From the NCBI GenBank assembly GCA_004565275.1, contig SDOX01000009.1, forward strand, positions 103,746 to 167,745: a DNA stretch of 64,000 nucleotides, read 5' to 3'. The notes beneath the pieces are model-generated. The model worked only from the letters and a program-made list of their open reading frames with translations, ran no database searches and had not been told where the DNA came from. This DNA is from Nannochloropsis salina CCMP1776 (lineage: Eukaryota; Sar; Eustigmatophyceae; Eustigmatales; Monodopsidaceae). This document shows, piece after piece, positions 1 through 64,000 of this stretch; position 1 is the first letter of the stretch, and the number at the start of each line of letters is the position of its first letter. A program made the position numbers and the translations under genes.

Positions 1-1853
1 CTCGATAGCGGCCTCCCCCGCCTGCCTCACACCGACGCGTCCCACGGAGGCACGCCAGGGGGAGCCACTGGCACGGGAAGAGCAGTGCGGGAGAAGGAGC
101 TCCGACCGGTGGTGCTGAGTAAGGAGGAGGAGAGTCTGGTCCTCTGCCAGCTGCACAGCGTCCTCCGCCCCTTCCTTCTCCGGCGCACCAAGTCTCAAGT
201 CCTGTCTCACCTTCCCCAGAAACAAGAACGGCTTCTCGCTTGCCCCCTCTCCGCCTGGCAACGTCGGCTCTACCGCCTCTTGGAAGATCTGTCCCGTGCC
301 CCTCCCTCCGCCCCCATCTACCTCCTTCCCCCGTCCTCCGCCCCTCGTCTCACCACCTCCAACCTCCTCAATCAGCTCCGCAAGGTCTGTAACCACCCCT
401 TCCTTCTCCTCGACTCCCAGGACCTCAGCCGCTTTCTCCCCTCCTCGTCCCCCTCCCTCTCCCCTCTCGCCGCCACCTCCCCTTTCTTCCTCTCCTCGTC
501 TGGGAAGCTCCTCGTCCTCGCCCGCCTCCTGCGCCGGCTCCAGGCCCTGGGTCGTCGACCCCTGATATTTTCCCAGTTCACCACATCCCTCGACCTGATC
601 GAGGACTTCTTTATCCATCGGGGGTTGCCCTATTGCCGTCTCGACGGTCGGACGCCAGCTGACGCCCGCGCGGAGATAATCGCCGAATTCAACGGCGGAA
701 GACGTGCCTCGTTCACGGCCTTTTTGATTACCACCCGGGCGGGTGGGGTCGGTCTCAACCTCCAGGCAGGCGCCGACACGGTGATTATCTTCGACAGTGA
801 TTGGAACCCGCAGAGCGACGCGCAAGCCATGGCGCGGTGCCACCGGATCGGCCAGACCGAGGAGGTGCTTGTGCTCAGGCTCGTGTCGGTGGGGAAGGGA
901 GGAGGAGGGAAGACGGTGGAGGAAAATTTGCTGGAGGTGGCGCGGGCCAAGATGAAGAAGGAGGCGACCGTGATTGGGCGGGGGAGGTTTACGTGGGGGG
1001 AGGCAGGAAGGGGTGGAGGTGAAGAGGAGGGGCGTGATGCAAGATGCCATGGCCAGAAGACAGAAGGGAGCGGGAAAGGGTCTGGAAGTGGAGAGGGAGC
1101 CCAGGCATGGACCGAAGGGGAATGTAAGGATATGAGCGAAGGGGAGAGGCACAGGGGGGAAAGCCTTGCGAAAGACGTAGAGAAGCTCGCGTTTCCGTCA
1201 CACCTGCTGAGCAAGCAGGCGCTGGACGTGGCGTGCGCGCGAAACGAGCACGAGCTGGAACGATTGCAAGCGATCGATGGAGAGGAGGAGGATAGATTGA
1301 TGGAGGAAAGGGGCATACCCGAGTGGTGGGAGTGGCTAGAAGGGGAAATGAGGAAAGGAGGGGAAGAGGAAGCAGGTACACTGGAAGGGAAGAGGAAGCG
1401 GCAGAGGACTGGGCGATACGTCACGCTGGATGAATCAGCGATGTTCAAACAACAGGTGAAGGAGATGAGGGAGGTAATGGAAGAGGAGACATCGAAGGGG
1501 CAGGAGGGAGAAACAGGCGGAAGGAAGGAGAAGGCAGGTGCAGGGCGGAGGCCTGACAGCCAAACGAGGCGGGTAGAGTCTCAAGACAAAAGAAGCACGG
1601 CCTCACGCACCCAAAACAAAGTAGGAAGACAACAAACGAGGGAGGCAGCTGCAAGATGTACGGCCCTTGATGAGAATAAAAGCCGATTGAAAAGGGTGAG
1701 CGGCAGAATGATTACGGAGGAGGAGGGAGAGAAAGAGGAAATAGACGATGACGTTAATGTGAATGCCGGTGACGAGGAAGACGCAGATAAAACACAACAA
1801 AAAAACGAGGATAAAGGTAGGGCTGAGAAAAAAGAAGAAGAAGAGGAAGAAGA

Positions 1854-1887
<34 letters not shown>

Positions 1888-1998
1888 AATGATGACGATG
1901 ATGAGATATCGGATGACGAGGCTGACAGAATGGATGACAAAGACGACGACAGCTGGGATGAGTGGGACCTTGAAATGTCCGAAAATGAGGAGGACTAA
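1..1998 (+). CDS. SWI/SNF-type (BRM/Snf2) chromatin-remodelling ATPase, C-terminal part
   Basis: The reading frame is open from base 1, so the gene starts upstream; only the second helicase lobe and the tail are here. Visible are RPFLLRRTKSQV, the QLRKVCNHPFLL block, GRRPLIFSQFTTSLDLIEDF, motif V (TTRAGGVGLNL) and motif VI (CHRIGQ), in the usual Snf2-family order. After the helicase comes a segment like the SnAC domain of SWI/SNF ATPases (ARNEHELERLQAID, then GIPEWWEW and a basic KRKRQR). This favours the BRM/Snf2 subfamily over ISWI or CHD. The last 230 residues are charged and end in a long glutamate run followed by an Asp/Glu tail. No bromodomain is seen before the stop. The protein is expected to slide or eject nucleosomes in the nucleus using ATP. 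The family call is firm; the subfamily call rests on the SnAC-like part. Confidence 0.85.
1818..1890 (+). repeat. GAA/GAG microsatellite encoding poly-Glu
   Basis: A run of GAA and GAG codons inside the SWI/SNF gene encodes about 20 consecutive glutamates in its acidic tail. Confidence 0.8.
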
Positions 1999-2229
1999 TT
2001 GGATCAAAAATACAGAAATAGAGTTCCAAAAGGAAATGAGGACCGCACTTGCAGTTAATTAAAAAGCACGTACAAAGAAAAAACAGGGATCGTAGAAAAA
2101 TCCTTCCATTTTGGTCCCCAGATGTTGATCATAACTATAGCTTCATACATCTGTTTTTGATTGGTACACTTGCTTTGGTTGACATGTCCAGTCTTGAGTA
2201 TTTTACACGAGAACCCGTTCATCTTGTCC

Positions 2230-2499
2230 TTATTTGGTCCCCCATTGCATGGCATTCTGCCCTGTGAACGCCGCATCCCGTTGTGCCTGTTCTCTTCGTT
2301 CCGTCTGCTCCTTCAATCGCTCGCCTCCACCCCCTTGCTTAAAATTGTTTCTCCGGGCCTCTGCAGCCTCTGCGCGGCGTGCCCGGAGTGCTTCCTTCTC
2401 GTGTGCACTTAGGACGTATGGGCTAGCGCCATGGTCTCCATGTGTGTCACCGGCAGATGCAGTCGTGCCACCGCTTGCACAACAACAAAGGGCTCCCAT
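2230..2499 (-). CDS. SVIP-like small p97/VCP-interacting protein (89 aa)
   Basis: This is an 89-residue single-exon reading frame. It begins MGALCCC, a pattern suited to N-myristoylation on Gly2 and palmitoylation of the next cysteines, so membrane anchoring is likely. At about residues 39-49 it carries RARRAEAAEAR, an exact match to the VCP-interacting motif RX5AAX2R. The rest is a charged helix ending in a short tail with a conserved-looking Trp (AMQWGTK). Animal SVIP has the same build: about 77 residues, a lipidated N-terminus, a VIM helix and a C-terminal Trp. SVIP binds the p97 N-domain on ER and lysosome membranes and damps ERAD. The gene lies tail-to-tail with the SWI/SNF gene and head-to-head with the FYVE gene. 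Homology to SVIP is inferred from architecture and motif. Confidence 0.65.
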   Translation of the reverse strand: MGALCCCASGGTTASAGDTHGDHGASPYVLSAHEKEALRARRAEAAEARRNNFKQGGGGERLKEQTERREQAQRDAAFTGQNAMQWGTK

Positions 2500-3059
2500 C
2501 CTATTTGATATAATAGGAGTATGTATGAGTGTGTTGGGTTTTTCTTCGGCTAGTAAACGGATATCACAGAGACCGCGATCTACAGGATTGCAAGCTGACT
2601 CCAGTTTATTGGTTTATCATTTTAAACGCCAGCGCAAGAACCCTATTCCAGCCTCAAAGTCAAACGAGGCTCTTATCTAAGCTGGCATGTACGTCCAAGG
2701 CCTGCCTGGCATACTTTCCAGGTGCTGGGTCGTAGTAAATTAGGCATGACCGTTGCAACGACTGACGAACATGCCAACGCTTCTGCTTCAACTTGCGAAA
2801 GATTCGCTCTCTGTGCAGCTCCGTAAACCAATAGAAACCCAGCAAAAGTTACTGTGGCTCTCATCAGGACGGTATTGTTTGAAATGTATATATCGATTTG
2901 AATTGAGTGCCAGAAGGCTACTCCATACTAGGGATTTGGTGGAGCAGCAACGCACGATACTCACTCCATTCTGACCTCCCTGCTTCACGTGCCAGGCATC
3001 GAACAGGCCCGGAGCCGTAGCGTACCCTACTTTGTGGGTTTCTCGCTTCCCAGCAACGT
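2500..3059. other. Intergenic spacer between divergent genes
   Basis: About 560 bp separate the 5' ends of the SVIP-like gene (minus) and the FYVE gene (plus). No convincing coding exon is seen. Promoters for both genes should lie here, but no specific element can be named. Confidence 0.5.
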
Positions 3060-4221
3060 ATGGAGGAGCATGATTTCTTTGACAAACTGCTTCAGTCGAA
3101 TTTGCCCGTGCCTGAATTTCCGACACAGGGAAAGCCGTGGGTACAAGACGATATCCAGCAGTACTTATTTATCTTCAGTAGCTGTATCGACAAATGACAC
3201 TGTGGTCCCGCTTCAAAGAATAAAAAAAGGTGGTGGCGCGGCTCTCACTACGTCAATCTCTGACTTGGCGGCCGTACCAGTGCATCCTGCTATTGCGTTG
3301 CCAAGATATGTGATGGACGAGGAGGTGGAGGTACGTGCTGGTGTCTTGGGGCACAACTCTCGATTTTACATGCTTCATCAGCTCATCTCGATGGTTCAAT
3401 CTATGATCCATGTAATGTGGTACGAATATTAACTTTGTACTTCTATTAGTTTTATGTTTCCGACAATCCTCACGTTGTCGTCATCATTGCCTTTCTCCTA
3501 GCGGTGCTTCGCATGCGCGGTCCCCTTTGATTTCGCGCAGAGACGTCATCACTGTCGGCGTTGCCGCAACATTTTCTGTGCGGCTTGTACGTCCCGAGAG
3601 CGGCCCGTCCTGCTCTACAGGCTGTCCGATCCTGTCCGTGTGTGTCTTCGCTGCGGAAACGAAGTAGGAAAGGAGAATGAATTTGTGGACCGGCATTTAA
3701 AGGGCTTGACGGAAGGGTTGGAAGTGACGGTGACACGGGGTGTCAGCGCCGTGCTTGGCCGACGACAGCCAGTCTCTCTCATTCTCTCTGCAGATCTGAA
3801 GACACTCCAAGTCGTCGATCTTCCTTCGCTTCCCGCCTACCACGACGCCTCCCGCCCTCCGTCTTCGCTCGACTGCCCACGCATCCTTATGCACTTCCCC
3901 CTGGTGGACATTGGTGGGGTCTCGGAGGAAGGCCCACTCTCCTTCCTAATCTTAACCAGCACGGGCGTTCGACGCAAATTTGAAACGAGCGGACCGGGGC
4001 AACGGCAGGCATGGGTGGCGGCGATACGGGAAGCGGCGCGGCTTCTCCCTTCGATGGCAGGGTTGCGAAAGAGAATCGAGGAGGAACGGATCCAACGTGC
4101 GACACAAGAGAGGATGGCGATGGCGGAGCGACATGAAAAGGATGCGTTGCTAGCGAAGAAAAGGGAGAAGGCGGCCCTCCGGCATGCCATCGCAGACAAG
4201 TACGGTCTGGCGAGAAGATGA
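3060..4221 (+). CDS. FYVE zinc finger plus PH-like domain protein
   Basis: The FYVE domain is clear. An exon ending at 3330 supplies YVMDEEVE (the WxxD position, here with Tyr). A GTACGT donor follows, and the next exon starts at 3502 after TTTCTCCTAG. It gives CFAC, the basic RRHHCRRC motif, FCAAC and the closing RVCLRC, so all eight zinc-binding Cys/His positions appear filled. Downstream, about 100 residues look like a PH domain ending in the Trp-containing helix QRQAWVAAIREA, followed by a charged coiled coil to the stop. FYVE domains bind PI3P on early endosomes, so an endosomal trafficking role is expected; Rab5 lies 9 kb away. The 5' end is unsettled. The ATG at 3060 opens a plausible exon (MEEHDFFDKLLQ), and a small intron must lie between about 3141 and 3281 to restore phase. 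GTAGCT at 3178 joined to CCAG at 3280 would work. Confidence 0.7.
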
Positions 4222-5048
4222 ATCACAGGCTTCCAAGTCTCCCGTATGCCGAGGGATCTGGACAGAAAAAAAGCAACTTGTGGGCTGCTACAGCGGTATG
4301 AAGTGAAGGGTAGATGTGAGACAAATGGGGACCGTATGTGCAGCCGTGTAATGATGGATGGGGTGACAGAGTGAGGACGTGGGGGGGTCAGGGGGCAGGG
4401 AAGGGGCAGGCAAACGAGGCGGGATTAGATGCTTGTCGTGTCCCCAAAGTATGTACAAACGACCGAACCGAACCTTAAAGAAAGTGCTAAAGTAAGACTG
4501 GAACCGTGTTCGTGGTTGAGAAACGGGCTCGCGAGACGCTCCTTGAGTGCTCCTCCCCCTGTTTCGGGAGGCTGGTGGCGGCCCATTTAATTCTCCACTT
4601 CTCCGCCTTCCCCTTTGCCTCTATTTTGCCCTAGTAACGTCAAAACCGCGCTACTTTCTCTCCACTCAATCATCATCACCACCGTGCTTCCCCTTCCCTT
4701 GAACATCCGATGTCTTTCTGCCTTCCTGTGGCCTGCCGTATGCTCTGAGTTTCTTCTTTCTCTCAAGCCGCAACGCCATCCGCCCAGCCTGTGTCCACCT
4801 CTTCCCATAGCCACACGCATTCAAGCCGGACAACTTACTTTCCCCTTGACCCCTTTCCACCCCTTCCCCTCCATGCCCTTAACGGTTTCTCACAGCCAGA
4901 CACTCTGTCAAGCTTCCTCGCGCCCAACATTCCCCCTTCGCGCCCCAGGCGTCTCCCGCAGGTGAGTTCACCACCTGCCTGGCCTGTGTCTGCCAACCAT
5001 CCCCCCTGTCCCTCTCCCCCGCCCTCTTGCCGTCGTCAATCTTCTCCT
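4222..5048. other. Convergent 3' spacer
   Basis: The 3' ends of the FYVE gene and the first STI1 gene face each other across about 830 bp. It is pyrimidine-rich toward the right. No gene is supported. Confidence 0.5.
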
Positions 5049-6544
5049 CTACAGCTCCACCCGGCCCCGCCCCGCCCCTGCCTTGCCCATGGGGAGCCCC
5101 GCCGCGCCCCCCATCTTGGCCATCTCACTCTCGAGGTCCTTCATGAAGGCCTCCAGTTTCGCAGGGTCCTTCTGCAGCTCCTCCTGAATGGATGGTAAAT
5201 AAAAGTCGGAACCGGTGCAGGTGTCTGCTGACTACCAAAAAAGGACCCGAAAAGGCGGGGAGGAAGGGAAGGAAGGAGGGAGGGGAAGAGGGAGGGAGGG
5301 AGAGCTTACGGTCAAGGCTTGGGCCTGTTGCATGGCCTCCGCAAACATCGGAGATTCTGCCATCTTCTTCATCTCGCGCTGGAAGTCCGGATCCGCCATC
5401 TGAAGAAGGTCGAGAAAATAAGGGAAAGAACGGATATCAGCACGTGAAAGGCCTCTGCGCAAGGAGCGACGAGAGTCAAGGGCAGCTTAGGGGGAGGAGA
5501 AAGATGGAAAGGGTGAGAAGGTGGAGTGAAAGAAAAGCGGCGGAGAGAAAAAGCCCGTCCACAAAATTACCAGGGACTCCACCTCCTTGACGACCGCCGG
5601 GTCCTTGAGCATGTCCATGGCCTGCATTAGTCCTGAGGGGTCTTGGACCGAGGCGGCCAGGGTCTCCAGTCCCGTGCGTGCCGACTCCGTGCCATCCTCC
5701 GCATTGCCTTGCATGGCCGCCAGCATTTTGGATTGGAAGGCCTCCAGGGCCTTGGGGTCATTGGCCAGCTTTTCCGCCATTTTTAACGACTCCTTGACAG
5801 CGTCGCTGTTCATGTATCTGGGAGGGGGAAGTGAGAGGAGCAGATTAGCTCGAAGACGATACGTAAGACGCAGTGATGATTGAGGGAAATAGAAACATCT
5901 GCAACCCCAGTGTAAGACTCGTCAATCCATTTTCGGTCCTTTCAGAGAACGACTACTCAAAAGTTCCGAGGGATAAACATTATCACCACTTACTCGGCCA
6001 TGTAAGCTTGGAATTCTGGGTCCTCCAATAGCGTCTCTACCTCACGCATGATCTCTGGATCTTTTTGCATGTTCATGAGCTCCTGCATGCCGCTGGGATT
6101 GGCAACTAAATGGGATGGAGAGAGAGATTAAGCAAGGTCAAGACTCGACGGCCTCGAATCCTTGGGGTTGATCGTCTGGTAGTATAAAAGAGCATTTCTA
6201 AAAATGCAAAATGGTTTATGAAGGAGATCGAGGTCATATATACATGATACTTAGCAAAGAAAATACGCACAAGTCATATCAAGAGGTCTTGCTTCAATAA
6301 CACAATCATCCCCCACCCTATGGATCGATCAATTGCATCACTTACAAAGGTCTTGGAAGGCTTCAAGTCCCATATTCGCGCTTTCAGTGCCTGTAAACAC
6401 TTTTTCTTCATGTTGTTGCTCCTGTTGCTTCTTTTTTTTGGCCAGTTTACTGAAAAGGGCGTCCGCAGAGGAAGAGACAAGGAAGAGGACGAGGACCCCC
6501 AAGAGCAAAGCCACGGGCCTCAGAAAGGATGCTGGGCGACTCAT
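5049..6544 (-). CDS. Secretory STI1-repeat protein 1 (about 260 aa)
   Basis: Five exons join in phase: 6346-6544, 5994-6105, 5571-5817, 5310-5399 and 5049-5183, all with GT-AG borders. The protein starts with a signal peptide (hydrophobic core VALLLGVLVLFLV, then SSADA) and a lysine/glutamine-rich linker. Two STI1 (DP-type) repeats follow at about residues 67-105 and 158-200. Both read DPSG/NPSG, then KDP, then EVE-L and DP-FQ, so they are internal duplicates. STI1 repeats occur in Hsp70/Hsp90 co-chaperones (Hop, Hip, Tic40) and ubiquilins, where they bind hydrophobic client segments. There are no TPR or UBL domains. With a signal peptide the protein should enter the ER or, less likely, the plastid; no Phe at +1 of the cleavage site supports plastid import. 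A second gene of similar build lies at 14.5-15.8 kb. Confidence 0.75.
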
Positions 6545-7191
6545 GATGCGTTTTTATTTGCCTAAGAGGGCACAAATAACAAAATGGCACGAATAAGAAA
6601 CTTAAGACTTTCGTACGTCAACTTCTTCCCGCGGGCGTCGTGTTTCAGATCATAAAGTGGCCTGACAAGTGCCTGCAGCTCGAGCAACAGCACCAGCGGC
6701 CCGGGTTCAAGGATACTACGTCCCTGCCTCCTCTTTGAGGCCATAACCATGACCAATACTGCCAAAGTTGCCCGACACGCCATTGATGACACGTCCTAGC
6801 AGGTGCATGCTACCCTGCGACCACCCTTCCAAGCCTCCAGGGCCTGCCGTGGCATGGTTTGACGCCTCGCAGAGATTCGGGCACTGCTCCCGTGTTGGTT
6901 GACGGCGGGAGGCGGGAAAGTCGTATATCATTTGCTTCGCCAAGCCTTCTTTCTAGGCGATAATTTCACTTCCAGCTTGGCTCCTGCCCTGCGTGTGCAT
7001 TCCCCCAAGGTGTGCGTCCTGTTTTAAGGCTCGGAGGAGGTCTTAAGTATGGCGTCTGATAATGTGTCGTAGACGAGTGTCACCAAAAGAGTAAGGAAAT
7101 GGATGGTAATCTCTCTCTCCCCCCCCCTCCTAGGGTACAGAAATCGGAAGGACGCACACCAGCTTTCTTGCCTGCACCTACCACCAGCACG
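6545..7191. promoter_or_regulatory. Bidirectional spacer between STI1-1 and CAF-1 p60
   Basis: The first STI1 gene and the CAF-1 p60 gene start in opposite directions about 650 bp apart. Short minus-strand open frames at 6562-6943 lack recognisable domains and are taken as chance. Promoter elements are inferred from the layout only. Confidence 0.4.
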
Positions 7192-10100
7192 ATGAAAATA
7201 ACAACACCACAGATTACATGGCATGGAGGTGAGGCTGGTAAGAATGATCCAGTGTTGAGTGCGGATGTACATCCCTGCGGTGTTCTGGCCACGGGGGGGG
7301 CAGACGCGGAGGTGCGGGTAAGTCGATTTGGGCGATCGACAGGGGAGGCCGATAAAGAAAGAGGGGATGGCAAATATGTGGAGTGCACGTGCATCTGTCA
7401 TACATTCGTCGGCCACAAATGCTGTTCATCTCGCTTTACGAGCCTGAGAGGGCGGGGAAGGCGACACTTTCTTCCCTCCTTGGTCGCCACGGAAGGCTGT
7501 GGCAGTCTTCTCTGTGAAAGTGATTGGTTACCTCTTCGACTCCCCGCGATGACCGCTGTGCCCTATCTATGCAGCATAAAACTTGATCATGATTTCATCC
7601 CTCCCTTTCTCCACCCCGCATTTTCAGCTCTGGCTTCTCCACCTGGACGAGAACGAGGAGAGCAAATTTCAAGACTACCTCTACAATTTCGAAAACCACC
7701 AACGCTCCGTCAACAGCGTGCGCTTCTCGCCGGATGGACGCGCGCTCGCGACTGCAAGTGACGGGGGCGTGATCTTCGTCTACCTCCTTCCCCCCGGGCG
7801 CCCCACCCGCTTTTGGCGACGGCCCATGTGCCAGCGGATGGTCCTCTGCCGCCTGGTTAGGACCACGCAGTCCGACATCTACGACCTAGCCTGGTCCCCG
7901 TCCTCCCGGGAGCTCTGCAGCGTGTCGGTGGACAGCAAGGTGGCGGTGTGGGACGTGACGGGCGAGAAGAGCCCCTTGCTTTCCACGTTCACCAGTCACA
8001 GCAACTACGTCCAGGGCGCCTGCTGGGACCCGGCGGACGAATTTTTGGTCTCTCAGAGCAACGATCGGAGCTGCAGGGTGTACGTGAGGAAGGAGGTGAG
8101 GGGAAGGAAGAAGAAGCGGAAGAAGAAGAAAGGGGAGGAGGGGGGGAAGGAAGGGAAGGAGGAGGCAGCGCCGCCCACCGAGTGGGTGGAGCAGGGACTG
8201 CTGCGTCTCGCCTGCCGTGAGGAAGGTGGTGGGGAGGAGGAAGAGGAAGCGGGGCGGGAGATAAGCAAGCTGGTTCCGGTTGCGTCCTCGACGCCAGTGG
8301 TGTCGGAGGAGAGAAATGCCGGTCAGGGACATCGGGGAGAGGGGCATGGAGGAGGGAAGAGGGACGACCACGTCACCGGCGAGCACGCGCCGGCTCTGAC
8401 GCAGGCGGGAACACCCGTGGGCAAGGAGGGAGAGGAAAAAAAGCCAGAGGAGACGGGGGCGGTGGAGACGGAGGTCTCAGGGGTTGGTCAGGAGGGAGAG
8501 GAAGGGAGGCAGGGCACGATGGAGGGCGAGGTGAAAGAGCGGGGCGAGGAGGGTCCCCTTCCTGGCCAAGGCGGCAAACCCGCGTCCAAACGTACCCCTC
8601 GCCTCCACCTCTTTGCGGACGAGACCGTCCCGTCCTTCTTCCGCCGACCTGCCTGGTCCCCAGACGGCTGCCTCCTCCTCACGCCCACGGGACTTCTCCC
8701 TCCCTCGGGGCACAGGGGCGGGCCCGAAGGAGGCAACAAAGCCGGCGGCGGCAGTGCCCCGACGCGTTTTGCCACGCACGTGTACGCGCGAGGGGCGTTC
8801 GCAAAGCCTGTGCTCGAACTGCCCCACCCGGGCGGAAAGGCTTCGGTCGTCGTCCGCTTTTGCCCCCAACTTTTTGCCCTGAAAACCCAGGAGCGGAAAG
8901 ACCTGCCCTCCCTCCCTCCATCCCTCCCTCCCTCCCGCCCGACCTCCTTCCTGCCCGCCGGCACGCCCGCGGGGGAGGAGAAGACAGAGCCCTCCCCCGA
9001 TCCCCCTCCCTTTTTGACGAACCTGCCTTACCGGATGGTCTTCGCGGTCTTGACCGTGGGCGGCATTTATGTGTACGACACCCAGCACCATTTCCCTCTG
9101 GCGGTGGTGAAGAACTCGCATTACGCCCCCTTGACCGATGCGGCCTGGGTCAATGACGGCTCCGCCCTGGTCGTCACCTCCATGGACGGATACGTGACGG
9201 TAGTGTGCCTCCCGGAAGGGGAGCTAGGGGCGAAGTTGGAGCTGGAGAAAGTTCCAGGAACGGTCCAGCGGGTCCACGGGGCGCACTACGACGGGATCAA
9301 GAGGGAAGCGGAGGAAAGGGAGGAGGAAGAGGAAGAAGAAGAGCGTGAAGAAAGGGAGCGGAGGTCAGGGAGGGAAAAAGTGAGGGAGGAGGAGGAGAAA
9401 CGGAAGGCCAGGAGGCAACAAGAAGAAGCGGAGGAGGAGGAGAAAAGACGGGAGGCTCCGGTAGACAGATGCAGACAAGCTGGGGAGGTTATCGATGTGT
9501 GTGACTCCGAAAAGGAGGACGGAATGGCAGAGGCGACAGCGAATTTGGAGGGGCCCTCGGGGGAGGGCGAAGAGGGAAGGAAGGATCCTCAGAAAGGGAG
9601 GGGAGGGAGGACGGAGGAGGCGGGCATCCTTTCCGACAGCGAGTCGCTTCACAGTGAAGAAGTCAGCGAGGAGGAGGATGACGAAGGGAATGGACAGAAG
9701 GAGGAGGCAGGAGAGGGGGCGGTGGCAGGAGAGGGGGCGATAGCTGAAGAAAGTGACGACGAGTGGGAGGAGAAGAGGATGGCGGTCGCCACAGGTACTG
9801 GGACTAGAAAGGGAGAGCACAACCATGCGCAGGAGAAAGGGGAAGCGTGCCATGGCGTCAAGCGCAAGAGTGACGAGGGTGGCAAAGAGGAAGGAATGGT
9901 CCAGGAATTAGGAGAGAAGCAGGCCCAAGGCAAGAATGACGATCCCCAGTCCACTCTGACGCCGGGAAGGAAGACGCGAACGGTGCCAACAGCCAGTCCT
10001 ATCCATGCACAGGGGTCTCCCTCTGCAGCCCCGCTCAATTTATCGCATAGCAGCAGCGATAGCGCCGTATCCAGCGCACAGAAGAAGAAACGCATCCGTC

Positions 10101-10348
10101 CCACGCCCGTGGGGGAAAACCATGCTGCTGAGGTGTTTGCGGCCGCGGCGGGCGTGGGCGAGGCGAGGTTGCCCGTCGCGCGGCTAATGACGGACGAAGG
10201 GAGCAGGAGCAGCTGTCAAGGGACAGGAGTCTTGAAGGAGGCCAATCGTGGACCTGCTGCAGCGCCACTTAAGATCGCGGAAAAGGCAAGCAACAAGCCT
10301 GTGAAAAAACGCTTGGCACCCACACTCATCTCCTCTTCTCTGTCCTGA
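7192..10348 (+). CDS. CHAF1B: Chromatin assembly factor 1 p60 subunit (CHAF1B/Cac2/FAS2), about 948 aa
   Basis: Exon 1 is 7192-7317 (MKITTPQITWHGG through DAEVR) and exon 2 is 7628-10348, with a GTAAGT donor and TTTTCAG acceptor. The start matches the conserved N-terminus of the family (MK...I.WH). WD40 blades follow: NFENHQRSVNSVRFSPDGRA, DIYDLAWSP, VDSKVAVWDVTG and NYVQGACWDP. The family signature block is SFFRRPAWSPDGCLLLTP, then LPYRMVFAVLT, YVYDTQHHFPLAVV and SMDGYVTVV. CAF-1 deposits newly made H3-H4 on replicated DNA in the nucleus, and p60 binds the histone chaperone Asf1. A charged insertion of about 170 residues (193-363) interrupts the propeller, and a very acidic or mixed-charge tail of about 350 residues follows. 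Both are longer than in animal or yeast proteins. Confidence 0.93.
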
Positions 10349-10973
10349 GCTTGCGGAGGGAAGAAAATTCAAGGATGCCGTAGAGAAGGGAGGGCCTGGT
10401 GCGGAAGACTCACATCTCACATGAGGGTCCTAGCAATACGCGAAAAGAGACGCTTAAAGGTAAAGCGGAGCGATACCGCTTATCTCGGCGGCGGTATCGC
10501 CCTTGTCCATCCACACAAAGTCAAGAATGTGTGGCAAGCAGAGCGGCATCCTTGGGTGAGTATGGAGTAGAGAAGGACAATGCTGGAGGGAGAAGACTGT
10601 CCAGTATAGAAACTGAAATGAAATGTTTTCAGAAATGGTAGTGGGCAATGAGAACTGGATAGTTGTGATTGATGGAGGATGCCTTATATGTGAAGAGAGA
10701 TATCAGCTTACTGCGTGAGCAAGTCTTCACGACCAAGCTTACGAGCGAGAACATGGCAAAACGAAGAGGGGCGGTGCGATTAAGCATTATACACCAAAGA
10801 AAAAATTCTTCATTTTACAGACGAGGACCCATCCAACATGTATCGATGCGTTAGCCTCACTTTGTGCATGGCCATGCTCTGCAGGACAGAGGGGCCGTCG
10901 AGGGAAATCATCCAGTTATCGTATCGGCCTACAGCCTGCTCTATACATGACCCTCCTGAAAATGGATTTTTTT
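10349..10973. other. Convergent 3' spacer
   Basis: About 620 bp lie between the stops of CAF-1 p60 and the mitochondrial carrier. Only short open frames without domains are seen. Confidence 0.5.
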
Positions 10974-12330
10974 TCACTCAGCGGGGGGCAGATGTGGTAT
11001 TTCTTCCTCCTGGTGCAGGGCGGCCAACGTGGTTTCGTAGCCCAGGAAAATGCAGGCATTTAGCGGGAAAGCCCGGATCAAAGCGACAGGTAGCCCTCGA
11101 AAGAAAACGCCTATGCCCTCTTGTTGGTAGCTTTTCTTCGCGCAGTCCCAAACATTGTCGTACACCCCAGGCAAGGCACTTTGCATTCGGCTTTTTAACA
11201 CGTCGAGACAGTAGAAAGGAGGGAGCCATTGGACTGTCCCGGCCACGCCGCCTGCAAGGAGGAGAAGATGGGGAGGCAGGGGCGTCGAGGACGAAGGCTT
11301 CCGGTTTACTCTATTCTTTTCATGGCTGCTGCTGCCAGAAGCGTTCGATGCAGCCATCATTTTTTGGAGGGCGCGAACGTTCATCTCATACTATGCCGAC
11401 AAGGGTGGAGGAAACATGGAGGAAAGGCCGGTATACAAGCTTGTGAGCTGGCGCTTCGAAGTTTTCGCGAAGACACCATGGAAAGATGTTAGAACGTGAC
11501 AGTGACGTCATGATCAGTTTTACTCACAGTATTGCACGTTTTTCACAAGTCTCGCCTCCTCCCAACCTACCAGGGGATAGTATACAGCAAATTGAGGCAC
11601 CTCCCTCAAAGCTGTTGCATCTAAACCGCGAAATAGGCCATTATACAGGCCTTCTTTCCTCACAAGCTGTACCAGGCATTCACCTGACCATCGGTAGGGG
11701 GCTTTGTCAACCCCGCCAGCGGCTTTTCGGACTTGCATGACTGATTTTATTCTTTCGAATATTTGACGCGCAGGACTCTGTAGAAGCCCAGCCCATGCAC
11801 CTGATGCTGTCATTTCCCCCAGTGTCAGCTCTCGTTTGTCGTCGCCTTTCCGAAAAAAGCGCGTGCCCTGACCATACCCAGCAAAGGAGATCGCGAACGT
11901 CACACCAAAGCCAGCTTGAGGGCTCAATAACCCTCGGTACAGGGAGCTAATTCCACCCTCGCGTACCATCGAACGTATCACATCGATAGGGCCTTTATAG
12001 TGGGGATATGCCTGTAATCGGACTTTTGCAGTATCTAGAGGAAAGATCAAAGTGATGCCTACGACGCCTCCTACCGTTCCTGGGGTGTTTAATATTTACG
12101 GATTAATATGTAAAAAAATTATGGGCAACAATTAATTGATGAATTTTGACCCTAGAAAGAGCACCGTATAACTACTTCAGGGAATTAAAACATGCTGAGG
12201 ATGTACATGAGAACGCTATCGTCTACATGTCGATCTTTTCGTAGGAGGGCGGAAGTATGCTATCGATAATAAAAGCATCGTAAGTACCTGCCAAGAGCTC
12301 ATGTACAAATTTATTGTCCGCTACCATCAT
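10974..12330 (-). CDS. Mitochondrial carrier family protein, carnitine/acylcarnitine-like
   Basis: Exon 1 (12288-12330) encodes MMVADNKFVHELLAG and joins in phase to exon 2 (11528-12079), which starts TVGGVVGITLIFPLDTAKVR. The three carrier repeats are visible. Repeat 1 has PLDTAKVRLQ, repeat 2 has PARQIFERIKSVMQ (a degenerate signature of the P-ERIK-Q kind seen in carnitine/ornithine-type carriers), and repeat 3 has CLDVLKSRMQ (Pro replaced by Cys). Each is followed by a EGI/G-LYRG-type motif. The last exon is 10974-11390. Exons 2 and 4 do not join in frame directly. A micro-exon at 11437-11447 (11 nt) or 11437-11453 (17 nt) would fix the phase, giving about 340 residues. The protein should sit in the mitochondrial inner membrane. 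Substrate is inferred only from the subfamily signature. Confidence 0.8.
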
Positions 12331-12772
12331 CACTCTGTCTTGTGTGCTATTGCTCTTGTCGCCTAGGAGTCAGTGAGGTGTTATGTGAGCATAGTTGTCT
12401 AGGTCTTAATGGGACTTGCTTCACCCAGCGGGCTCGGTCAACGGCGAGCTTTTGCTTCTTGTGCCGTCAAATTCCGCGTGGTTTGTGTCCACATCCGACG
12501 CCTTTAATCCCACGACCTTCATAACAGCAGTTTGGGAAATTGATGACATATTCCACGTCTGGCTCTGCTCGAGAGCTTCCATCAATGGCGCAGCAGATGC
12601 TTTCTTGCGAGGAAGAGGCAAAGCTCCCGCCCAGTGTGATGATCAGGGCAGGCGACGAACTGAGCGACTTCTTTATGCACCACAACGCGTGACACTTACC
12701 CTTTCCCCCTCCAATGCATCTCAGACAACCACTCAGTTGCACCCCCAAAAAAGTAGAGACGATCTCAGAACC
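12331..12772. promoter_or_regulatory. Bidirectional spacer between carrier and Rab5
   Basis: The carrier and Rab5 genes start back to back about 440 bp apart. A plus-strand frame open upstream of the Rab5 ATG is not conserved with Rab proteins and is taken as 5' UTR. No named element is seen. Confidence 0.4.
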
Positions 12773-13701
12773 ATGAGCAGCGGCGGCGGCAGCAATAGCA
12801 ACAACCGGGTGTGCCATTTCAAGCTTGTCCTTCTGGGCGACACAGCAGTTGGCAAATCATGCTTGGTTGTCCGCTTCGTCCGAGATGAGTTTTTTGAATA
12901 CCAGGTACGAGATATGACATGAGGGTAAAAATGGGGGCGTTTAGTAAGGGAATAACGAGGTTGGGGGGGGAAAGAAAGAAACCTTCATCGGTTTACATTA
13001 TGAGAGCAGGAACAGCCGTGTCTCGGGGATTGCCAGTAGAAGGGGTTGACCTCAAAAACGTGACAGTAAACTCAGCTTTAAATTTAGATCAGCAATCTAA
13101 ACGGAAGCATGGTCAGGAAAATGGTAATTCATGTCTGTGTCGAAAAAGATAAGTCGGTGTTAACTTACTCCCTACCTTCTTCCACCATTCGCTGTTACAC
13201 TCCTTCACACGTCACGTGAGCTAGGAACCTACCATTGGTGCAGCTTTCCTTACGCAAGCTGTAGTACTGGAAGATTCCACAGTAAAATTCGAAATTTGGG
13301 ACACAGCTGGCCAAGAACGTTACCGGTCGCTAGCCCCCATGTACTACAGAGGAGCTTCGGCGGCTATTGTCGTTTATGATGTTACCAATGCGGAGAGCTT
13401 CAAAGGTGCCAAATCGTGGGTCAAAGAGCTACAAAGGCGGGGAGATCCCAGCGTAATCATCGCCCTGGCAGGAAATAAGGCGGATCTGGCGGGGACGCGT
13501 AGGAAGGTTGATTTAAAGGAGGCCGAGGAGTACGCCCGAGAGAATGGCTTACTGCATTTCGAAACCAGCGCAAAAGATGCTCAAAATGTCAAAACCCTTT
13601 TTGTAGAAATCGCGAAGCGATTGCCCAAGGCAGTTGCACCCGTGGAGCGGGAGGCTTTTCCTATTGTGGCCCCGAAAGCATCAAAACGGTCTTGTTGCTG
13701 A
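12773..13701 (+). CDS. RAB5: Rab5-type small GTPase (202 aa)
   Basis: Exon 1 is 12773-12904 and exon 2 is 13225-13701. The join gives [14 protein letters not shown], the Rab5 effector loop (Rab5 proteins have YQESTIGAAF). All nucleotide-binding motifs are present: GDTAVGKS (P-loop), WDTAGQE, NKAD and ETSAK. The C-terminus ends KRSCC, a double-cysteine geranylgeranylation site. Rab5 governs early-endosome fusion and PI3P production, which is what FYVE proteins such as the one at 3.1-4.2 kb bind. The short Gly/Ser/Asn-rich N-terminus is ordinary for the family. The 320 bp intron carries no gene. Confidence 0.95.
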
Positions 13702-14545
13702 GAGAAAGTGAGGCACATGCGAAGGTCGGCAGGGTGGTTGTCCATAGGCTCGTTTAAGGTGATGATCAAGACAGTGGAAGCGTAGGGATTGATAAGTGTA
13801 CGTCAGAGCGCTGAGCACGGTAGGAGCTCCTCGCTTTTTTTGGCGGAAACTTACAGGTCAATTTGGGGAGCGGCAAGAGTATAAGCAATGTAAATCATGG
13901 TAGGAAGGAGAGATAGTGGAGAAATGGAGAGACGGGGTTCACAGCAAGGAAAAATTAAATGGTAAGGTGGATCACTAATAGCAGAGAGAGCTTGCGATGG
14001 TTGTGATCGCACGTAAAATTGGGTCAAATACATGCACCCGATAGGCTCTCATGCAGCTTGATTTTGCGTGAGACTTTGAACCACTTTATTCCACGGCAAG
14101 TCTCCTGATACGATCGCGACAAAGGTACGATTATCATGGTTGTGGTACTGCCAAGGTGTAAAAGTTGACTCTCCGCTCTTCTTTGCGTCTCCGGTCCATA
14201 TCTTGCTGCCCCTCGAGCCATCGACATGCGATGCTCCATTTGCAGCGGTCGCTGCCTTGTTTCAATAATATAGAACCGAGGAGTTTGAGGAGGCGGAGTC
14301 TACAAAGAAGGTACCTACTTCAGTCTTGATCCAGCTTCTAGTGGTTGAAAACTTCCTAAACAAACCTAAGCAACAAATCAATGAAACCTCCCTATACATA
14401 TCGACCATTTTTGGAATAAGCACACGTTATATCTTTCTTCTTTCCTTATAACGGTAAAATTAATTTCCAACATTGCATTTTCGACATCCCTTCGCAATTT
14501 ACCACTTCATGCTGCAAGGCATGCACTCATTTACTTCATTTACTT
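13702..14545. other. Convergent 3' spacer
   Basis: About 840 bp lie between the Rab5 stop and the second STI1 gene stop. It is moderately AT-rich and no gene is supported. Confidence 0.5.
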
Positions 14546-15821
14546 TTACGTCGCCATGGTGTCTAGCTCGAAGAGCATGCTGGGGTCGGAAAGAACTCTG
14601 TGTGCACAGAAAGAGAGGATGGTGAGTATCGACTTGGACGTAAGTGTGATGTGATATTTTTTACTTACTTTCTGACGAGCGGGTCCTCGCCCGTAATGAG
14701 GTCGAAGACCTTGGGCTCCTCCTTCATGACGATCTCTCGGAGCACCTTCAGAGCCTCGGGTTCTTTGCCCTTGAACTCCGACAAATCGATGGCTGAGTGC
14801 AGCGACGGGGAGGAAAAGGATTCGAAGTAAGGGTAAGCAAAACAATAGTAACAGTCATTATACGAAGTTCCGATTCAAGCCACTTACTATTCCCCCACAG
14901 GCTGTCGGCAATCCTGTCGTGGAGCTGGCCGGTGGCTTCCGGGTCGCCCTCCTGCGTGTGAATGCGACGAACAAAACAGATGAGTTCGGGATAGATGGTA
15001 CTGCAAATCCTCTTTTCTAGAAACGTACCTCCACGCGTCGGACAAGCTCCGTCATACGTCTCTCTTCTTCTGTCAAAGCTCTGTGGGAACCATCCGGATT
15101 TTGTGTGACAGGACTCATGGCATCCGAGTACTTTTGCATGATGGTGGCCATCCCCACAGGATCCGCCATATCCTTCATATTTTTAATAGCGTTTGAGACA
15201 AAGTTTCGGTAACTCTCAAGGACACTAAGGCTCTGTTACATGTTGATTGGAAAAAAATGACGGGAGTTGCGGTGCTTAGTGGGATGCGGGGCACGTATAT
15301 AAAACTTCCAAAGCTCGCAGGTACACCTCAATCTTATCTCCTCACTTACATCAGCTTTTGTGAACAATTCTTTGGGCTTGGCGCTCAATTCTTTCACCCC
15401 ATTAAGAACCTTGAACATGGGAAAAACTGCAAGAGGAGAAAGGGAAGCATTTGAGAATGACGGCGACGGAAGCAAGCTACCCAAATTGTACCTAACGGAG
15501 GGTCACTGGCGTACCTTGGAGCAATTGGTAGGAGACTTCCGGGTTTTCAAAGATCTCTTGCATCTCTTTTCCCATGCTCATGTCAGCGAGGATGCCTGCA
15601 TGGTCGCCGTTTATTAAGCGTCTGGCACCACTAAGGACAGAGTCGAAGCTCCAGGAGTCCTGAATATCCTCCTCTTCTCCAGCACTTGTGGCTGTAGCCG
15701 CAGTTGCATCTGTGGCCATCATGCGTTTGACACGCTGCATAGGACCGCCTTTCTTCTCGCTTTCAGCAGCGTGGCACGCGGTGACTGCTCCTATTAGCAG
15801 GGCGATGACATGGAAACGCAT
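14546..15821 (-). CDS. Secretory STI1-repeat protein 2 (about 275 aa)
   Basis: Six exons join in phase: 15515-15821, 15350-15426, 15029-15232, 14888-14951, 14669-14792 and 14546-14597, all with GT-AG borders. The protein begins with a signal peptide (MRFHVIALLIGAVTACHA) and an Ala/Thr/Glu-rich linker. STI1-like segments of the form MSMGKEMQEIFENPEVSYQL and NMKDMADPVGMATIMQKYSD follow, and a late block reads FKGKEPEALKVLREI with PKVFDLITGEDPLVRKVLSDP. It resembles the STI1 gene at 5.0-6.5 kb in size, signal peptide and DP-rich helices, but intron positions differ and identity is low. A luminal chaperone-like role is an inference from the repeats; there is no TPR or catalytic domain. Confidence 0.65.
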
Positions 15822-18800
15822 GGCTTCTGGAAGGTCAGGTTGCTCCCTATACTATTGGACATTTCGATGAGATGACGCAGATGTATATTTCATGTGCATT
15901 GTAATGTTCCAAGAGATCAAAGTAGATTTGTTCCCTATCCTTCTTTGGATCCCGTCGTTACATCCATACCGTCCCTCTTTCTCTTCGCAATCAAGCCATA
16001 AATTGAGGCTTTAGACCAGATACTGACACGATCTCAATCGAATAGAATATGGCTCGATCGTATTAAAAATAGATTCAGTATCCGTACCGTAAGAAAAGGA
16101 AATGTCGCAATCCATTTTCAGCCTCTCAAGCATTGGAGTGCGCGCCTTTGACACACTTGCTGAGAGCCAACGGACGACACTGCAAGTGCAGAAGACCGAT
16201 ACTTCTGCCCTTGCACAAACACGCATAAGAGCGTGATTCCCCTCGCTGCTCTTCAAATATACAACAGGTCCCGTTTCTTTGATGAGACCAGCAAGGCTAT
16301 TGTCCCGTAGGACTGGCTCGTTCTGAAGGTATATGGGCCTGCGAACGAGTGCGGGTTGTCCTGCCTGTGGACACCCCCCGCTCTGGCGTCATCGAATCTC
16401 AACGGCCGCCCGCTCTCTTCATGAAAAAAACTTTCTATCTCAGGATAATCTGGAAGAATAGTCAAGAACCCATTAATTATATGCTTCCAAACCCGACCAT
16501 AGATCATGTGTAACATCTTGCATCTGTCCCTGTACTCAGTCACAGACTTATGATGGTGTTCAGCGCAATACAGTTGTTGAACTATGTCATTTGAATTTTT
16601 CAATTTTTGGATCGTTTGTCTTCCTGGAGGGGGATAGACGGGGGAGAGTGAAGAGAGATCGAGAGAAAGAAAGCCTCCCTGAAAGCTCTTATTTCTACTC
16701 AAAAATCGTGGGCAGCACTTTCAAATATCAATTTAAAAATAAACTTCTTCGCAATCATCAGATCCTACGAAAAGTGCTCAATATACAAGGCTGCTTCTAC
16801 CATAATGAATGCAGACATTTATATCTTGTAAAATGAAGGAAATTCTGTTTGCTACGCACAAGTGACCAAGTACCGCAGTAGTATTCTTTTGCATTGAAGT
16901 CTGCAGTGCTACTTAAGAACTTTTATTCGAACAGTTGAGAGGAATGACAAACAAAGTTGACGTACAGCTAGAAGTTCATCTGTTCGTATGGTGTGTTCAT
17001 GCTCTTCAACTATTATGTGAGTGTAAAAAAGAATTTCTTGTCCAATCTGTCTATGGATAGGGTTTTTTGATGCAATAGATAGTAAGGCATTTCGTGAGAC
17101 AATGCTGAATGACAAAAGTAAGTATGTATTGGGCTGAAAATAACTGCTTCAAAGGTAAGATCAAGAAGAAACAAATATGAATCTATCAATTGTAATGTAA
17201 TGACAATTGAATTCGCATCGAGTTTCATAACAAGGACTTATTTGGTGTTGTTTTTCTTTCCATCCGACAGAAGCGTGAGCAAAACGTATGACTGCTTACG
17301 TCTAAATCGTTTCATTTCCGCTCTGATTCTTAGTGCTGAGAATAATGTGTAATGCAGGCTCACTTTACGGATTTTTTTGAATTTGAAATGAGCCTTTGGA
17401 TTCTCGTCAAAGACTTGATTGATAGTTTCTGTCTTCCAAATCTCTGCCCACCTTCAAGGGCCTTTTTCCCGTGACAGTTGTGGATCCTCTTTGGCAGAAT
17501 AAGACAAAGAGTGTTCGCTTACGCACATCTTTTTTCTCATGAATAGAATTAGAGACATAACAGTCTGGGCCTTGCAATTTTGACCTGACGCTCAAAAGTG
17601 TGCATGATTTTTGGAAAAAGATAGATGCATTCTTTGTTACCCTAAGATATACGTAAAAAGACCACACAAGCCTGCAGAGAAGCTGTTTCTTCTACATGTC
17701 GTCAGGTTTGTCGATAATTCGGCAGAATGATGCACATCGAGCGTGTCGCGATGGTGATGAACAACTCGTCGCATAAAAAGTGATTGCAGCAAGCCGGAAA
17801 TATGGAGGAGCATAAAGTATAACGTGGATCCATGTCCCAATATTTTTCTGTTTTGAAGTGTACCTCAAGGTGTAAGACCTGGGTGCACGCACCTCCCCTT
17901 TTCAGGTCTATCACGGCAGTATAATCAATATTGACGAGACCATTGAAGAAGTAAGCATCAAACCATCAACAAAGTCTTATGCTTGCCTGAATCCATGTAA
18001 AAAATTATAAATGTTTATCTTTGTTTGTGTGGATATGTTGAAAACGTGACATAAAGCTCGGCTACTTGGTTAGGCTCTGTCTCTTACATGCATCCAAACG
18101 TAACATGGTAAGTCTTAAACGTCTTTCCAGCTGCTGGTCATAGTCAAATAACATCATGTGAATAAGTAAAGCAATATTTTTACACGAAGCGCTCTAAACC
18201 TTCAATTTTATGGTTGTGTATTTGTTTGTTTGTCCAACCACTGGCAGACCCAAACCAAATCATATATTTGGCGACAGATAAAAACAATGTATTTAAAACG
18301 AATAAAGCTTGCCCAAAAGACAATACTTTGAGGAATACATCCTCTGATGTAAAAATTGAAACAAATTAGTGTCCTTTTGCTGTCTTTCGTCTCGTGCTTC
18401 GCTCTCAAAATCGTACTCTCCCCACCCCCCAGTAATGGCGTCATCGCCACGGTGTCTTATGACAGGATCTTGTGACAATTGTCCAGCCTTGAAGGTACGA
18501 GGTAGGAGAAAGCTGAAATTTCCAGTACATTTTATTCCGGGTATGCTCATCACGCCCAGACGGCTCCTTTTCAACCCAGAAATCGTACAAGCGTGACAAT
18601 TGACACGAATGAGACCATGCGTTGGCCAGTGACCCGAAGACACCCCGATGCCGGTTACCTGACCAACTCGTTCACACAGATTCAAAGCTTTTTTCAGGAG
18701 AGAACCTAGACGTCCAAGGAGAGGAGTGCTGATTAGATGTACTTGCAAATTGCTTTGTCCTTGGTCTTTTTGTTTTTGTTGTTTGATGGTCTTTTATGCG

Positions 18801-19128
18801 GCTTAAAGGATAAAGCTTGGTGTTTTGATCGGTGGGAACGTCTACTTGACGACTTGCTAACATCGTAACGGTGACCAGGACGTAGACATGGGCCGGACCT
18901 CGAAGAGACACTGAACGCACACCGCAAGTCGAGCAGTTTTACCGGTCAATGGCATGCTTGAAGTTCTATTTATACCCTAAAATTCCATATAATAAGATGC
19001 GACAAGTTCCATTTTGACTCTGACAAACGTTTTTAGATAGTGCGAGTGGGCCTTTTCCATGAGGGTAAAAGTGCGTATAAGTTTAAGCTCACAAACAACG
19101 AAAAAATCACTTGAGCAGTTGACACCCC
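15822..19128. other. Long AT-rich intergenic region
   Basis: These 3.3 kb are far more AT-rich than the surrounding genes. Two minus-strand open frames (16253-16702 and 16011-16256) read faintly like a broken ankyrin-type unit (EGNHALMRVCA, SVVRWLSAS) but lack start context and joining splice sites. The 151-residue frame at 18293-18748 has no known domain. The stretch around 18625-18655 is shared with the upstream region of array copy B. No intact gene is supported. Confidence 0.5.
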
Positions 19129-22100
19129 ATGGCCAGTGGTATGCTTTCTAGCGACCCGCAACTAGGGCAGGCCCCCCGCCGCCGTCGTCGGGTCCTGCTG
19201 ATTTCTCTTGGTGCAATATGCCTCATCGTGGTCGGTGCTCTAGCCATTGGCTTCGGAATCAAGGGAAAGGACAACGATAAGCACACATCAACGCATGGCA
19301 ATAAGCACGGGCCCGCGACAGAAGCGGTTTCTTCAATGGCTGACACGAAGAACACGATCGTCCCCTCACAACCCGAATCAGGTACGTGTGAAAGTGTAAA
19401 ATTGAGGAAAGACCAGAATTGAAATTAAAAATTGATTTGATACTCGGAAGTACATGGGTATCTCCTGGATCCATTTGAAATTTCCAATGAAGCTACCTAT
19501 TGCAGATCATTGCTGAGTTCGGACAACTGTGATTCTATGACGTACTGCTATTTAAAGCTGAGGCGTGTGCGTTCCCTGATTTTGAGCAAGATCATTCGTT
19601 CTGCTCTCTGGTTTGACATGCTGCACATGATTTCTATTTAATCTACCACAGCGCCGGCTACTGTTGTGGAGCCCGTGAAAGCTCCTGTTTCCGAGTCCAA
19701 GCCTAGTTCTCCCGCGACTACCACAAAGGTAGACGAGTCTGACAAGATCCTGACGTTTGGGGACGGAGAAAGGAACCCCCTCGGTCCATTGTTCGGTGCC
19801 CTTCCTGGCGCTGCGGCTATCAATGGTGCTTTCAATACCCTGGCTGCTAGCGCTGCCAATCTGGCTGGCTTGCAAGTCTGCTATCCTCAGAACGGTGAGG
19901 AGCTGAAAGGGATGACGGAAAGCGGGAGCTCCTGTAGCGTGATCATTTTGAAGAAGGGGTCGTCCGACAAGTACACTTTACCCTCGACTGTAATTGTAAC
20001 CTCTCGTAAGATCGTCTTGGGTCATCCCATTGATCTTCCGCAGATCCATCCTGACAAGGGAGTGTACCGCCTTTTCGAGGTGAAGCCAGGCGGCAGCTTG
20101 GATATTCGTTTCGTGAGCCTTTTTCGCCCGTCTCCACGGAAGGTGGACGACAATCTCAGTGTTATCGTTGCGGGCGTTGCGCTTGTGGAGCTTGGGGGCT
20201 ATATGCGGGGCACAGCTTGTATTTTCCGACAGCCCGCGCAGACATTTGAAGCTTTCGTGAAAACGCTCGAAAACCCCTTTGCACGCAAACGCATTGTAGG
20301 TGGTTTCGTCTTGGTGCTGGGGGGAACTTTCTTTTGCTATGGATGTCAAGCAGTTCGCTGGGCACCTTACGGGTCGCCTAATGTCAATGTTGTCCAGATC
20401 GGACGGGATTATCTGGTCATGGCCGGCTCGAATGTGTGCATCGGATGCTATCACGTTGCCTATTCACCCTACAATTCTGCAATCAGTGTGGGAAATGCCA
20501 TGGGAGTCTTTGGTGGCGTGAATATCCGAATTGGAGGCGGGACGATCGGATCCTCCGTGTTAAAAGGACAGTTCGGTGAGTAAAACAAAGTGCCTTGTCT
20601 ATATGATATCGCTTACATACATGTCAATGGAGGAATGCAACAACTCATTATATTTACGTCATCTAGGTGCTGGACAAAATATATTCGTCGGCGGCGGAGT
20701 GATCGTGAATGTGGGTCACCAGCAGCAGACTGCTTTCGTCTGCCTCATTCGTGCAGGATATGCCATGACTGCTGTCGGATCAGGAGTAATGGTGCTTATT
20801 GCAGAGCTGGAGAACCGCACTTGGGGCGTTGCCGGTATCAACGGTGCTGGTCAGGTGTACGCGAATGGAGCTGGCGTCCTCGATAAGACCGGAGGAGAGG
20901 TTGTGAACAGCGCAAGCTCTGTCTACCAGGCCATTGTGGGTGGAAGCGCTTATCTCGGCACTGGAGACATGAACATTGTGGGCGAGCAGTATGCCCGTGT
21001 CACGGTGACCCTGGATCAGAATGGCGTGGGCCTGACCTTCTTCAATGGCGCGGGACAGACAAGTTTGATTTATGTACCAAGTTTCGTGTCGGCAGTTGTC
21101 CGTTCGCAGAAGATTCTCGGCGCTGAGGTGAGATATGACAAATCTTCGTCCTTTGGAGAACTTAACAGGAAGATCTATATTGTTTTGTACTCATATATTT
21201 GTCTATATCGCCTCAGGCATTCTTAGGCGCTGGTTTCTTTACGAACGTCAACAATACACGCTGGACCATTCAAGTGGTGAATGCCGGTATTCCCGGATAC
21301 GAGGGGTGGATTGGTCTCGGAGCTGCCCTCTTTGTCCGATCCCGCACTACGGTCAGGCGTGTGGTCAACTTCCGCTTCAATCCTTACGCATGGGTAGTCA
21401 ACGGCCAAGGCGTGCCTGGGTCTGCGTACCGCGACAACAACATTTTCGTCAACAAGGACGGCATTCGCATCAACAAGCCCAACCCGTCGAAGAGCCGTCT
21501 GCTCGCTGCCGTGGACGAGATGGTGGATGGTCATCTCAAGTCCAAGAGGAATATTCAGGGTCTCCTCGCGGGCATCAAGAACTTTGTGGACCGTCCGGCC
21601 GTCGTGATGGCGAACAGCGAGATGGACTCGGCGCGCATGCGTCCTCCCGATCCCCAGATCTTGGCCGGAAAGATCCTGTCCATGGTCACGTCTCTGAAGC
21701 ACAAGCGCCGTCTTCAAGGTCAAGCCGTCGTCAATCCTACGCGCATGATGAACATGTTGGCTGGTCTGTCACCTGGGAAATTTATGGAGGCCTGGAAGGA
21801 GGCTACAGAGGAGACCAACAGGAACCCTCTGCTCAGCTTGGTGCAAGGCAGCAGCCGCGCATTGGCCGAGACCGCAGATCCTACGGCGGTGGACGAGAAC
21901 GGTCGATGGGCCGAGCAGGTATACGTGGGCGGGAAGGAGACCCAATGTGTCATGTGCGGTGTAGGCCCGGGGACTTCGTCTTCTCACTGGTCGACAGGAG
22001 GGAACGACACTGCGACTTGCCACGTGACGGAGGAGTGCACTTCCCGTAGCTCATTCCGAGACATTCTGGCAGCGGCGAAGAATGCGTTGCCGCAAAACGA

Positions 22101-23091
22101 GGAGCTGGTCTTGCCACCTGTGGCGAAGGGCGTCGCGAAGGCCCTTGGCTCGACGGATCTCGCGCCCAAGTACACTCGTCGCATCTTGCAGATGATGGAG
22201 GAGCACCAGGAGGCGAACCCTGGAGCGGAGCCCAAGCTGCCCGACCACAACATCCTGGCATACGAGCTGTCTCTGTACTGCGGTGCTGACGACGCAGACT
22301 GCAGCTTCAACCAGGCGGACATGAAGGCGGCGGTGAAGCTGTTCCTGAGTGAGCAAGCGGACGAGGAGTCGGCATTCAATGTCGCAGCTTCGACGACAGA
22401 TGTGCATCCTGCTCTCATCGACTACGTGAAAGAGGCAAGCAGCGAGTTTTTGGATTCTGTGAAGGCCCCGTCCCACGGCAGCGGATGTGGCAAGGGACTG
22501 AAGTTCAACGTGCAGATGACGGCGCCTGACGCGGCCTCTGTGAAAGACTTGCAGAAGATCTTCGAGGGCGTGGCCAGCAATGGCGAGTCGTTGCTTGATA
22601 CGATCAACAAGTACGACGAGCGTGATGTGCCGTTCTGCGACGTGAAGGTCAGCAAGCCATCGACGCTCTTCTTCCCGTCGATCGATACGGCCCAGGGTCT
22701 CAAGTTCTACCAGGGGCTATACACGGGCAGCGCTCTCGACACAGGGTCTCTGTGGCCCGACGTGACGCTGGTCTCACCGCATGAGGTGGCACCCGTCCAG
22801 CACGCTGTGGTCGGCCAGCCGTACACGGTGCTCTTGGAGGGCTTCGCGATGAAGGGAGACGTGGTCGTGGAGCTCTTCCAGGGCACTGAGAAGAAGGGCG
22901 TGACTGTCGCTACGGTGCCGGGCGGGATCGCCCCTGGCGAGGTGCGGGAGGTGTCGTGGACGGCTCCTGAGCCGCTTGATGGAGTGTCTGGGAACCGAGC
23001 CTACCTGCGCGCGTACCACGCGGGGATGCCGGCGATCTATGCCCAGAGCGAGGTCTTCGACCTGTTGCCGTCATCTGTGCTTGAGCTCTAA
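19129..23091 (+). CDS. Tandem-array copy A: type II membrane, beta-helix protein of unknown function (about 1170 aa)
   Basis: Four exons join in phase: 19129-19381, 19652-20575, 20667-21127 and 21217-23091. The N-terminus has an RRRRR stop-transfer cluster and then one membrane helix (about residues 22-44), so the bulk should face outward or into the lumen. Residues 85-600 are rich in Gly, Val and hydrophobic periods (VIILKKGSS, STVIVTSRKIVLG, then FVGGGVIVNVGHQQQTAFV and AGQVYANGAGVLDKTGGEVV). This reads as a pectate-lyase-like right-handed parallel beta-helix. The 624-residue last exon adds a helical, cysteine-containing part (CVMCGVGPG, CHVTEECTS, LYCGADDADC) and a terminal Ig-like domain (VGQPYTVLLE to YLRAYHAGMPA) resembling Kre9/Knh1-type wall domains. 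No catalytic residues are assigned. A cell-wall or surface role is speculation. Confidence 0.85.
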
Positions 23092-25106
23092 CAGGCCTGC
23101 CCACTGTGAGTATTGCTTTTCGAGATGGGCTGGTCGTTGCAAGCCCTTGGGCCTTTTTCCAGTTTACAATGTATCTTGATCGACTTATGGTATGATACGG
23201 GATATACAAAAGGAGAAGACATGACGAAACCGAAGAGAGGCACCAAAGAAGAAGCATCAAAATTAACAATTTGAACTATATAACGAGAGAAAGAGAGAAA
23301 TTTAGCTCTTAGAAATCATCATTATTAGGAGTATTGACGTACTGGGTGACGGCGGCTGAATTTAATTACGTGGTAAGGGATGATTGTTGCTGAAGACATA
23401 TCTAATATGCTTCCAGGGCGTATAATAGGTAGAATGAAATATCTACTGTTGTTGAGAGAAGTGTTTTAAGGAGGTGAAGGGAATGATTGGCACAGAAGAG
23501 GAGAGTAAAAACCAAAGCAAAGTACCTTTTTGAAAAGCCTTCCTTATGGATATTTTACTCTTGCTTACTGGTCTGGGCAAGTGTCTCTCCGGGCCACACC
23601 ACGCATAGCTGGAAATTTCGTTCTTGAAATTACGATGGACCAGCTTTTCACGCTATCCGGTGTCGACAAGTGATACATGAAAGAATACTCACTTACCTGG
23701 CAATGATTTAGTGATTGCCCGCTTGAGTAGTAACAGATCAATAGCATCGCCTTTCTGTCGAAGGTTGCTTAGCAGTAGTTCCACATTGTCGCTCTTTCTG
23801 CGTTACTTCGACGAGCAAAAGTCTGGGTAAGCAGCTTTTAGATGAGTTTGTGGTGCATAATGGTCAAATACAGTTTACTGCTTCTTTATTGAGGAAACTT
23901 CGCTTTTCACGATTCAACGCGATGACGCGGATCTCATGGACGTCGAAAATGCCAAATAAAATCCTTATGGGCTCAATAAGTGTTGTATTTGTAAAATTGG
24001 TGTGCTTACAATGGATTAAATAAATAGCCTTCCCTTTTCTTGTCGGTGGCGAATTGCGACGCAGGTTGATTAGATGAGTAGTCCGAGCGTAAACAAGAGC
24101 CTTAATGAATTACAGATGGCTCCTCTTAAGTTCGAAGACTATATTCTTTAAAAGGCGACCACTGAGTCTGAGAATGCAAAGAAAAAGGGATACAAAGTCG
24201 AGCTTGAAAAAAGAACAACAAAGTTTTAAAGTTATGTAAAAGTGGGGGGACGGAATGTCTTTCGCGCTTATCCAGACTCCTTCTGGAGACTGCCACGTGC
24301 CTCACGTCCCTTCAACTCATTCAATAGCGTTCACTTTTTAATGAAAGTTTACGCCCACAGCCGCCTTTCGTAGCATGCATACCTTCACTCCCAGCCTCCC
24401 CAAGCTGAACTCCCTCCGCTGCCATGAGTCGCCGTCGTGGACAGCTCAGACTTCTGCGATCAACTTGCAATGAGATACTCACGACAGTTTAAAGGCTATG
24501 TATCATAAAATGCTTCAAACGCACGACGTGTGTCGACGCGATGCCCAGAATATTATTCAAAACCCCCAGTTCGGCATTGAGGTCGCCGTTACTTGACGTT
24601 AGGTCTGGGGTCCGTCCGTTGGAATTCAAACAAATTTCACGAGAGAAATAAACCATTTGGTTCTGGGTCCCGGGAGAGGAGCCCCCGTGAAATTGCATGG
24701 TGTCAAGACTCCTTAAGACGTTTGTTTTTGTCTACTATCATGCTAAATCTTTCAATTGCGCAATTGCCTGAAGTCCGCGGATATTTGGACTTTACGAGTT
24801 GTCTTGGTCCGGGTTAAGCACACGTACATTTCTCTGTTTCCTGACCCGGCTCGGGACATCAAATGGGCCATGACCCGAAGACATGCCGAGCGGCCCTGAT
24901 CTCCATAGGTATTTGGATGCTTGCAAACAGTTTATAATCACACAAATGCATTTGTATCCGCAAAAGACACCTAAGAAAAATCATTTTTGCGGCGCAAATC
25001 GTAGATCCACCGCGGTATTCATTTAATACGCGCGGTATTCAGAGGAGACCGCGCAGAAGCTAACGAATCACAAACAAACAAAAGTATTTTGACAGCTCTT
25101 TGCTCT
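23092..25106. other. Spacer between array copies A and B
   Basis: This 2 kb region is AT-rich and shows no supported gene. Homology between copies does not extend past the stop codon of A. A short block near 24862-24895 matches the upstream region of copy A and may be regulatory or a relic of the duplicated unit. Confidence 0.5.
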
Positions 25107-28100
25107 ATGACTAACGGTGCGCATTCTAGCGACCCGCAACTAGGGCAGGCCCCCCGCCGCCGTCGTCGGGTCCTGCTGATCTCTCTGGGTGCACTATGCC
25201 TTATCGTGGTCGGTGCCCTAGCTATTGGCTTCGGAATCAAGGGCAAGGACAAGCAAAACGAAGCGCCCACTGCAGCAGAGACGGAGCCTATTTCTTCCTT
25301 GGCTGACATTACAGATGCTCTTACTCCCACTGCGCCCGATTCAGGTAAAAGACAGTTTGTCAAGGAGGAGAATATCATTTTTTTTAAAAAGTAGTGTGCT
25401 CCCTGATTTGACACTTTCTGCCAATCAGCCTTTCCCCCCTTTTTTAAGGGTTTCCAAAACCGTGGTCGAAATCCCAAATAGATGACTCAAATAATTAGAA
25501 ACAAAAGGATTCAACACCTTGCATTTTGGAAACCAAATCTTGGGGTCAAGCTGGAAAGAGTGCAAATTCTGACCCCTGACTGATTTGACACTTTTGCACA
25601 TGCTGTTATCAAATTTCAACCCACCACAGCGGCAATTACCGCGCCGGCCACCGTCGTGGAGCCTGTGAAAGCACATGCTTCCACTGCTTCCGAATCCAAG
25701 CCTAGTGATCTTACCATTGCCACGAAAGAAGACGAGTCCGACAAGTTAATATCTTTTGGGGACGGAGAGAGGAACTTCATCGGTCCATTGTTCGGTGCCC
25801 TTCCTGGCGCTGCGGCTGTCAATGGTGCTTTCAATACTCTGGCTGCCAGCGCTGCCAGTCTGGCTGGCTTGCAAGTCTGCTATCCCGAGACTGGCCCAGA
25901 GCTCAAGGCGATGGTGGAAAGCGGGGGCTCATGCAGCGTGGTCATTTTGAAGAAAGGATCCTCCTACATTTACCTTCTGCCGTCTACCGTGATGGTAACC
26001 TCTTCTGTAATTATCTTGGGCCATCCCATCGATCCTCCGCAGATCCATCCTGAGAAAGGAAATTACCGCCTTTTCGACGTTGCGGCCGGGAGTCACATCG
26101 ACATCCGCTTTGTAAGCCTCTTCCGCCCGGCCCTCCGAAACGTGGGAGGCAACCGCTCGCTCATTGTCGCCGGTTGTGTGCTTGTGCGCACAGGAGGGTA
26201 TTTCAGGGGCTCAGGTGTTATTTTCCGACAACAAGCGCAGACATTTGAAGGTTTTGTCAAGGGTCTCATGGACCCCCTCGCACCCAAACGTATCGTAGGC
26301 GGTTTTGTCTTGGTGGCAGGCGGGGCTTTCTTCTGCTATGGCTGTCAAATCATTCGCTGGGCGCCTTATGGTGCACCTAATATTAACCTCGTCGAAGTAG
26401 GACGTGACTATTTGGTGCTGGCCGGTACAAGTGTATGCATCGGTTGCTATCACGTGGCCTGTGCTCCATTCCAATCCTCAGTTAATGTGGGAAATGCTGT
26501 GGGGGTATTAGGTGGCGTGGGAATTCGCGTTGGGGGTGGAACGATCGGTGCTGCCGTATTGAAGGGTCAATTTGGTAAGTCAATTTGATTGCACGCAAAT
26601 ATGATTAGTCGTAGTTAAGCTTGTGCTTGAAACATAGAGAAGACTTTATACTGATGCTGAACGGATCCACAGGGGCGGGAGAGAATCTTTTCGTCGGCGG
26701 GGGAGTCCTCGTCAATGTGGGTCATCAGCAACAGACTGCTTTTGTCTGCCTCAATCGTGCTAACTTTGGTATGACAGCTGTCGGATCAGGAGTAATGGTG
26801 CTTATTGCAGAGCTCGAAAATCGTGCTTGGGGCGTTGCTGCCATCACTGGTGCTGGTCAGGTGTACGCGAATGGAGCTGGCGTCCTTGACAAGACCGGAG
26901 GAGAGGTTGTAAATTGTGCAATCTCTTTTTTCCAGGCCCTCGCCGGTGGAAGTGTGTATCTCGGCACTGGAGACATGAACATGGTGGGCGAGCAATTTGC
27001 CCGTGTCTCGGTGACCCTGGATCAGAATGGTGTCGGGATGACCTTCTTCAACGGTGCGGGACAGACAAGTTTGATTTATGTGCCAAGTTTCGTGGCGGCA
27101 GTTGTCCGTTCGCAGAAGATTCTAGGCGCTGAGGTATGTACGAAGTAAATGAAGTTGAGCATATAGACAAAGCGACATCGTCCAAAAACACTCTTTTCTT
27201 CGAACCAAACAGGGATTCCTGGGCGCTGGTTTCTTCACGAACGTCAACAATACACGCTGGACCATTCAAGTGGTGAATGCCGGTATTCCCGGATACGAAG
27301 GGTGGGTTGGTCTCGGAGCTGCCCTCTTTGTCCGATCCCGCACTACGGTCAGGCGTGTGGTCAACTTCCGCTTCAATCCTTACGCATGGGTAGTCAACGG
27401 CCAAGGCGTGCCTGGGTCTGCGTACCGCGACAACAACATTTTCGTCAACAAGGACGGCATTCGCATCAACAAGCCCAACCCGTCGAAGAGCCGTCTGCTC
27501 GCTGCCGTGGACGAGATGGTGGATGGTCATCTCAAGTCCAAGAGGAGTACCCAGGGTCTCCTCGCGGGCATCAAGAACTTTGTGGACCGTCCGGCCATCG
27601 TGATGGCGAACAGCGAGATGGACTCGGCGCGCATGCGTCCTCCCGATCCCCAGATCTTGGCCGGAAAGATCCTGTCCATGGTCACGTCTCTGAAGCACAA
27701 GCGCCGTCTTCAAGGTCAAGCCGTCGTCAATCCTACGCGCATGATGAACATGTTGGCTGGTCTGTCCCCAGCAAAGCTTATGGAGGCCTGGAAGGAGGCT
27801 ACAGAGGAGACCAACAGGAACCCTCTGCTCAGCTTGGTGCAAGGCAGCAGCCGCGCATTGGCCGAGACCGCAGATCCTACGGCGGTGGACGAGAACGGTC
27901 GATGGGCCGAGCAGGTGTACGTGGGCGGGAAGGAGACCCAATGTGTCATGTGCAGTGTGGGCCCGGGGCCTTCGTCTTCTCACTGGTCGACAGGAGGGAA
28001 CGACACTGCGACTTGCCACGTGACGGAGGAGTGCACTTCCCGTAGCTCATTCCGAGACATTCTGGCAGCGGCGAAGAATGCGTTGCCGCAAAACGAGGAG

Positions 28101-29087
28101 CTGGTCTTGCCACCTGTGGCGAAGGGCGTCGCGAAGGCCCTTGGCTCGACGGATCTCGCGCCCAAGTACACTCGTCGCATCTTGCAGATGATGGAGGAGC
28201 ACCAGGAGGCGAACCCTGGAGCGGAGCCCAAGCTGCCCGACCACAACATCCTGGCATACGAGCTGTCTCTGTACTGCGGTGCTGACGACGCAGACTGCAG
28301 CTTCAACCAGGCGGACATGAAGGCGGCGGTGAAGCTGTTCCTGAGTGAGCAAGCGGACGAGGAGTCGGCATTCAATGTCGCAGCTTCGACGACAGATGTG
28401 CATCCTGCTCTCATCGACTACGTGAAAGAGGCAAGCAGCGAGTTTTTGGATTCTGTGAAGGCCCCGTCCCACGGCAGCGGATGTGGCAAGGGACTGAAGT
28501 TCAACGTGCAGATGACGGCGCCTGACGCGGCCTCTGTGAAAGACTTGCAGAAGATCTTCGAGGGCGTGGCCAGCAATGGCGAGTCGTTGCTTGATACGAT
28601 CAACAAGTACGACGAGCGTGATGTGCCGTTCTGCGACGTGAAGGTCAGCAAGCCATCGACGCTCTTCTTCCCGTCGATCGATACGGCCCAGGGTCTCAAG
28701 TTCTACCAGGGGCTATACACGGGCAGCGCTCTCGACACAGGGTCTCTGTGGCCCGACGTGACGCTGGTCTCACCGCATGAGGTGGCACCCGTCCAGCACG
28801 CTGTGGTCGGCCAGCCGTACACGGTGCTCTTGGAGAACTTTGCGATGAAGGGAGACGTGGTCGTGGAGCTCTTCCAGGGCACTGAGAAGAAGGGCGTGAC
28901 TGTCGCTACGGTGCCGGGCGGGATCGCCCCTGGCGAGGTGCGGGAGGTGTCGTGGACGGCTCCTGAGCCGCTTGATGGAGTGTCTGGGAACCGAGCCTAC
29001 CTGCGCGCGTACCACGCGGGCATGCCGGCGATCTACTCCGAGAGCGACCTGTTTGACTTGTTGCCGTCGTCTGTGCTGGAAAACTAA
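25107..29087 (+). CDS. Tandem-array copy B: type II membrane, beta-helix protein of unknown function (about 1172 aa)
   Basis: Exons are 25107-25344, 25630-26574, 26673-27133 and 27213-29087, with the same intron phases as copy A. An in-frame ATG at 25089 is possible, but MTNGAHSSDPQ at 25107 aligns with the start of copy A (MASGMLSSDPQ). The anchor segment, including RRRRR, is almost the same as in A. Exon 2 differs from A by many substitutions and small indels, while exon 4 is nearly identical to A and C with no indels (1875 nt in each). Intron 3 is an almost exact match to intron 3 of copy C and unrelated to that of A. The open frame is intact throughout, so the copy looks functional. Confidence 0.85.
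27134..27212 (+). other. Intron 3 of array copy B, near-identical to copy C
   Basis: This 79-nt intron (GTATGT to AACCAAACAG) matches the intron at 32855-32933 of copy C at all but about one position. Intron 3 of copy A (21128-21216) is different in length and sequence. Confidence 0.9.
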
Positions 29088-30934
29088 GCGATCTGCCGTC
29101 AAGATTGTAGTTGTTTTGAGTAAGATTGTGCAATGTCGTATATGAATCAGAGGTAAGGATCTGTTTTGAAAAGAGCATGGCTTGGGGCTCCTTTTTTTAT
29201 TTCACAGGCGGGCTTAGGAATGTATGGCAATGGAAAGTCTGTATACGTTCAAGGTCGACAATTGCGATGTATTGAGTGAAAACACCCTGGCCTTTTTTAA
29301 ATTTCTCATGTTCTGCATTCCGTATCCACCTCTTCCTCACAGACACCATTATAATACTGGGTTGTCAAAACAGAAAGGGATCGAGGGGGAAAGTGTCTTA
29401 AGAAATAGGACAATAGTTCAGAGCGCTGTTCAATTTTTGGCAGGCCCCATGAGCAAAGTAAAAGTATAAGTGAGAATTATGTTGGAGGAAACAGTAAGAA
29501 GTACAAAAGCAAAAAAGCAAGAGACGGTGGACAAGAGCTAGATTATTTTCGAGATGTTTGTATTGTGACTTATCATTGCTAGCGCTTTACTGAGGCAATA
29601 ATTTCATTCAGGTCGGTCTTCTGCCAAATGACGATGTTGTATTGATGCCTTATTTTGCCTTGAACACAACCATTCCTCCTCGCGAGTCCCCTTCGAAACT
29701 TTTTTGTTTATCTCTGTAAATTACCTGACTTCAGCATGAACAAGCTTGTTCAGGTATACCCATTCATGTTTATATGGTAAGGTAACTTTGTTTTGTATAC
29801 ACAAGCGCTTCGTAAAATAATGGTAGGATCGAGTTTCTCCTTACTATATCTCTCTAGTACAACTTTTTCGTGTCTTTCATGGCCTGAAGGTCACCGCTAC
29901 GTAGGGGTTGGAAAAGATGCGCAAGTAACGGTCTTTTAGAAGAGGCTGACTGAAATATGGCTGTTTTTAAACACAAGGTCACTTCGCGTATCCGATCCTC
30001 ATATGTTTTTTGACATGGCTTATAAAATTATGGATCTGCTCAACAGACATCAATCGTTTAACATATTGCTTGCTATCCACACATAACCTTTCATCAAATC
30101 ATACATAGGTGATTATTGACCAATGTTTCCTCCGTACCTTTCCACGATACACGTTTGGCATTAAGCAGGACATATACATCCCATACTTCTTTGTGACCCA
30201 ACTTAGCAAAGTGCTGCGGGGGAATGTGGTATATTTCTCCATCCGGGGAAATGTATGGCATGCTTATCCAAGACTTCGCTGCAAGGCAAAGTCTACCAAA
30301 AGGCAGAGCTTCATTTTGCCATCGAAATGCATAGCTTGCTTACACTACGAAAGTTTTATTATGATGGTTATTCTTCACGTTGAAGTCTGAAAGATTTAAT
30401 CTGCTCTGTCGAAAAGAGACCGACTTTGACTTTCTTGGACATGCTCGCCATAAGTCGCCGCTCTGGGTCATGTCCGAGAGTCTATTTTCCCAATGCCGCC
30501 GTTGATTCGATCGGCCAGCCATTCACCAGTTTGTGTATAAAATATTATTCTCCAGTTCATATAGAATGGGAAGACAGAAGCTTGTTGTAGGGTAGGCTTA
30601 ATCACAATCGGTGTCGAATAGCAAAACTCCGAGGTTAGCGCGGGGAGGTTTTTAAAATTCCGTTGCACAGCTTCTTCTCTCGTGGGCGTTGTTTTTCCAT
30701 GCCTCATACGTCTTTCCGTGCTTCCTCGTAAGTCCTTCTTAAATGGTCACTCACGCCAGACAAAAATTGCCCTGATACTCCTTTAGCTTATCTGGGGGCT
30801 TGCTTACATTCGCGAAGCGACTGTTTGAAATGACCTTTGGAGAGAAGCACCACTTCGTTAATGATATATACACAATCTTTTTACAGGGACGATCCGACGA
30901 TTCGATTCTTGATAAGCAGAGAGATTTCTCGCTC
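29088..30934. other. Spacer between array copies B and C
   Basis: This is 1.85 kb of AT-rich DNA without a supported gene. It shares no obvious homology with the A-B spacer apart from general composition, so the duplicated unit appears to be the gene, not the gene plus a long flank. Confidence 0.5.
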
Positions 30935-33900
30935 ATGACAAGCATATCGACAGCAAGAGGAACCCAAGAAGAGCAAAGCTGCCATCACTGTTGTAATTAT
31001 CTGCTCATTATCTTCCTCAGTGCCCTCGTACTCCTTGCAGTGGTCGGCGCGTTCGCCATTGACTTTACAGTCTATGGCCGAGATGAAAAAGATTTTAAGT
31101 CCAAAAATGTGGTACCAGGGATCTATTTAAGTATTAATGACACCACAATGGCCTTTTTCTCCGTTACTCAGCGAGTTGGTAAGTGGTGGTTTGGCGAGAG
31201 TATACTCATTTCTCTTTCCCTCGATGTCATCTGATTCAGCCAGAGTTTGCGTTATTATTTCGAGGATAGCAACTATGTTTATTGTCTATTGATAGCTTGT
31301 TCATTCAAAGTGAACCAAAATAAACTGGGCTTTTTGTAACCGGAATCACACCGTAGTGTTTTTTCTACTCTTTGCCCCAAAATATATTTATGGTGTGAGG
31401 ACGTAAAAGGCTCCCCGCTAGACAGACATGAAGATAAATCGCCAGCGAAGACCATTTCTACTACGTCGAACGCCTCTGACATAGCTTTACACATCAATGG
31501 AACTACTTACAGAGCGGCAGGATCTCTTATCGGTACTCTTCCTAATGTCTCTGCTGCAAAGCACGCCTTCAATGCCCTTGCCCTTCGTGCTGCCAGCCTG
31601 ACCGGCCTGATAGTATGTCATGCTGTGAGTGCGTCCGATTTAGAGGCAATGGTGAGGGCCACAAGCAAGTGCACCGTCATCATTCTAACCAAGAGGCCCT
31701 TCCAACAGTACGTTATCCAAGATACCATGGTTGTGACTACCCGCAAAATCGTTCTAGGTCATCCCATAGATCTTCCTGAGATTAAGGGCGAGAATGGTGT
31801 CAACAGAATATTCGAAATACAGGCGGGGGGCAACCTGGATATCCGCTTTGTGAGCCTCTTCCGCGCGTCTCCCCGAAAATTGAGTCCCATTTTAAGTGTG
31901 ATAGTTGGGGGTATTGTGCTCGTGCAGCTTGAAGGTTATTTTCGCGGAACGGCTATCATCTTTCGAGATCCGCCACAAACATTCGAAACCTTTATAAACG
32001 ATTTAGGCTCGTCTTTGCAGCGTCGGCGTGCGTTTGGCGGACACGTTATGGTGCTTGGTGGGATTTTTTCCTGCTACGGTTGTCAAGTGCTACGCTGGTA
32101 TCCTTATGGCCTGCCCATTTTTAATGTGGCACAGGTTGGCCGAGACTTTCTAGCCATGGCGGGGTCCTGTGTTACTGTAGGCGTCTATCATGTCTTTTAC
32201 GCTCCCTATCTGTCATCCATCAACGTTGGAAATGCTGTGGCAGTTCTAGGTGGTACGCATATTCGCATCGGCGGTGGGACAATAGGATCTGCCGTGCTTA
32301 TTGGACAGCTCGGTAAGAAATGCAATAAAGAGCATTTGGGAGGATACATCTACAAGAAACACTTACTTACCATTTATACGATCCTTACCATAGGAGCGGG
32401 ACAAAACTTTTTTGTTGGTGGAGGAGTCCTCGTCAATGTCGGTCACCAGCAGCAGAGCGCCTTTGTCTGCTTATTTCGTGCAGGTTTCGGAATGAGCTCC
32501 GTAGGGGCAGGAGTCTTCAGTCACATAGCGGAGCTGGAAAATCGCGCCTGGGGCGTTGCTGCTATATTAGGTGCTGGTCAAGTGTACGCGAATGGAGCTG
32601 GTGTTTTTGACAAGACCGGAGGAGAGGTTGTAAATTGTGCAGTCTCTATTTTGCAAGCCTTGGCGGGCGGAAGCTCTTATCTTGGCACTGGAGACATGAA
32701 CATTGTGGGCGAGCAATTTGCCCGTGTCTCGGTGACCCTGGATCAGAATGGTGTCGGGATGACCTTCTTCAACGGTGCGGGACAGACAAGTTTGATTTAT
32801 GTGCCAAGTTTCGTGGCGGCAGTTATCCGTTCGCAGAAGATTCTAGGCGCTGAGGTATGTACAAAGTAAATGAAGTTGAGCATATAGACAAAGCGACATC
32901 GTCCAAAAACACTCTTTTCTTCGAACCAAACAGGGATTCCTGGGCGCTGGTTTCTTCACGAACGTCAACAATACACGCTGGACCATTCAAGTGGTGAATG
33001 CCGGTATTCCCGGATACGAAGGGTGGGTTGGTCTCGGAGCTGCCCTCTTTGTCCGATCCCGCACTACGGTCAGGCGTGTGGTCAACTTCCGCTTCAATCC
33101 TTACGCATGGGTAGTCAACGGCCAAGGCGTGCCTGGGTCTGCGTACCGCGACAACAACATTTTCGTCAACAAGGACGGCATTCGCATCAACAAGCCCAAC
33201 CCGTCGAAGAGCCGTCTGCTCGCTGCCGTGGACGAGATGGTGGATGGTCATCTCAAGTCCAAGAGGAGTACCCAGGGTCTCCTCGCGGGCATCAAGAACT
33301 TTGTGGACCGTCCGGCCATCGTGATGGCGAACAGCGAGATGGACTCGGCGCGCATGCGTCCTCCCGATCCCCAGATCTTGGCCGGAAAGATCCTGTCCAT
33401 GGTCACGTCTCTGAAGCACAAGCGCCGTCTTCAAGGTCAAGCCGTCGTCAATCCTACGCGCATGATGAACATGTTGGCTGGTCTGTCCCCAGCAAAGCTT
33501 ATGGAGGCCTGGAAGGAGGCTACAGAGGAGACCAACAGGAACCCTCTGCTCAGCTTGGTGCAAGGCAGCAGCCGCGCATTGGCCGAGACCGCAGATCCTA
33601 CGGCGGTGGACGAGAACGGTCGATGGGCCGAGCAGGTGTACGTGGGCGGGAAGGAGACCCAATGTGTCATGTGCAGTGTGGGCCCGGGGCCTTCGTCTTC
33701 TCACTGGTCGACAGGAGGGAACGACACTGCGACTTGCCACGTGACGGAGGAGTGCACTTCCCGTAGCTCATTCCGAGACATTCTGGCAGCGGCGAAGAAT
33801 GCGTTGCCGCAAAACGAGGAGCTGGTCTTGCCACCTGTGGCGAAGGGCGTCGCGAAGGCCCTTGGCTCGACGGATCTCGCGCCCAAGTACACTCGTCGCA

Positions 33901-34808
33901 TCTTGCAGATGATGGAGGAGCACCAGGAGGCGAACCCTGGAGCGGAGCCCAAGCTGCCCGACCACAACATCCTGGCATACGAGCTGTCTCTGTACTGCGG
34001 TGCTGACGACGCAGACTGCAGCTTCAACCAGGCGGACATGAAGGCGGCGGTGAAGCTGTTCCTGAGTGAGCAAGCGGACGAGGAGTCGGCATTCAATGTC
34101 GCAGCTTCGACGACAGATGTGCATCCTGCTCTCATCGACTACGTGAAAGAGGCAAGCAGCGAGTTTTTGGATTCTGTGAAGGCCCCGTCCCACGGCAGCG
34201 GATGTGGCAAGGGACTGAAGTTCAACGTGCAGATGACGGCGCCTGACGCGGCCTCTGTGAAAGACTTGCAGAAGATCTTCGAGGGCGTGGCCAGCAATGG
34301 CGAGTCGTTGCTTGATACGATCAACAAGTACGACGAGCGTGATGTGCCGTTCTGCGACGTGAAGGTCAGCAAGCCATCGACGCTCTTCTTCCCGTCGATC
34401 GATACAGCTCAAGGAATCAAGTTCTACCAGGGGTTGTTTACGGGCGACGTCCTGGACAAGGGGTCTCTGTGGCCCGACGTGACGCTGGTCTCACCGCATG
34501 AGGTGGCACCCGTCCAGCACGCTGTGGTCGGCCAGCCGTACACGGTGCTCTTGGAGAACTTTGCGATGAAGGGAGACGTGGTCGTGGAGCTCTTCCAGGG
34601 CACTGAGAAGAAGGGCGTGACTGTCGCTACGGTGCCGGGCGGGATCGCCCCTGGCGAGGTGCGGGAGGTGTCGTGGACGGCTCCTGAGCCGCTTGATGGA
34701 GTGTCTGGGAACCGAGCCTACCTGCGCGCGTACCACGCGGGCATGCCGGCGATCTACTCCGAGAGCGACCTGTTTGACTTGTTGCCATCGTCTGTGCGAG
34801 CAATTTAA
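30935..34808 (+). CDS. Tandem-array copy C: divergent N-terminus, shared C-terminus
   Basis: Exons are 30935-31178, about 31422 (or 31410) to 32312, 32394-32854 and 32934-34808. The second-exon acceptor is uncertain because both positions keep phase. The N-terminus is unlike A and B. It has a Cys-rich CHHCC before the membrane helix (YLLIIFLSALVLLAVVGAFA) and lacks the RRRRR cluster, so palmitoylation may replace the basic anchor. Exon 2 is the most divergent, yet keeps the same order of blocks (IVCHA, KIVLGHPIDLPEI, IRFVSLFRASPRK, CYGCQVLRWYPYG). From about 32680 to the stop it is nearly identical to B, apart from a C-specific patch at about 34404-34462 and the last four residues (VRAI). All exons are open, so it is not an obvious pseudogene. 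Confidence 0.8.
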
Positions 34809-35538
34809 GCCTGTGTGCCATCTTGCCATGTTGATTTCTACATTTATTCATGTAACTTAAGATGGACATCTGAGCTTGATTGATTGATTTTTCGGAAGCA
34901 TCCCATGGGACGAGTTTGAAGGATACAAAAGAAGAATCGACGCTCAATAGAGGCGATCGCGAACAAGAAACATGAGATTATTGTGCGATTATGTGTGCTG
35001 TAAAAGAACACTGGCGAGGTCAATCTAATTTGCCAGGGTGATCAGGATGTCTGGATAGGACAGAAACGTGGGGATGTCGACTCTGGGCCGCTGTGTGGAG
35101 CAGACGACAGCATGTTCCTGTGCATGCAGATTTTTAGAGAGGGCCATGCGTACAACAAATGAGCAGAATTTTGAATGGAGATTTTGCACCACGTAGTACC
35201 AGCGTCTGTGAAAGGTAAATATCAGAACTGAGCAGAATTAACAAAAGATGAGAAGTAATTGAAGATAACAATCGGTAGGAATATTTGCTGAAAACTCTAC
35301 AGGAAATTGATATTTTTAATCTCTACTTCCAACGCACAATTTGTCCCTGAGGACCATCCTTGTTCAATAGAAAACATAAGTCTTCTTAATGGACTCCTCA
35401 CTCTCTGTCGCCCATCCTCTGCCTAGATCCTCTCAGTTTCTTGGAAATGCGATGTATGACATTGTATACCAGAAAGCAAGCGTTCGACGCCTGACATGGT
35501 GTCCCACCGCAATTTCTCGTGATCTCTGTTTCGGAATT
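34809..35538. other. Convergent 3' spacer
   Basis: About 730 bp lie between copy C and the VOC gene. It is AT-rich. A possible extra terminal exon of the VOC gene could lie near 35480-35500; otherwise nothing is seen. Confidence 0.45.
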
Positions 35539-37102
35539 TTACTCACCAGCCGAAACGGTTCCCACCAATTCCTTCTCTAAATCTTCGGCCTCGACCAAAA
35601 CCACCCCAAGGCCTGTGACCGGATCTTGTGTTACCGCAACTTTGGTCCCTATGCCCGGCGCCTCCCCAGCAAACTTCACATCCACCCCGCTTGCTTTCCA
35701 ATCCTCTGCTCCTCCCTTCCCTACTACGTCTGTCCCAAGAATAGCCAGCTTATCCACTACCCCTCCAAGACGGACACCGGCCTTGGCCTCTTTTTTTGGG
35801 AGAGGCAATAGCAATATCCCGAAGCCGTCCTCATTGAAAGCGAGAAATCGGCTGCCCTTCGGCTGCTTTGGCTCATAGATCGACTCTGGGATTCGTGAGA
35901 GCGGATAGGGCTGTTCTTGCATACCCAGGGAATTGACATAAAAGTGAGAGGCTTTCTGCACGTCGGGGACATTCAGGGCTAGCATCATGATGGGGTCTCG
36001 CCGCATCCCGACTATGACTTGATGGCGTAACCCGCCAGGAGAATCCACAAGGACCCATCCGTATGCAGATTTTATCTTGCCCCCTGCTTCCGCCAATTTG
36101 GAGAGACGAAGTGAAGGAACGGCCAACTGGAGGTAGGCAGCGGCATTTCCAGGGTCAAGCACAGGTGTGTCACCCTGAATGATGAGCGAAGGACGATGAA
36201 AGAGGGAAAGAGAAGGGATTGATTTGATCATCATACGCTGGGACGTGTCTGAAACAAGTGGTCTATCCAATCTTCATTGTCTTGCCATGAATGGTCTGTA
36301 ATTTGACCGCACTCTGGGTTGTGCTCAGTCTCGTCGTCTTCAAGCTAACATAACCCCCCCTCCCCCCGGGGAGATAAACGCGCCTACTCACCTCTTCCGT
36401 TTTGAGAACCTCGTTCAGTTCCAAAGCGAAATGGGCCCCGTACATTGAAAAGGAAGAGACACCAGGATACCAGCCCTTTGGCGTTTTCAATGTCTCAGGT
36501 CCATACCCAACGAATGTACTATTTTGCCCCCCTACAAGTCGGGATCGCAGCACCTGCATTTGCAGGCCATCGATGTAGAAGGATAAGGCTGCAGCCATAT
36601 CTGGAACATTGATAACAAGATGCTGCGTGAAGCGTGGGTTAGACGCCCATTCTGGCAGTTCGCCAATCGCATTTGCAGCATTCGGACGTGACGGGAAAGC
36701 ACCCGTGATACTGCTACCCAATACTCCGGCAGTGGTGGCTACTGTCACACGCTGTAAAAGTCCCTGCCGATCGATTAATTCAACTTTGCGGCGATTTGGC
36801 ATACCGTCTTCACCGTTCTCGCTATCTATGTTGGGAAACAGTATGATTTGTCAAGTTACGCAGGTGCCATGAAGTGGCACTCAGGAGGTTGATATACCGG
36901 CTCTAGCGTCAATCTTTGACATCTGTTAAAAACAAATAACATTGAAACGAAGACTCTCACCTTCCACAATATCACTCTTCATTGATATTGTTGCACTCCT
37001 TGTCATCACCCTGGAAGGATAGAAAAATGACTCCGTCATAGGATACATGCAACTGACTGCAACAATTAGGGCCGCCGACCAGGCGTTCCTACCTCCCGGC
37101 AT
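35539..37102 (-). CDS. Plastid-targeted two-domain VOC/glyoxalase-fold protein
   Basis: Exons are 36961-37102, 36392-36825 and about 35539-36174, and the first two joins keep phase. Exon 1 alone encodes a signal peptide (WSAALIVAVSC) followed by TESFFYPSRVMTRS, the Phe-led motif of bipartite plastid presequences in algae with red-type secondary plastids. A second hydrophobic, twin-Arg-preceded stretch (RRK, then VTVATTAGVLGSS) may route it to the thylakoid lumen. Two vicinal-oxygen-chelate domains follow. The first starts TQHLVINVPDMAAALSFYID and the second starts MLALNVPDVQKASHFYVNSL; each is a beta-alpha-beta module of about 120 residues. Classic glyoxalase I metal ligands cannot be assigned with certainty, so the reaction is unknown. 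A GTGAGT just before the stop (35541-35546) may be a true donor leading to one more short exon. Confidence 0.75.
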
Positions 37103-37415
37103 GTCTGGAAAAGTGAGTGGAAATACTGCCTTATGAGATGCACCTGTCTTTAAATGGTTCTTTGAGCATTATCGAGTTCGTCCATATTGAGCGACTCGGA
37201 TTGAATTATGTGAAAGAGATGCATGTGATAAATATTTCAAGGGAGGAACCGAAGTATCGCCCTCTTCCGGGTCGCTTTCCCCGCGCTAAAAAATCGAAGA
37301 AGATCCAGAGGTAAAGAGATTTTTAAATTTCGGCGCTTTCGTTTACACAGTCATAGAAAGTGTTTATCAACAGAGCCATGAGATTCACGTCTTTAATTTT
37401 CTTTTTCTGCGTGTC
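37103..37415. other. Spacer upstream of VOC gene
   Basis: About 310 bp lie between the VOC gene start and the KAP3 stop, both on the minus strand. It must hold the VOC promoter and the KAP3 3' UTR. A short plus-strand frame at 37117-37314 has no domain. Confidence 0.4.
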
Positions 37416-39866
37416 CTAAGTCGCATTAAAGCCCACATCTATACACCACCTGGGGTTCTGCGCTTGGAAACGTGCCCTGCGCAATTGCAACAACTCGTGA
37501 GATCGGCTTGCTGGTTCTGAGACCTTTCCGATCGTCTCGTAGGACTCGTTCTTGAAAAGGAGCTCCACACATTTATCTGCAACTTGCCGGATTTCAGCAT
37601 TTGGATGTTGCAGCGCTTCTAAGACATCTGAATGAAATTGGAGACCAGGTCTCAATGCTGACGATGTAAACGACATGTAATATAAGCGATACATCAACAC
37701 AAGAGCTTGTAATGCGAGTTCATTATCGATCCTAGCAGTATCACACCATATTGAGTGCATGGCCTTCAGAAACTCAATGTCTTGGCTCATTTGCTCACTG
37801 CATACCGGGTCCAAAGCGAGCGTCTGCAGCAGTAAAAGAATTTGAAGCAGCATGTCGACTGTGTATTTTTCATTTCCGTAGTCCCCAACTGTAACTCTGT
37901 TGTGATCAGGACGTCTATCACGATGTGACTGTAATTCGAGCATCGCTTCCTTACAATACACTAACAAGCTTTTTGGTGATTCTTGCTGCGGTTCCTGTGA
38001 TAGCAAGGAAGCCAAATTAAAGTCATGCCATTGCATGCCGATAGGTAAATCCAAAGGTGTCAAATTGGCCAGAATTCCTATTGTCTCTAATACTAAGGGT
38101 TCCGTTGGCTGCCTGGAGCCTGGAGGTGGCAGCATCACCGAGCCGGATATAGTCGAAGACAGCGCCGGACCCCCGGAGCTCGAAGCTGACCCAGCCAAGG
38201 CTGGCAACATAGCCAAAAGAGGCTTTATGTGAGATGGCCACAAATTACGAAGGTTATATTCCTTTTCAGGATCTTCAAGCGATGCTTGCACAGCCAGAGA
38301 CCACTGGCTGACATTTCGGATTATTTTCAGCACAAGAGGGTCCCGATGCCTTATAACACGATCCATCAACCGCCGTAAACCAGCTTTTGCACATAAAATC
38401 TCGACATTATCATGATCTAATGTCAAGTTAATGGCTAGAGCTGCTAGCTCAAGTTTTAATGAGGGGAGTGGGAATTCGAAAATGAGCTCCTTCACAATAG
38501 ACATCGCGTCCCGTGTCGTCAATTGATCTTCTTCATCCCTTTTAATTTCGCAGATTTGCGACCTTGCAAAGCCATCGTATGACAATAGGTATAGAAGTTT
38601 AATACATTGGTCTTGCCAGGGTTTCCGTCTTTTCAAAGAAATGACGAGCTTTGGCACCAAACCACAAGCCATTATGCTCCGACGTAACAGTGGTTCAAAA
38701 GCCAGGTTGTACAATATACCTAGTGCTGCTTCAGTCATCCGCTCCTTTGCATTGCCTCGGGCGTGAGCAGGAAAACCATCTACCTCGATGTCATCACTGC
38801 TTCTGCCAAAAAATGTTGTTGCGGTACCCTGGTTGGATTGCGGAAGCTCTGCCCATACACAGCTTACTAGTCTCGCGACCACACGGTCCTCAGCCATATG
38901 CTGCACATTTTCCTCGTAAACGCTTAAACGTTTAAGAAAAGTTAAAGATAGGATGTATAGATTAGTGTGTATAACCTGCACGTCGCTGTGCAACAGTGGC
39001 AATAAATACTCTTGGATTAGTCCCTTCTTTGTCATTTTCTCTTCCACTAAAGCGTCACCCCTAGCAAGATTAAGCAGTAGCCAGAGACCCACAAATAATG
39101 AACGACAGATGTTTCTCATGTTTAATTTAGATTGGATGGGAAAACGCCTCCTTGAGTGACCATCTTGGTCAATATTGACGCTTGCTCCGCTGGCAAGTAC
39201 AGGCACAAGGGAAGCCAATGTTTGCATAGTTAGAGAGCCCACCCGGTGCTCCTTTACAAGAGTTTCGTGCAATTCATAAAAATTAGAAGCCATCCAGAAG
39301 ATCCATAATATGTTGTAGATCACGACGTCGTTCTTGGGCTGTGAGCCGTCGTCCATCAAGACACGAGCCAAAGCTCTCGGTACGGTAGGGTTATCCAATA
39401 GCAAAGCCTCCAGGTTAATCACGTTCCTAGCTAGCTCCATGATGTTTTCAGTGCCCTGCGCCTTTTTCTTATCATCATATAACATTTCTATATAAGTACT
39501 AAGCTCTTCAATGGTAGCTTGGAAAGTACCATCACCACATGTAGGGCTTGTGCCGTGCAGAACCCTTGTCGTAGCATCCTCGTAGTCTCGTAGGAAAAGT
39601 TGGTACAAGAGCTGCTCAAGCTTCGATTGCTGCGACTCATGAATAAATTTATACTGATTAACAAGCTGACCTGCCATGCGGATACAATCATCGTAGCTGG
39701 TCAGCAAACTTGTGTCAAGAGTCAGTGTTTTTTGTACTTCGGTGGCAGCATTCGAGGCGAGTATGGTGTAATTTATAACCAGGGTAGGATCACATGGATG
39801 AAGAGACAAATTTCCTGGCTTTAATTTTTTAGGAGATTGTGCTTTTGAGCTGGATTCGTCTTTCAT
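37416..39866 (-). CDS. KAP3: Kinesin-2 accessory subunit KAP3 (armadillo repeats), about 816 aa
   Basis: The start at 39866 (MKDESSSK) is chosen because KKLKPGNLSLHPCDPTLVIN aligns with the conserved KAP3 N-terminus. The frame is open further upstream to 40046, but that part is not conserved and a likely intron acceptor (CGCACAG) precedes the ATG. KAP3 hallmarks follow: DDCIRMAGQLVNQYKFIH, LSTYIEMLYDDKKKAQGTEN, ELARNVINLEALLLDN, WLLLNLARGDALVEEKM, SLTFLKRLSVYEENVQHMAE, ILYNLAFEPLLRRSIM and HRDPLVLKIIRNVSQW. These armadillo repeats form the tail-binding scaffold of heterotrimeric kinesin-2, which drives anterograde intraflagellar transport. The usual C-terminal Gly/Tyr-rich tail of animal KAP3 is absent. 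The whole protein is in one exon. It shares a short divergent spacer with DCAF8. Confidence 0.88.
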   Translation of the reverse strand: MKDESSSKAQSPKKLKPGNLSLHPCDPTLVINYTILASNAATEVQKTLTLDTSLLTSYDDCIRMAGQLVNQYKFIHESQQSKLEQLLYQLFLRDYEDATTRVLHGTSPTCGDGTFQATIEELSTYIEMLYDDKKKAQGTENIMELARNVINLEALLLDNPTVPRALARVLMDDGSQPKNDVVIYNILWIFWMASNFYELHETLVKEHRVGSLTMQTLASLVPVLASGASVNIDQDGHSRRRFPIQSKLNMRNICRSLFVGLWLLLNLARGDALVEEKMTKKGLIQEYLLPLLHSDVQVIHTNLYILSLTFLKRLSVYEENVQHMAEDRVVARLVSCVWAELPQSNQGTATTFFGRSSDDIEVDGFPAHARGNAKERMTEAALGILYNLAFEPLLRRSIMACGLVPKLVISLKRRKPWQDQCIKLLYLLSYDGFARSQICEIKRDEEDQLTTRDAMSIVKELIFEFPLPSLKLELAALAINLTLDHDNVEILCAKAGLRRLMDRVIRHRDPLVLKIIRNVSQWSLAVQASLEDPEKEYNLRNLWPSHIKPLLAMLPALAGSASSSGGPALSSTISGSVMLPPPGSRQPTEPLVLETIGILANLTPLDLPIGMQWHDFNLASLLSQEPQQESPKSLLVYCKEAMLELQSHRDRRPDHNRVTVGDYGNEKYTVDMLLQILLLLQTLALDPVCSEQMSQDIEFLKAMHSIWCDTARIDNELALQALVLMYRLYYMSFTSSALRPGLQFHSDVLEALQHPNAEIRQVADKCVELLFKNESYETIGKVSEPASRSHELLQLRRARFQAQNPRWCIDVGFNAT

Positions 39867-40450
39867 AGCCTGTGCGTTTAAAAAATATGTGTTCCAAAGT
39901 AAAATTTGGGGGGTGTAGGGGGGTAAAGTTGTTGAATCGAGCGGTTGAAAAAGCAAGCTGGAAGAAAGCGACACAAACGATCGAGGCAGAAATAATAGAG
40001 AGATGCCCGGAAATGTGAGACAAGTCCACATGCGGAAATAACACACGTATAAAATTCATGATCAGCTTCTGAGTGATTCTTTCCTCCAAGTCTTAGTGCG
40101 CATTCATTGCGCTCTCTGCCCACGAAGGAGAGGGTCTCCTCAGAGGAGGCTCGATCCTCCTACTTCTGAAGTACTTCCTGCTTGCCATGGTGCTCTACAC
40201 GATGAACTTCCACGGCAATACAAACATGTTCGACAACTTACAGCTTCTCTCTATACAAACACGCACAGGGGAAACATCCGGAATCGCGGTTTGCTCACAG
40301 TGAGTGTCGTGCCTGAGGCAACTCCTACCAGGATTGCAGTGAAGCCAGGGAAAAAAAAAGCGTGGTAGAGGTCGAAAGTGATAATCGGGCTCTCCACGCA
40401 CCGGAAAACCTTCTGTAAGACTTGCCAAGAGCCAAGTATTCGTTGCATTT
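39867..40450. promoter_or_regulatory. Bidirectional spacer between KAP3 and DCAF8
   Basis: KAP3 and DCAF8 start back to back about 580 bp apart. A probable KAP3 5' UTR intron ends just before its ATG. No specific binding sites are called. Confidence 0.4.
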
Positions 40451-42415
40451 TTGGCGGAGGAACGTCCCATGGCATTGGATTGCATATCAAAATATAGAGC
40501 GTGCACCGCTCCATCGGCTCGATTAGGAGCATTGCAGCAAAATTTGACCTTCGACGTGCTTTTCGGACGGCAGCAAAGCAGGATTATTACCCATCACAAC
40601 ACTTGCCGACGCGTTCGTTCGGCTCCAAGCATGGTGGGGAAGCTCAAAGTCGACGGCCGTCTTACGGGCCACCGGGGGTGCGTGAATACCTTTGCTTTCT
40701 CCGAGCACGGAGACTTCTGTGTAACCGGGTCGGACGACACTTATTTGATGCTATGGGATGTAGCAGCGCATGAATGTCGGATGAAACACCTCAGTGGACA
40801 CCAAGGCAACATATTTTGCGCGCGTTTCCTTCCTCACACTAACAATACTGAGGTGGTGTCTGTGGCTGCCGACGGCCAAGTTCGATGGAACTCCCTTGCC
40901 CGACCCTCCTCTCTGCTCCATTGCCCTTGGATCGTCTTGACACTACCCTTGTCAGGCATCAGCAAGCAACTCGCTCGGCACAACGGTCGAGCCCATCGGT
41001 TGGCAGTGACGGAGACGACCTCCTTCTTGACCTGTGGGGAGGACGGCCGCGTCCTGGGCTTCGACATGCGCGACGCACATAAGCGTCACTTGCTGACCGT
41101 GACCACCCCTGAGGACGACGTGATCCCACTCTACGCGTTGAGCTGCAGCCCGGTGGACGGTCATTCCTTCGTGGTGGGAGGCACGTCGGTGTACATGCAT
41201 CACTACGACGCTCGGCATGTGCGTGAGCCGGTGGGCCGGTACGCACCCTTCCATTTGCGGGACGACAAGGTGGGGGCAAGCAAGGCGAGGAAGCTCATCA
41301 GCGACCACATCACGGGCACGGCCTTCAATTGGAACGGGAGAGAGGTCCTGGCGACGTACAACGACGAATGCGTCTACTTGTTTCGGGTGGACCGCGATGC
41401 TGCCCGAGGCATGGCGGAGGGAGAGGGAGATCAGGTGCCCTGCGAAAGCAGTCAAGATGGGTTGGCCTCTGATCATGGGGAGGAGAGGGCAGAGCACCGG
41501 TGTCCCAGCCATATGGGCCCAGGCAAGGCGGAGGAAGACGGGCAAGAGGATGCCTCCCCGCACGTGGGAGACTCTCCTGCCCTGCATCCATTTTCAGCGG
41601 CGTATTCGAACCCACAAAAACGGATGCGGCAACAGACATCGACGCGGCAAACGATGAGAGGAGATGTAGGGGAGGAGAAGCTGCGAGGATATACCCAGGT
41701 CTTCCGAGGGCACCGCAATGACCACACAGTGAAGCAGGTGAACTTCTTTGGCGCCCGAAGCGAGTACGTTGTCTCCGGGTGCGACACGGGGCACATATTC
41801 ATGTGGGAAACTCAGAGCGGGGAGCTGGCGCAGTTGCTGTTCGGGGACCGACGGGGGGCGGTAAACTGCCTCGAGACTCACCCCAACCTCCCCGTTCTCG
41901 CGACAAGTGGTTTAGAGCACGACGTGAAAATATGGCGACCCACCAGGGGATTGAGTGTGCGAAAAGGAGCGCTGAAGGCTCATGGAGGGGAAACGGCAGA
42001 AAAACTAGCCGAGCGGAATGAAAAGGAGCGCAAGAAAGCTGCGCGCATCTCGAATTTTACAAGGTTCATGATGGGGAGGGCGCTGTCGAGTGTATCGGGT
42101 GAGCGCACGGGGAGCGGGTCGGAAGAAGAAGATTCAGAGGATGGATTGGAAGGGGAAGATGAAAGTGGTGACGGGCAGTCTTCTCGACAGGCTTGGATGA
42201 CGGATTACGCAAGGTTTTTGGTCGGCGGGGACGAGAGCAGTGAGGACGGAGATGAGAGCGGGCTAGAAGGGGTGCTTGAGGACAGTAGCGATGTGTCGTC
42301 CTCGGAAAGTTCCCATGAAAACGATTCAAGCGAGAGTTGTATGAGGAGCGGTGTCGATGCTGAGGATGGAGAAATGGATGATGGCTTAGAGTTAGGCGAC
42401 CAAGGCCGGGCCTGA
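40451..42415 (+). CDS. DCAF8: DCAF8-type WD40 substrate receptor for CUL4-DDB1 ubiquitin ligase (654 aa)
   Basis: The protein matches DCAF8/WDR42A in order and wording of blades: LTGHRGCVNTFAFSEHGDF, SGSDD-type TGSDDTYLMLWD, LSGHQGNIFCARFLP, ARHNGRAHRLAV, TCGEDGRVLGFDMRDAH, LATYNDECVYLFR, FRGHRNDHTVKQVNFFG, SGCDTGHIFMWET and NLPVLATSGLEHDVKIWRPT. DCAF8 bridges substrates to CUL4-DDB1-RBX1. An alternative start at 40631 (MVGKLKVDGRLTGH) aligns better with the conserved region; the longer start is kept because the frame is open. About 100 charged residues are inserted before the GHRNDHTVK blade. The tail after the propeller (about 120 residues) is rich in Glu, Asp and Ser and looks disordered. 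A short stretch around 40885-40965 (LARPSSLLHCPWIVLTLP) is unusual for the family and could be an unrecognised intron. Confidence 0.9.
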   Translation: MAEERPMALDCISKYRACTAPSARLGALQQNLTFDVLFGRQQSRIITHHNTCRRVRSAPSMVGKLKVDGRLTGHRGCVNTFAFSEHGDFCVTGSDDTYLMLWDVAAHECRMKHLSGHQGNIFCARFLPHTNNTEVVSVAADGQVRWNSLARPSSLLHCPWIVLTLPLSGISKQLARHNGRAHRLAVTETTSFLTCGEDGRVLGFDMRDAHKRHLLTVTTPEDDVIPLYALSCSPVDGHSFVVGGTSVYMHHYDARHVREPVGRYAPFHLRDDKVGASKARKLISDHITGTAFNWNGREVLATYNDECVYLFRVDRDAARGMAEGEGDQVPCESSQDGLASDHGEERAEHRCPSHMGPGKAEEDGQEDASPHVGDSPALHPFSAAYSNPQKRMRQQTSTRQTMRGDVGEEKLRGYTQVFRGHRNDHTVKQVNFFGARSEYVVSGCDTGHIFMWETQSGELAQLLFGDRRGAVNCLETHPNLPVLATSGLEHDVKIWRPTRGLSVRKGALKAHGGETAEKLAERNEKERKKAARISNFTRFMMGRALSSVSGERTGSGSEEEDSEDGLEGEDESGDGQSSRQAWMTDYARFLVGGDESSEDGDESGLEGVLEDSSDVSSSESSHENDSSESCMRSGVDAEDGEMDDGLELGDQGRA

Positions 42416-43112
42416 AGCCGACTTAAATCGTTTGAAACATCGTAGTGAGACAATATAATTAAAGATTCGCCTGTATAAACCTTGAAGATATCTTAAAGAG
42501 AGACAATAAAACCAAATAAGTCTTGAAAGGTTAGGTGACGGGGCAAATTCCCACGTTTTCCTTCATGGAAATAATCGGAAATAGTCTACTGCTTTTTGTA
42601 AGAGGTATGGGGAGGTTGATAGAGCTTGCTTTTGCTCACAAATACGATGTTATTGTATCGCTTGAGTTCTCTTGGGACGCAAGAAATGGTTAAACTTGAC
42701 CTTTGTCAAAGCTGGCGCTGGTGAAGCGGGCCCCGGAGACTTCTTTTCGGTGCACGGGGTCAACAATGTCGAAGTCCGCGGGATCCCATCAGCAGCCGCT
42801 GTCACTCGGCGAGTTCGCGGTGGCGACACGAGCATGACCATGCGAGGGTGTCAGGCACCTAGCAGCACATAAACGACGGGAGAGCGGCGTGTAGAATTGT
42901 CTCATGAAGGTCGGTTGTTTGCAACGTTGTGCGCCACCGTGCTGTGCCGCCTTCGTCGCTGTGTTGATCGGGCTTTCCTAGGACCAAGAAGCCTTTAATA
43001 TGACCCTATGAGCTGCCATATGACTTGCTGCCTTGGAAGATCTCTTTACCCAATTTTTCTACTTACTTCCTACAAAATTCTGTTTCTACCCATAGTAGAG
43101 CGAGAGAACTAC
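42416..43112. other. Spacer between DCAF8 and hypothetical gene
   Basis: About 700 bp. Opposed short frames around 42650-42872 are rich in low-complexity residues and have no domain. Nothing is supported. Confidence 0.45.
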
Positions 43113-43862
43113 ATGAGCTCTTTTCTTGTCGCTTTGACTCGCGGCTCGGTGGCGTGCATCGCTGCTGGAAGACATGGCCTCGCAAATCTTCGCAAAAAGC
43201 GTCCTTTAATACCAAAAGTAGATGTAGTCATGAAAACTCTGTCTGTATCTCAGAATTATGGCTTTCATAGTTCGGCTTCGGTTTTAGGGGGTGGAACGCC
43301 AACGAAATGGAACCATGGTGAGTCATCCAATACGAGTTTAGAAAATAAGGCATATTTTGGGGGTCCATCCAGTAAAGTATTGTACAACGAGCTGGCAGAT
43401 AGAACATCTGCGACAGTAGATGCCTGTTCAACGAAAGAAGAATACTTTGCGTGTTCATCCACACTTAGGCGTCGACATTATGCGATTTACACCCCTCTTC
43501 ATACAGTGTGGAATTGGAAAATGAAGCAACGTCTGGCAGCGATGAAAGAAGCGGACGAAAAGCCTCAGCAAAGTGAGGAAAGAAGTCACGAGAAGGACAA
43601 CATATTTCGACCCCTGCCGGGAGAACAGGTGATTGAGTTGAACGAGAATCTTCCGGATGGTATTTTGGAGGAGTACTGGGCTGAGCTTCGGAGAGAGCGA
43701 GAGGGGTCCCATGAAGGAACTGATGGCAAACAGACCTCTGACCGGGGGCAGTCCAAGCGGAAAACGATCAAGGTGAGCAAGCGAAGAAAAATTGAAGATG
43801 TAGTCGAGTCGCTCAGTGTGGAAGGGGTTGGTTTTAATGTGATAGGCTGGTCTGTCGTCTAG
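43113..43862 (+). CDS. Hypothetical protein, possible mitochondrial targeting (about 249 aa)
   Basis: The frame is open from 43008, but the ATG at 43113 is preferred. A pyrimidine-rich stretch ending in CCCATAG lies just before it, and the resulting N-terminus (MSSFLVALTRGSVACIAAGR, then LRKKR) is the amphipathic, Arg-rich kind used for mitochondrial import. The middle contains STLRRRHYAIYTPLHTVWNW and FRPLPGEQVIELNENLPDGI, which look like conserved sequence but match no family I recognise. The C-terminus has a Lys/Arg-rich patch (SKRKTIKVSKRRKIEDVV) and ends in a hydrophobic segment. A nucleus-encoded mitochondrial ribosomal protein or assembly factor would fit size and charge, but this is a guess. 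Confidence 0.5.
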   Translation: MSSFLVALTRGSVACIAAGRHGLANLRKKRPLIPKVDVVMKTLSVSQNYGFHSSASVLGGGTPTKWNHGESSNTSLENKAYFGGPSSKVLYNELADRTSATVDACSTKEEYFACSSTLRRRHYAIYTPLHTVWNWKMKQRLAAMKEADEKPQQSEERSHEKDNIFRPLPGEQVIELNENLPDGILEEYWAELRREREGSHEGTDGKQTSDRGQSKRKTIKVSKRRKIEDVVESLSVEGVGFNVIGWSVV

Positions 43863-45029
43863 TATAGTCTCAAATCCACAGTTCGTAGCCGGTGCGTTGG
43901 GCAGGACAGCAAGCATCTAGCTTTGCCACTCCACGGACATAGGGAGGAAAAAAAAAAGGGCTACGGAATTCTTGATTGTGTGAAGGAGTGTCGCTATTTT
44001 TGAAAGCGTATTTTTTAATGAAAGACAGGGCCTAATGATCATATCGGTTTCGTGTAGGTATACTCAAACAAACAGACTAGAGTGGAACAGGTAGCTTTGA
44101 TAACCAACGTGATCAAAAGTGATTCGGCAAACTTTATCACTACTTACATCCTTTCACACTTCGACATATATATATACAGAAGCACTTCCTTTATGGTTGG
44201 ACTTATGCCCCCAAAAGAAATAAACAAATTACGGAAGAAGATACAGGGGCAAACACATCAGAGATAGACGGGAATGCTCGCGAATTTACCAACTCGCAAA
44301 AGCCCGCATCAACACCTGCTGGAAGAGCTGCTCTTAAAAATGAGGGCTGATCAACTTCTCTCTGTCTAGAATAAAGATGCAAATAAAGCCCCCATCAGCC
44401 GCGATGAAGTAATTTTGCACCAGGCCTTCCTAGACATGACTCCACTTTCCATCCGCAACTGCACTTTGTTTCCATCCTTCTTTAACTCATGATAGCTTGT
44501 CCATTAGACTCAAGAAGTCGTGTCTAAGGCACTAGTGTAGCGCCTCCTGGCTCTGGTACTAGCGCCCTCGTGACCCCTACTGTGGTACTTCTCGAACTGG
44601 ACATGTTTGTGTGGCCGAAAATACATTTTACCGCGAAGAATTATACGCCAAGAAGAAAATAACGCTGGAAGCGTGCAAAGATCAAGCATTTCTGACACAA
44701 ACCATGTAATAAACGCTTCGCCGGGCACATTTCTAGATGTCACGGCATGGCACGTTATCGGGCTTCGCTAAGTCGTTTCCCCGAAGTCGGCTTTGGTCGT
44801 AGTCCTTCTCACATTCGTTTCTTTTGTGCCCCCACCTGAATTCATCAAAGGAAATTCATACCAACGTATGTAATTTTGCCGTGTACGACTCAGTGAGACG
44901 TTCACCTTGCATTTTTTTTCCAGGTATTGCAATTGGCAGGAGCGCGGAGGTTAGGCTTCTGTGAAGAGCAGCGAAGCGAAAGAGGGCCCCATCTCACTAT
45001 ATTCTACCGCACTTTGACCCCAAGAAAAC
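43863..45029. other. Intergenic region
   Basis: About 1.2 kb of AT-rich DNA with a poly-A run near 43948. No coding exon is supported; the right part should hold the HIR-protein promoter. Confidence 0.5.
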
Positions 45030-46900
45030 ATGGGGGCGTCTTGCCTTTGCTGTGCTTGTGTCAGCACGGGCGAAGTAGGTGTGGTTGAGCGGAACTGCAA
45101 GTACAATCGGTTGGGGCTACCGGGTATCACCCTCATGTGTTGGCCGTTCGAGGTAAGAGGGAATGGATAGCTTGTGGAATATAAAGCATGCGAAGAGGGG
45201 CCGCAGACCAAGCACGAGCAAAATTATTTAGGGTAATGTGGGCATGGTCATGTTGTGCTGGGTTTCCTGGCAAGTATGATTCCCTTTGCGTGCCCAAAAT
45301 AGTGCGACGTTCACATGAGATAAGTCGTCCTTGTCTCCTTTCGCCCGCAGGCCATGCAATCTCGAGTATCCTTGCGCATCATGCAGCTAGACATCCGGGC
45401 GGAGACTAAAACCAAAGACAATGTCTTTGTGATGGTGTATATCTCCATCCAGTATCAGGTATAGTTACAATGCTGTATGGGGCTGGCGTGCATCATTTGC
45501 GTGGCTCTGCCAGAATTACAGCGCTGTATGGATATTTCTGGGAACCCATGGCAAGGACTACAATAGCTTTGTCTACGTACAAGCTCACTGTTCGTTACTC
45601 ACACTACCTGCCTTCAAAATGTCCCACCAACGCGCTCTCTTCCTTCTTCCCCACCCCCGACAAGGTCATTCGCGAGAAGGTCTTCGACGCTGTTTACCGC
45701 CTCACGAACCCGCAGGTAAGCCCTGTTTCAAATTTATGCCAATGAGTTTCCTTCTCGATCTCTATCTGATTGTCAAGCCCACATGCCGGCGTATCTGCCG
45801 AGTTGCAGTTTCCTTCGGTCCACTCCATCCCCTGCCCCTTTCCTCCACCTCCCTTTCCCCCTCTCTTCTCCAACTCCTTCACGATTACCCCCAAAGTTAT
45901 GTCTAAGCTTCCTCCGCACTTTCCTTTCCTCGGGCACTACCTCCTTCAGGAACAAATTCGCGCCTACGTCTACGACGTGGTCCGGGCAACCCTGCCCCGC
46001 ATGTTCCTCGACGAAGCCTTCGAGGCCAAAGACGACATTGCGCACGCCGTCAAGGCCTCCCTGCAAACGTGCATGGGCACCTATGGGTACTCGATACTGG
46101 TGAGCGTCTAGATGGCGCTTCTCGCTCTTCTCCTTGCCATGCATGCCTTGTTCATCTGAAAGGGACGGTTTGTGTCACCTCCGACGCTCAAGGATCTCGT
46201 TGCCCACGCCCTCCCTCTCTTGCCTGACTTTTCCTCCCTCGCATGCCTCCCATAGAACGCCCTTGTGACCGATCTGGAACCTGATTTGCGCGTCAAGGCT
46301 GCCATGAACGAGATCAACGCCTCGAAACGCCTGAAGGAAGCTGCCAGGGAGCGGGCGGAAGGGGAGAAGATCGTCCAAGTCAAGATCGCGGAGGCCAACG
46401 CCGAGAGCAAATACCTGTCAGGAGTGGGAGTGGCGAAGCAGCGCAAGGCAATTGTGGACGGCTTGCGCGAGAGCATCCTGGGATTCAGCGGCAACGTGCC
46501 GGGGACAACGGCGAAGGACGTCATGGACCTGATGCTTCTCACGCAGGTAGGGAGGATAGAACGGGAGGGACGAATAGAAAGGGGTAAAAGGGGGGAAAAG
46601 AGGATAAAAAGAGGTGCAAACAGGGACATTCCTGTTTTAAATACGACAGGTATCCCCTCCGTATCGTTTTACAGTGTGTTCCTCTGCATGAAGCGTTGTT
46701 CTGATCGGTCTTTTTCTTCTCCTCCCCGCCAGTACTTCGACATGCTGAACCTGGTGGGTAACAACCCCTCCACCAACACTGTCTTCGTCCCGCACAAACC
46801 TGCCCTAGCGCAGAATGGGGAAGAGGAAGTAGGGGACCAGGTCAGAAATGGGATGTTACAGGCGCAAAGCAGGTTTGCGCACGCGAGGACGGGTCGGTGA
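45030..46900 (+). CDS. Hypersensitive-induced-response (HIR) type SPFH/band-7 protein (296 aa)
   Basis: Six exons join in phase 0: 45030-45152, 45351-45458, 45665-45715, 45950-46099, 46256-46546 and 46733-46900. The N-terminus [11 protein letters not shown] suits myristoylation and palmitoylation, as in plant HIR proteins. The SPFH core is clear: [63 protein letters not shown], then [58 protein letters not shown] and YFDML. The length equals that of plant HIR (about 285-295). These proteins form ring or cage oligomers on the inner face of membranes and organise microdomains; plant members affect immune signalling. Function in algae is unknown. Confidence 0.93.
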
Positions 46901-47802
46901 AAGTGCAATCCCAGGCAAGGGAATGATGACGATGGTGGGGGTCTCGGCGGAAAAGGCGGGAGATAATAGTTTCTAAGAGGATTCACGGATGTGTCCCGGA
47001 ACCAACTAACGGAAAGAGAGGGGTGTCAGCCACTTTCTGTGTTTACATATTTGACAGGATTGGGTTTCGATGAAGGGTGCTAGCAGGAGCATGTCTCTGT
47101 AATTATGTAGTACAGGGGAGCCAAGAAGTATTGAAAGCATGTTTGAGCCCGAAACAATCATCATAATGCCTCCTGGGCACAAAAACGTTCTTCGCTGCTT
47201 CTTCTTTGCTGTACTAGGATTGTCAACCTGGATGCTCTGAGTTGCCTGACGTGAAGTCCGATATTCCCACAAGATGTCTCCGATCCTGTGGTCATCCGCA
47301 TCTCCTTTCGCCCGGGAATCAATTCCGAATGAGGAACTCTACATCGAATCAAAAACCATGAGAAAGGCATCGCCCCCGATCCTCCATTGAGCGAGCGAGA
47401 CGATTGCTGTGACATCCTTTTCTTTGACGCTTTCTTTCCCGCTTGCATCGAGTTTTTTTCTTGCGTTTTGTCTTTCAATTACACATTATCGTCCTATTTT
47501 CTTCTGTCTCAAAAGTTTCCCTATCGACGAGTACAAATCCATGCTGGACTCACAAGTAAGCACTTTGAAAATACACAACATTCCACTTTCCCTATGTACA
47601 CGCGTCGATAAAATCGTCAAGGCCTTCTGGATACTTTGACGGGCCTTCTTGCAGCTTTTCATCGTAATTTTTGCAACAAAGGCCCTATTCTCATGCTTAA
47701 ATCATTTCAAAAATATCACAGGAAGCATGCATGCAACAGCTTTGAAAAGTCCGTGCATGTCTTCCTTACGCCGCTTCCATCCCCTATTCCATGCCCGAAA
47801 TC
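46901..47802. other. Convergent 3' spacer
   Basis: About 900 bp lie between the HIR gene and the La-related gene. Short plus-strand frames around 47387-47640 are low-complexity and hydrophobic, with no domain. Nothing is supported. Confidence 0.5.
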
Positions 47803-49413
47803 CTATTCACTAGCTACCTCCTTCTGCTGGGCTCCATTCAATTTCAGAGCGTCCAGGAGCACCAGCACTTCCCCCGAAGGCCTCGTTCGAGGGAAGTGGA
47901 AACCGTGCGAGCCCGACGGACCTCTGGCCATGATGCCCCCGTTCCGGGTCTTAGGGATAGCCCGTCCCCCCAACGGCCTTGCCGCCCCGGTCCTGGCACC
48001 AGAGTTGAGAGTTGAGAGAGGGGTGGAGGGTAAGGGGGGAGCTACCACCAAATTCTGGACGACGGCCTTGCTGTCAATATGCTTGACAGAAAACGCAACC
48101 CGCTCGCCCACGGCCAACGGTGCCGCATCCGAGTACTGAAAAGAGACAAGCGTTCGTCTCTGGCCTTCCCGTTTGAGGACCCCTCGTACTCCTTTGCCGG
48201 CCGCATCCACCTCGAGCTCAACAATGTGTCCGGTGTGGTCTCCTTCAGGGAGGACAGGAGGCAGGGAGCAAGCCCCAGCCAGGGTAGAGGCGGGACCCCC
48301 GGGACCTGAGCTTCTCCTCGTGGTCGACACTGGCCCTGGGATGCCGCTTGTCTCGCCGCAAGAGCCGCCACTGCCTGTACTTTCTTTTTTGGGACCCTTG
48401 AGCGTCGTCGTCCCTCCCTCCTGAGATGCGTGGAGAATTTCCAACCCTGCCATGGTGGCCACCTGACCCGTCGAAAATCCGTTCAAGAAGGTCACCCGCA
48501 CCGACGAACGCCAGTTGGACTTGGTCCCACTCAAGGTATCTACACACTGAAGTGCACCGACTGGCGCAGCGAATTCGACGAGAGCCTGCTCTCCTTGACA
48601 GGGAGGCTTTTCATCCTTCTCTTTTCCCTCTTCGTCCATCCCTCCCAACTTGACATGCGTGACCTCCCCGAATCGGTCGACAAGAGCACGTACGCTAGCT
48701 TCAGTACTTCCTTCCGGTAAACTCCTGATTTCCACGCACCGAAAGGCCAGGTCTCCCCCAGAGGAGTGATCGACGCGACCGATTTTTTTCCCGTTCTCAC
48801 AGGTGGCCACAGACTTGGAGTGCGCAACAGCCTGGGCCAGCAGGAGGCGCTCCTGGCCGCATATGCTTCCAACGTTCTCAAATACTTGCCTTATTTGTGG
48901 TAAGGACAATAATTTTGTGACCGGAATCGAGCCACTCCGCATGTATTTGGCAACTGTGTAGTTGGTCTTCAAATTCTCCAATGAGAAGAGCGCTTCGATT
49001 GCATGCCTGAGAGATCCTACCAAAGCGGGGTCCCAGGGAGATGAGTCATGCACGGGCAATGACGAACATACGACAGACCGATGAAAGGCAGGCGACGGGT
49101 CGTGACAGTCGTCCACAACCATGGAAGGTGTGTGTTGCAATGGATGAGGCTGGAATTGCGGTGCATAGCGAAAATTAAGCTGCTGCTCGCCTCTTTCTCC
49201 ATTTGACTGGTGGAACTGATAGTGGTGTTGGTTTGAGAACTGATCGGATTGAAGCTGATTTTGGCCTTGATAGTTGTACGACACGGTGGACGGGCTCGGG
49301 GAGGAGGTTGGCTTGGAGGAGGACTGCATGGGCATCCGGGAGGGTATGAAAGGCGGGCATGTCGACCTCAAAGTTGGGCGTTGGCGATCTTTTGAACCCG
49401 TGGAATCGCCCAT
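47803..49413 (-). CDS. La-related RNA-binding protein: La motif, RRM and cold-shock-like domain (536 aa)
   Basis: A Gln/Ser/Pro-rich disordered N-terminus (residues 1-125) precedes a La motif at about 133-212 (IEALFSLENLKTNYTVAKYM, GSIPVTKLLSLPQIRQV). An RRM follows at about 226-310 (CVEIRSLPEGSTEASVRALV, FGEVTHVKL). The La motif next to an RRM, without the La-specific C-terminal parts, fits LARP6 best. Residues 394-457 (GHIVELEVDAAGKGVRGVLK, then LAVGERVAFSV and AVVQNL) look like a cold-shock/OB-fold domain of the UNR kind. The C-terminus is Gly/Arg-rich. LARP6 proteins bind mRNA stem-loops or UTRs and control translation. Single exon. The cold-shock assignment is by eye and is the weaker part. 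Confidence 0.75.
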   Translation of the reverse strand: MGDSTGSKDRQRPTLRSTCPPFIPSRMPMQSSSKPTSSPSPSTVSYNYQGQNQLQSDQFSNQHHYQFHQSNGERGEQQLNFRYAPQFQPHPLQHTPSMVVDDCHDPSPAFHRSVVCSSLPVHDSSPWDPALVGSLRHAIEALFSLENLKTNYTVAKYMRSGSIPVTKLLSLPQIRQVFENVGSICGQERLLLAQAVAHSKSVATCENGKKIGRVDHSSGGDLAFRCVEIRSLPEGSTEASVRALVDRFGEVTHVKLGGMDEEGKEKDEKPPCQGEQALVEFAAPVGALQCVDTLSGTKSNWRSSVRVTFLNGFSTGQVATMAGLEILHASQEGGTTTLKGPKKESTGSGGSCGETSGIPGPVSTTRRSSGPGGPASTLAGACSLPPVLPEGDHTGHIVELEVDAAGKGVRGVLKREGQRRTLVSFQYSDAAPLAVGERVAFSVKHIDSKAVVQNLVVAPPLPSTPLSTLNSGARTGAARPLGGRAIPKTRNGGIMARGPSGSHGFHFPRTRPSGEVLVLLDALKLNGAQQKEVASE

Positions 49414-49978
49414 GACGCTCGGTAGGGAAGGCTTGCTGTGTCGTGATTGCAGTGAAAGCGCCTTTTAGTAAAGTGGGAGGGAGGAAGGGGGGGCGCCAGG
49501 AAAGGAAGGGGCCAGGACCACGGGCGAGAGCTAGGAACTCAGGCGAACGCCATGCCTGCGGGCTTTACTGCTACCCTGGACACTTTATAATCGTCAGCAC
49601 ACCAAGGGGAAAAAATACTTTCAAACAGCGTGGCGGGACAATTGAAACATTCCCGCTTCGCCGGCACGTGGTGTCGCCTCCTCGCGAAGGAGGAGGCAAG
49701 AAGAGGCAGGGGCATTGCACATGGCTCTATATTCCGTAGTGGGCCCTCGCTGTTCCTGCACTCCTGCATGGGGAGACGTCGCTGATCGCATGACATATTC
49801 GGTGCAACATGCCGGCCATGTCCAAGGCCACATGTCTTCAAGAGAGTGCGTATCAGAAGGAGAGGAGGTACATTGTATGATTTACTCGCCTATTGCTCGG
49901 CCATCATTTCCACCTGTTCGTCGTATCTTGTTGATACAATTTCTTTTTCTTTTCACCTTGCACACATCTACCCACAGT
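49414..49978. promoter_or_regulatory. Bidirectional spacer between La-related gene and enoyl-CoA hydratase
   Basis: These genes start back to back about 565 bp apart. The sequence ACCCACAG ends two bases before the hydratase ATG and may be the acceptor of a 5' UTR intron. Confidence 0.4.
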
Positions 49979-50875
49979 ATGCTGGCCCGCTCCATCCTTT
50001 GTCGTCCTGCCGTTAGGTATAGTTTGACGACCTCAATCCCCTGCCTGCGGACAAACTGTCAAATGTCGTTGATGTCTACAGCCCCGGCAGGGAAATGGGA
50101 AAAGGAATACGACTTCATACTGGCGGAAAAGAAGGGCAAAGTTGCTCTTCTGACCCTGAACCGGCCCAAGGCCTTGAATGCCCTGTGCAACGGCATCATC
50201 CAAGACCTCATCGATGCCACCACGGCCATCGCGGCTGACGACACTGTCGGTGCGATCGTTCTGACCGGCTCGACGAAAGCTTTCGCTGCTGGTGCGGACA
50301 TAAAGGAAATGAAAGACAAGTCATTCGTGCAGGCCTTTAGCTCGAATATGTTTGCAGAATGGGGTCACATTGCCCGGGTAACCAAGCCGATCGTGGCGGC
50401 TGTCAATGGTTATGCTCTAGGAGGGGGTTGTGAGCTGATGATGATGTCAGACATCGTTATCGCCGGAGAGAACGCCAAGTTTGGACAACCTGAGATCACG
50501 CTGGGGGTGATTCCTGGATGCGGAGGGACGCAGCGCCTGGTCCGGGCGATAGGGAAGAGCAAGGCGATGGAGTTGGTGTTGACAGGCGGAATGATAGACG
50601 CGCTGCAGGCGGAGAGAGATGGCCTCGTGTCAAAGGTGGTGCCCACCGAGAAAACCGTCGACGTGGCCCTGGAAATGGCGACCAAGATCGCCTCCTTTTC
50701 CTTGCCTGTGGCGGCGGCCGCCAAGGAGACTGTGAACGCGGCATTCGAACTCAATTTGGCGGAGGGCTTGCGGTTCGAGCGGCGGATTTTCCACAGCCTC
50801 TTCGCCCTCCAGGACCAAAAAGAGGGAATGACAGCCTTCGTGGAGAAAAGGAAGCCCACGTTCACGAATACGTAA
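49979..50875 (+). CDS. ECHS1: Mitochondrial enoyl-CoA hydratase (short-chain, 298 aa)
   Basis: The start at 49979 ([20 protein letters not shown]) gives an Arg-rich mitochondrial presequence and a length close to the animal and plant enzymes (about 290). The crotonase fold is clear: [26 protein letters not shown] (the A-AGADIKEM oxyanion-hole block), [18 protein letters not shown] and [20 protein letters not shown]. Both catalytic glutamates are present, in GGCELMMM and GQPEITLG. The enzyme hydrates 2-trans-enoyl-CoA in beta-oxidation and in valine/isoleucine breakdown. The next gene, convergent with it, encodes the E1-alpha subunit of branched-chain keto-acid dehydrogenase, which acts upstream in the same pathway. 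Confidence 0.95.
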
Positions 50876-51510
50876 GCGCCAACGGAGGAAGTAGGAAAAA
50901 AGAGATGGCAAAATGGATGCTAGCGTCAGAAGGAAAGTGTGGGGTGGACGGGTGCGACGAGACGTGCGGGGGAGGCACGGAAAAGCAGGGAAAAGGAGGA
51001 TACATGCATGCGATACTGCAGGCACAGGCCCCGATGATGTGAGCACGGTGAGAAAAAACAAAGGGTTCGAGCATGTCGCGCAGGGTCTACCGTGAGGATG
51101 GGGACTGAAGGGATCCTTTTCACAGCCCACGAGCAGCGAAGCCTCTGCCAGGCGCGTGGGAGGGACCTCACGGCAGGCTGGAAAAATGGCAACGACAATG
51201 CCCGATTTCTTTGGTCACAGCAAGCATTGTCTCACCTATGGACAGGATTGCACGATGGTGTTATCGACAATCTGATTATGCACATGATACATTCCACCTA
51301 TACTCGCTCCTATCCCTCCGAGGCTTTCCCTCTTTGACAGCTATTGCCTTTTACCACTCCTTCGCCACACCTTGCATCCATACTGCATTCGAAATCTTCT
51401 CCCTCCTCCCACTGTGTCCAACCCAAGCGTTGATACAGCCCCATGCTACACTTCTCGGCAATGTCTCTCCATCCGTCCCGTCCCATTTCCTCCCCCACTG
51501 TGGAACCCGC
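50876..51510. other. Convergent 3' spacer
   Basis: About 635 bp lie between the hydratase and the BCKDH E1-alpha gene. No gene is supported. Confidence 0.5.
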
Positions 51511-53100
51511 TCAGTGCCCCTTCCCCGTGCCCTCTTTGTACACATCCGGGTATTTTTCAACGTGATCCCGCAGTCCCGCCTCCTGTTCGCGCAAATGCCA
51601 GGGCTTCTCCCGGTACACATCTTCGAACAAAGCCTCCATTCCTGGTTTTGGCTTCACTTCCGCACGCTCCAGAGCCCGCAACACCGCCATCCGCTCCTCA
51701 TCTCGCAGTTGGACTTCGTCTTCTTCCGACCACCACCCTTTCCCCTCCATCCAGGCCCGAAACCGGCGGAGGGGATCCTCCTGTCCGTGCCACTGTTTAA
51801 TCTCCGATAAGGACCGGTAGCGCGTGGAGTCGTCCGAGGTCGAGTGGTGCCCCACGCGATAGGTCATGGCCTCCACCAACACGGGCTTTCCCTCCCGGAC
51901 GCACACCTCCCGAGCCGCCTGACAGGCATGATACACGGCCAAGACGTCGTTCCCGTCCACCCTCAGGGCATGCATGCCGTAGCCGGGGGCGCGGGAGACG
52001 ACACCATCCCCACGAAATTGCTCTTTGACGGGCGTGCTGATCGCGTACCCGTTGTTGCGACAGAAGAACAACACGGGGGCTTGCAAGGTGGCGGCGAAAT
52101 TAAGGGCCGCGTGGAAGTCGCCCTCGCTCGCGGCCCCTTCCCCGAAGAAACATATGACACAGCGTTTGTCTTCCGCCGACTTGGAAGCGTCCTCGAGCTT
52201 GATCCCGTAGGCCGCCCCCACCGCGTGGGGGATCTGGGTGGCGAGCGGGGAAGAAATGGTCTGGAAGTGCAAGGCGGCCGTGCCGTAGTGGATGGGCATC
52301 TGCCGGCCTTTCCCCAGGTCGTCCCGGTTGGAGAAGCATTGGTCCGCAAACTGATCGAGGGTGAACCCGCGCCACATCAAGACCCCGCCCTCCCGGTACT
52401 GGGCCAAGACCGGGTCCTCAGGCCGGAGGGCGGCGGCACTGCCCACGTGTGTGGCTTCCTCCCCCGTACAGGTGATGTAGAAGGAAATCCGACCTTGCCG
52501 CTGCGCGTTGTAGAAAATGGTGTCCATGGCTTGCAGCCGTACCATCGTGTGGTACATGCGGCGGACAACAGCTTGGTCAAGGTCGGGAACGAGAGCCCCG
52601 GAACGCACACGGCCGTCCGTCTCGAGCACCCGGTATACAGGCCAGACCACATGCTCTTCGGGGGCAACCACGTGAAGCGAGGAGGTGAAAGGAATCCCCT
52701 CGGGCGGTGCGCCGGGAAAGTCACCGTGAGAAGCCTCTGTTGGAGGGAGGACGGAAGACTGCGGCGGTGCAGCCGACGATGCTGTCCGTTGCGACGCCAT
52801 GCCATCAAATCCCTCTCCCTCATGCTTCGAAGGCACGGTGCTTGAGAGCTCTATGGAGCCGGAGTCATCGGCGGGTACAGCTTCGGCGGTGGAGCGTGAC
52901 TGACGCGGGTTCGGTGTAGGTTGTAGACTAAGCAATCGGCGTCCACACCCAGGCCTCGAGCCCCGGTGACCATGTTGCATCCCTGCGGCTGATGAATTCA
53001 GCCTACGCAGCCCCCACTGTGACTGTATGGCAAATGCATGCTGGCTTAAAATGTACCGCAGCGGGCGACAGTACATTTTGGGTGCCCTATGTACGCCCAA
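51511..53100 (-). CDS. BCKDHA: Branched-chain 2-oxo-acid dehydrogenase E1-alpha subunit (529 aa)
   Basis: A basic, Ser-rich N-terminus of about 120 residues suits mitochondrial import (start at 53100, or 53076 at MYCRPLRY). The E1-alpha core follows: MVRLQAMDTIFYNAQRQGRI, ITCTGEEATHVGSAAAL, PVLAQYREGGVLMWRGF, then the thiamine-diphosphate motif GEGAASEGDFHAALNFAA with FFCRNNGYAIST. The phosphorylation loop YRVGHHSTSDDSTRYRS is intact; in animals the first serine of this loop is the site used by the regulatory kinase. Together with E1-beta the subunit decarboxylates the keto acids of Leu, Ile and Val in mitochondria. Single exon. It faces mitochondrial enoyl-CoA hydratase tail-to-tail. Confidence 0.95.
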   Translation of the reverse strand: MGVHRAPKMYCRPLRYILSQHAFAIQSQWGLRRLNSSAAGMQHGHRGSRPGCGRRLLSLQPTPNPRQSRSTAEAVPADDSGSIELSSTVPSKHEGEGFDGMASQRTASSAAPPQSSVLPPTEASHGDFPGAPPEGIPFTSSLHVVAPEEHVVWPVYRVLETDGRVRSGALVPDLDQAVVRRMYHTMVRLQAMDTIFYNAQRQGRISFYITCTGEEATHVGSAAALRPEDPVLAQYREGGVLMWRGFTLDQFADQCFSNRDDLGKGRQMPIHYGTAALHFQTISSPLATQIPHAVGAAYGIKLEDASKSAEDKRCVICFFGEGAASEGDFHAALNFAATLQAPVLFFCRNNGYAISTPVKEQFRGDGVVSRAPGYGMHALRVDGNDVLAVYHACQAAREVCVREGKPVLVEAMTYRVGHHSTSDDSTRYRSLSEIKQWHGQEDPLRRFRAWMEGKGWWSEEDEVQLRDEERMAVLRALERAEVKPKPGMEALFEDVYREKPWHLREQEAGLRDHVEKYPDVYKEGTGKGH

Positions 53101-53589
53101 GACTTGACACCAGAACCTGTTCCACGATGTGTCGGAAGTGGAAAAGGTTCGTGTGAAACATCATTCTTGTGTCACGACCATCACAAGGACTCCCAGAGCG
53201 CACGAGTTACCGTCCCACTGTCGAGTAGGTCTGTGTACTTGACAGATATTGGGGGTCAGACACGCAATGGCAGGACAGAGAGCGGAACCCGGGTTTTCCC
53301 CCCTACCCCCCTGCCCTCGGCGATTTCAAGTTCATGTCACCAAACCGACACACAGTGGCAAGTCGAACGGGGCACTCGATCCTTGCCTCCGCCGAGGATT
53401 GCCAGGCCTTGCACACGCCTGGGGCTTCGTAAATTCGAAGCGTCTCGTTTCTCGTGTGGAAGCACGCATCCCCGTCAGTGCACGCAGAGCTGCCCTCCCC
53501 TTGTTAAAGCAACGAGACTATGAGTTCATCCACTTAGCTAGCAATCAACTCCCTTCTGCTCGATCCATTCCCTTCCGCATCCCTAGGCC
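53101..53589. promoter_or_regulatory. Bidirectional spacer between BCKDHA and coiled-coil membrane protein
   Basis: About 490 bp lie between two divergent starts. No specific element is called. Confidence 0.4.
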
Positions 53590-55215
53590 ATGCACGTGGG
53601 GAGCCTTTTGGCATGGCTGACGCTCTTGTGCTGCTGTTATAGTTGTCGCCTGGCTTATGTGACATCCCCCCTTACCCGAGGACGGGGCCACGGGCAGCGG
53701 ACGGTGACTATTACCCCGCAACGGCCCGTGCCTTTTCTATTGCAACCGCAGACAAACTATCCTTGCGCCACGCTTTCTGCCCGTCGTTCTTCTTTCCCCG
53801 TATTTTCATCCTTTTCGTCCTTCTTTGCCGAGCGGGCTGGAGTGAACGCGACGACCAGCGGGGATAACTTGGCATATGAACTGCGCCTTCTGGAGCTAGA
53901 AAGTCGGCTCTTGAAATTGGAGGGAATCACGGGGCGGACGGCTAGTTCAGGCGGTGGTGGGGCAAGCGGGGGGAAAAAACGTGGGGGGAACGTGCAAGGT
54001 GCAACGGGCACCGGCAGCAGCGCTTTCAACCACATTCTTCCAGACGGGGAGCAGCTGTTGTTGGGCTGCACGTTCGCCGGGGCCGTGCTCGGCTTGTTCG
54101 TGGGCCGCGCCTTGTTCAACCGACAAATGTACCTGGGCAGTGTAGGGGGTGCTGTTTTGGGCGTGCATTTTTTCAACAAGGAAGGGAACTTCGGGGCCTG
54201 TATCCGGGCCCTGGGGAAGCTGGTGCTCTACGCCTGCGACCGGTTGGCCTACGCCTGGTCCGAGCTCAAGTTCAATTGGAAGGCCTGGAGGGTGTACGAG
54301 CGGAGCTTCAAGAAGCTGGAGAGCCTGGACAAGGAGATGCAGGTGTCGAAGAAGATCAAGGCGTGGGACCAGCAGTACCAGGTGTCCACCAACCTGAACG
54401 GGTGGTGGCGGAAGTTCCAAACCTCGGCCAAGGGCCTGGAGGAGAGCTTGAAGGAGCAGGCGGTCTACTGGCAGCGCACCCAGCGGCTCAGGGACGAGCA
54501 GCGGCAAGCGCAGATGATCCACCAGGAGATTCAGCGGCAGCAGGAGAGGGAGCGGGTCCGGCAAAACGGGGGGGGGGTAAGCGGAGGGGCCTTTCAATCC
54601 ACCAGCGTCGAGACCGAGGCACCGGCGTCGCTTCGACGCGAGTCGGAGCAAGGCGAAGGAGCGCGGGGCCGGGGTCGAGGGGATGGCGTGCCTCTGACCG
54701 CGCAGGGTCCTAGGCCCGGAGCCGGGGGCGGGTGGTCCGCCCCTCGAGCACAGGCCTCCGCCCTTGCCCCTGCCAGTGGCCCCCAGCCGGCTTCCCACCC
54801 CTCCCATCCCGGCACCTCCCCACCTTTCCATTTCTCTTCTACCTCGTCTCGCCAGGGCCTCGACACGCCGGGGGCAGTGGGAGGTCCGGGCGGGCGCCCT
54901 CCCCCTTCTTCCTCCCCGCGCCTCGCCTTTGAGTTCAACCGTTTCGTCAAGAGCCTCGGTGGAGCCACGAGCGGCATCTCTCGCTCCTCCAATCCCGCGG
55001 CCTCTCCCGTACCTTCGCCTTCCTCCCCCGCCTCTCCTCCTTCCCTCACTGTAAATAGCATCGAGGGACTCGAGGGCCGGGTGTGGTCCATGGATGCTGG
55101 TGCCCCGCCGCCCCACGTGGACGAGCGTGAGCCGTTCAATCTGTCCTCCCCCTCTTTGGGAAGTGGCGGTGTGGAAAAGAAAGGTTGGGAGGGCGGGAGC
55201 GAAGTAAACATGTAA
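53590..55215 (+). CDS. Signal-peptide, two-TM, coiled-coil protein of unknown function (541 aa)
   Basis: The N-terminus is a signal peptide (MHVGSLLAWLTLLCCCYSC, then RLAYVTSP). The next 60 residues are rich in Arg, Ser, Thr and Pro like a transit peptide, so plastid import is possible; the residue after the likely cleavage site is Tyr. A Gly-rich linker leads to two short hydrophobic segments (LLLGCTFAGAVLGLFVGRAL and YLGSVGGAVLGVHFF), both with GxxxG-like spacing. A Trp-rich helical region follows (AYAWSELKFNWKAWRVYERS, then KAWDQQYQVSTNLNGWWRKF), then a Gln/Arg/Glu coiled coil. The last 200 residues are Pro/Ser/Gly-rich and disordered. I recognise no family. A membrane-shaping or tethering role in the plastid envelope is a guess. 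Confidence 0.6.
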   Translation: MHVGSLLAWLTLLCCCYSCRLAYVTSPLTRGRGHGQRTVTITPQRPVPFLLQPQTNYPCATLSARRSSFPVFSSFSSFFAERAGVNATTSGDNLAYELRLLELESRLLKLEGITGRTASSGGGGASGGKKRGGNVQGATGTGSSAFNHILPDGEQLLLGCTFAGAVLGLFVGRALFNRQMYLGSVGGAVLGVHFFNKEGNFGACIRALGKLVLYACDRLAYAWSELKFNWKAWRVYERSFKKLESLDKEMQVSKKIKAWDQQYQVSTNLNGWWRKFQTSAKGLEESLKEQAVYWQRTQRLRDEQRQAQMIHQEIQRQQERERVRQNGGGVSGGAFQSTSVETEAPASLRRESEQGEGARGRGRGDGVPLTAQGPRPGAGGGWSAPRAQASALAPASGPQPASHPSHPGTSPPFHFSSTSSRQGLDTPGAVGGPGGRPPPSSSPRLAFEFNRFVKSLGGATSGISRSSNPAASPVPSPSSPASPPSLTVNSIEGLEGRVWSMDAGAPPPHVDEREPFNLSSPSLGSGGVEKKGWEGGSEVNM

Positions 55216-55451
55216 AGGAGGGGGGTCTCGGCAAGGGGGGCGGCGTGCTCATAGGGCTGTGCTAGGAGGGAGGAAAGACACGACGGCGCTGTCGGCGTTT
55301 AGCCCACGGCCTTTGCCAACAAGGAAATGGAAAAGTGTCATGCTAGGGCTCCGTAAACTCTTTTTAATTTACTGCTCAAGGGCGTGTGAGAGCGCATTCT
55401 TATGCGCGCCACGTGGCCGCCCTCCTGAGGGGTGAGAAGCCCTCCGCTTTG

Positions 55452-56213
55452 CTATCTACCCTTTTTTTTCTCTCCCGCCTTATCCTTTCCCTTGCTCCCT
55501 CCGAAGGCCTTGCTCAGCATGGCCACAATCTTGGAAAACCATAGGAAGGAGACTGCAAGGATGCCGAGGGCGCCGGCTTTGATGACCCAGTGGGTACGTG
55601 GACTGACCAAGGTATAGTAGGTCAGGAAAGGGCCGCCGACAACACGGGCCAGAGTAAAAATGATGGCGAAGAGGGCTTTGTTCGCCTCGGCCACAGGGGC
55701 GTCATTGTAACCGAGCTCTCGGAAGAGGTGGATGGTGTGCATGAAAGGGTTGGAGACCTCCATCAAGAACAGGCACATGCCGAGCTCGGCACCGGAACGT
55801 TCGTTTATGAGCCCCGTCAAAAGGCCGGCCAGGGAAGCCAGGTGGTGGAAAAAGTTCATGGTATCGAAATGCCGCTTCCGGACGTCGTTTAATGTGCAGG
55901 CCACGTAGTCGTAGATGAAATAGCCCGTGCTGATGTTCAGCACAATGATCTGATTGCGGGTGTTCGGGCCCCCGATTTCGCAAGGAGTCTCCAGCAGAAC
56001 CAGGACCAGGGTCAGGTAAGCAGAAAGAAAGGCGTGGAGGATGGAGACGGTCCGGTTTCGAAAGTCGAAGCTTGTGCCCGAGATGGCCGGCAGGACACAG
56101 ACGAGGCCGAACACTACTGACCAAGCTACCGTAGACAGGACTAATCCGGGCCACCGGTCTGCCAGTATATCCACGTAGGGCTGGATGGCTGAAATGAGAT
56201 CCGTCGTCTTCAT
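55452..56213 (-). CDS. TLC (TRAM-LAG1-CLN8) domain membrane protein (253 aa)
   Basis: Six or more hydrophobic segments span the protein. The TLC core is recognised from TGYFIYDYVACTL, FFHHLASLAGLLTGL (the His-His of the domain) and EVSNPFMHTIHLFRELGY, with a final hydrophobic helix (IKAGALGILAVSFLWF). The length and the N-S/T-P-F-hairpin fit the TLCD4/TLCD5 (TMEM136) group rather than ceramide synthases, which carry a homeobox-like region and a longer Lag1 motif. The Lys-rich C-terminus (KAGEKKKGR) would suit ER retrieval. TLCD proteins act on membrane lipid composition or ceramide-related metabolism; the exact reaction is not known for this subgroup. Single exon. Confidence 0.85.
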   Translation of the reverse strand: MKTTDLISAIQPYVDILADRWPGLVLSTVAWSVVFGLVCVLPAISGTSFDFRNRTVSILHAFLSAYLTLVLVLLETPCEIGGPNTRNQIIVLNISTGYFIYDYVACTLNDVRKRHFDTMNFFHHLASLAGLLTGLINERSGAELGMCLFLMEVSNPFMHTIHLFRELGYNDAPVAEANKALFAIIFTLARVVGGPFLTYYTLVSPRTHWVIKAGALGILAVSFLWFSKIVAMLSKAFGGSKGKDKAGEKKKGR

Positions 56214-56840
56214 GATGAGTGGAGGAGGTACACTAAGGGACGTGTGTCCGAGCGTGCGTGTGGCAGATCGAAGAGTTGTGTTGTTAGAATCCTACTAGTA
56301 GTAGGAGAAAGCGTCGCTTGATGCAACACGGGAGTCAACGACCTGTCGCAGCTCACCATGCTGCCATCTGAACGCTGAGTCCTACGCATGCATGCCGTGG
56401 ACAAAGCAATAAATATAGACATCAACCTACGGCATGGACCAAACACTCGGACCGTTGCCTGCAATTATGCCATAATCAGTCTGGAGACTGGTATCACGGG
56501 AATCGGTGCGGCGAGTCACTGCCTCGCCAAGATTGTAATACTAAGATGACCAACGTTTCCTTCCGGCACTCGAGACTTACTTTAACGCCACTGACCGCGC
56601 ATCAGGACAGATATACCTGCCATGCACCATCGGCGGCGTGGAGATGGCGGAGGCGGCAGCAGAAAATCCGATGAGGTGAGGACATTTTGATGCTATATGC
56701 TTTGAGGTCACACCTGTATGAGGGAATTTGGACGAGGTTGGCGTATCATTGCCCCCCCGTCCGAAGAGTGCGATGATTTTCTGACAAGCATGTATGTGCG
56801 TATATTGCTGGCGTCTTGCTCCTGTCTCAGATGGCTGCAC
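56214..56840. promoter_or_regulatory. Bidirectional spacer between TLC gene and nucleotidyltransferase
   Basis: About 630 bp lie between divergent starts. The reading frame of the downstream gene stays open back to 56718, but that part is not convincing as protein. Confidence 0.4.
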
Positions 56841-59800
56841 ATGGATGTGGCAGACACCATTTCTGAGAACACCTTTCTTCCTCTCACGGGGTTGTCCCCT
56901 CAGGACGTACTCATTTCCTTTATGAAATTGGTAAGAGAAGGGCACCCCGCCGCTTTGGAGGCACAAAATATCTTCCAGCGTGACAACAATCAAGTAAATT
57001 TTCTGGCCCAGGCCCGTGCATTGCTGGAAGAGGAAGGGGTCTCGAAGCGCCTCTCCCCGCCGCAGGAGCATCCCGGACAGAAGATATCCAGCGATGGGCC
57101 TGTACAAAACGTGCCATCTCCTTCCTTGGAGAGAGTATCCTGTGGCGATGGAGACATTGCAGGAAAATGGCACAATCCTCAGCCGTCGCACCAGAAGGGC
57201 CACCGAGAGCAGGAGCAAAAGCCGCAGCCCCACGAGCCACCAGATCCCCAAACAGTCCACCAAGGAATACCGCCCTCTGTGTCGGATGCTGGGGAGAGGA
57301 ACGAAGGTAGATACCTGGAAAACATGGGCGTTGCTGGTGTGCCTCTAGGACCCCACGCTTATCCCTCGTCCTTTGTCCCCGCCCGAAGCGACGCCCCTCT
57401 GCCTCCTGGCTTCCCATCGCAAGCAGGGTTCCCGGAGGGCCGGGCCATGGCCTTAGGCAACGGTGGTATGCCCCCCTTCTTGGCCGGCGGCCCTATGTCC
57501 CATTCGGGTCTTCAGGGGTTCCAGCGTCTGGGAAATGCCTCGGAGGGCCCAGGCAGTCACCCTCAGGACGTGCCAGGGCTCACGGGGCGTCCTGGTCGCC
57601 CGGGAGGGGGGGGGCGGGCCGGGGGGATGACGGGGATGCTACCTCCTCCCTCCGAGTACTTTTTCATGCACCCCCCCAACCCGATCCCTCCTCATTTCCT
57701 GGACGCCTTGGTCGGGCCTACGGCCGCCCCTCAAGCGTCGGCCGCCAGGGAAATGGAGCCGGCCCCGACAGGCTCTGGGGAAGGGGTAGGTCAGATCCCA
57801 GAGGATGCAAGGACCGCGCCCTTGTATCGAGCGGACGTGGCCGGAGAGAAGGCGAAGGCGGGAGAGGCCAGCCAAGAGGAGGGGTCGCGGGATGTCGGTG
57901 AGGGGGTGCCCGCGGGAGGTCGGGGGCGAGGATCGGAGGGCCTGGCCGTGGGGCCCGACTTGAGCGCCTTGTTCAGGCAGATGATGATGGCCGGGCTGCC
58001 CCTTCCCGCCCACGCCTTTCAGGCACCCGTTGGCATGGCGTTCGAAGGCCAGCGGCCTTTCCTCCCGGCGGAACAAGTTTACTTGCCGGGACAGCCGCCT
58101 TTCCCCCCCCGGCCGTACCACGGAGCAAGGGAGGGAGGGGCTCCAGTCTTCGACTCGGGTGAAGGGATCCATGGCCAGCACACTGAGGGCTCGCATCTCG
58201 GCCTAGGAGGAGGCGCTCCCGGCGCGGTGCGGCCACCAGTGCAAGGCCAGGAGCAGGGGGCGTCGCGGCCGCAGGATCCCTACGGGCCATCGCGGTGGCC
58301 CCAGCCGCGTTTGACGAGCCAGGACGCAGACTTTGTGAATAGGCCTGGCGAGGGCAGTCACAGCCGCTCCCCACCTGCTGTCCATTCCTCCTCCACCGCT
58401 CCCTCCTCGCAAACCCTCCCTTCCCCCTCGCCTCCCCCCGAATCCACGCACCAGGCTCGCGGCCCTTGGCCCCTCCCTCCCAGCCCCAGGACTCCGACGC
58501 TCGGACCCACCCCCCTCGCTCCCACCGACAAGGCCGAGACAGCCCATGGCGACGCGGGCGGGGGCGGGAATGGGGAGGACGTCGCCAGGTCGTTGCGGCC
58601 TCGGCGGGTGACGCGAGACCAACAGGGGCGCATTTGGGTGCTGGACTCGTTCAGCAAGCAGGCGAGCGTGATCCGGCCCAAGGCGGGCCTGCTTGCGAAG
58701 TGGGAGGCGCCGGCCGCCCTCTTTGAGACCCTGTCCCAGCCCGAGGTTGCCCTCTTCCGACTCGGCGTGGCCAGCAACACAACTGCCATCATCAGCAAGG
58801 CGGTGCAAGGGAAGCGCGTGACTCCTGCCGCGTCCTCGTCCTCCCCCGCCCTGGTCCACGGCACCGTCTCCTTCTACGCCCCCCGTTCGGCCGGTGTCTT
58901 CGTTTTCCGCCTCTTCGACGCGAAGGACCCGGTCCGTACGCATGCCACCAGCCAAGTCTTCTTGGTCGAGGTCCGAGGCAGGGACGTGGAGGGCAACCTG
59001 CGTCTCATTTCCAGCCAATTGAAAGAGCGCAAAACCTTGGTAGCCGGTTTGTCCCAGTACGCATTCCTCTTGAGGGGCATGGCCCCCCATGCCCCGAGTA
59101 GGCAGCTGCAGTCCTTGCTGTGGACCTGCCTGCTGCTGAGCGTCCAGCAAATCAAGGACGGGGCAGAGGAGGGCGGGAGGGAGGGGGAGGAAGGCGAGGG
59201 GATTGCCGGTGGGAGCGACAAGCCCCGGAGTCGGTACCCGGTCATCATTGGCGTGGCGGCGGTCTTGCAAGCAGCTCTGCAGAACCGCTTTGTCCTGTCT
59301 TGCCTAGAGGGGGCGCAAGTAGAGACTTTGGAGGAGGCTCAGGCGCGCTGGTGCCTTTTCAACGAGGAGTTTTACCCCTCCGAGGCTGACAAGCTCGCGC
59401 ACTACCGGGATCAGTGGGGTTTGGCTTTCAGGCCCGTCCCTCCTCCCTCCATCCTGCCCAAGGTGGCGAACGCCCTTACGGAGGAAATTGAATCGCTCCT
59501 CCCGGCGCTCCTCCCATCCCAGGCCTGTTTTCAGACCAGGGAAAACGTTCGCGCGCGCGTGGAGGCGCTTCTTCCATCCCAGGGGCCGACGACTTTCCCC
59601 GACGGCACCCGTCTGCGAGTTTTTGGTTCCAGTGCCAACAATTTCGGAAACGATGCCGCGGACCTGGACATGTGTGTGACCTTCCCCGACTCCTCCCCAC
59701 TGCCGGCAGGACGCTCGGGGGAGATGATCGAAGCCCTCGCCTCCCTGTTGGAGGCCAATGGCATGGAGGACGTGGTCGCACGCCCCACCGCCAGGATCCC

Positions 59801-60785
59801 CATCGTCTTGTTCCGAGAACCGGGGACAGGCTTGGACTGCGACATCTCGGTGGAGAACCCCCTCGCCCTCAGGAATACGCAGCTACTGCACGAGTATAGC
59901 CGAGTGGACCCGCGCGTCCGGGCTCTCGCTTACATTGTCAAACACTGGGCACGGGCCAGGAAGATCAACAATGCAAGCGGCGGTACGCTCTCCTCGTACG
60001 CGTATATCCTGATGGTCTTGCACTTTTTACAAACCGCGGCGGCGGCCGTTTCTTCCACTCCAGACAACCCGTGCTATGCCCCCCTGGTCCCGAATCTGCA
60101 GCTGTTGCCGCCTGACTGGAAAGGGAACGAAATGGACCGGCGGGAACAGATGCAAGGACAGCGGCATCTGCCTCGCCAACTCGTGACACACCCCTTGGAG
60201 GGCATGGACGTCGACACCTATTTCTACACGGAAGCACCTTCGGAGGAGCAGGGACAGCCCAACGGGCAGAGGAGTTTGTTGAGAGAGTACGCTGCAAGGA
60301 ACAAGGCATGCGTGGGCGAGTTGTTGGTCGCCTTCTTTTGGTATTACAGCTGGGAATTTGACTACCGCGACCTCGTGCTGAGTGTGCGCATGGGGGGGGC
60401 CATGAAAAAGGAGAGGAAAGCGGAGGAAGACGGGTGGGCGGTCAATTCTAGACTCGCAATTGAGGATCCTTTTGAGACCTGGTATAACGTTACGCATTTT
60501 TTGAAAGAGGGAAAACACCGGCATATTCGCCAAGAATTTGCAAGGGCTTATGCATTGTGTGTGGAGGAGGCAATGGGGGAAGGTGCGACGGAGGCAGGGG
60601 CCGAGGGTTTATTGGCGCGGATATGTGAGGAAGCGCCTGATCCGCCTGCTCGGAAGGAGACGATGGAAGACGACGCCGGCATTGTGCAGGATGTGCAGGC
60701 ATTGGAGTTAGAAGAGGCGGAAAAAGAGATGAGCGCGAAAGGAGGAGGCGCACAAGAAGGTAATGAGACCCAGGATATTCTCTAA
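56841..60785 (+). CDS. Non-canonical poly(A) polymerase / terminal uridylyltransferase, about 1314 aa
   Basis: The start at 56841 (MDVADTISENTF) is chosen after a CTGTCTCAG acceptor-like site; an earlier in-frame ATG is at 56718. Residues 1-600 are mostly Pro/Gly-rich and disordered. At about 673-745 lies a beta-sandwich-like segment (HGTVSFYAPRSAGVFVFRLF, then SQVFLVEV) similar to Ig/SKICH domains. The catalytic part begins near residue 890. It has FGSSANNFGNDAADLDMCV (the GS motif and first two Asp) and LDCDISVENPLALRNTQLL (third Asp), then VRALAYIVKHWARARKIN and SSYAYILMVLHFLQ. The PAP-associated region has LLVAFFWYYSWEFDYRDLVL. This is the Cid1/TUT/TRF4 family, which adds U or A tails to RNA 3' ends. 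The choice between U and A cannot be read reliably. Single exon. Confidence 0.85.
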   Translation: MDVADTISENTFLPLTGLSPQDVLISFMKLVREGHPAALEAQNIFQRDNNQVNFLAQARALLEEEGVSKRLSPPQEHPGQKISSDGPVQNVPSPSLERVSCGDGDIAGKWHNPQPSHQKGHREQEQKPQPHEPPDPQTVHQGIPPSVSDAGERNEGRYLENMGVAGVPLGPHAYPSSFVPARSDAPLPPGFPSQAGFPEGRAMALGNGGMPPFLAGGPMSHSGLQGFQRLGNASEGPGSHPQDVPGLTGRPGRPGGGGRAGGMTGMLPPPSEYFFMHPPNPIPPHFLDALVGPTAAPQASAAREMEPAPTGSGEGVGQIPEDARTAPLYRADVAGEKAKAGEASQEEGSRDVGEGVPAGGRGRGSEGLAVGPDLSALFRQMMMAGLPLPAHAFQAPVGMAFEGQRPFLPAEQVYLPGQPPFPPRPYHGAREGGAPVFDSGEGIHGQHTEGSHLGLGGGAPGAVRPPVQGQEQGASRPQDPYGPSRWPQPRLTSQDADFVNRPGEGSHSRSPPAVHSSSTAPSSQTLPSPSPPPESTHQARGPWPLPPSPRTPTLGPTPLAPTDKAETAHGDAGGGGNGEDVARSLRPRRVTRDQQGRIWVLDSFSKQASVIRPKAGLLAKWEAPAALFETLSQPEVALFRLGVASNTTAIISKAVQGKRVTPAASSSSPALVHGTVSFYAPRSAGVFVFRLFDAKDPVRTHATSQVFLVEVRGRDVEGNLRLISSQLKERKTLVAGLSQYAFLLRGMAPHAPSRQLQSLLWTCLLLSVQQIKDGAEEGGREGEEGEGIAGGSDKPRSRYPVIIGVAAVLQAALQNRFVLSCLEGAQVETLEEAQARWCLFNEEFYPSEADKLAHYRDQWGLAFRPVPPPSILPKVANALTEEIESLLPALLPSQACFQTRENVRARVEALLPSQGPTTFPDGTRLRVFGSSANNFGNDAADLDMCVTFPDSSPLPAGRSGEMIEALASLLEANGMEDVVARPTARIPIVLFREPGTGLDCDISVENPLALRNTQLLHEYSRVDPRVRALAYIVKHWARARKINNASGGTLSSYAYILMVLHFLQTAAAAVSSTPDNPCYAPLVPNLQLLPPDWKGNEMDRREQMQGQRHLPRQLVTHPLEGMDVDTYFYTEAPSEEQGQPNGQRSLLREYAARNKACVGELLVAFFWYYSWEFDYRDLVLSVRMGGAMKKERKAEEDGWAVNSRLAIEDPFETWYNVTHFLKEGKHRHIRQEFARAYALCVEEAMGEGATEAGAEGLLARICEEAPDPPARKETMEDDAGIVQDVQALELEEAEKEMSAKGGGAQEGNETQDIL

Positions 60786-61231
60786 GGCTAGAGTAGGATT
60801 TCGCCAGTACCGATAAGGGTTGATAAGGTACCGATGGGATAGAGGAAAGAGCTGTGGTAAACATCTCAGCCGCCAAGTATTTTGATTAAGAGGAAACCAG
60901 CCCGAAAGTATCGTGTTGCATCAATTTGTTGCATTAATTCGTGAGAATCAAAAAACATAGTTCGCGGAATAGAAGCGATAGAAGCAAACAAAGAATAGCT
61001 AATTTCAAGCTGAGGATCGTACCTATACTTTGCTGTTGCTTCACAGAGTTGCTTATCACTGAATGTTTTTTGGTGACGCATTTAAAATACACAATGTGAT
61101 GGTCTGACATGTCTTCACACGAAGGATGCCTTCCATCTATGTACAGTCTCAAACGCGTATGCGAAGAGCCGTGCCTATTTGCTCTCTCTGTGATGTCTAT
61201 GCGAAGTTACAGCAAAAAAAAACATGTGGAT
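60786..61231. other. Convergent 3' spacer
   Basis: About 450 bp of AT-rich DNA lie between two gene ends. No gene is supported. Confidence 0.5.
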
Positions 61232-64000
61232 TCAAATATCCAGACCCCCTTCTAGGATACCTCCCCTCTTGGCCCACCGCCTCCGAGGAAAAGCCGCACT
61301 TGAGGACAGAGAGGCTGAAGAAAGGGACGAGCGCGAGTGGCCCATCATGATCCTGGCAATCCTGTTGGTCTCAAGCTCCGAATAACGCTGTGAACGGTGC
61401 GCGCGAACATCTTCCACCGTCCCTCGTGTCTGACGCCCGTCGTGACCTCCCCGGGGGGTGCATCCTCGCGTTCTCTCTGGCCTGCCGAGACGGCGGCTGC
61501 TGCTATTGCTCAAATCCATCAGTGCCATCTCCCGCCCGGATCGACGGAAGGGACTCGTCCCAGACGAGGCTGCGTCCCCGCCAGGAGGGACACTGAGGCC
61601 GCTTAAGGCGTCCTTGATATCGTCTTTCAGGCCCCGGCGTCCTCCTTTCGGGTTGGCTCCCAAACGCCCGTTTCCATCCTGAGCGCAATGCCCAGCTCTG
61701 GAGGACGAGGACATCAGCGCCCCCTTCTTTTCTTGTCGCAAATTTTCTCTGAATGCCACGCGCCTTCCGACCAGACCTTTCCCCTTTATCGTTTCCGCCA
61801 TGTACTCCGGCTCGTGCTTCACTTTTCCCTCCCCGTCCGATGCCGGAACCCCCCAGGACGCCAGCCCTTCTTCCGCGAACGCCTCCCCTGACGACGCCAA
61901 AGGAAGGGAAGGGAAAGGAGATGCTGCCGAGGTCCAGGAGGCCGACGGGCTTCCGTTCGTGATCTCCGAGACCGCGGCCCCGTCGTCTGTCTGCACGCCC
62001 CTCTCCTGCCTTTCGGATGTGGATGATCCCCTCAGAAAGCTCCGCCCCTGGACAGACCCCCCCGGACCTGCGCCCTCTTCCCCCTCGGCCTGCGAGAGGA
62101 GGCTTCGGTCGAGTTCTGTCAGCTGGGAGACCATCGTATGCAGCACGTCCCATCCCCCTTCGCTGCACCCCTCCTCGTCTTCTCCCCTCTTTGTGCCGGC
62201 ACCAGTTGCTGCTCCCCAGGCTCCTTCGCGCCCCCCCGCCCCCCGCCACGTCTCTCCTCGTCCACGCCCTCCTCTCCACCGTCCACCTCCCCATCCCCCA
62301 CTCCACCCCCCTGGCTCGGCCCATGTCCTCCCTCCCCTCTCTCCTCTCCTTTCTCTCCCCCACCCCCTCTCCCATCCCCCCCCTCTTCCCCGTCCTCCTC
62401 CTCCTTTCCCTCCTCCTTTCCCTCCCCTTCCACCTCTTCTTCTCCTAGCTGTACGTCAAAGAGGAACGGCCCGGGCCCGTCGAAAAACACCTTCAATCGC
62501 GCCCCTCCCCCGTCCTCCTCCCCCCCCTCCGTCCCTCCCTCCCAGGCGAAGTCTCCCGCCACCCGCCTCGCCGCCTGCAGCAACCCGGTGAGCGGCACTC
62601 GCATCCCTGCCAACACCACCTCCTCTCCGCCTTCTCCCCCTCCAGCCTTCCCTGCCAGCAACCGGAGCTCCAGCGGCGTTTCGCGCACGGCCCGCACAAA
62701 GGCCTCGTCGACCCGAACCTCCCAACGGTCCAGGAAGGAAGCTCTTCCCCTCCCTCCCTCCCTCTCTCCCTCCCTCCCTCCCTCCCTCACCACCGGATGC
62801 ACCGAGCTCACCTCCTGCGCTATCCCTGTCTTCACACGGTAATGAAGGCAAAGCGAGGTCGGGGGCGAGGGCGGAAGGGAAGGCGGGACCGAGGGCGTCG
62901 GCAATGTCCCCGTCAAAGCCTCCAGCTCCAGACAGAGAAAGGCGGTCGGGGGAGAGGCCGCAGGGGAGGGCCAAGGCGGAGAGGGGGAAAGACAGGGGGG
63001 GAGGGCGAGGGAGAGGGGAGGGAGGGAAAGAAGGAGGGGGGGAAGGAGAGGGAGGGAGGGCGGGGAGGTCGCTCGCAGTGGGAGCCGGCGGGTCTCCCGT
63101 CTTGGCGGCAGCCTCGTCCTCCCTCCCTCCCTCCTGCCCCAGACCCCCTCCCCCCCCTTCTTCGCCCCCCTTTTTCTCTCCATCCCCAGCGGCTTCCTCC
63201 CTGCCCGCGGCGACTCCACGAGACGAGGCCCCTGGAACCGAGACCAGCCTCCCCGCCCTGACCGCGCTCGCCCCTCGCAGCCTTCCTGCGGCCACTTCTG
63301 CTGCCCGCTGCCGCATGCGAGTGACGAGCGCCGGCTCTCGGTCGTAAGCAAGCGAGACTTCCAGGACGGGCACGCGCACGGGCAGGTCGGCCCTTCCCCC
63401 TCCTCCCCCGCTCCCTCCCCCCCATATCCCCCTGGAAGAAAAGACTTGCAGCCTGAACGTCCGCACGCCTGTCTCCTTGGCAGTCAGAGCCCGTAGCGCC
63501 TCCAACGACACATGCGAGGTGCCGAGAAGCGTGGCCCCGCCCTCCCCCCCGCCCTCCCCCCCGCACTCCCACCCGCCCTGCCCCAGCCCCACCACCCACA
63601 CCTCCAATGTCAGACCCTCCTCCCCCTTCATCCCGAAGAGCTCCTCCGCCAGGCTCTCGCCCGCCCGCAGGGACAAGACGTGGCGGGCACGAGTATTCAA
63701 ACTCACCTCCTCCCGGTCCCACCACAGGCACACCGCCCGCCTTCCCTCCCGCCCTCCCTCCCGCCCCCCCTCCCGCCCCCCCTCCCATCCCTTCTCCGCG
63801 CTTTCCGCCATCCCGGGCAGCCCCTCCTTCCTTCGATAAGCATCGCCCCTCCCCGCCCCCTCCATGGGCGCTGCCTGCGACGCCCCCAAGAGGGTGGGGG
63901 GGCCGGGGACTCGGAGGTTCGCGACACACGTAACGGACATAAACGGCCAAGGCCCCGACGTCGGGCGCCGAGTCGGAGACGATCGGGTTGGGCTCGAGGG
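61232..64000 (-). CDS. C2-domain protein resembling centriolar C2CD3, partial
   Basis: The gene runs off the right end. Coding sequence moves between frames, so introns are present but hard to place in this GC-rich, low-complexity DNA. A first C2-like block (about 63140-63760) reads AVCLWWDREEVSL, ARHVLSLRAGESLAEELFGM, LTLEVWVVGL, LLGTSHVSLEALRAL and VPVLEVSLAYDREP. This order and the double Trp parallel the N-terminal C2 domain of C2CD3 (KWWG, then IRCGPKQF, LEV, and LQVSLALEP). A second C2-like block (about 62440-62840) includes YRVKTGIAQEV, DRWEVRVDEAFVRAV and LAGMRVPLTGLL. The last exon (61232 to about 62200) has TMVSQLTELDRSLLSQ and ends RYSELETNRIARIMMG. C2CD3 sits at the distal centriole and is needed for cilium assembly. 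Long Gly/Glu runs separate the domains. Confidence 0.5.
62745..62795. repeat. (CCCT)n simple repeat
   Basis: A run of CCCT units, read on the minus strand as Gly/Glu/Arg codons, lies within the C2-domain gene. Similar runs occur around 62330-62440 and 63530-63790. Confidence 0.8.

Follow-up and report, generated by a model that had tools for sequence, protein, structure and literature searches.

The window, a stretch of 64,000 nucleotides of the Nannochloropsis salina genome that contains no Ns, carries three genes arranged in tandem and in the same direction, each with four exons separated by GT-AG introns in phases 1,1,0. Spliced models bear out the triplet, the exon plan, the intron phases and the products of about 1.17 thousand residues that a sequence-only reading of this DNA had proposed:

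19129..23091, + strand: copy 1 (c1), 1170 aa, exons 19129-19381, 19652-20575, 20667-21127 and 21217-23091, an open-frame spliced model
25107..29087, + strand: copy 2 (c2), 1172 aa, exons 25107-25344, 25630-26574, 26673-27133 and 27213-29087, a spliced model
30935..34808, + strand: copy 3 (c3), 1156 aa, exons 30935-31178, 31422-32312, 32394-32854 and 32934-34808, a spliced model in which exon 1 and the first acceptor are least certain

Exons 3 and 4 have the same length in all three copies (461 and 1875 nt). The uncertainty at the start of c3 arises because its exon 1 is only 28-31% identical to those of c1 and c2.

Residues 22-45 form the most hydrophobic stretch of each protein (Kyte-Doolittle values, KD, of 2.9-3.0), and the second windows of c1 and c2, at residues 299 and 303, are far weaker (1.61 and 1.65). 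Hydropathy thus gives each copy the single N-terminal membrane anchor that had been claimed:

19192..19260, + strand: membrane anchor of c1, residues about 22-44, following RRRRR, hydropathy peak 2.94
25170..25238, + strand: membrane anchor of c2, following RRRRR, hydropathy peak 2.91
30998..31066, + strand: membrane anchor of c3, lacking the arginine run, hydropathy peak 2.98

A strong N-terminal hydrophobic stretch with the positive side first, the pattern of a type II membrane protein, is found: c1 and c2 have five arginines followed by the stretch at KD 2.9, and in c3 the stretch is present but no arginine run precedes it. Because the arginine run precedes the anchor, c1 and c2 are probably oriented with the N-terminus inside and the C-terminus outside. 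A hydrophobic stretch of KD at least 1.8 lies near the start in 13 of the 15 family N-termini examined; the other two belong to open reading frames that probably miss their first exon. A multi-pass membrane protein was also considered for the family. Several paralogues have many hydrophobic windows above 1.6, up to 51 in L021, and for these it stays among the admissible readings; against it in the window copies, no 19-mer exceeds 1.6 within the region of c2 residues 335-585, and nothing beyond the two weak windows of c1 and c2 is found outside the anchor.

The middle of each protein is periodic. Identities at a lag of 30 residues number 42, 42 and 39 in c1, c2 and c3, compared with means of 19-20 in shuffled sequences (sd about 4), and none of 2000 shuffles reached the observed value in any copy. 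In c2 the period is marked by near-invariant glycines at residues 345, 375, 405, 434, 464, 494, 524, 554 and 583, and a conserved cysteine pair lies in the N-terminal cap:

25878..25934, + strand: N-cap cysteine pair C163-C181 of c2, conserved in 19 of 19 and 22 of 23 family rows
26289..27350, + strand: solenoid-like repeat of c2, residues about 300-594, about ten 30-residue rungs placed by the glycine anchors, with introns 2 and 3 inside

The number of rungs is constant: over c2 residues 337-583, no more than three inserted residues and one deleted residue occur in 24 of 28 rows. The rungs are also poor in charge: 7.6-8.8% in the window copies and 2.1-8.8% across 26 of 27 family rows, some of them near-duplicates and the outlier, P0004 (12.1%), containing intron read-through, while the lowest 250-residue window among seven neighbouring open reading frames has 15.2%. 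The beta-helix-like middle of the earlier reading holds as a solenoid-like repeat with a 30-residue period, for which a glycine-ladder beta-solenoid is the proposed fold. Against a beta fold, the hydrophobic moment of the window copies is slightly higher for the alpha type than for the beta type (0.234-0.241 against 0.208-0.227).

Beyond the rungs lies a large C-terminal part, in which two elements were delimited in c2:

27942..28034, + strand: four-cysteine module C792-C795-C816-C822 (CxxC...C...C), conserved in 22-23 of 24-25 rows
28794..29078, + strand: beta-rich C-terminal end, a possible, weakly indicated Ig/macroglobulin-like sandwich, from predicted strands (block pLDDT about 45-70) and sub-threshold profile matches

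For a macroglobulin-type C-terminal domain no profile was significant; the best values were E 0.053 for Pfam MG2, in one paralogue and below the cut-off, and E 0.7 for TEP1 in the PDB. Such matches and the low-confidence strands are weak hints of a C-terminal beta-sandwich. The confident solenoid and Ig-like fold that had been named in advance as support did not emerge, as the two AlphaFold2 models have mean pLDDT values of 41 and 32. The second draws strands up to about residue 440 and leaves the later rungs structureless. Foldseek, run with the exon 4 model only, returned a laccase as its best match (E 0.013) and nothing at E 0.001 or better. Models of this quality do not prove the solenoid.

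The three genes are members of a much larger family. Matches were found at 22 dispersed loci of this genome, some of them neighbouring pairs, and the view of a local triplet had to be given up. Three protein searches, each scoring about 8000 candidates so that other lineages may be missed, yielded 14 proteins, four of them read exactly from this genome; among the ten relatives from outside it, three are named N. oceanica and the taxon of the other seven is unstated. The peptide patterns used found no relative in viral contigs or in bacterial and archaeal genomes, and a restriction to the Nannochloropsis-type lineage is plausible within the reach of these capped searches. No paper on the family was found among those judged by title and the start of the abstract. 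In agreement with the earlier failure to recognise a named family, profile scans of Pfam, NCBIfam and PHROGs produced no match that passed a curated cut-off or had a convincing E-value, and sequence scans of the PDB gave no convincing family match. The weak matches (MG2, PHBC_N, DUF7521, DHU1_N, Adeno_E1B_55K, ZrgA, His_biosynth, Sigma70_ner, MerP, CU044_5270, TIGR00269 and phrog_24176 among the profiles; a Brix-domain protein, a turret protein, TEP1 and others in the PDB) were treated as chance matches or, at most, hints.

One N. oceanica relative, P0002, carries the source title 'pectin lyase fold virulence factor', which raises the question of whether these proteins are membrane-anchored enzymes of the secretory pathway (a lyase, epimerase or hydrolase with a pectin-lyase-like fold) that modify wall polysaccharide. 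The N-terminal anchor would suit this reading, being usual for Golgi enzymes too, and three residues close to the N-cap that 18-22 of 22-23 rows retain (R226, D237 and R239) could belong to an active site outside the rungs. The rungs themselves, however, lack a conserved acidic or basic cluster: in the family alignment no D, E, K, R, H, N or Q column reaches 80% identity over c2 residues 245-600, and R505 is present in 21 of 27 rows. Furthermore, no pectin-lyase-like family was among the eight Pfam families matched at E <=1 by 25 family rows, nor was one found for the nine window exons or for nine proteins at E 0.1, negatives that are limited by HMMER filters, which drop most weak matches. We regard the enzyme as unlikely. 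That these are surface proteins displaying repeats or cysteines for the binding of metal seems to us most improbable. Some paralogues do have, next to the solenoid, repeats rich in Asp, His/Asp or Met/His, the family conserves the four-cysteine module, and weak matches to ZrgA (two rows, best E 0.013) and MerP (P0006, E 0.014) were obtained, but every metal-family match is below its cut-off and the three window copies have no such repeats.

The copies differ sharply in age along their length. Exon 2 has dS values from 0.87 to saturated and 49-72% amino acid identity among the copies, and introns 1 and 2 and the flanks, at 35-52% identity, are at background. The copies are therefore old, contrary to the recent local amplification that had been suggested. 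Exon 4 has dS values of 0.03-0.08 and is 96-99% identical among the copies. Its identity to N. oceanica is 52-55%, close to the 48-52% of exon 2, so that exon 4 evolves no slower than exon 2. The last exon, near-identical among the copies yet no more conserved towards N. oceanica than exon 2, is thus not simply conserved, as had been stated, but homogenised. It is a mosaic of identical tracts, of which two were located from the list of differing bases:

21974..22839, + strand: tract of c1 identical to c2 27970-28835, 866 nt, conversion-like
27143..28684, + strand: tract of c2 identical to c3 32864-34405, 1542 nt including 70 nt of intron 3, conversion-like

None of 100000 random placements reached any of the identical runs of 866, 715 and 1472 nt, and trees count among the support for homogenisation. 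The N. oceanica pair, with 85, 88 and 89% identity in exons 2, 3 and 4, has no such homogenisation of exon 4. Recent conversion-like copying has made the last exons alike, with gene conversion as the probable mechanism. Assembly can collapse or cross-polish repeats about 1.5 kb long, and near-identity of this kind could be an artefact of assembly or polishing. We consider this very doubtful, as copy-specific islands of difference persist in exon 4 (for example, c3 has 16 differences within 55 nt), its 3' ends differ, and exons 1 and 2, introns 1 and 2 and the flanks are clearly distinct among the copies.

A near-constant exon 4 beside a divergent exon 2, in a large family with neighbour pairs, might also suggest a diversified surface set that recognises self, viruses or bacteria, in which conversion preserves a constant head and the solenoid varies. 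This appears very unlikely, since exon 2 of c1 and c2 is under purifying selection (dN 0.188, dS 0.866, dN/dS about 0.2) and the variable part is membrane-proximal and the constant part distal.

Among known systems, the N-cap and the repeat pattern resemble the right-handed beta-helix of the pectin-lyase-like superfamily. Rungs of pectin-lyase-like enzymes have 22-25 residues, whereas those of the Nannochloropsis family have 30, lack the conserved polar active-site cluster and gave no Pfam, NCBIfam or PDB sequence match to the superfamily. Proteins of the Awp1 type are attached through a GPI-type C-terminus; in c1, c2 and c3 visual inspection shows no hydrophobic C-terminal end, and the strongest hydrophobic stretches are N-terminal. 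The scaffold reading developed below would nevertheless find its analogy in the Awp beta-helix wall proteins of Candida glabrata. These are a large surface family with a beta-helix of repeated rungs, as predicted here, followed by a C-terminal beta-rich part, and a resemblance to the pectate-lyase fold goes together with no detected catalytic set; Awp1 and Awp3b bound neither carbohydrate nor calcium (PMC8746771). The Nannochloropsis proteins differ in having an N-terminal anchor, 30-residue rungs, a four-cysteine module and a C-terminal part that is much larger; no Awp chain matched in the PDB sequence scans, and the Awp structures are solved whereas this family is known from sequence and poor models. 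Among the closest known proteins are P0001 (hypothetical) and P0002 of N. oceanica, both C-terminally partial entries, which share the plan of anchor, linker, N-cap, rungs and four-cysteine head.

Together, these results place the three genes as old tandem members of a large, unnamed, apparently Nannochloropsis-type multigene family of anchored proteins. For their function we favour, at about even chances, a non-enzymatic structural or adhesive scaffold of the cell surface or wall. Along such a protein, the anchor would be followed by a linker, the N-cap, a ten-rung glycine-ladder beta-solenoid and a distal head made of the four-cysteine module, alpha/beta segments and the beta-rich end. The anchor would hold the membrane, the charge-poor solenoid may pack against itself or against a wall polymer, and the head would bind a constant partner. 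Gene conversion would keep the last exon, which encodes the end of the solenoid and the whole head, near-identical among copies, while the anchor and linker diverge together with most of the solenoid.

The Nannochloropsis wall is described as a cellulose layer, connected through struts with the plasma membrane and covered by algaenan, and the available portions of these wall descriptions name no strut protein (PMC8955213, PMC10305002). The hydrophobic faces of a charge-poor solenoid of fixed length could bind or template the aliphatic algaenan and anchored members could be the membrane-wall struts, with a head held constant by conversion and an origin in the Nannochloropsis lineage, a proposal that we rate as quite improbable. 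Should long reads bear out the homogenised last exon, its contrast with the old and diverged first halves would be a clear example, from nature, of concerted evolution restricted to one segment. In the oil alga Nannochloropsis the toughness of the wall makes extraction difficult, and this 22-locus family of anchored, solenoid-like proteins offers candidate genes for tagging and knock-out.

The window belongs to a genome assembled in 103 contigs, 26,503,672 bases in all. At window positions 19129-34808, one gene is present in three direct copies (c1, c2 and c3):

19129..23091, plus strand: c1, protein of 1170 aa
25107..29087, plus strand: c2, protein of 1172 aa
30935..34808, plus strand: c3, protein of 1156 aa

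Each copy has four exons separated by three GT-AG introns of phases 1, 1 and 0, and the lengths of exon 3 (461 nt) and exon 4 (1875 nt) are the same in all three. The coordinates and intron phases first proposed from the sequence agree with our spliced models, the least secure part of which is the start and first acceptor of c3. Beyond c3, at 35542-36850, two open frames match Pfam Glyoxalase PF00903:

36266-36850, minus strand: open frame, E 0.00012, above cut-off
35542-36273, minus strand: open frame, E 0.0096, below cut-off

We compared the copies pairwise, segment by segment. Identity is at background in the 300 bases upstream (38-43%), in introns 1 and 2 (38-52%) and in the 300 bases downstream (35-45%). 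Exon 2 is 75% identical between c1 and c2, 59% between c1 and c3 and 57% between c2 and c3, and its dS, 0.87 in the c1-c2 pair, is saturated or undefined in the two pairs that involve c3; exon 3 dS is 0.44-0.68. With exon 2 this distant, and introns 1 and 2 and the flanks at background, a recent date for the local amplification that the sequence-only reading proposed is not supported. Judged by its substitution rates (dN 0.19 vs dS 0.87), c1-c2 exon 2 is under purifying selection.

Exon 4 is 97-99% identical between copies, with a dS of 0.03-0.08. Its differences fall in clusters, and the longest identical runs (866 nt for c1-c2, 715 nt for c1-c3, 1472 nt for c2-c3) were reached by none of 100000 random placements in any of the three pairs. 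The c2-c3 identical tract extends from 27143 to 28684 in c2 coordinates, and intron 3 is the same in c2 and c3 at 78 of 79 positions and differs in c1. Exon 4 of c3 retains an island of 16 differences within 55 nt, and identity among the copies collapses immediately 3' of the stop codon. The last exon had been described as conserved, and it is indeed 96-99% identical among c1-c3 (49-72% in exon 2) in a comparison that included the N. oceanica protein P0001. Slow evolution is not the cause, because c1-c3 differ from P0001 about as much in exon 4 (52% identity) as in exon 2 (49-52%). In trees, the exon 2 region sets the copies apart by long branches (0.36 for c3, 0.34 for the stem of c1+c2) and the exon 4 region (c2 549-1020) by only 0-0.013; support is weak in the remainder of the exon 2 tree, with one of seven inner branches starred and long branches flagged. 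That the near-identity was produced by assembly we consider improbable; the pattern points to conversion-like copying. This homogenisation is not universal in the family, since P0001 and P0002, the N. oceanica pair, have diverged evenly (85, 88 and 89% identity in exons 2, 3 and 4). Exon 1, with the anchor, is where that pair agrees best (70 of 74 residues); for c1-c3 it is the last exon.

Searches of the same genome with exons 4, 2 and 3 found matches at no fewer than 22 loci: the window copies, two neighbour pairs and 15 others. The contig 98 match reached E 0.002-0.003 only, and the contig 26 match spans 90 residues. The neighbour pairs, spaced 10.6 kb (contig 42) and 5.7 kb (contig 14), are near-identical over about 5 and 4 kb, respectively. 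The pairs and two further paralogues are:

G000:C42:709000-727500: L018 and L019, neighbour pair, about 5 kb of near-identity with sharp borders
G000:C14:92500-105500: L032 and L033, near-identical neighbours with His/Asp-rich runs of unequal length between the two
G000:C93:488500-495500 (ORF 859-4602), minus strand: L021, same-contig paralogue with a long Asp-rich tandem repeat beyond the solenoid, units like DDDVEDDDVEVEHGAA
G000:C1:994500-1001000 (ORF 1443-4193), plus strand: L028, Met/Asp-rich repeats (MDMGDMDMG) ahead of the solenoid and His/Met/Asp repeats (HMNDDM) beyond it

The L018/L019 pair suggests a recent duplication or whole-gene conversion, and the L028 repeats resemble metal-binding tracts. 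Protein queries gave 3, 4 and 9 hits, 14 different proteins in all, four of which (P0005, P0006, P0007 and P0009) are exact readings from this genome; three of the other ten are named N. oceanica, the sole organism name among them. About 8000 candidates were scored per query, so that a wider occurrence is possible. No relative was confirmed in the viral contigs and prokaryote genomes searched.

Of 15 N-termini examined in the family, 13 have a hydrophobic stretch (KD hydropathy of at least 1.8) close to the start, preceded by five arginines in c1 and c2. The N-cap after this anchor carries a conserved cysteine pair (C163 and C181, c2 numbering throughout) and the pattern R-x-F-x-V-x-x-G-G-x-L-D-x-R-F-V; R226, D237 and R239 nearby are also conserved. 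The middle has a 30-residue period, with glycines 345, 375, 405, 434, 464, 494, 524, 554 and 583 kept in 26/26 or 27/27 family sequences, some of which are near-duplicates and not independent. The number of repeat units is fixed: over 337-583, 24 of 28 sequences have at most three inserted and one deleted residue, and the four that deviate (P0004, P0014, L029 and L034) are probably incomplete or include intron read-through. Charged residues make up 7.6-8.8% of 335-585 in c1-c3 and 2.1-8.8% in 26 of 27 sequences (P0004, 12.1%), as compared with 15.2% in the lowest-charge 250-aa window of seven neighbouring ORFs. In the C-terminal parts they reach 21-32% in 24 of 27 sequences and 52% in L021; P0004 and P0014, which have short stubs there, carry 5% and 14%, respectively. 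Within 245-600, no D, E, K, R, H, N or Q is conserved at 80% or more, a level attained by C318 and T469; R505 is present in 21 of 27 sequences. The head beyond the solenoid conserves C792, C795, C816 and C822, as well as C972 (17 of 17 sequences), and strands are predicted, with modest confidence, for its final 95 residues.

The glycine ladder, strands in low-confidence models (mean pLDDT 40.7 and 31.6, the second with strands only as far as about residue 440) and the source name of P0002, 'pectin lyase fold virulence factor', speak for a beta-helix middle but do not prove it. Hydrophobic moments do not favour beta, the alpha-type being slightly larger in c1-c3, and the best Foldseek match of the exon 4 model had an E of 0.013.

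Our preferred reading, at even odds, is that the family forms an anchored scaffold of the cell surface or wall with no enzymatic role. The anchor, the cysteines, the fixed, charge-poor solenoid-like repeat, the lack of any conserved cluster of catalytic type, the purifying selection seen in exon 2 and a parallel in Candida Awp1/Awp3b argue for such a scaffold; the unproven predicted fold and conserved R226, D237 and R239 weaken it. According to PMC8746771, Awp1/Awp3b resemble pectate lyases, yet bound neither carbohydrate nor calcium. Among the papers listed in literature searches, none, judged by title and abstract opening, describes the family. The wall, as outlined in PMC8955213 and PMC10305002, has an algaenan layer over a cellulose layer, which struts join to the plasma membrane; that the family proteins are these struts themselves, or algaenan binders, is speculation. 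A head kept near-constant within this genome would suit one constant binding partner, but conversion can be neutral as well.
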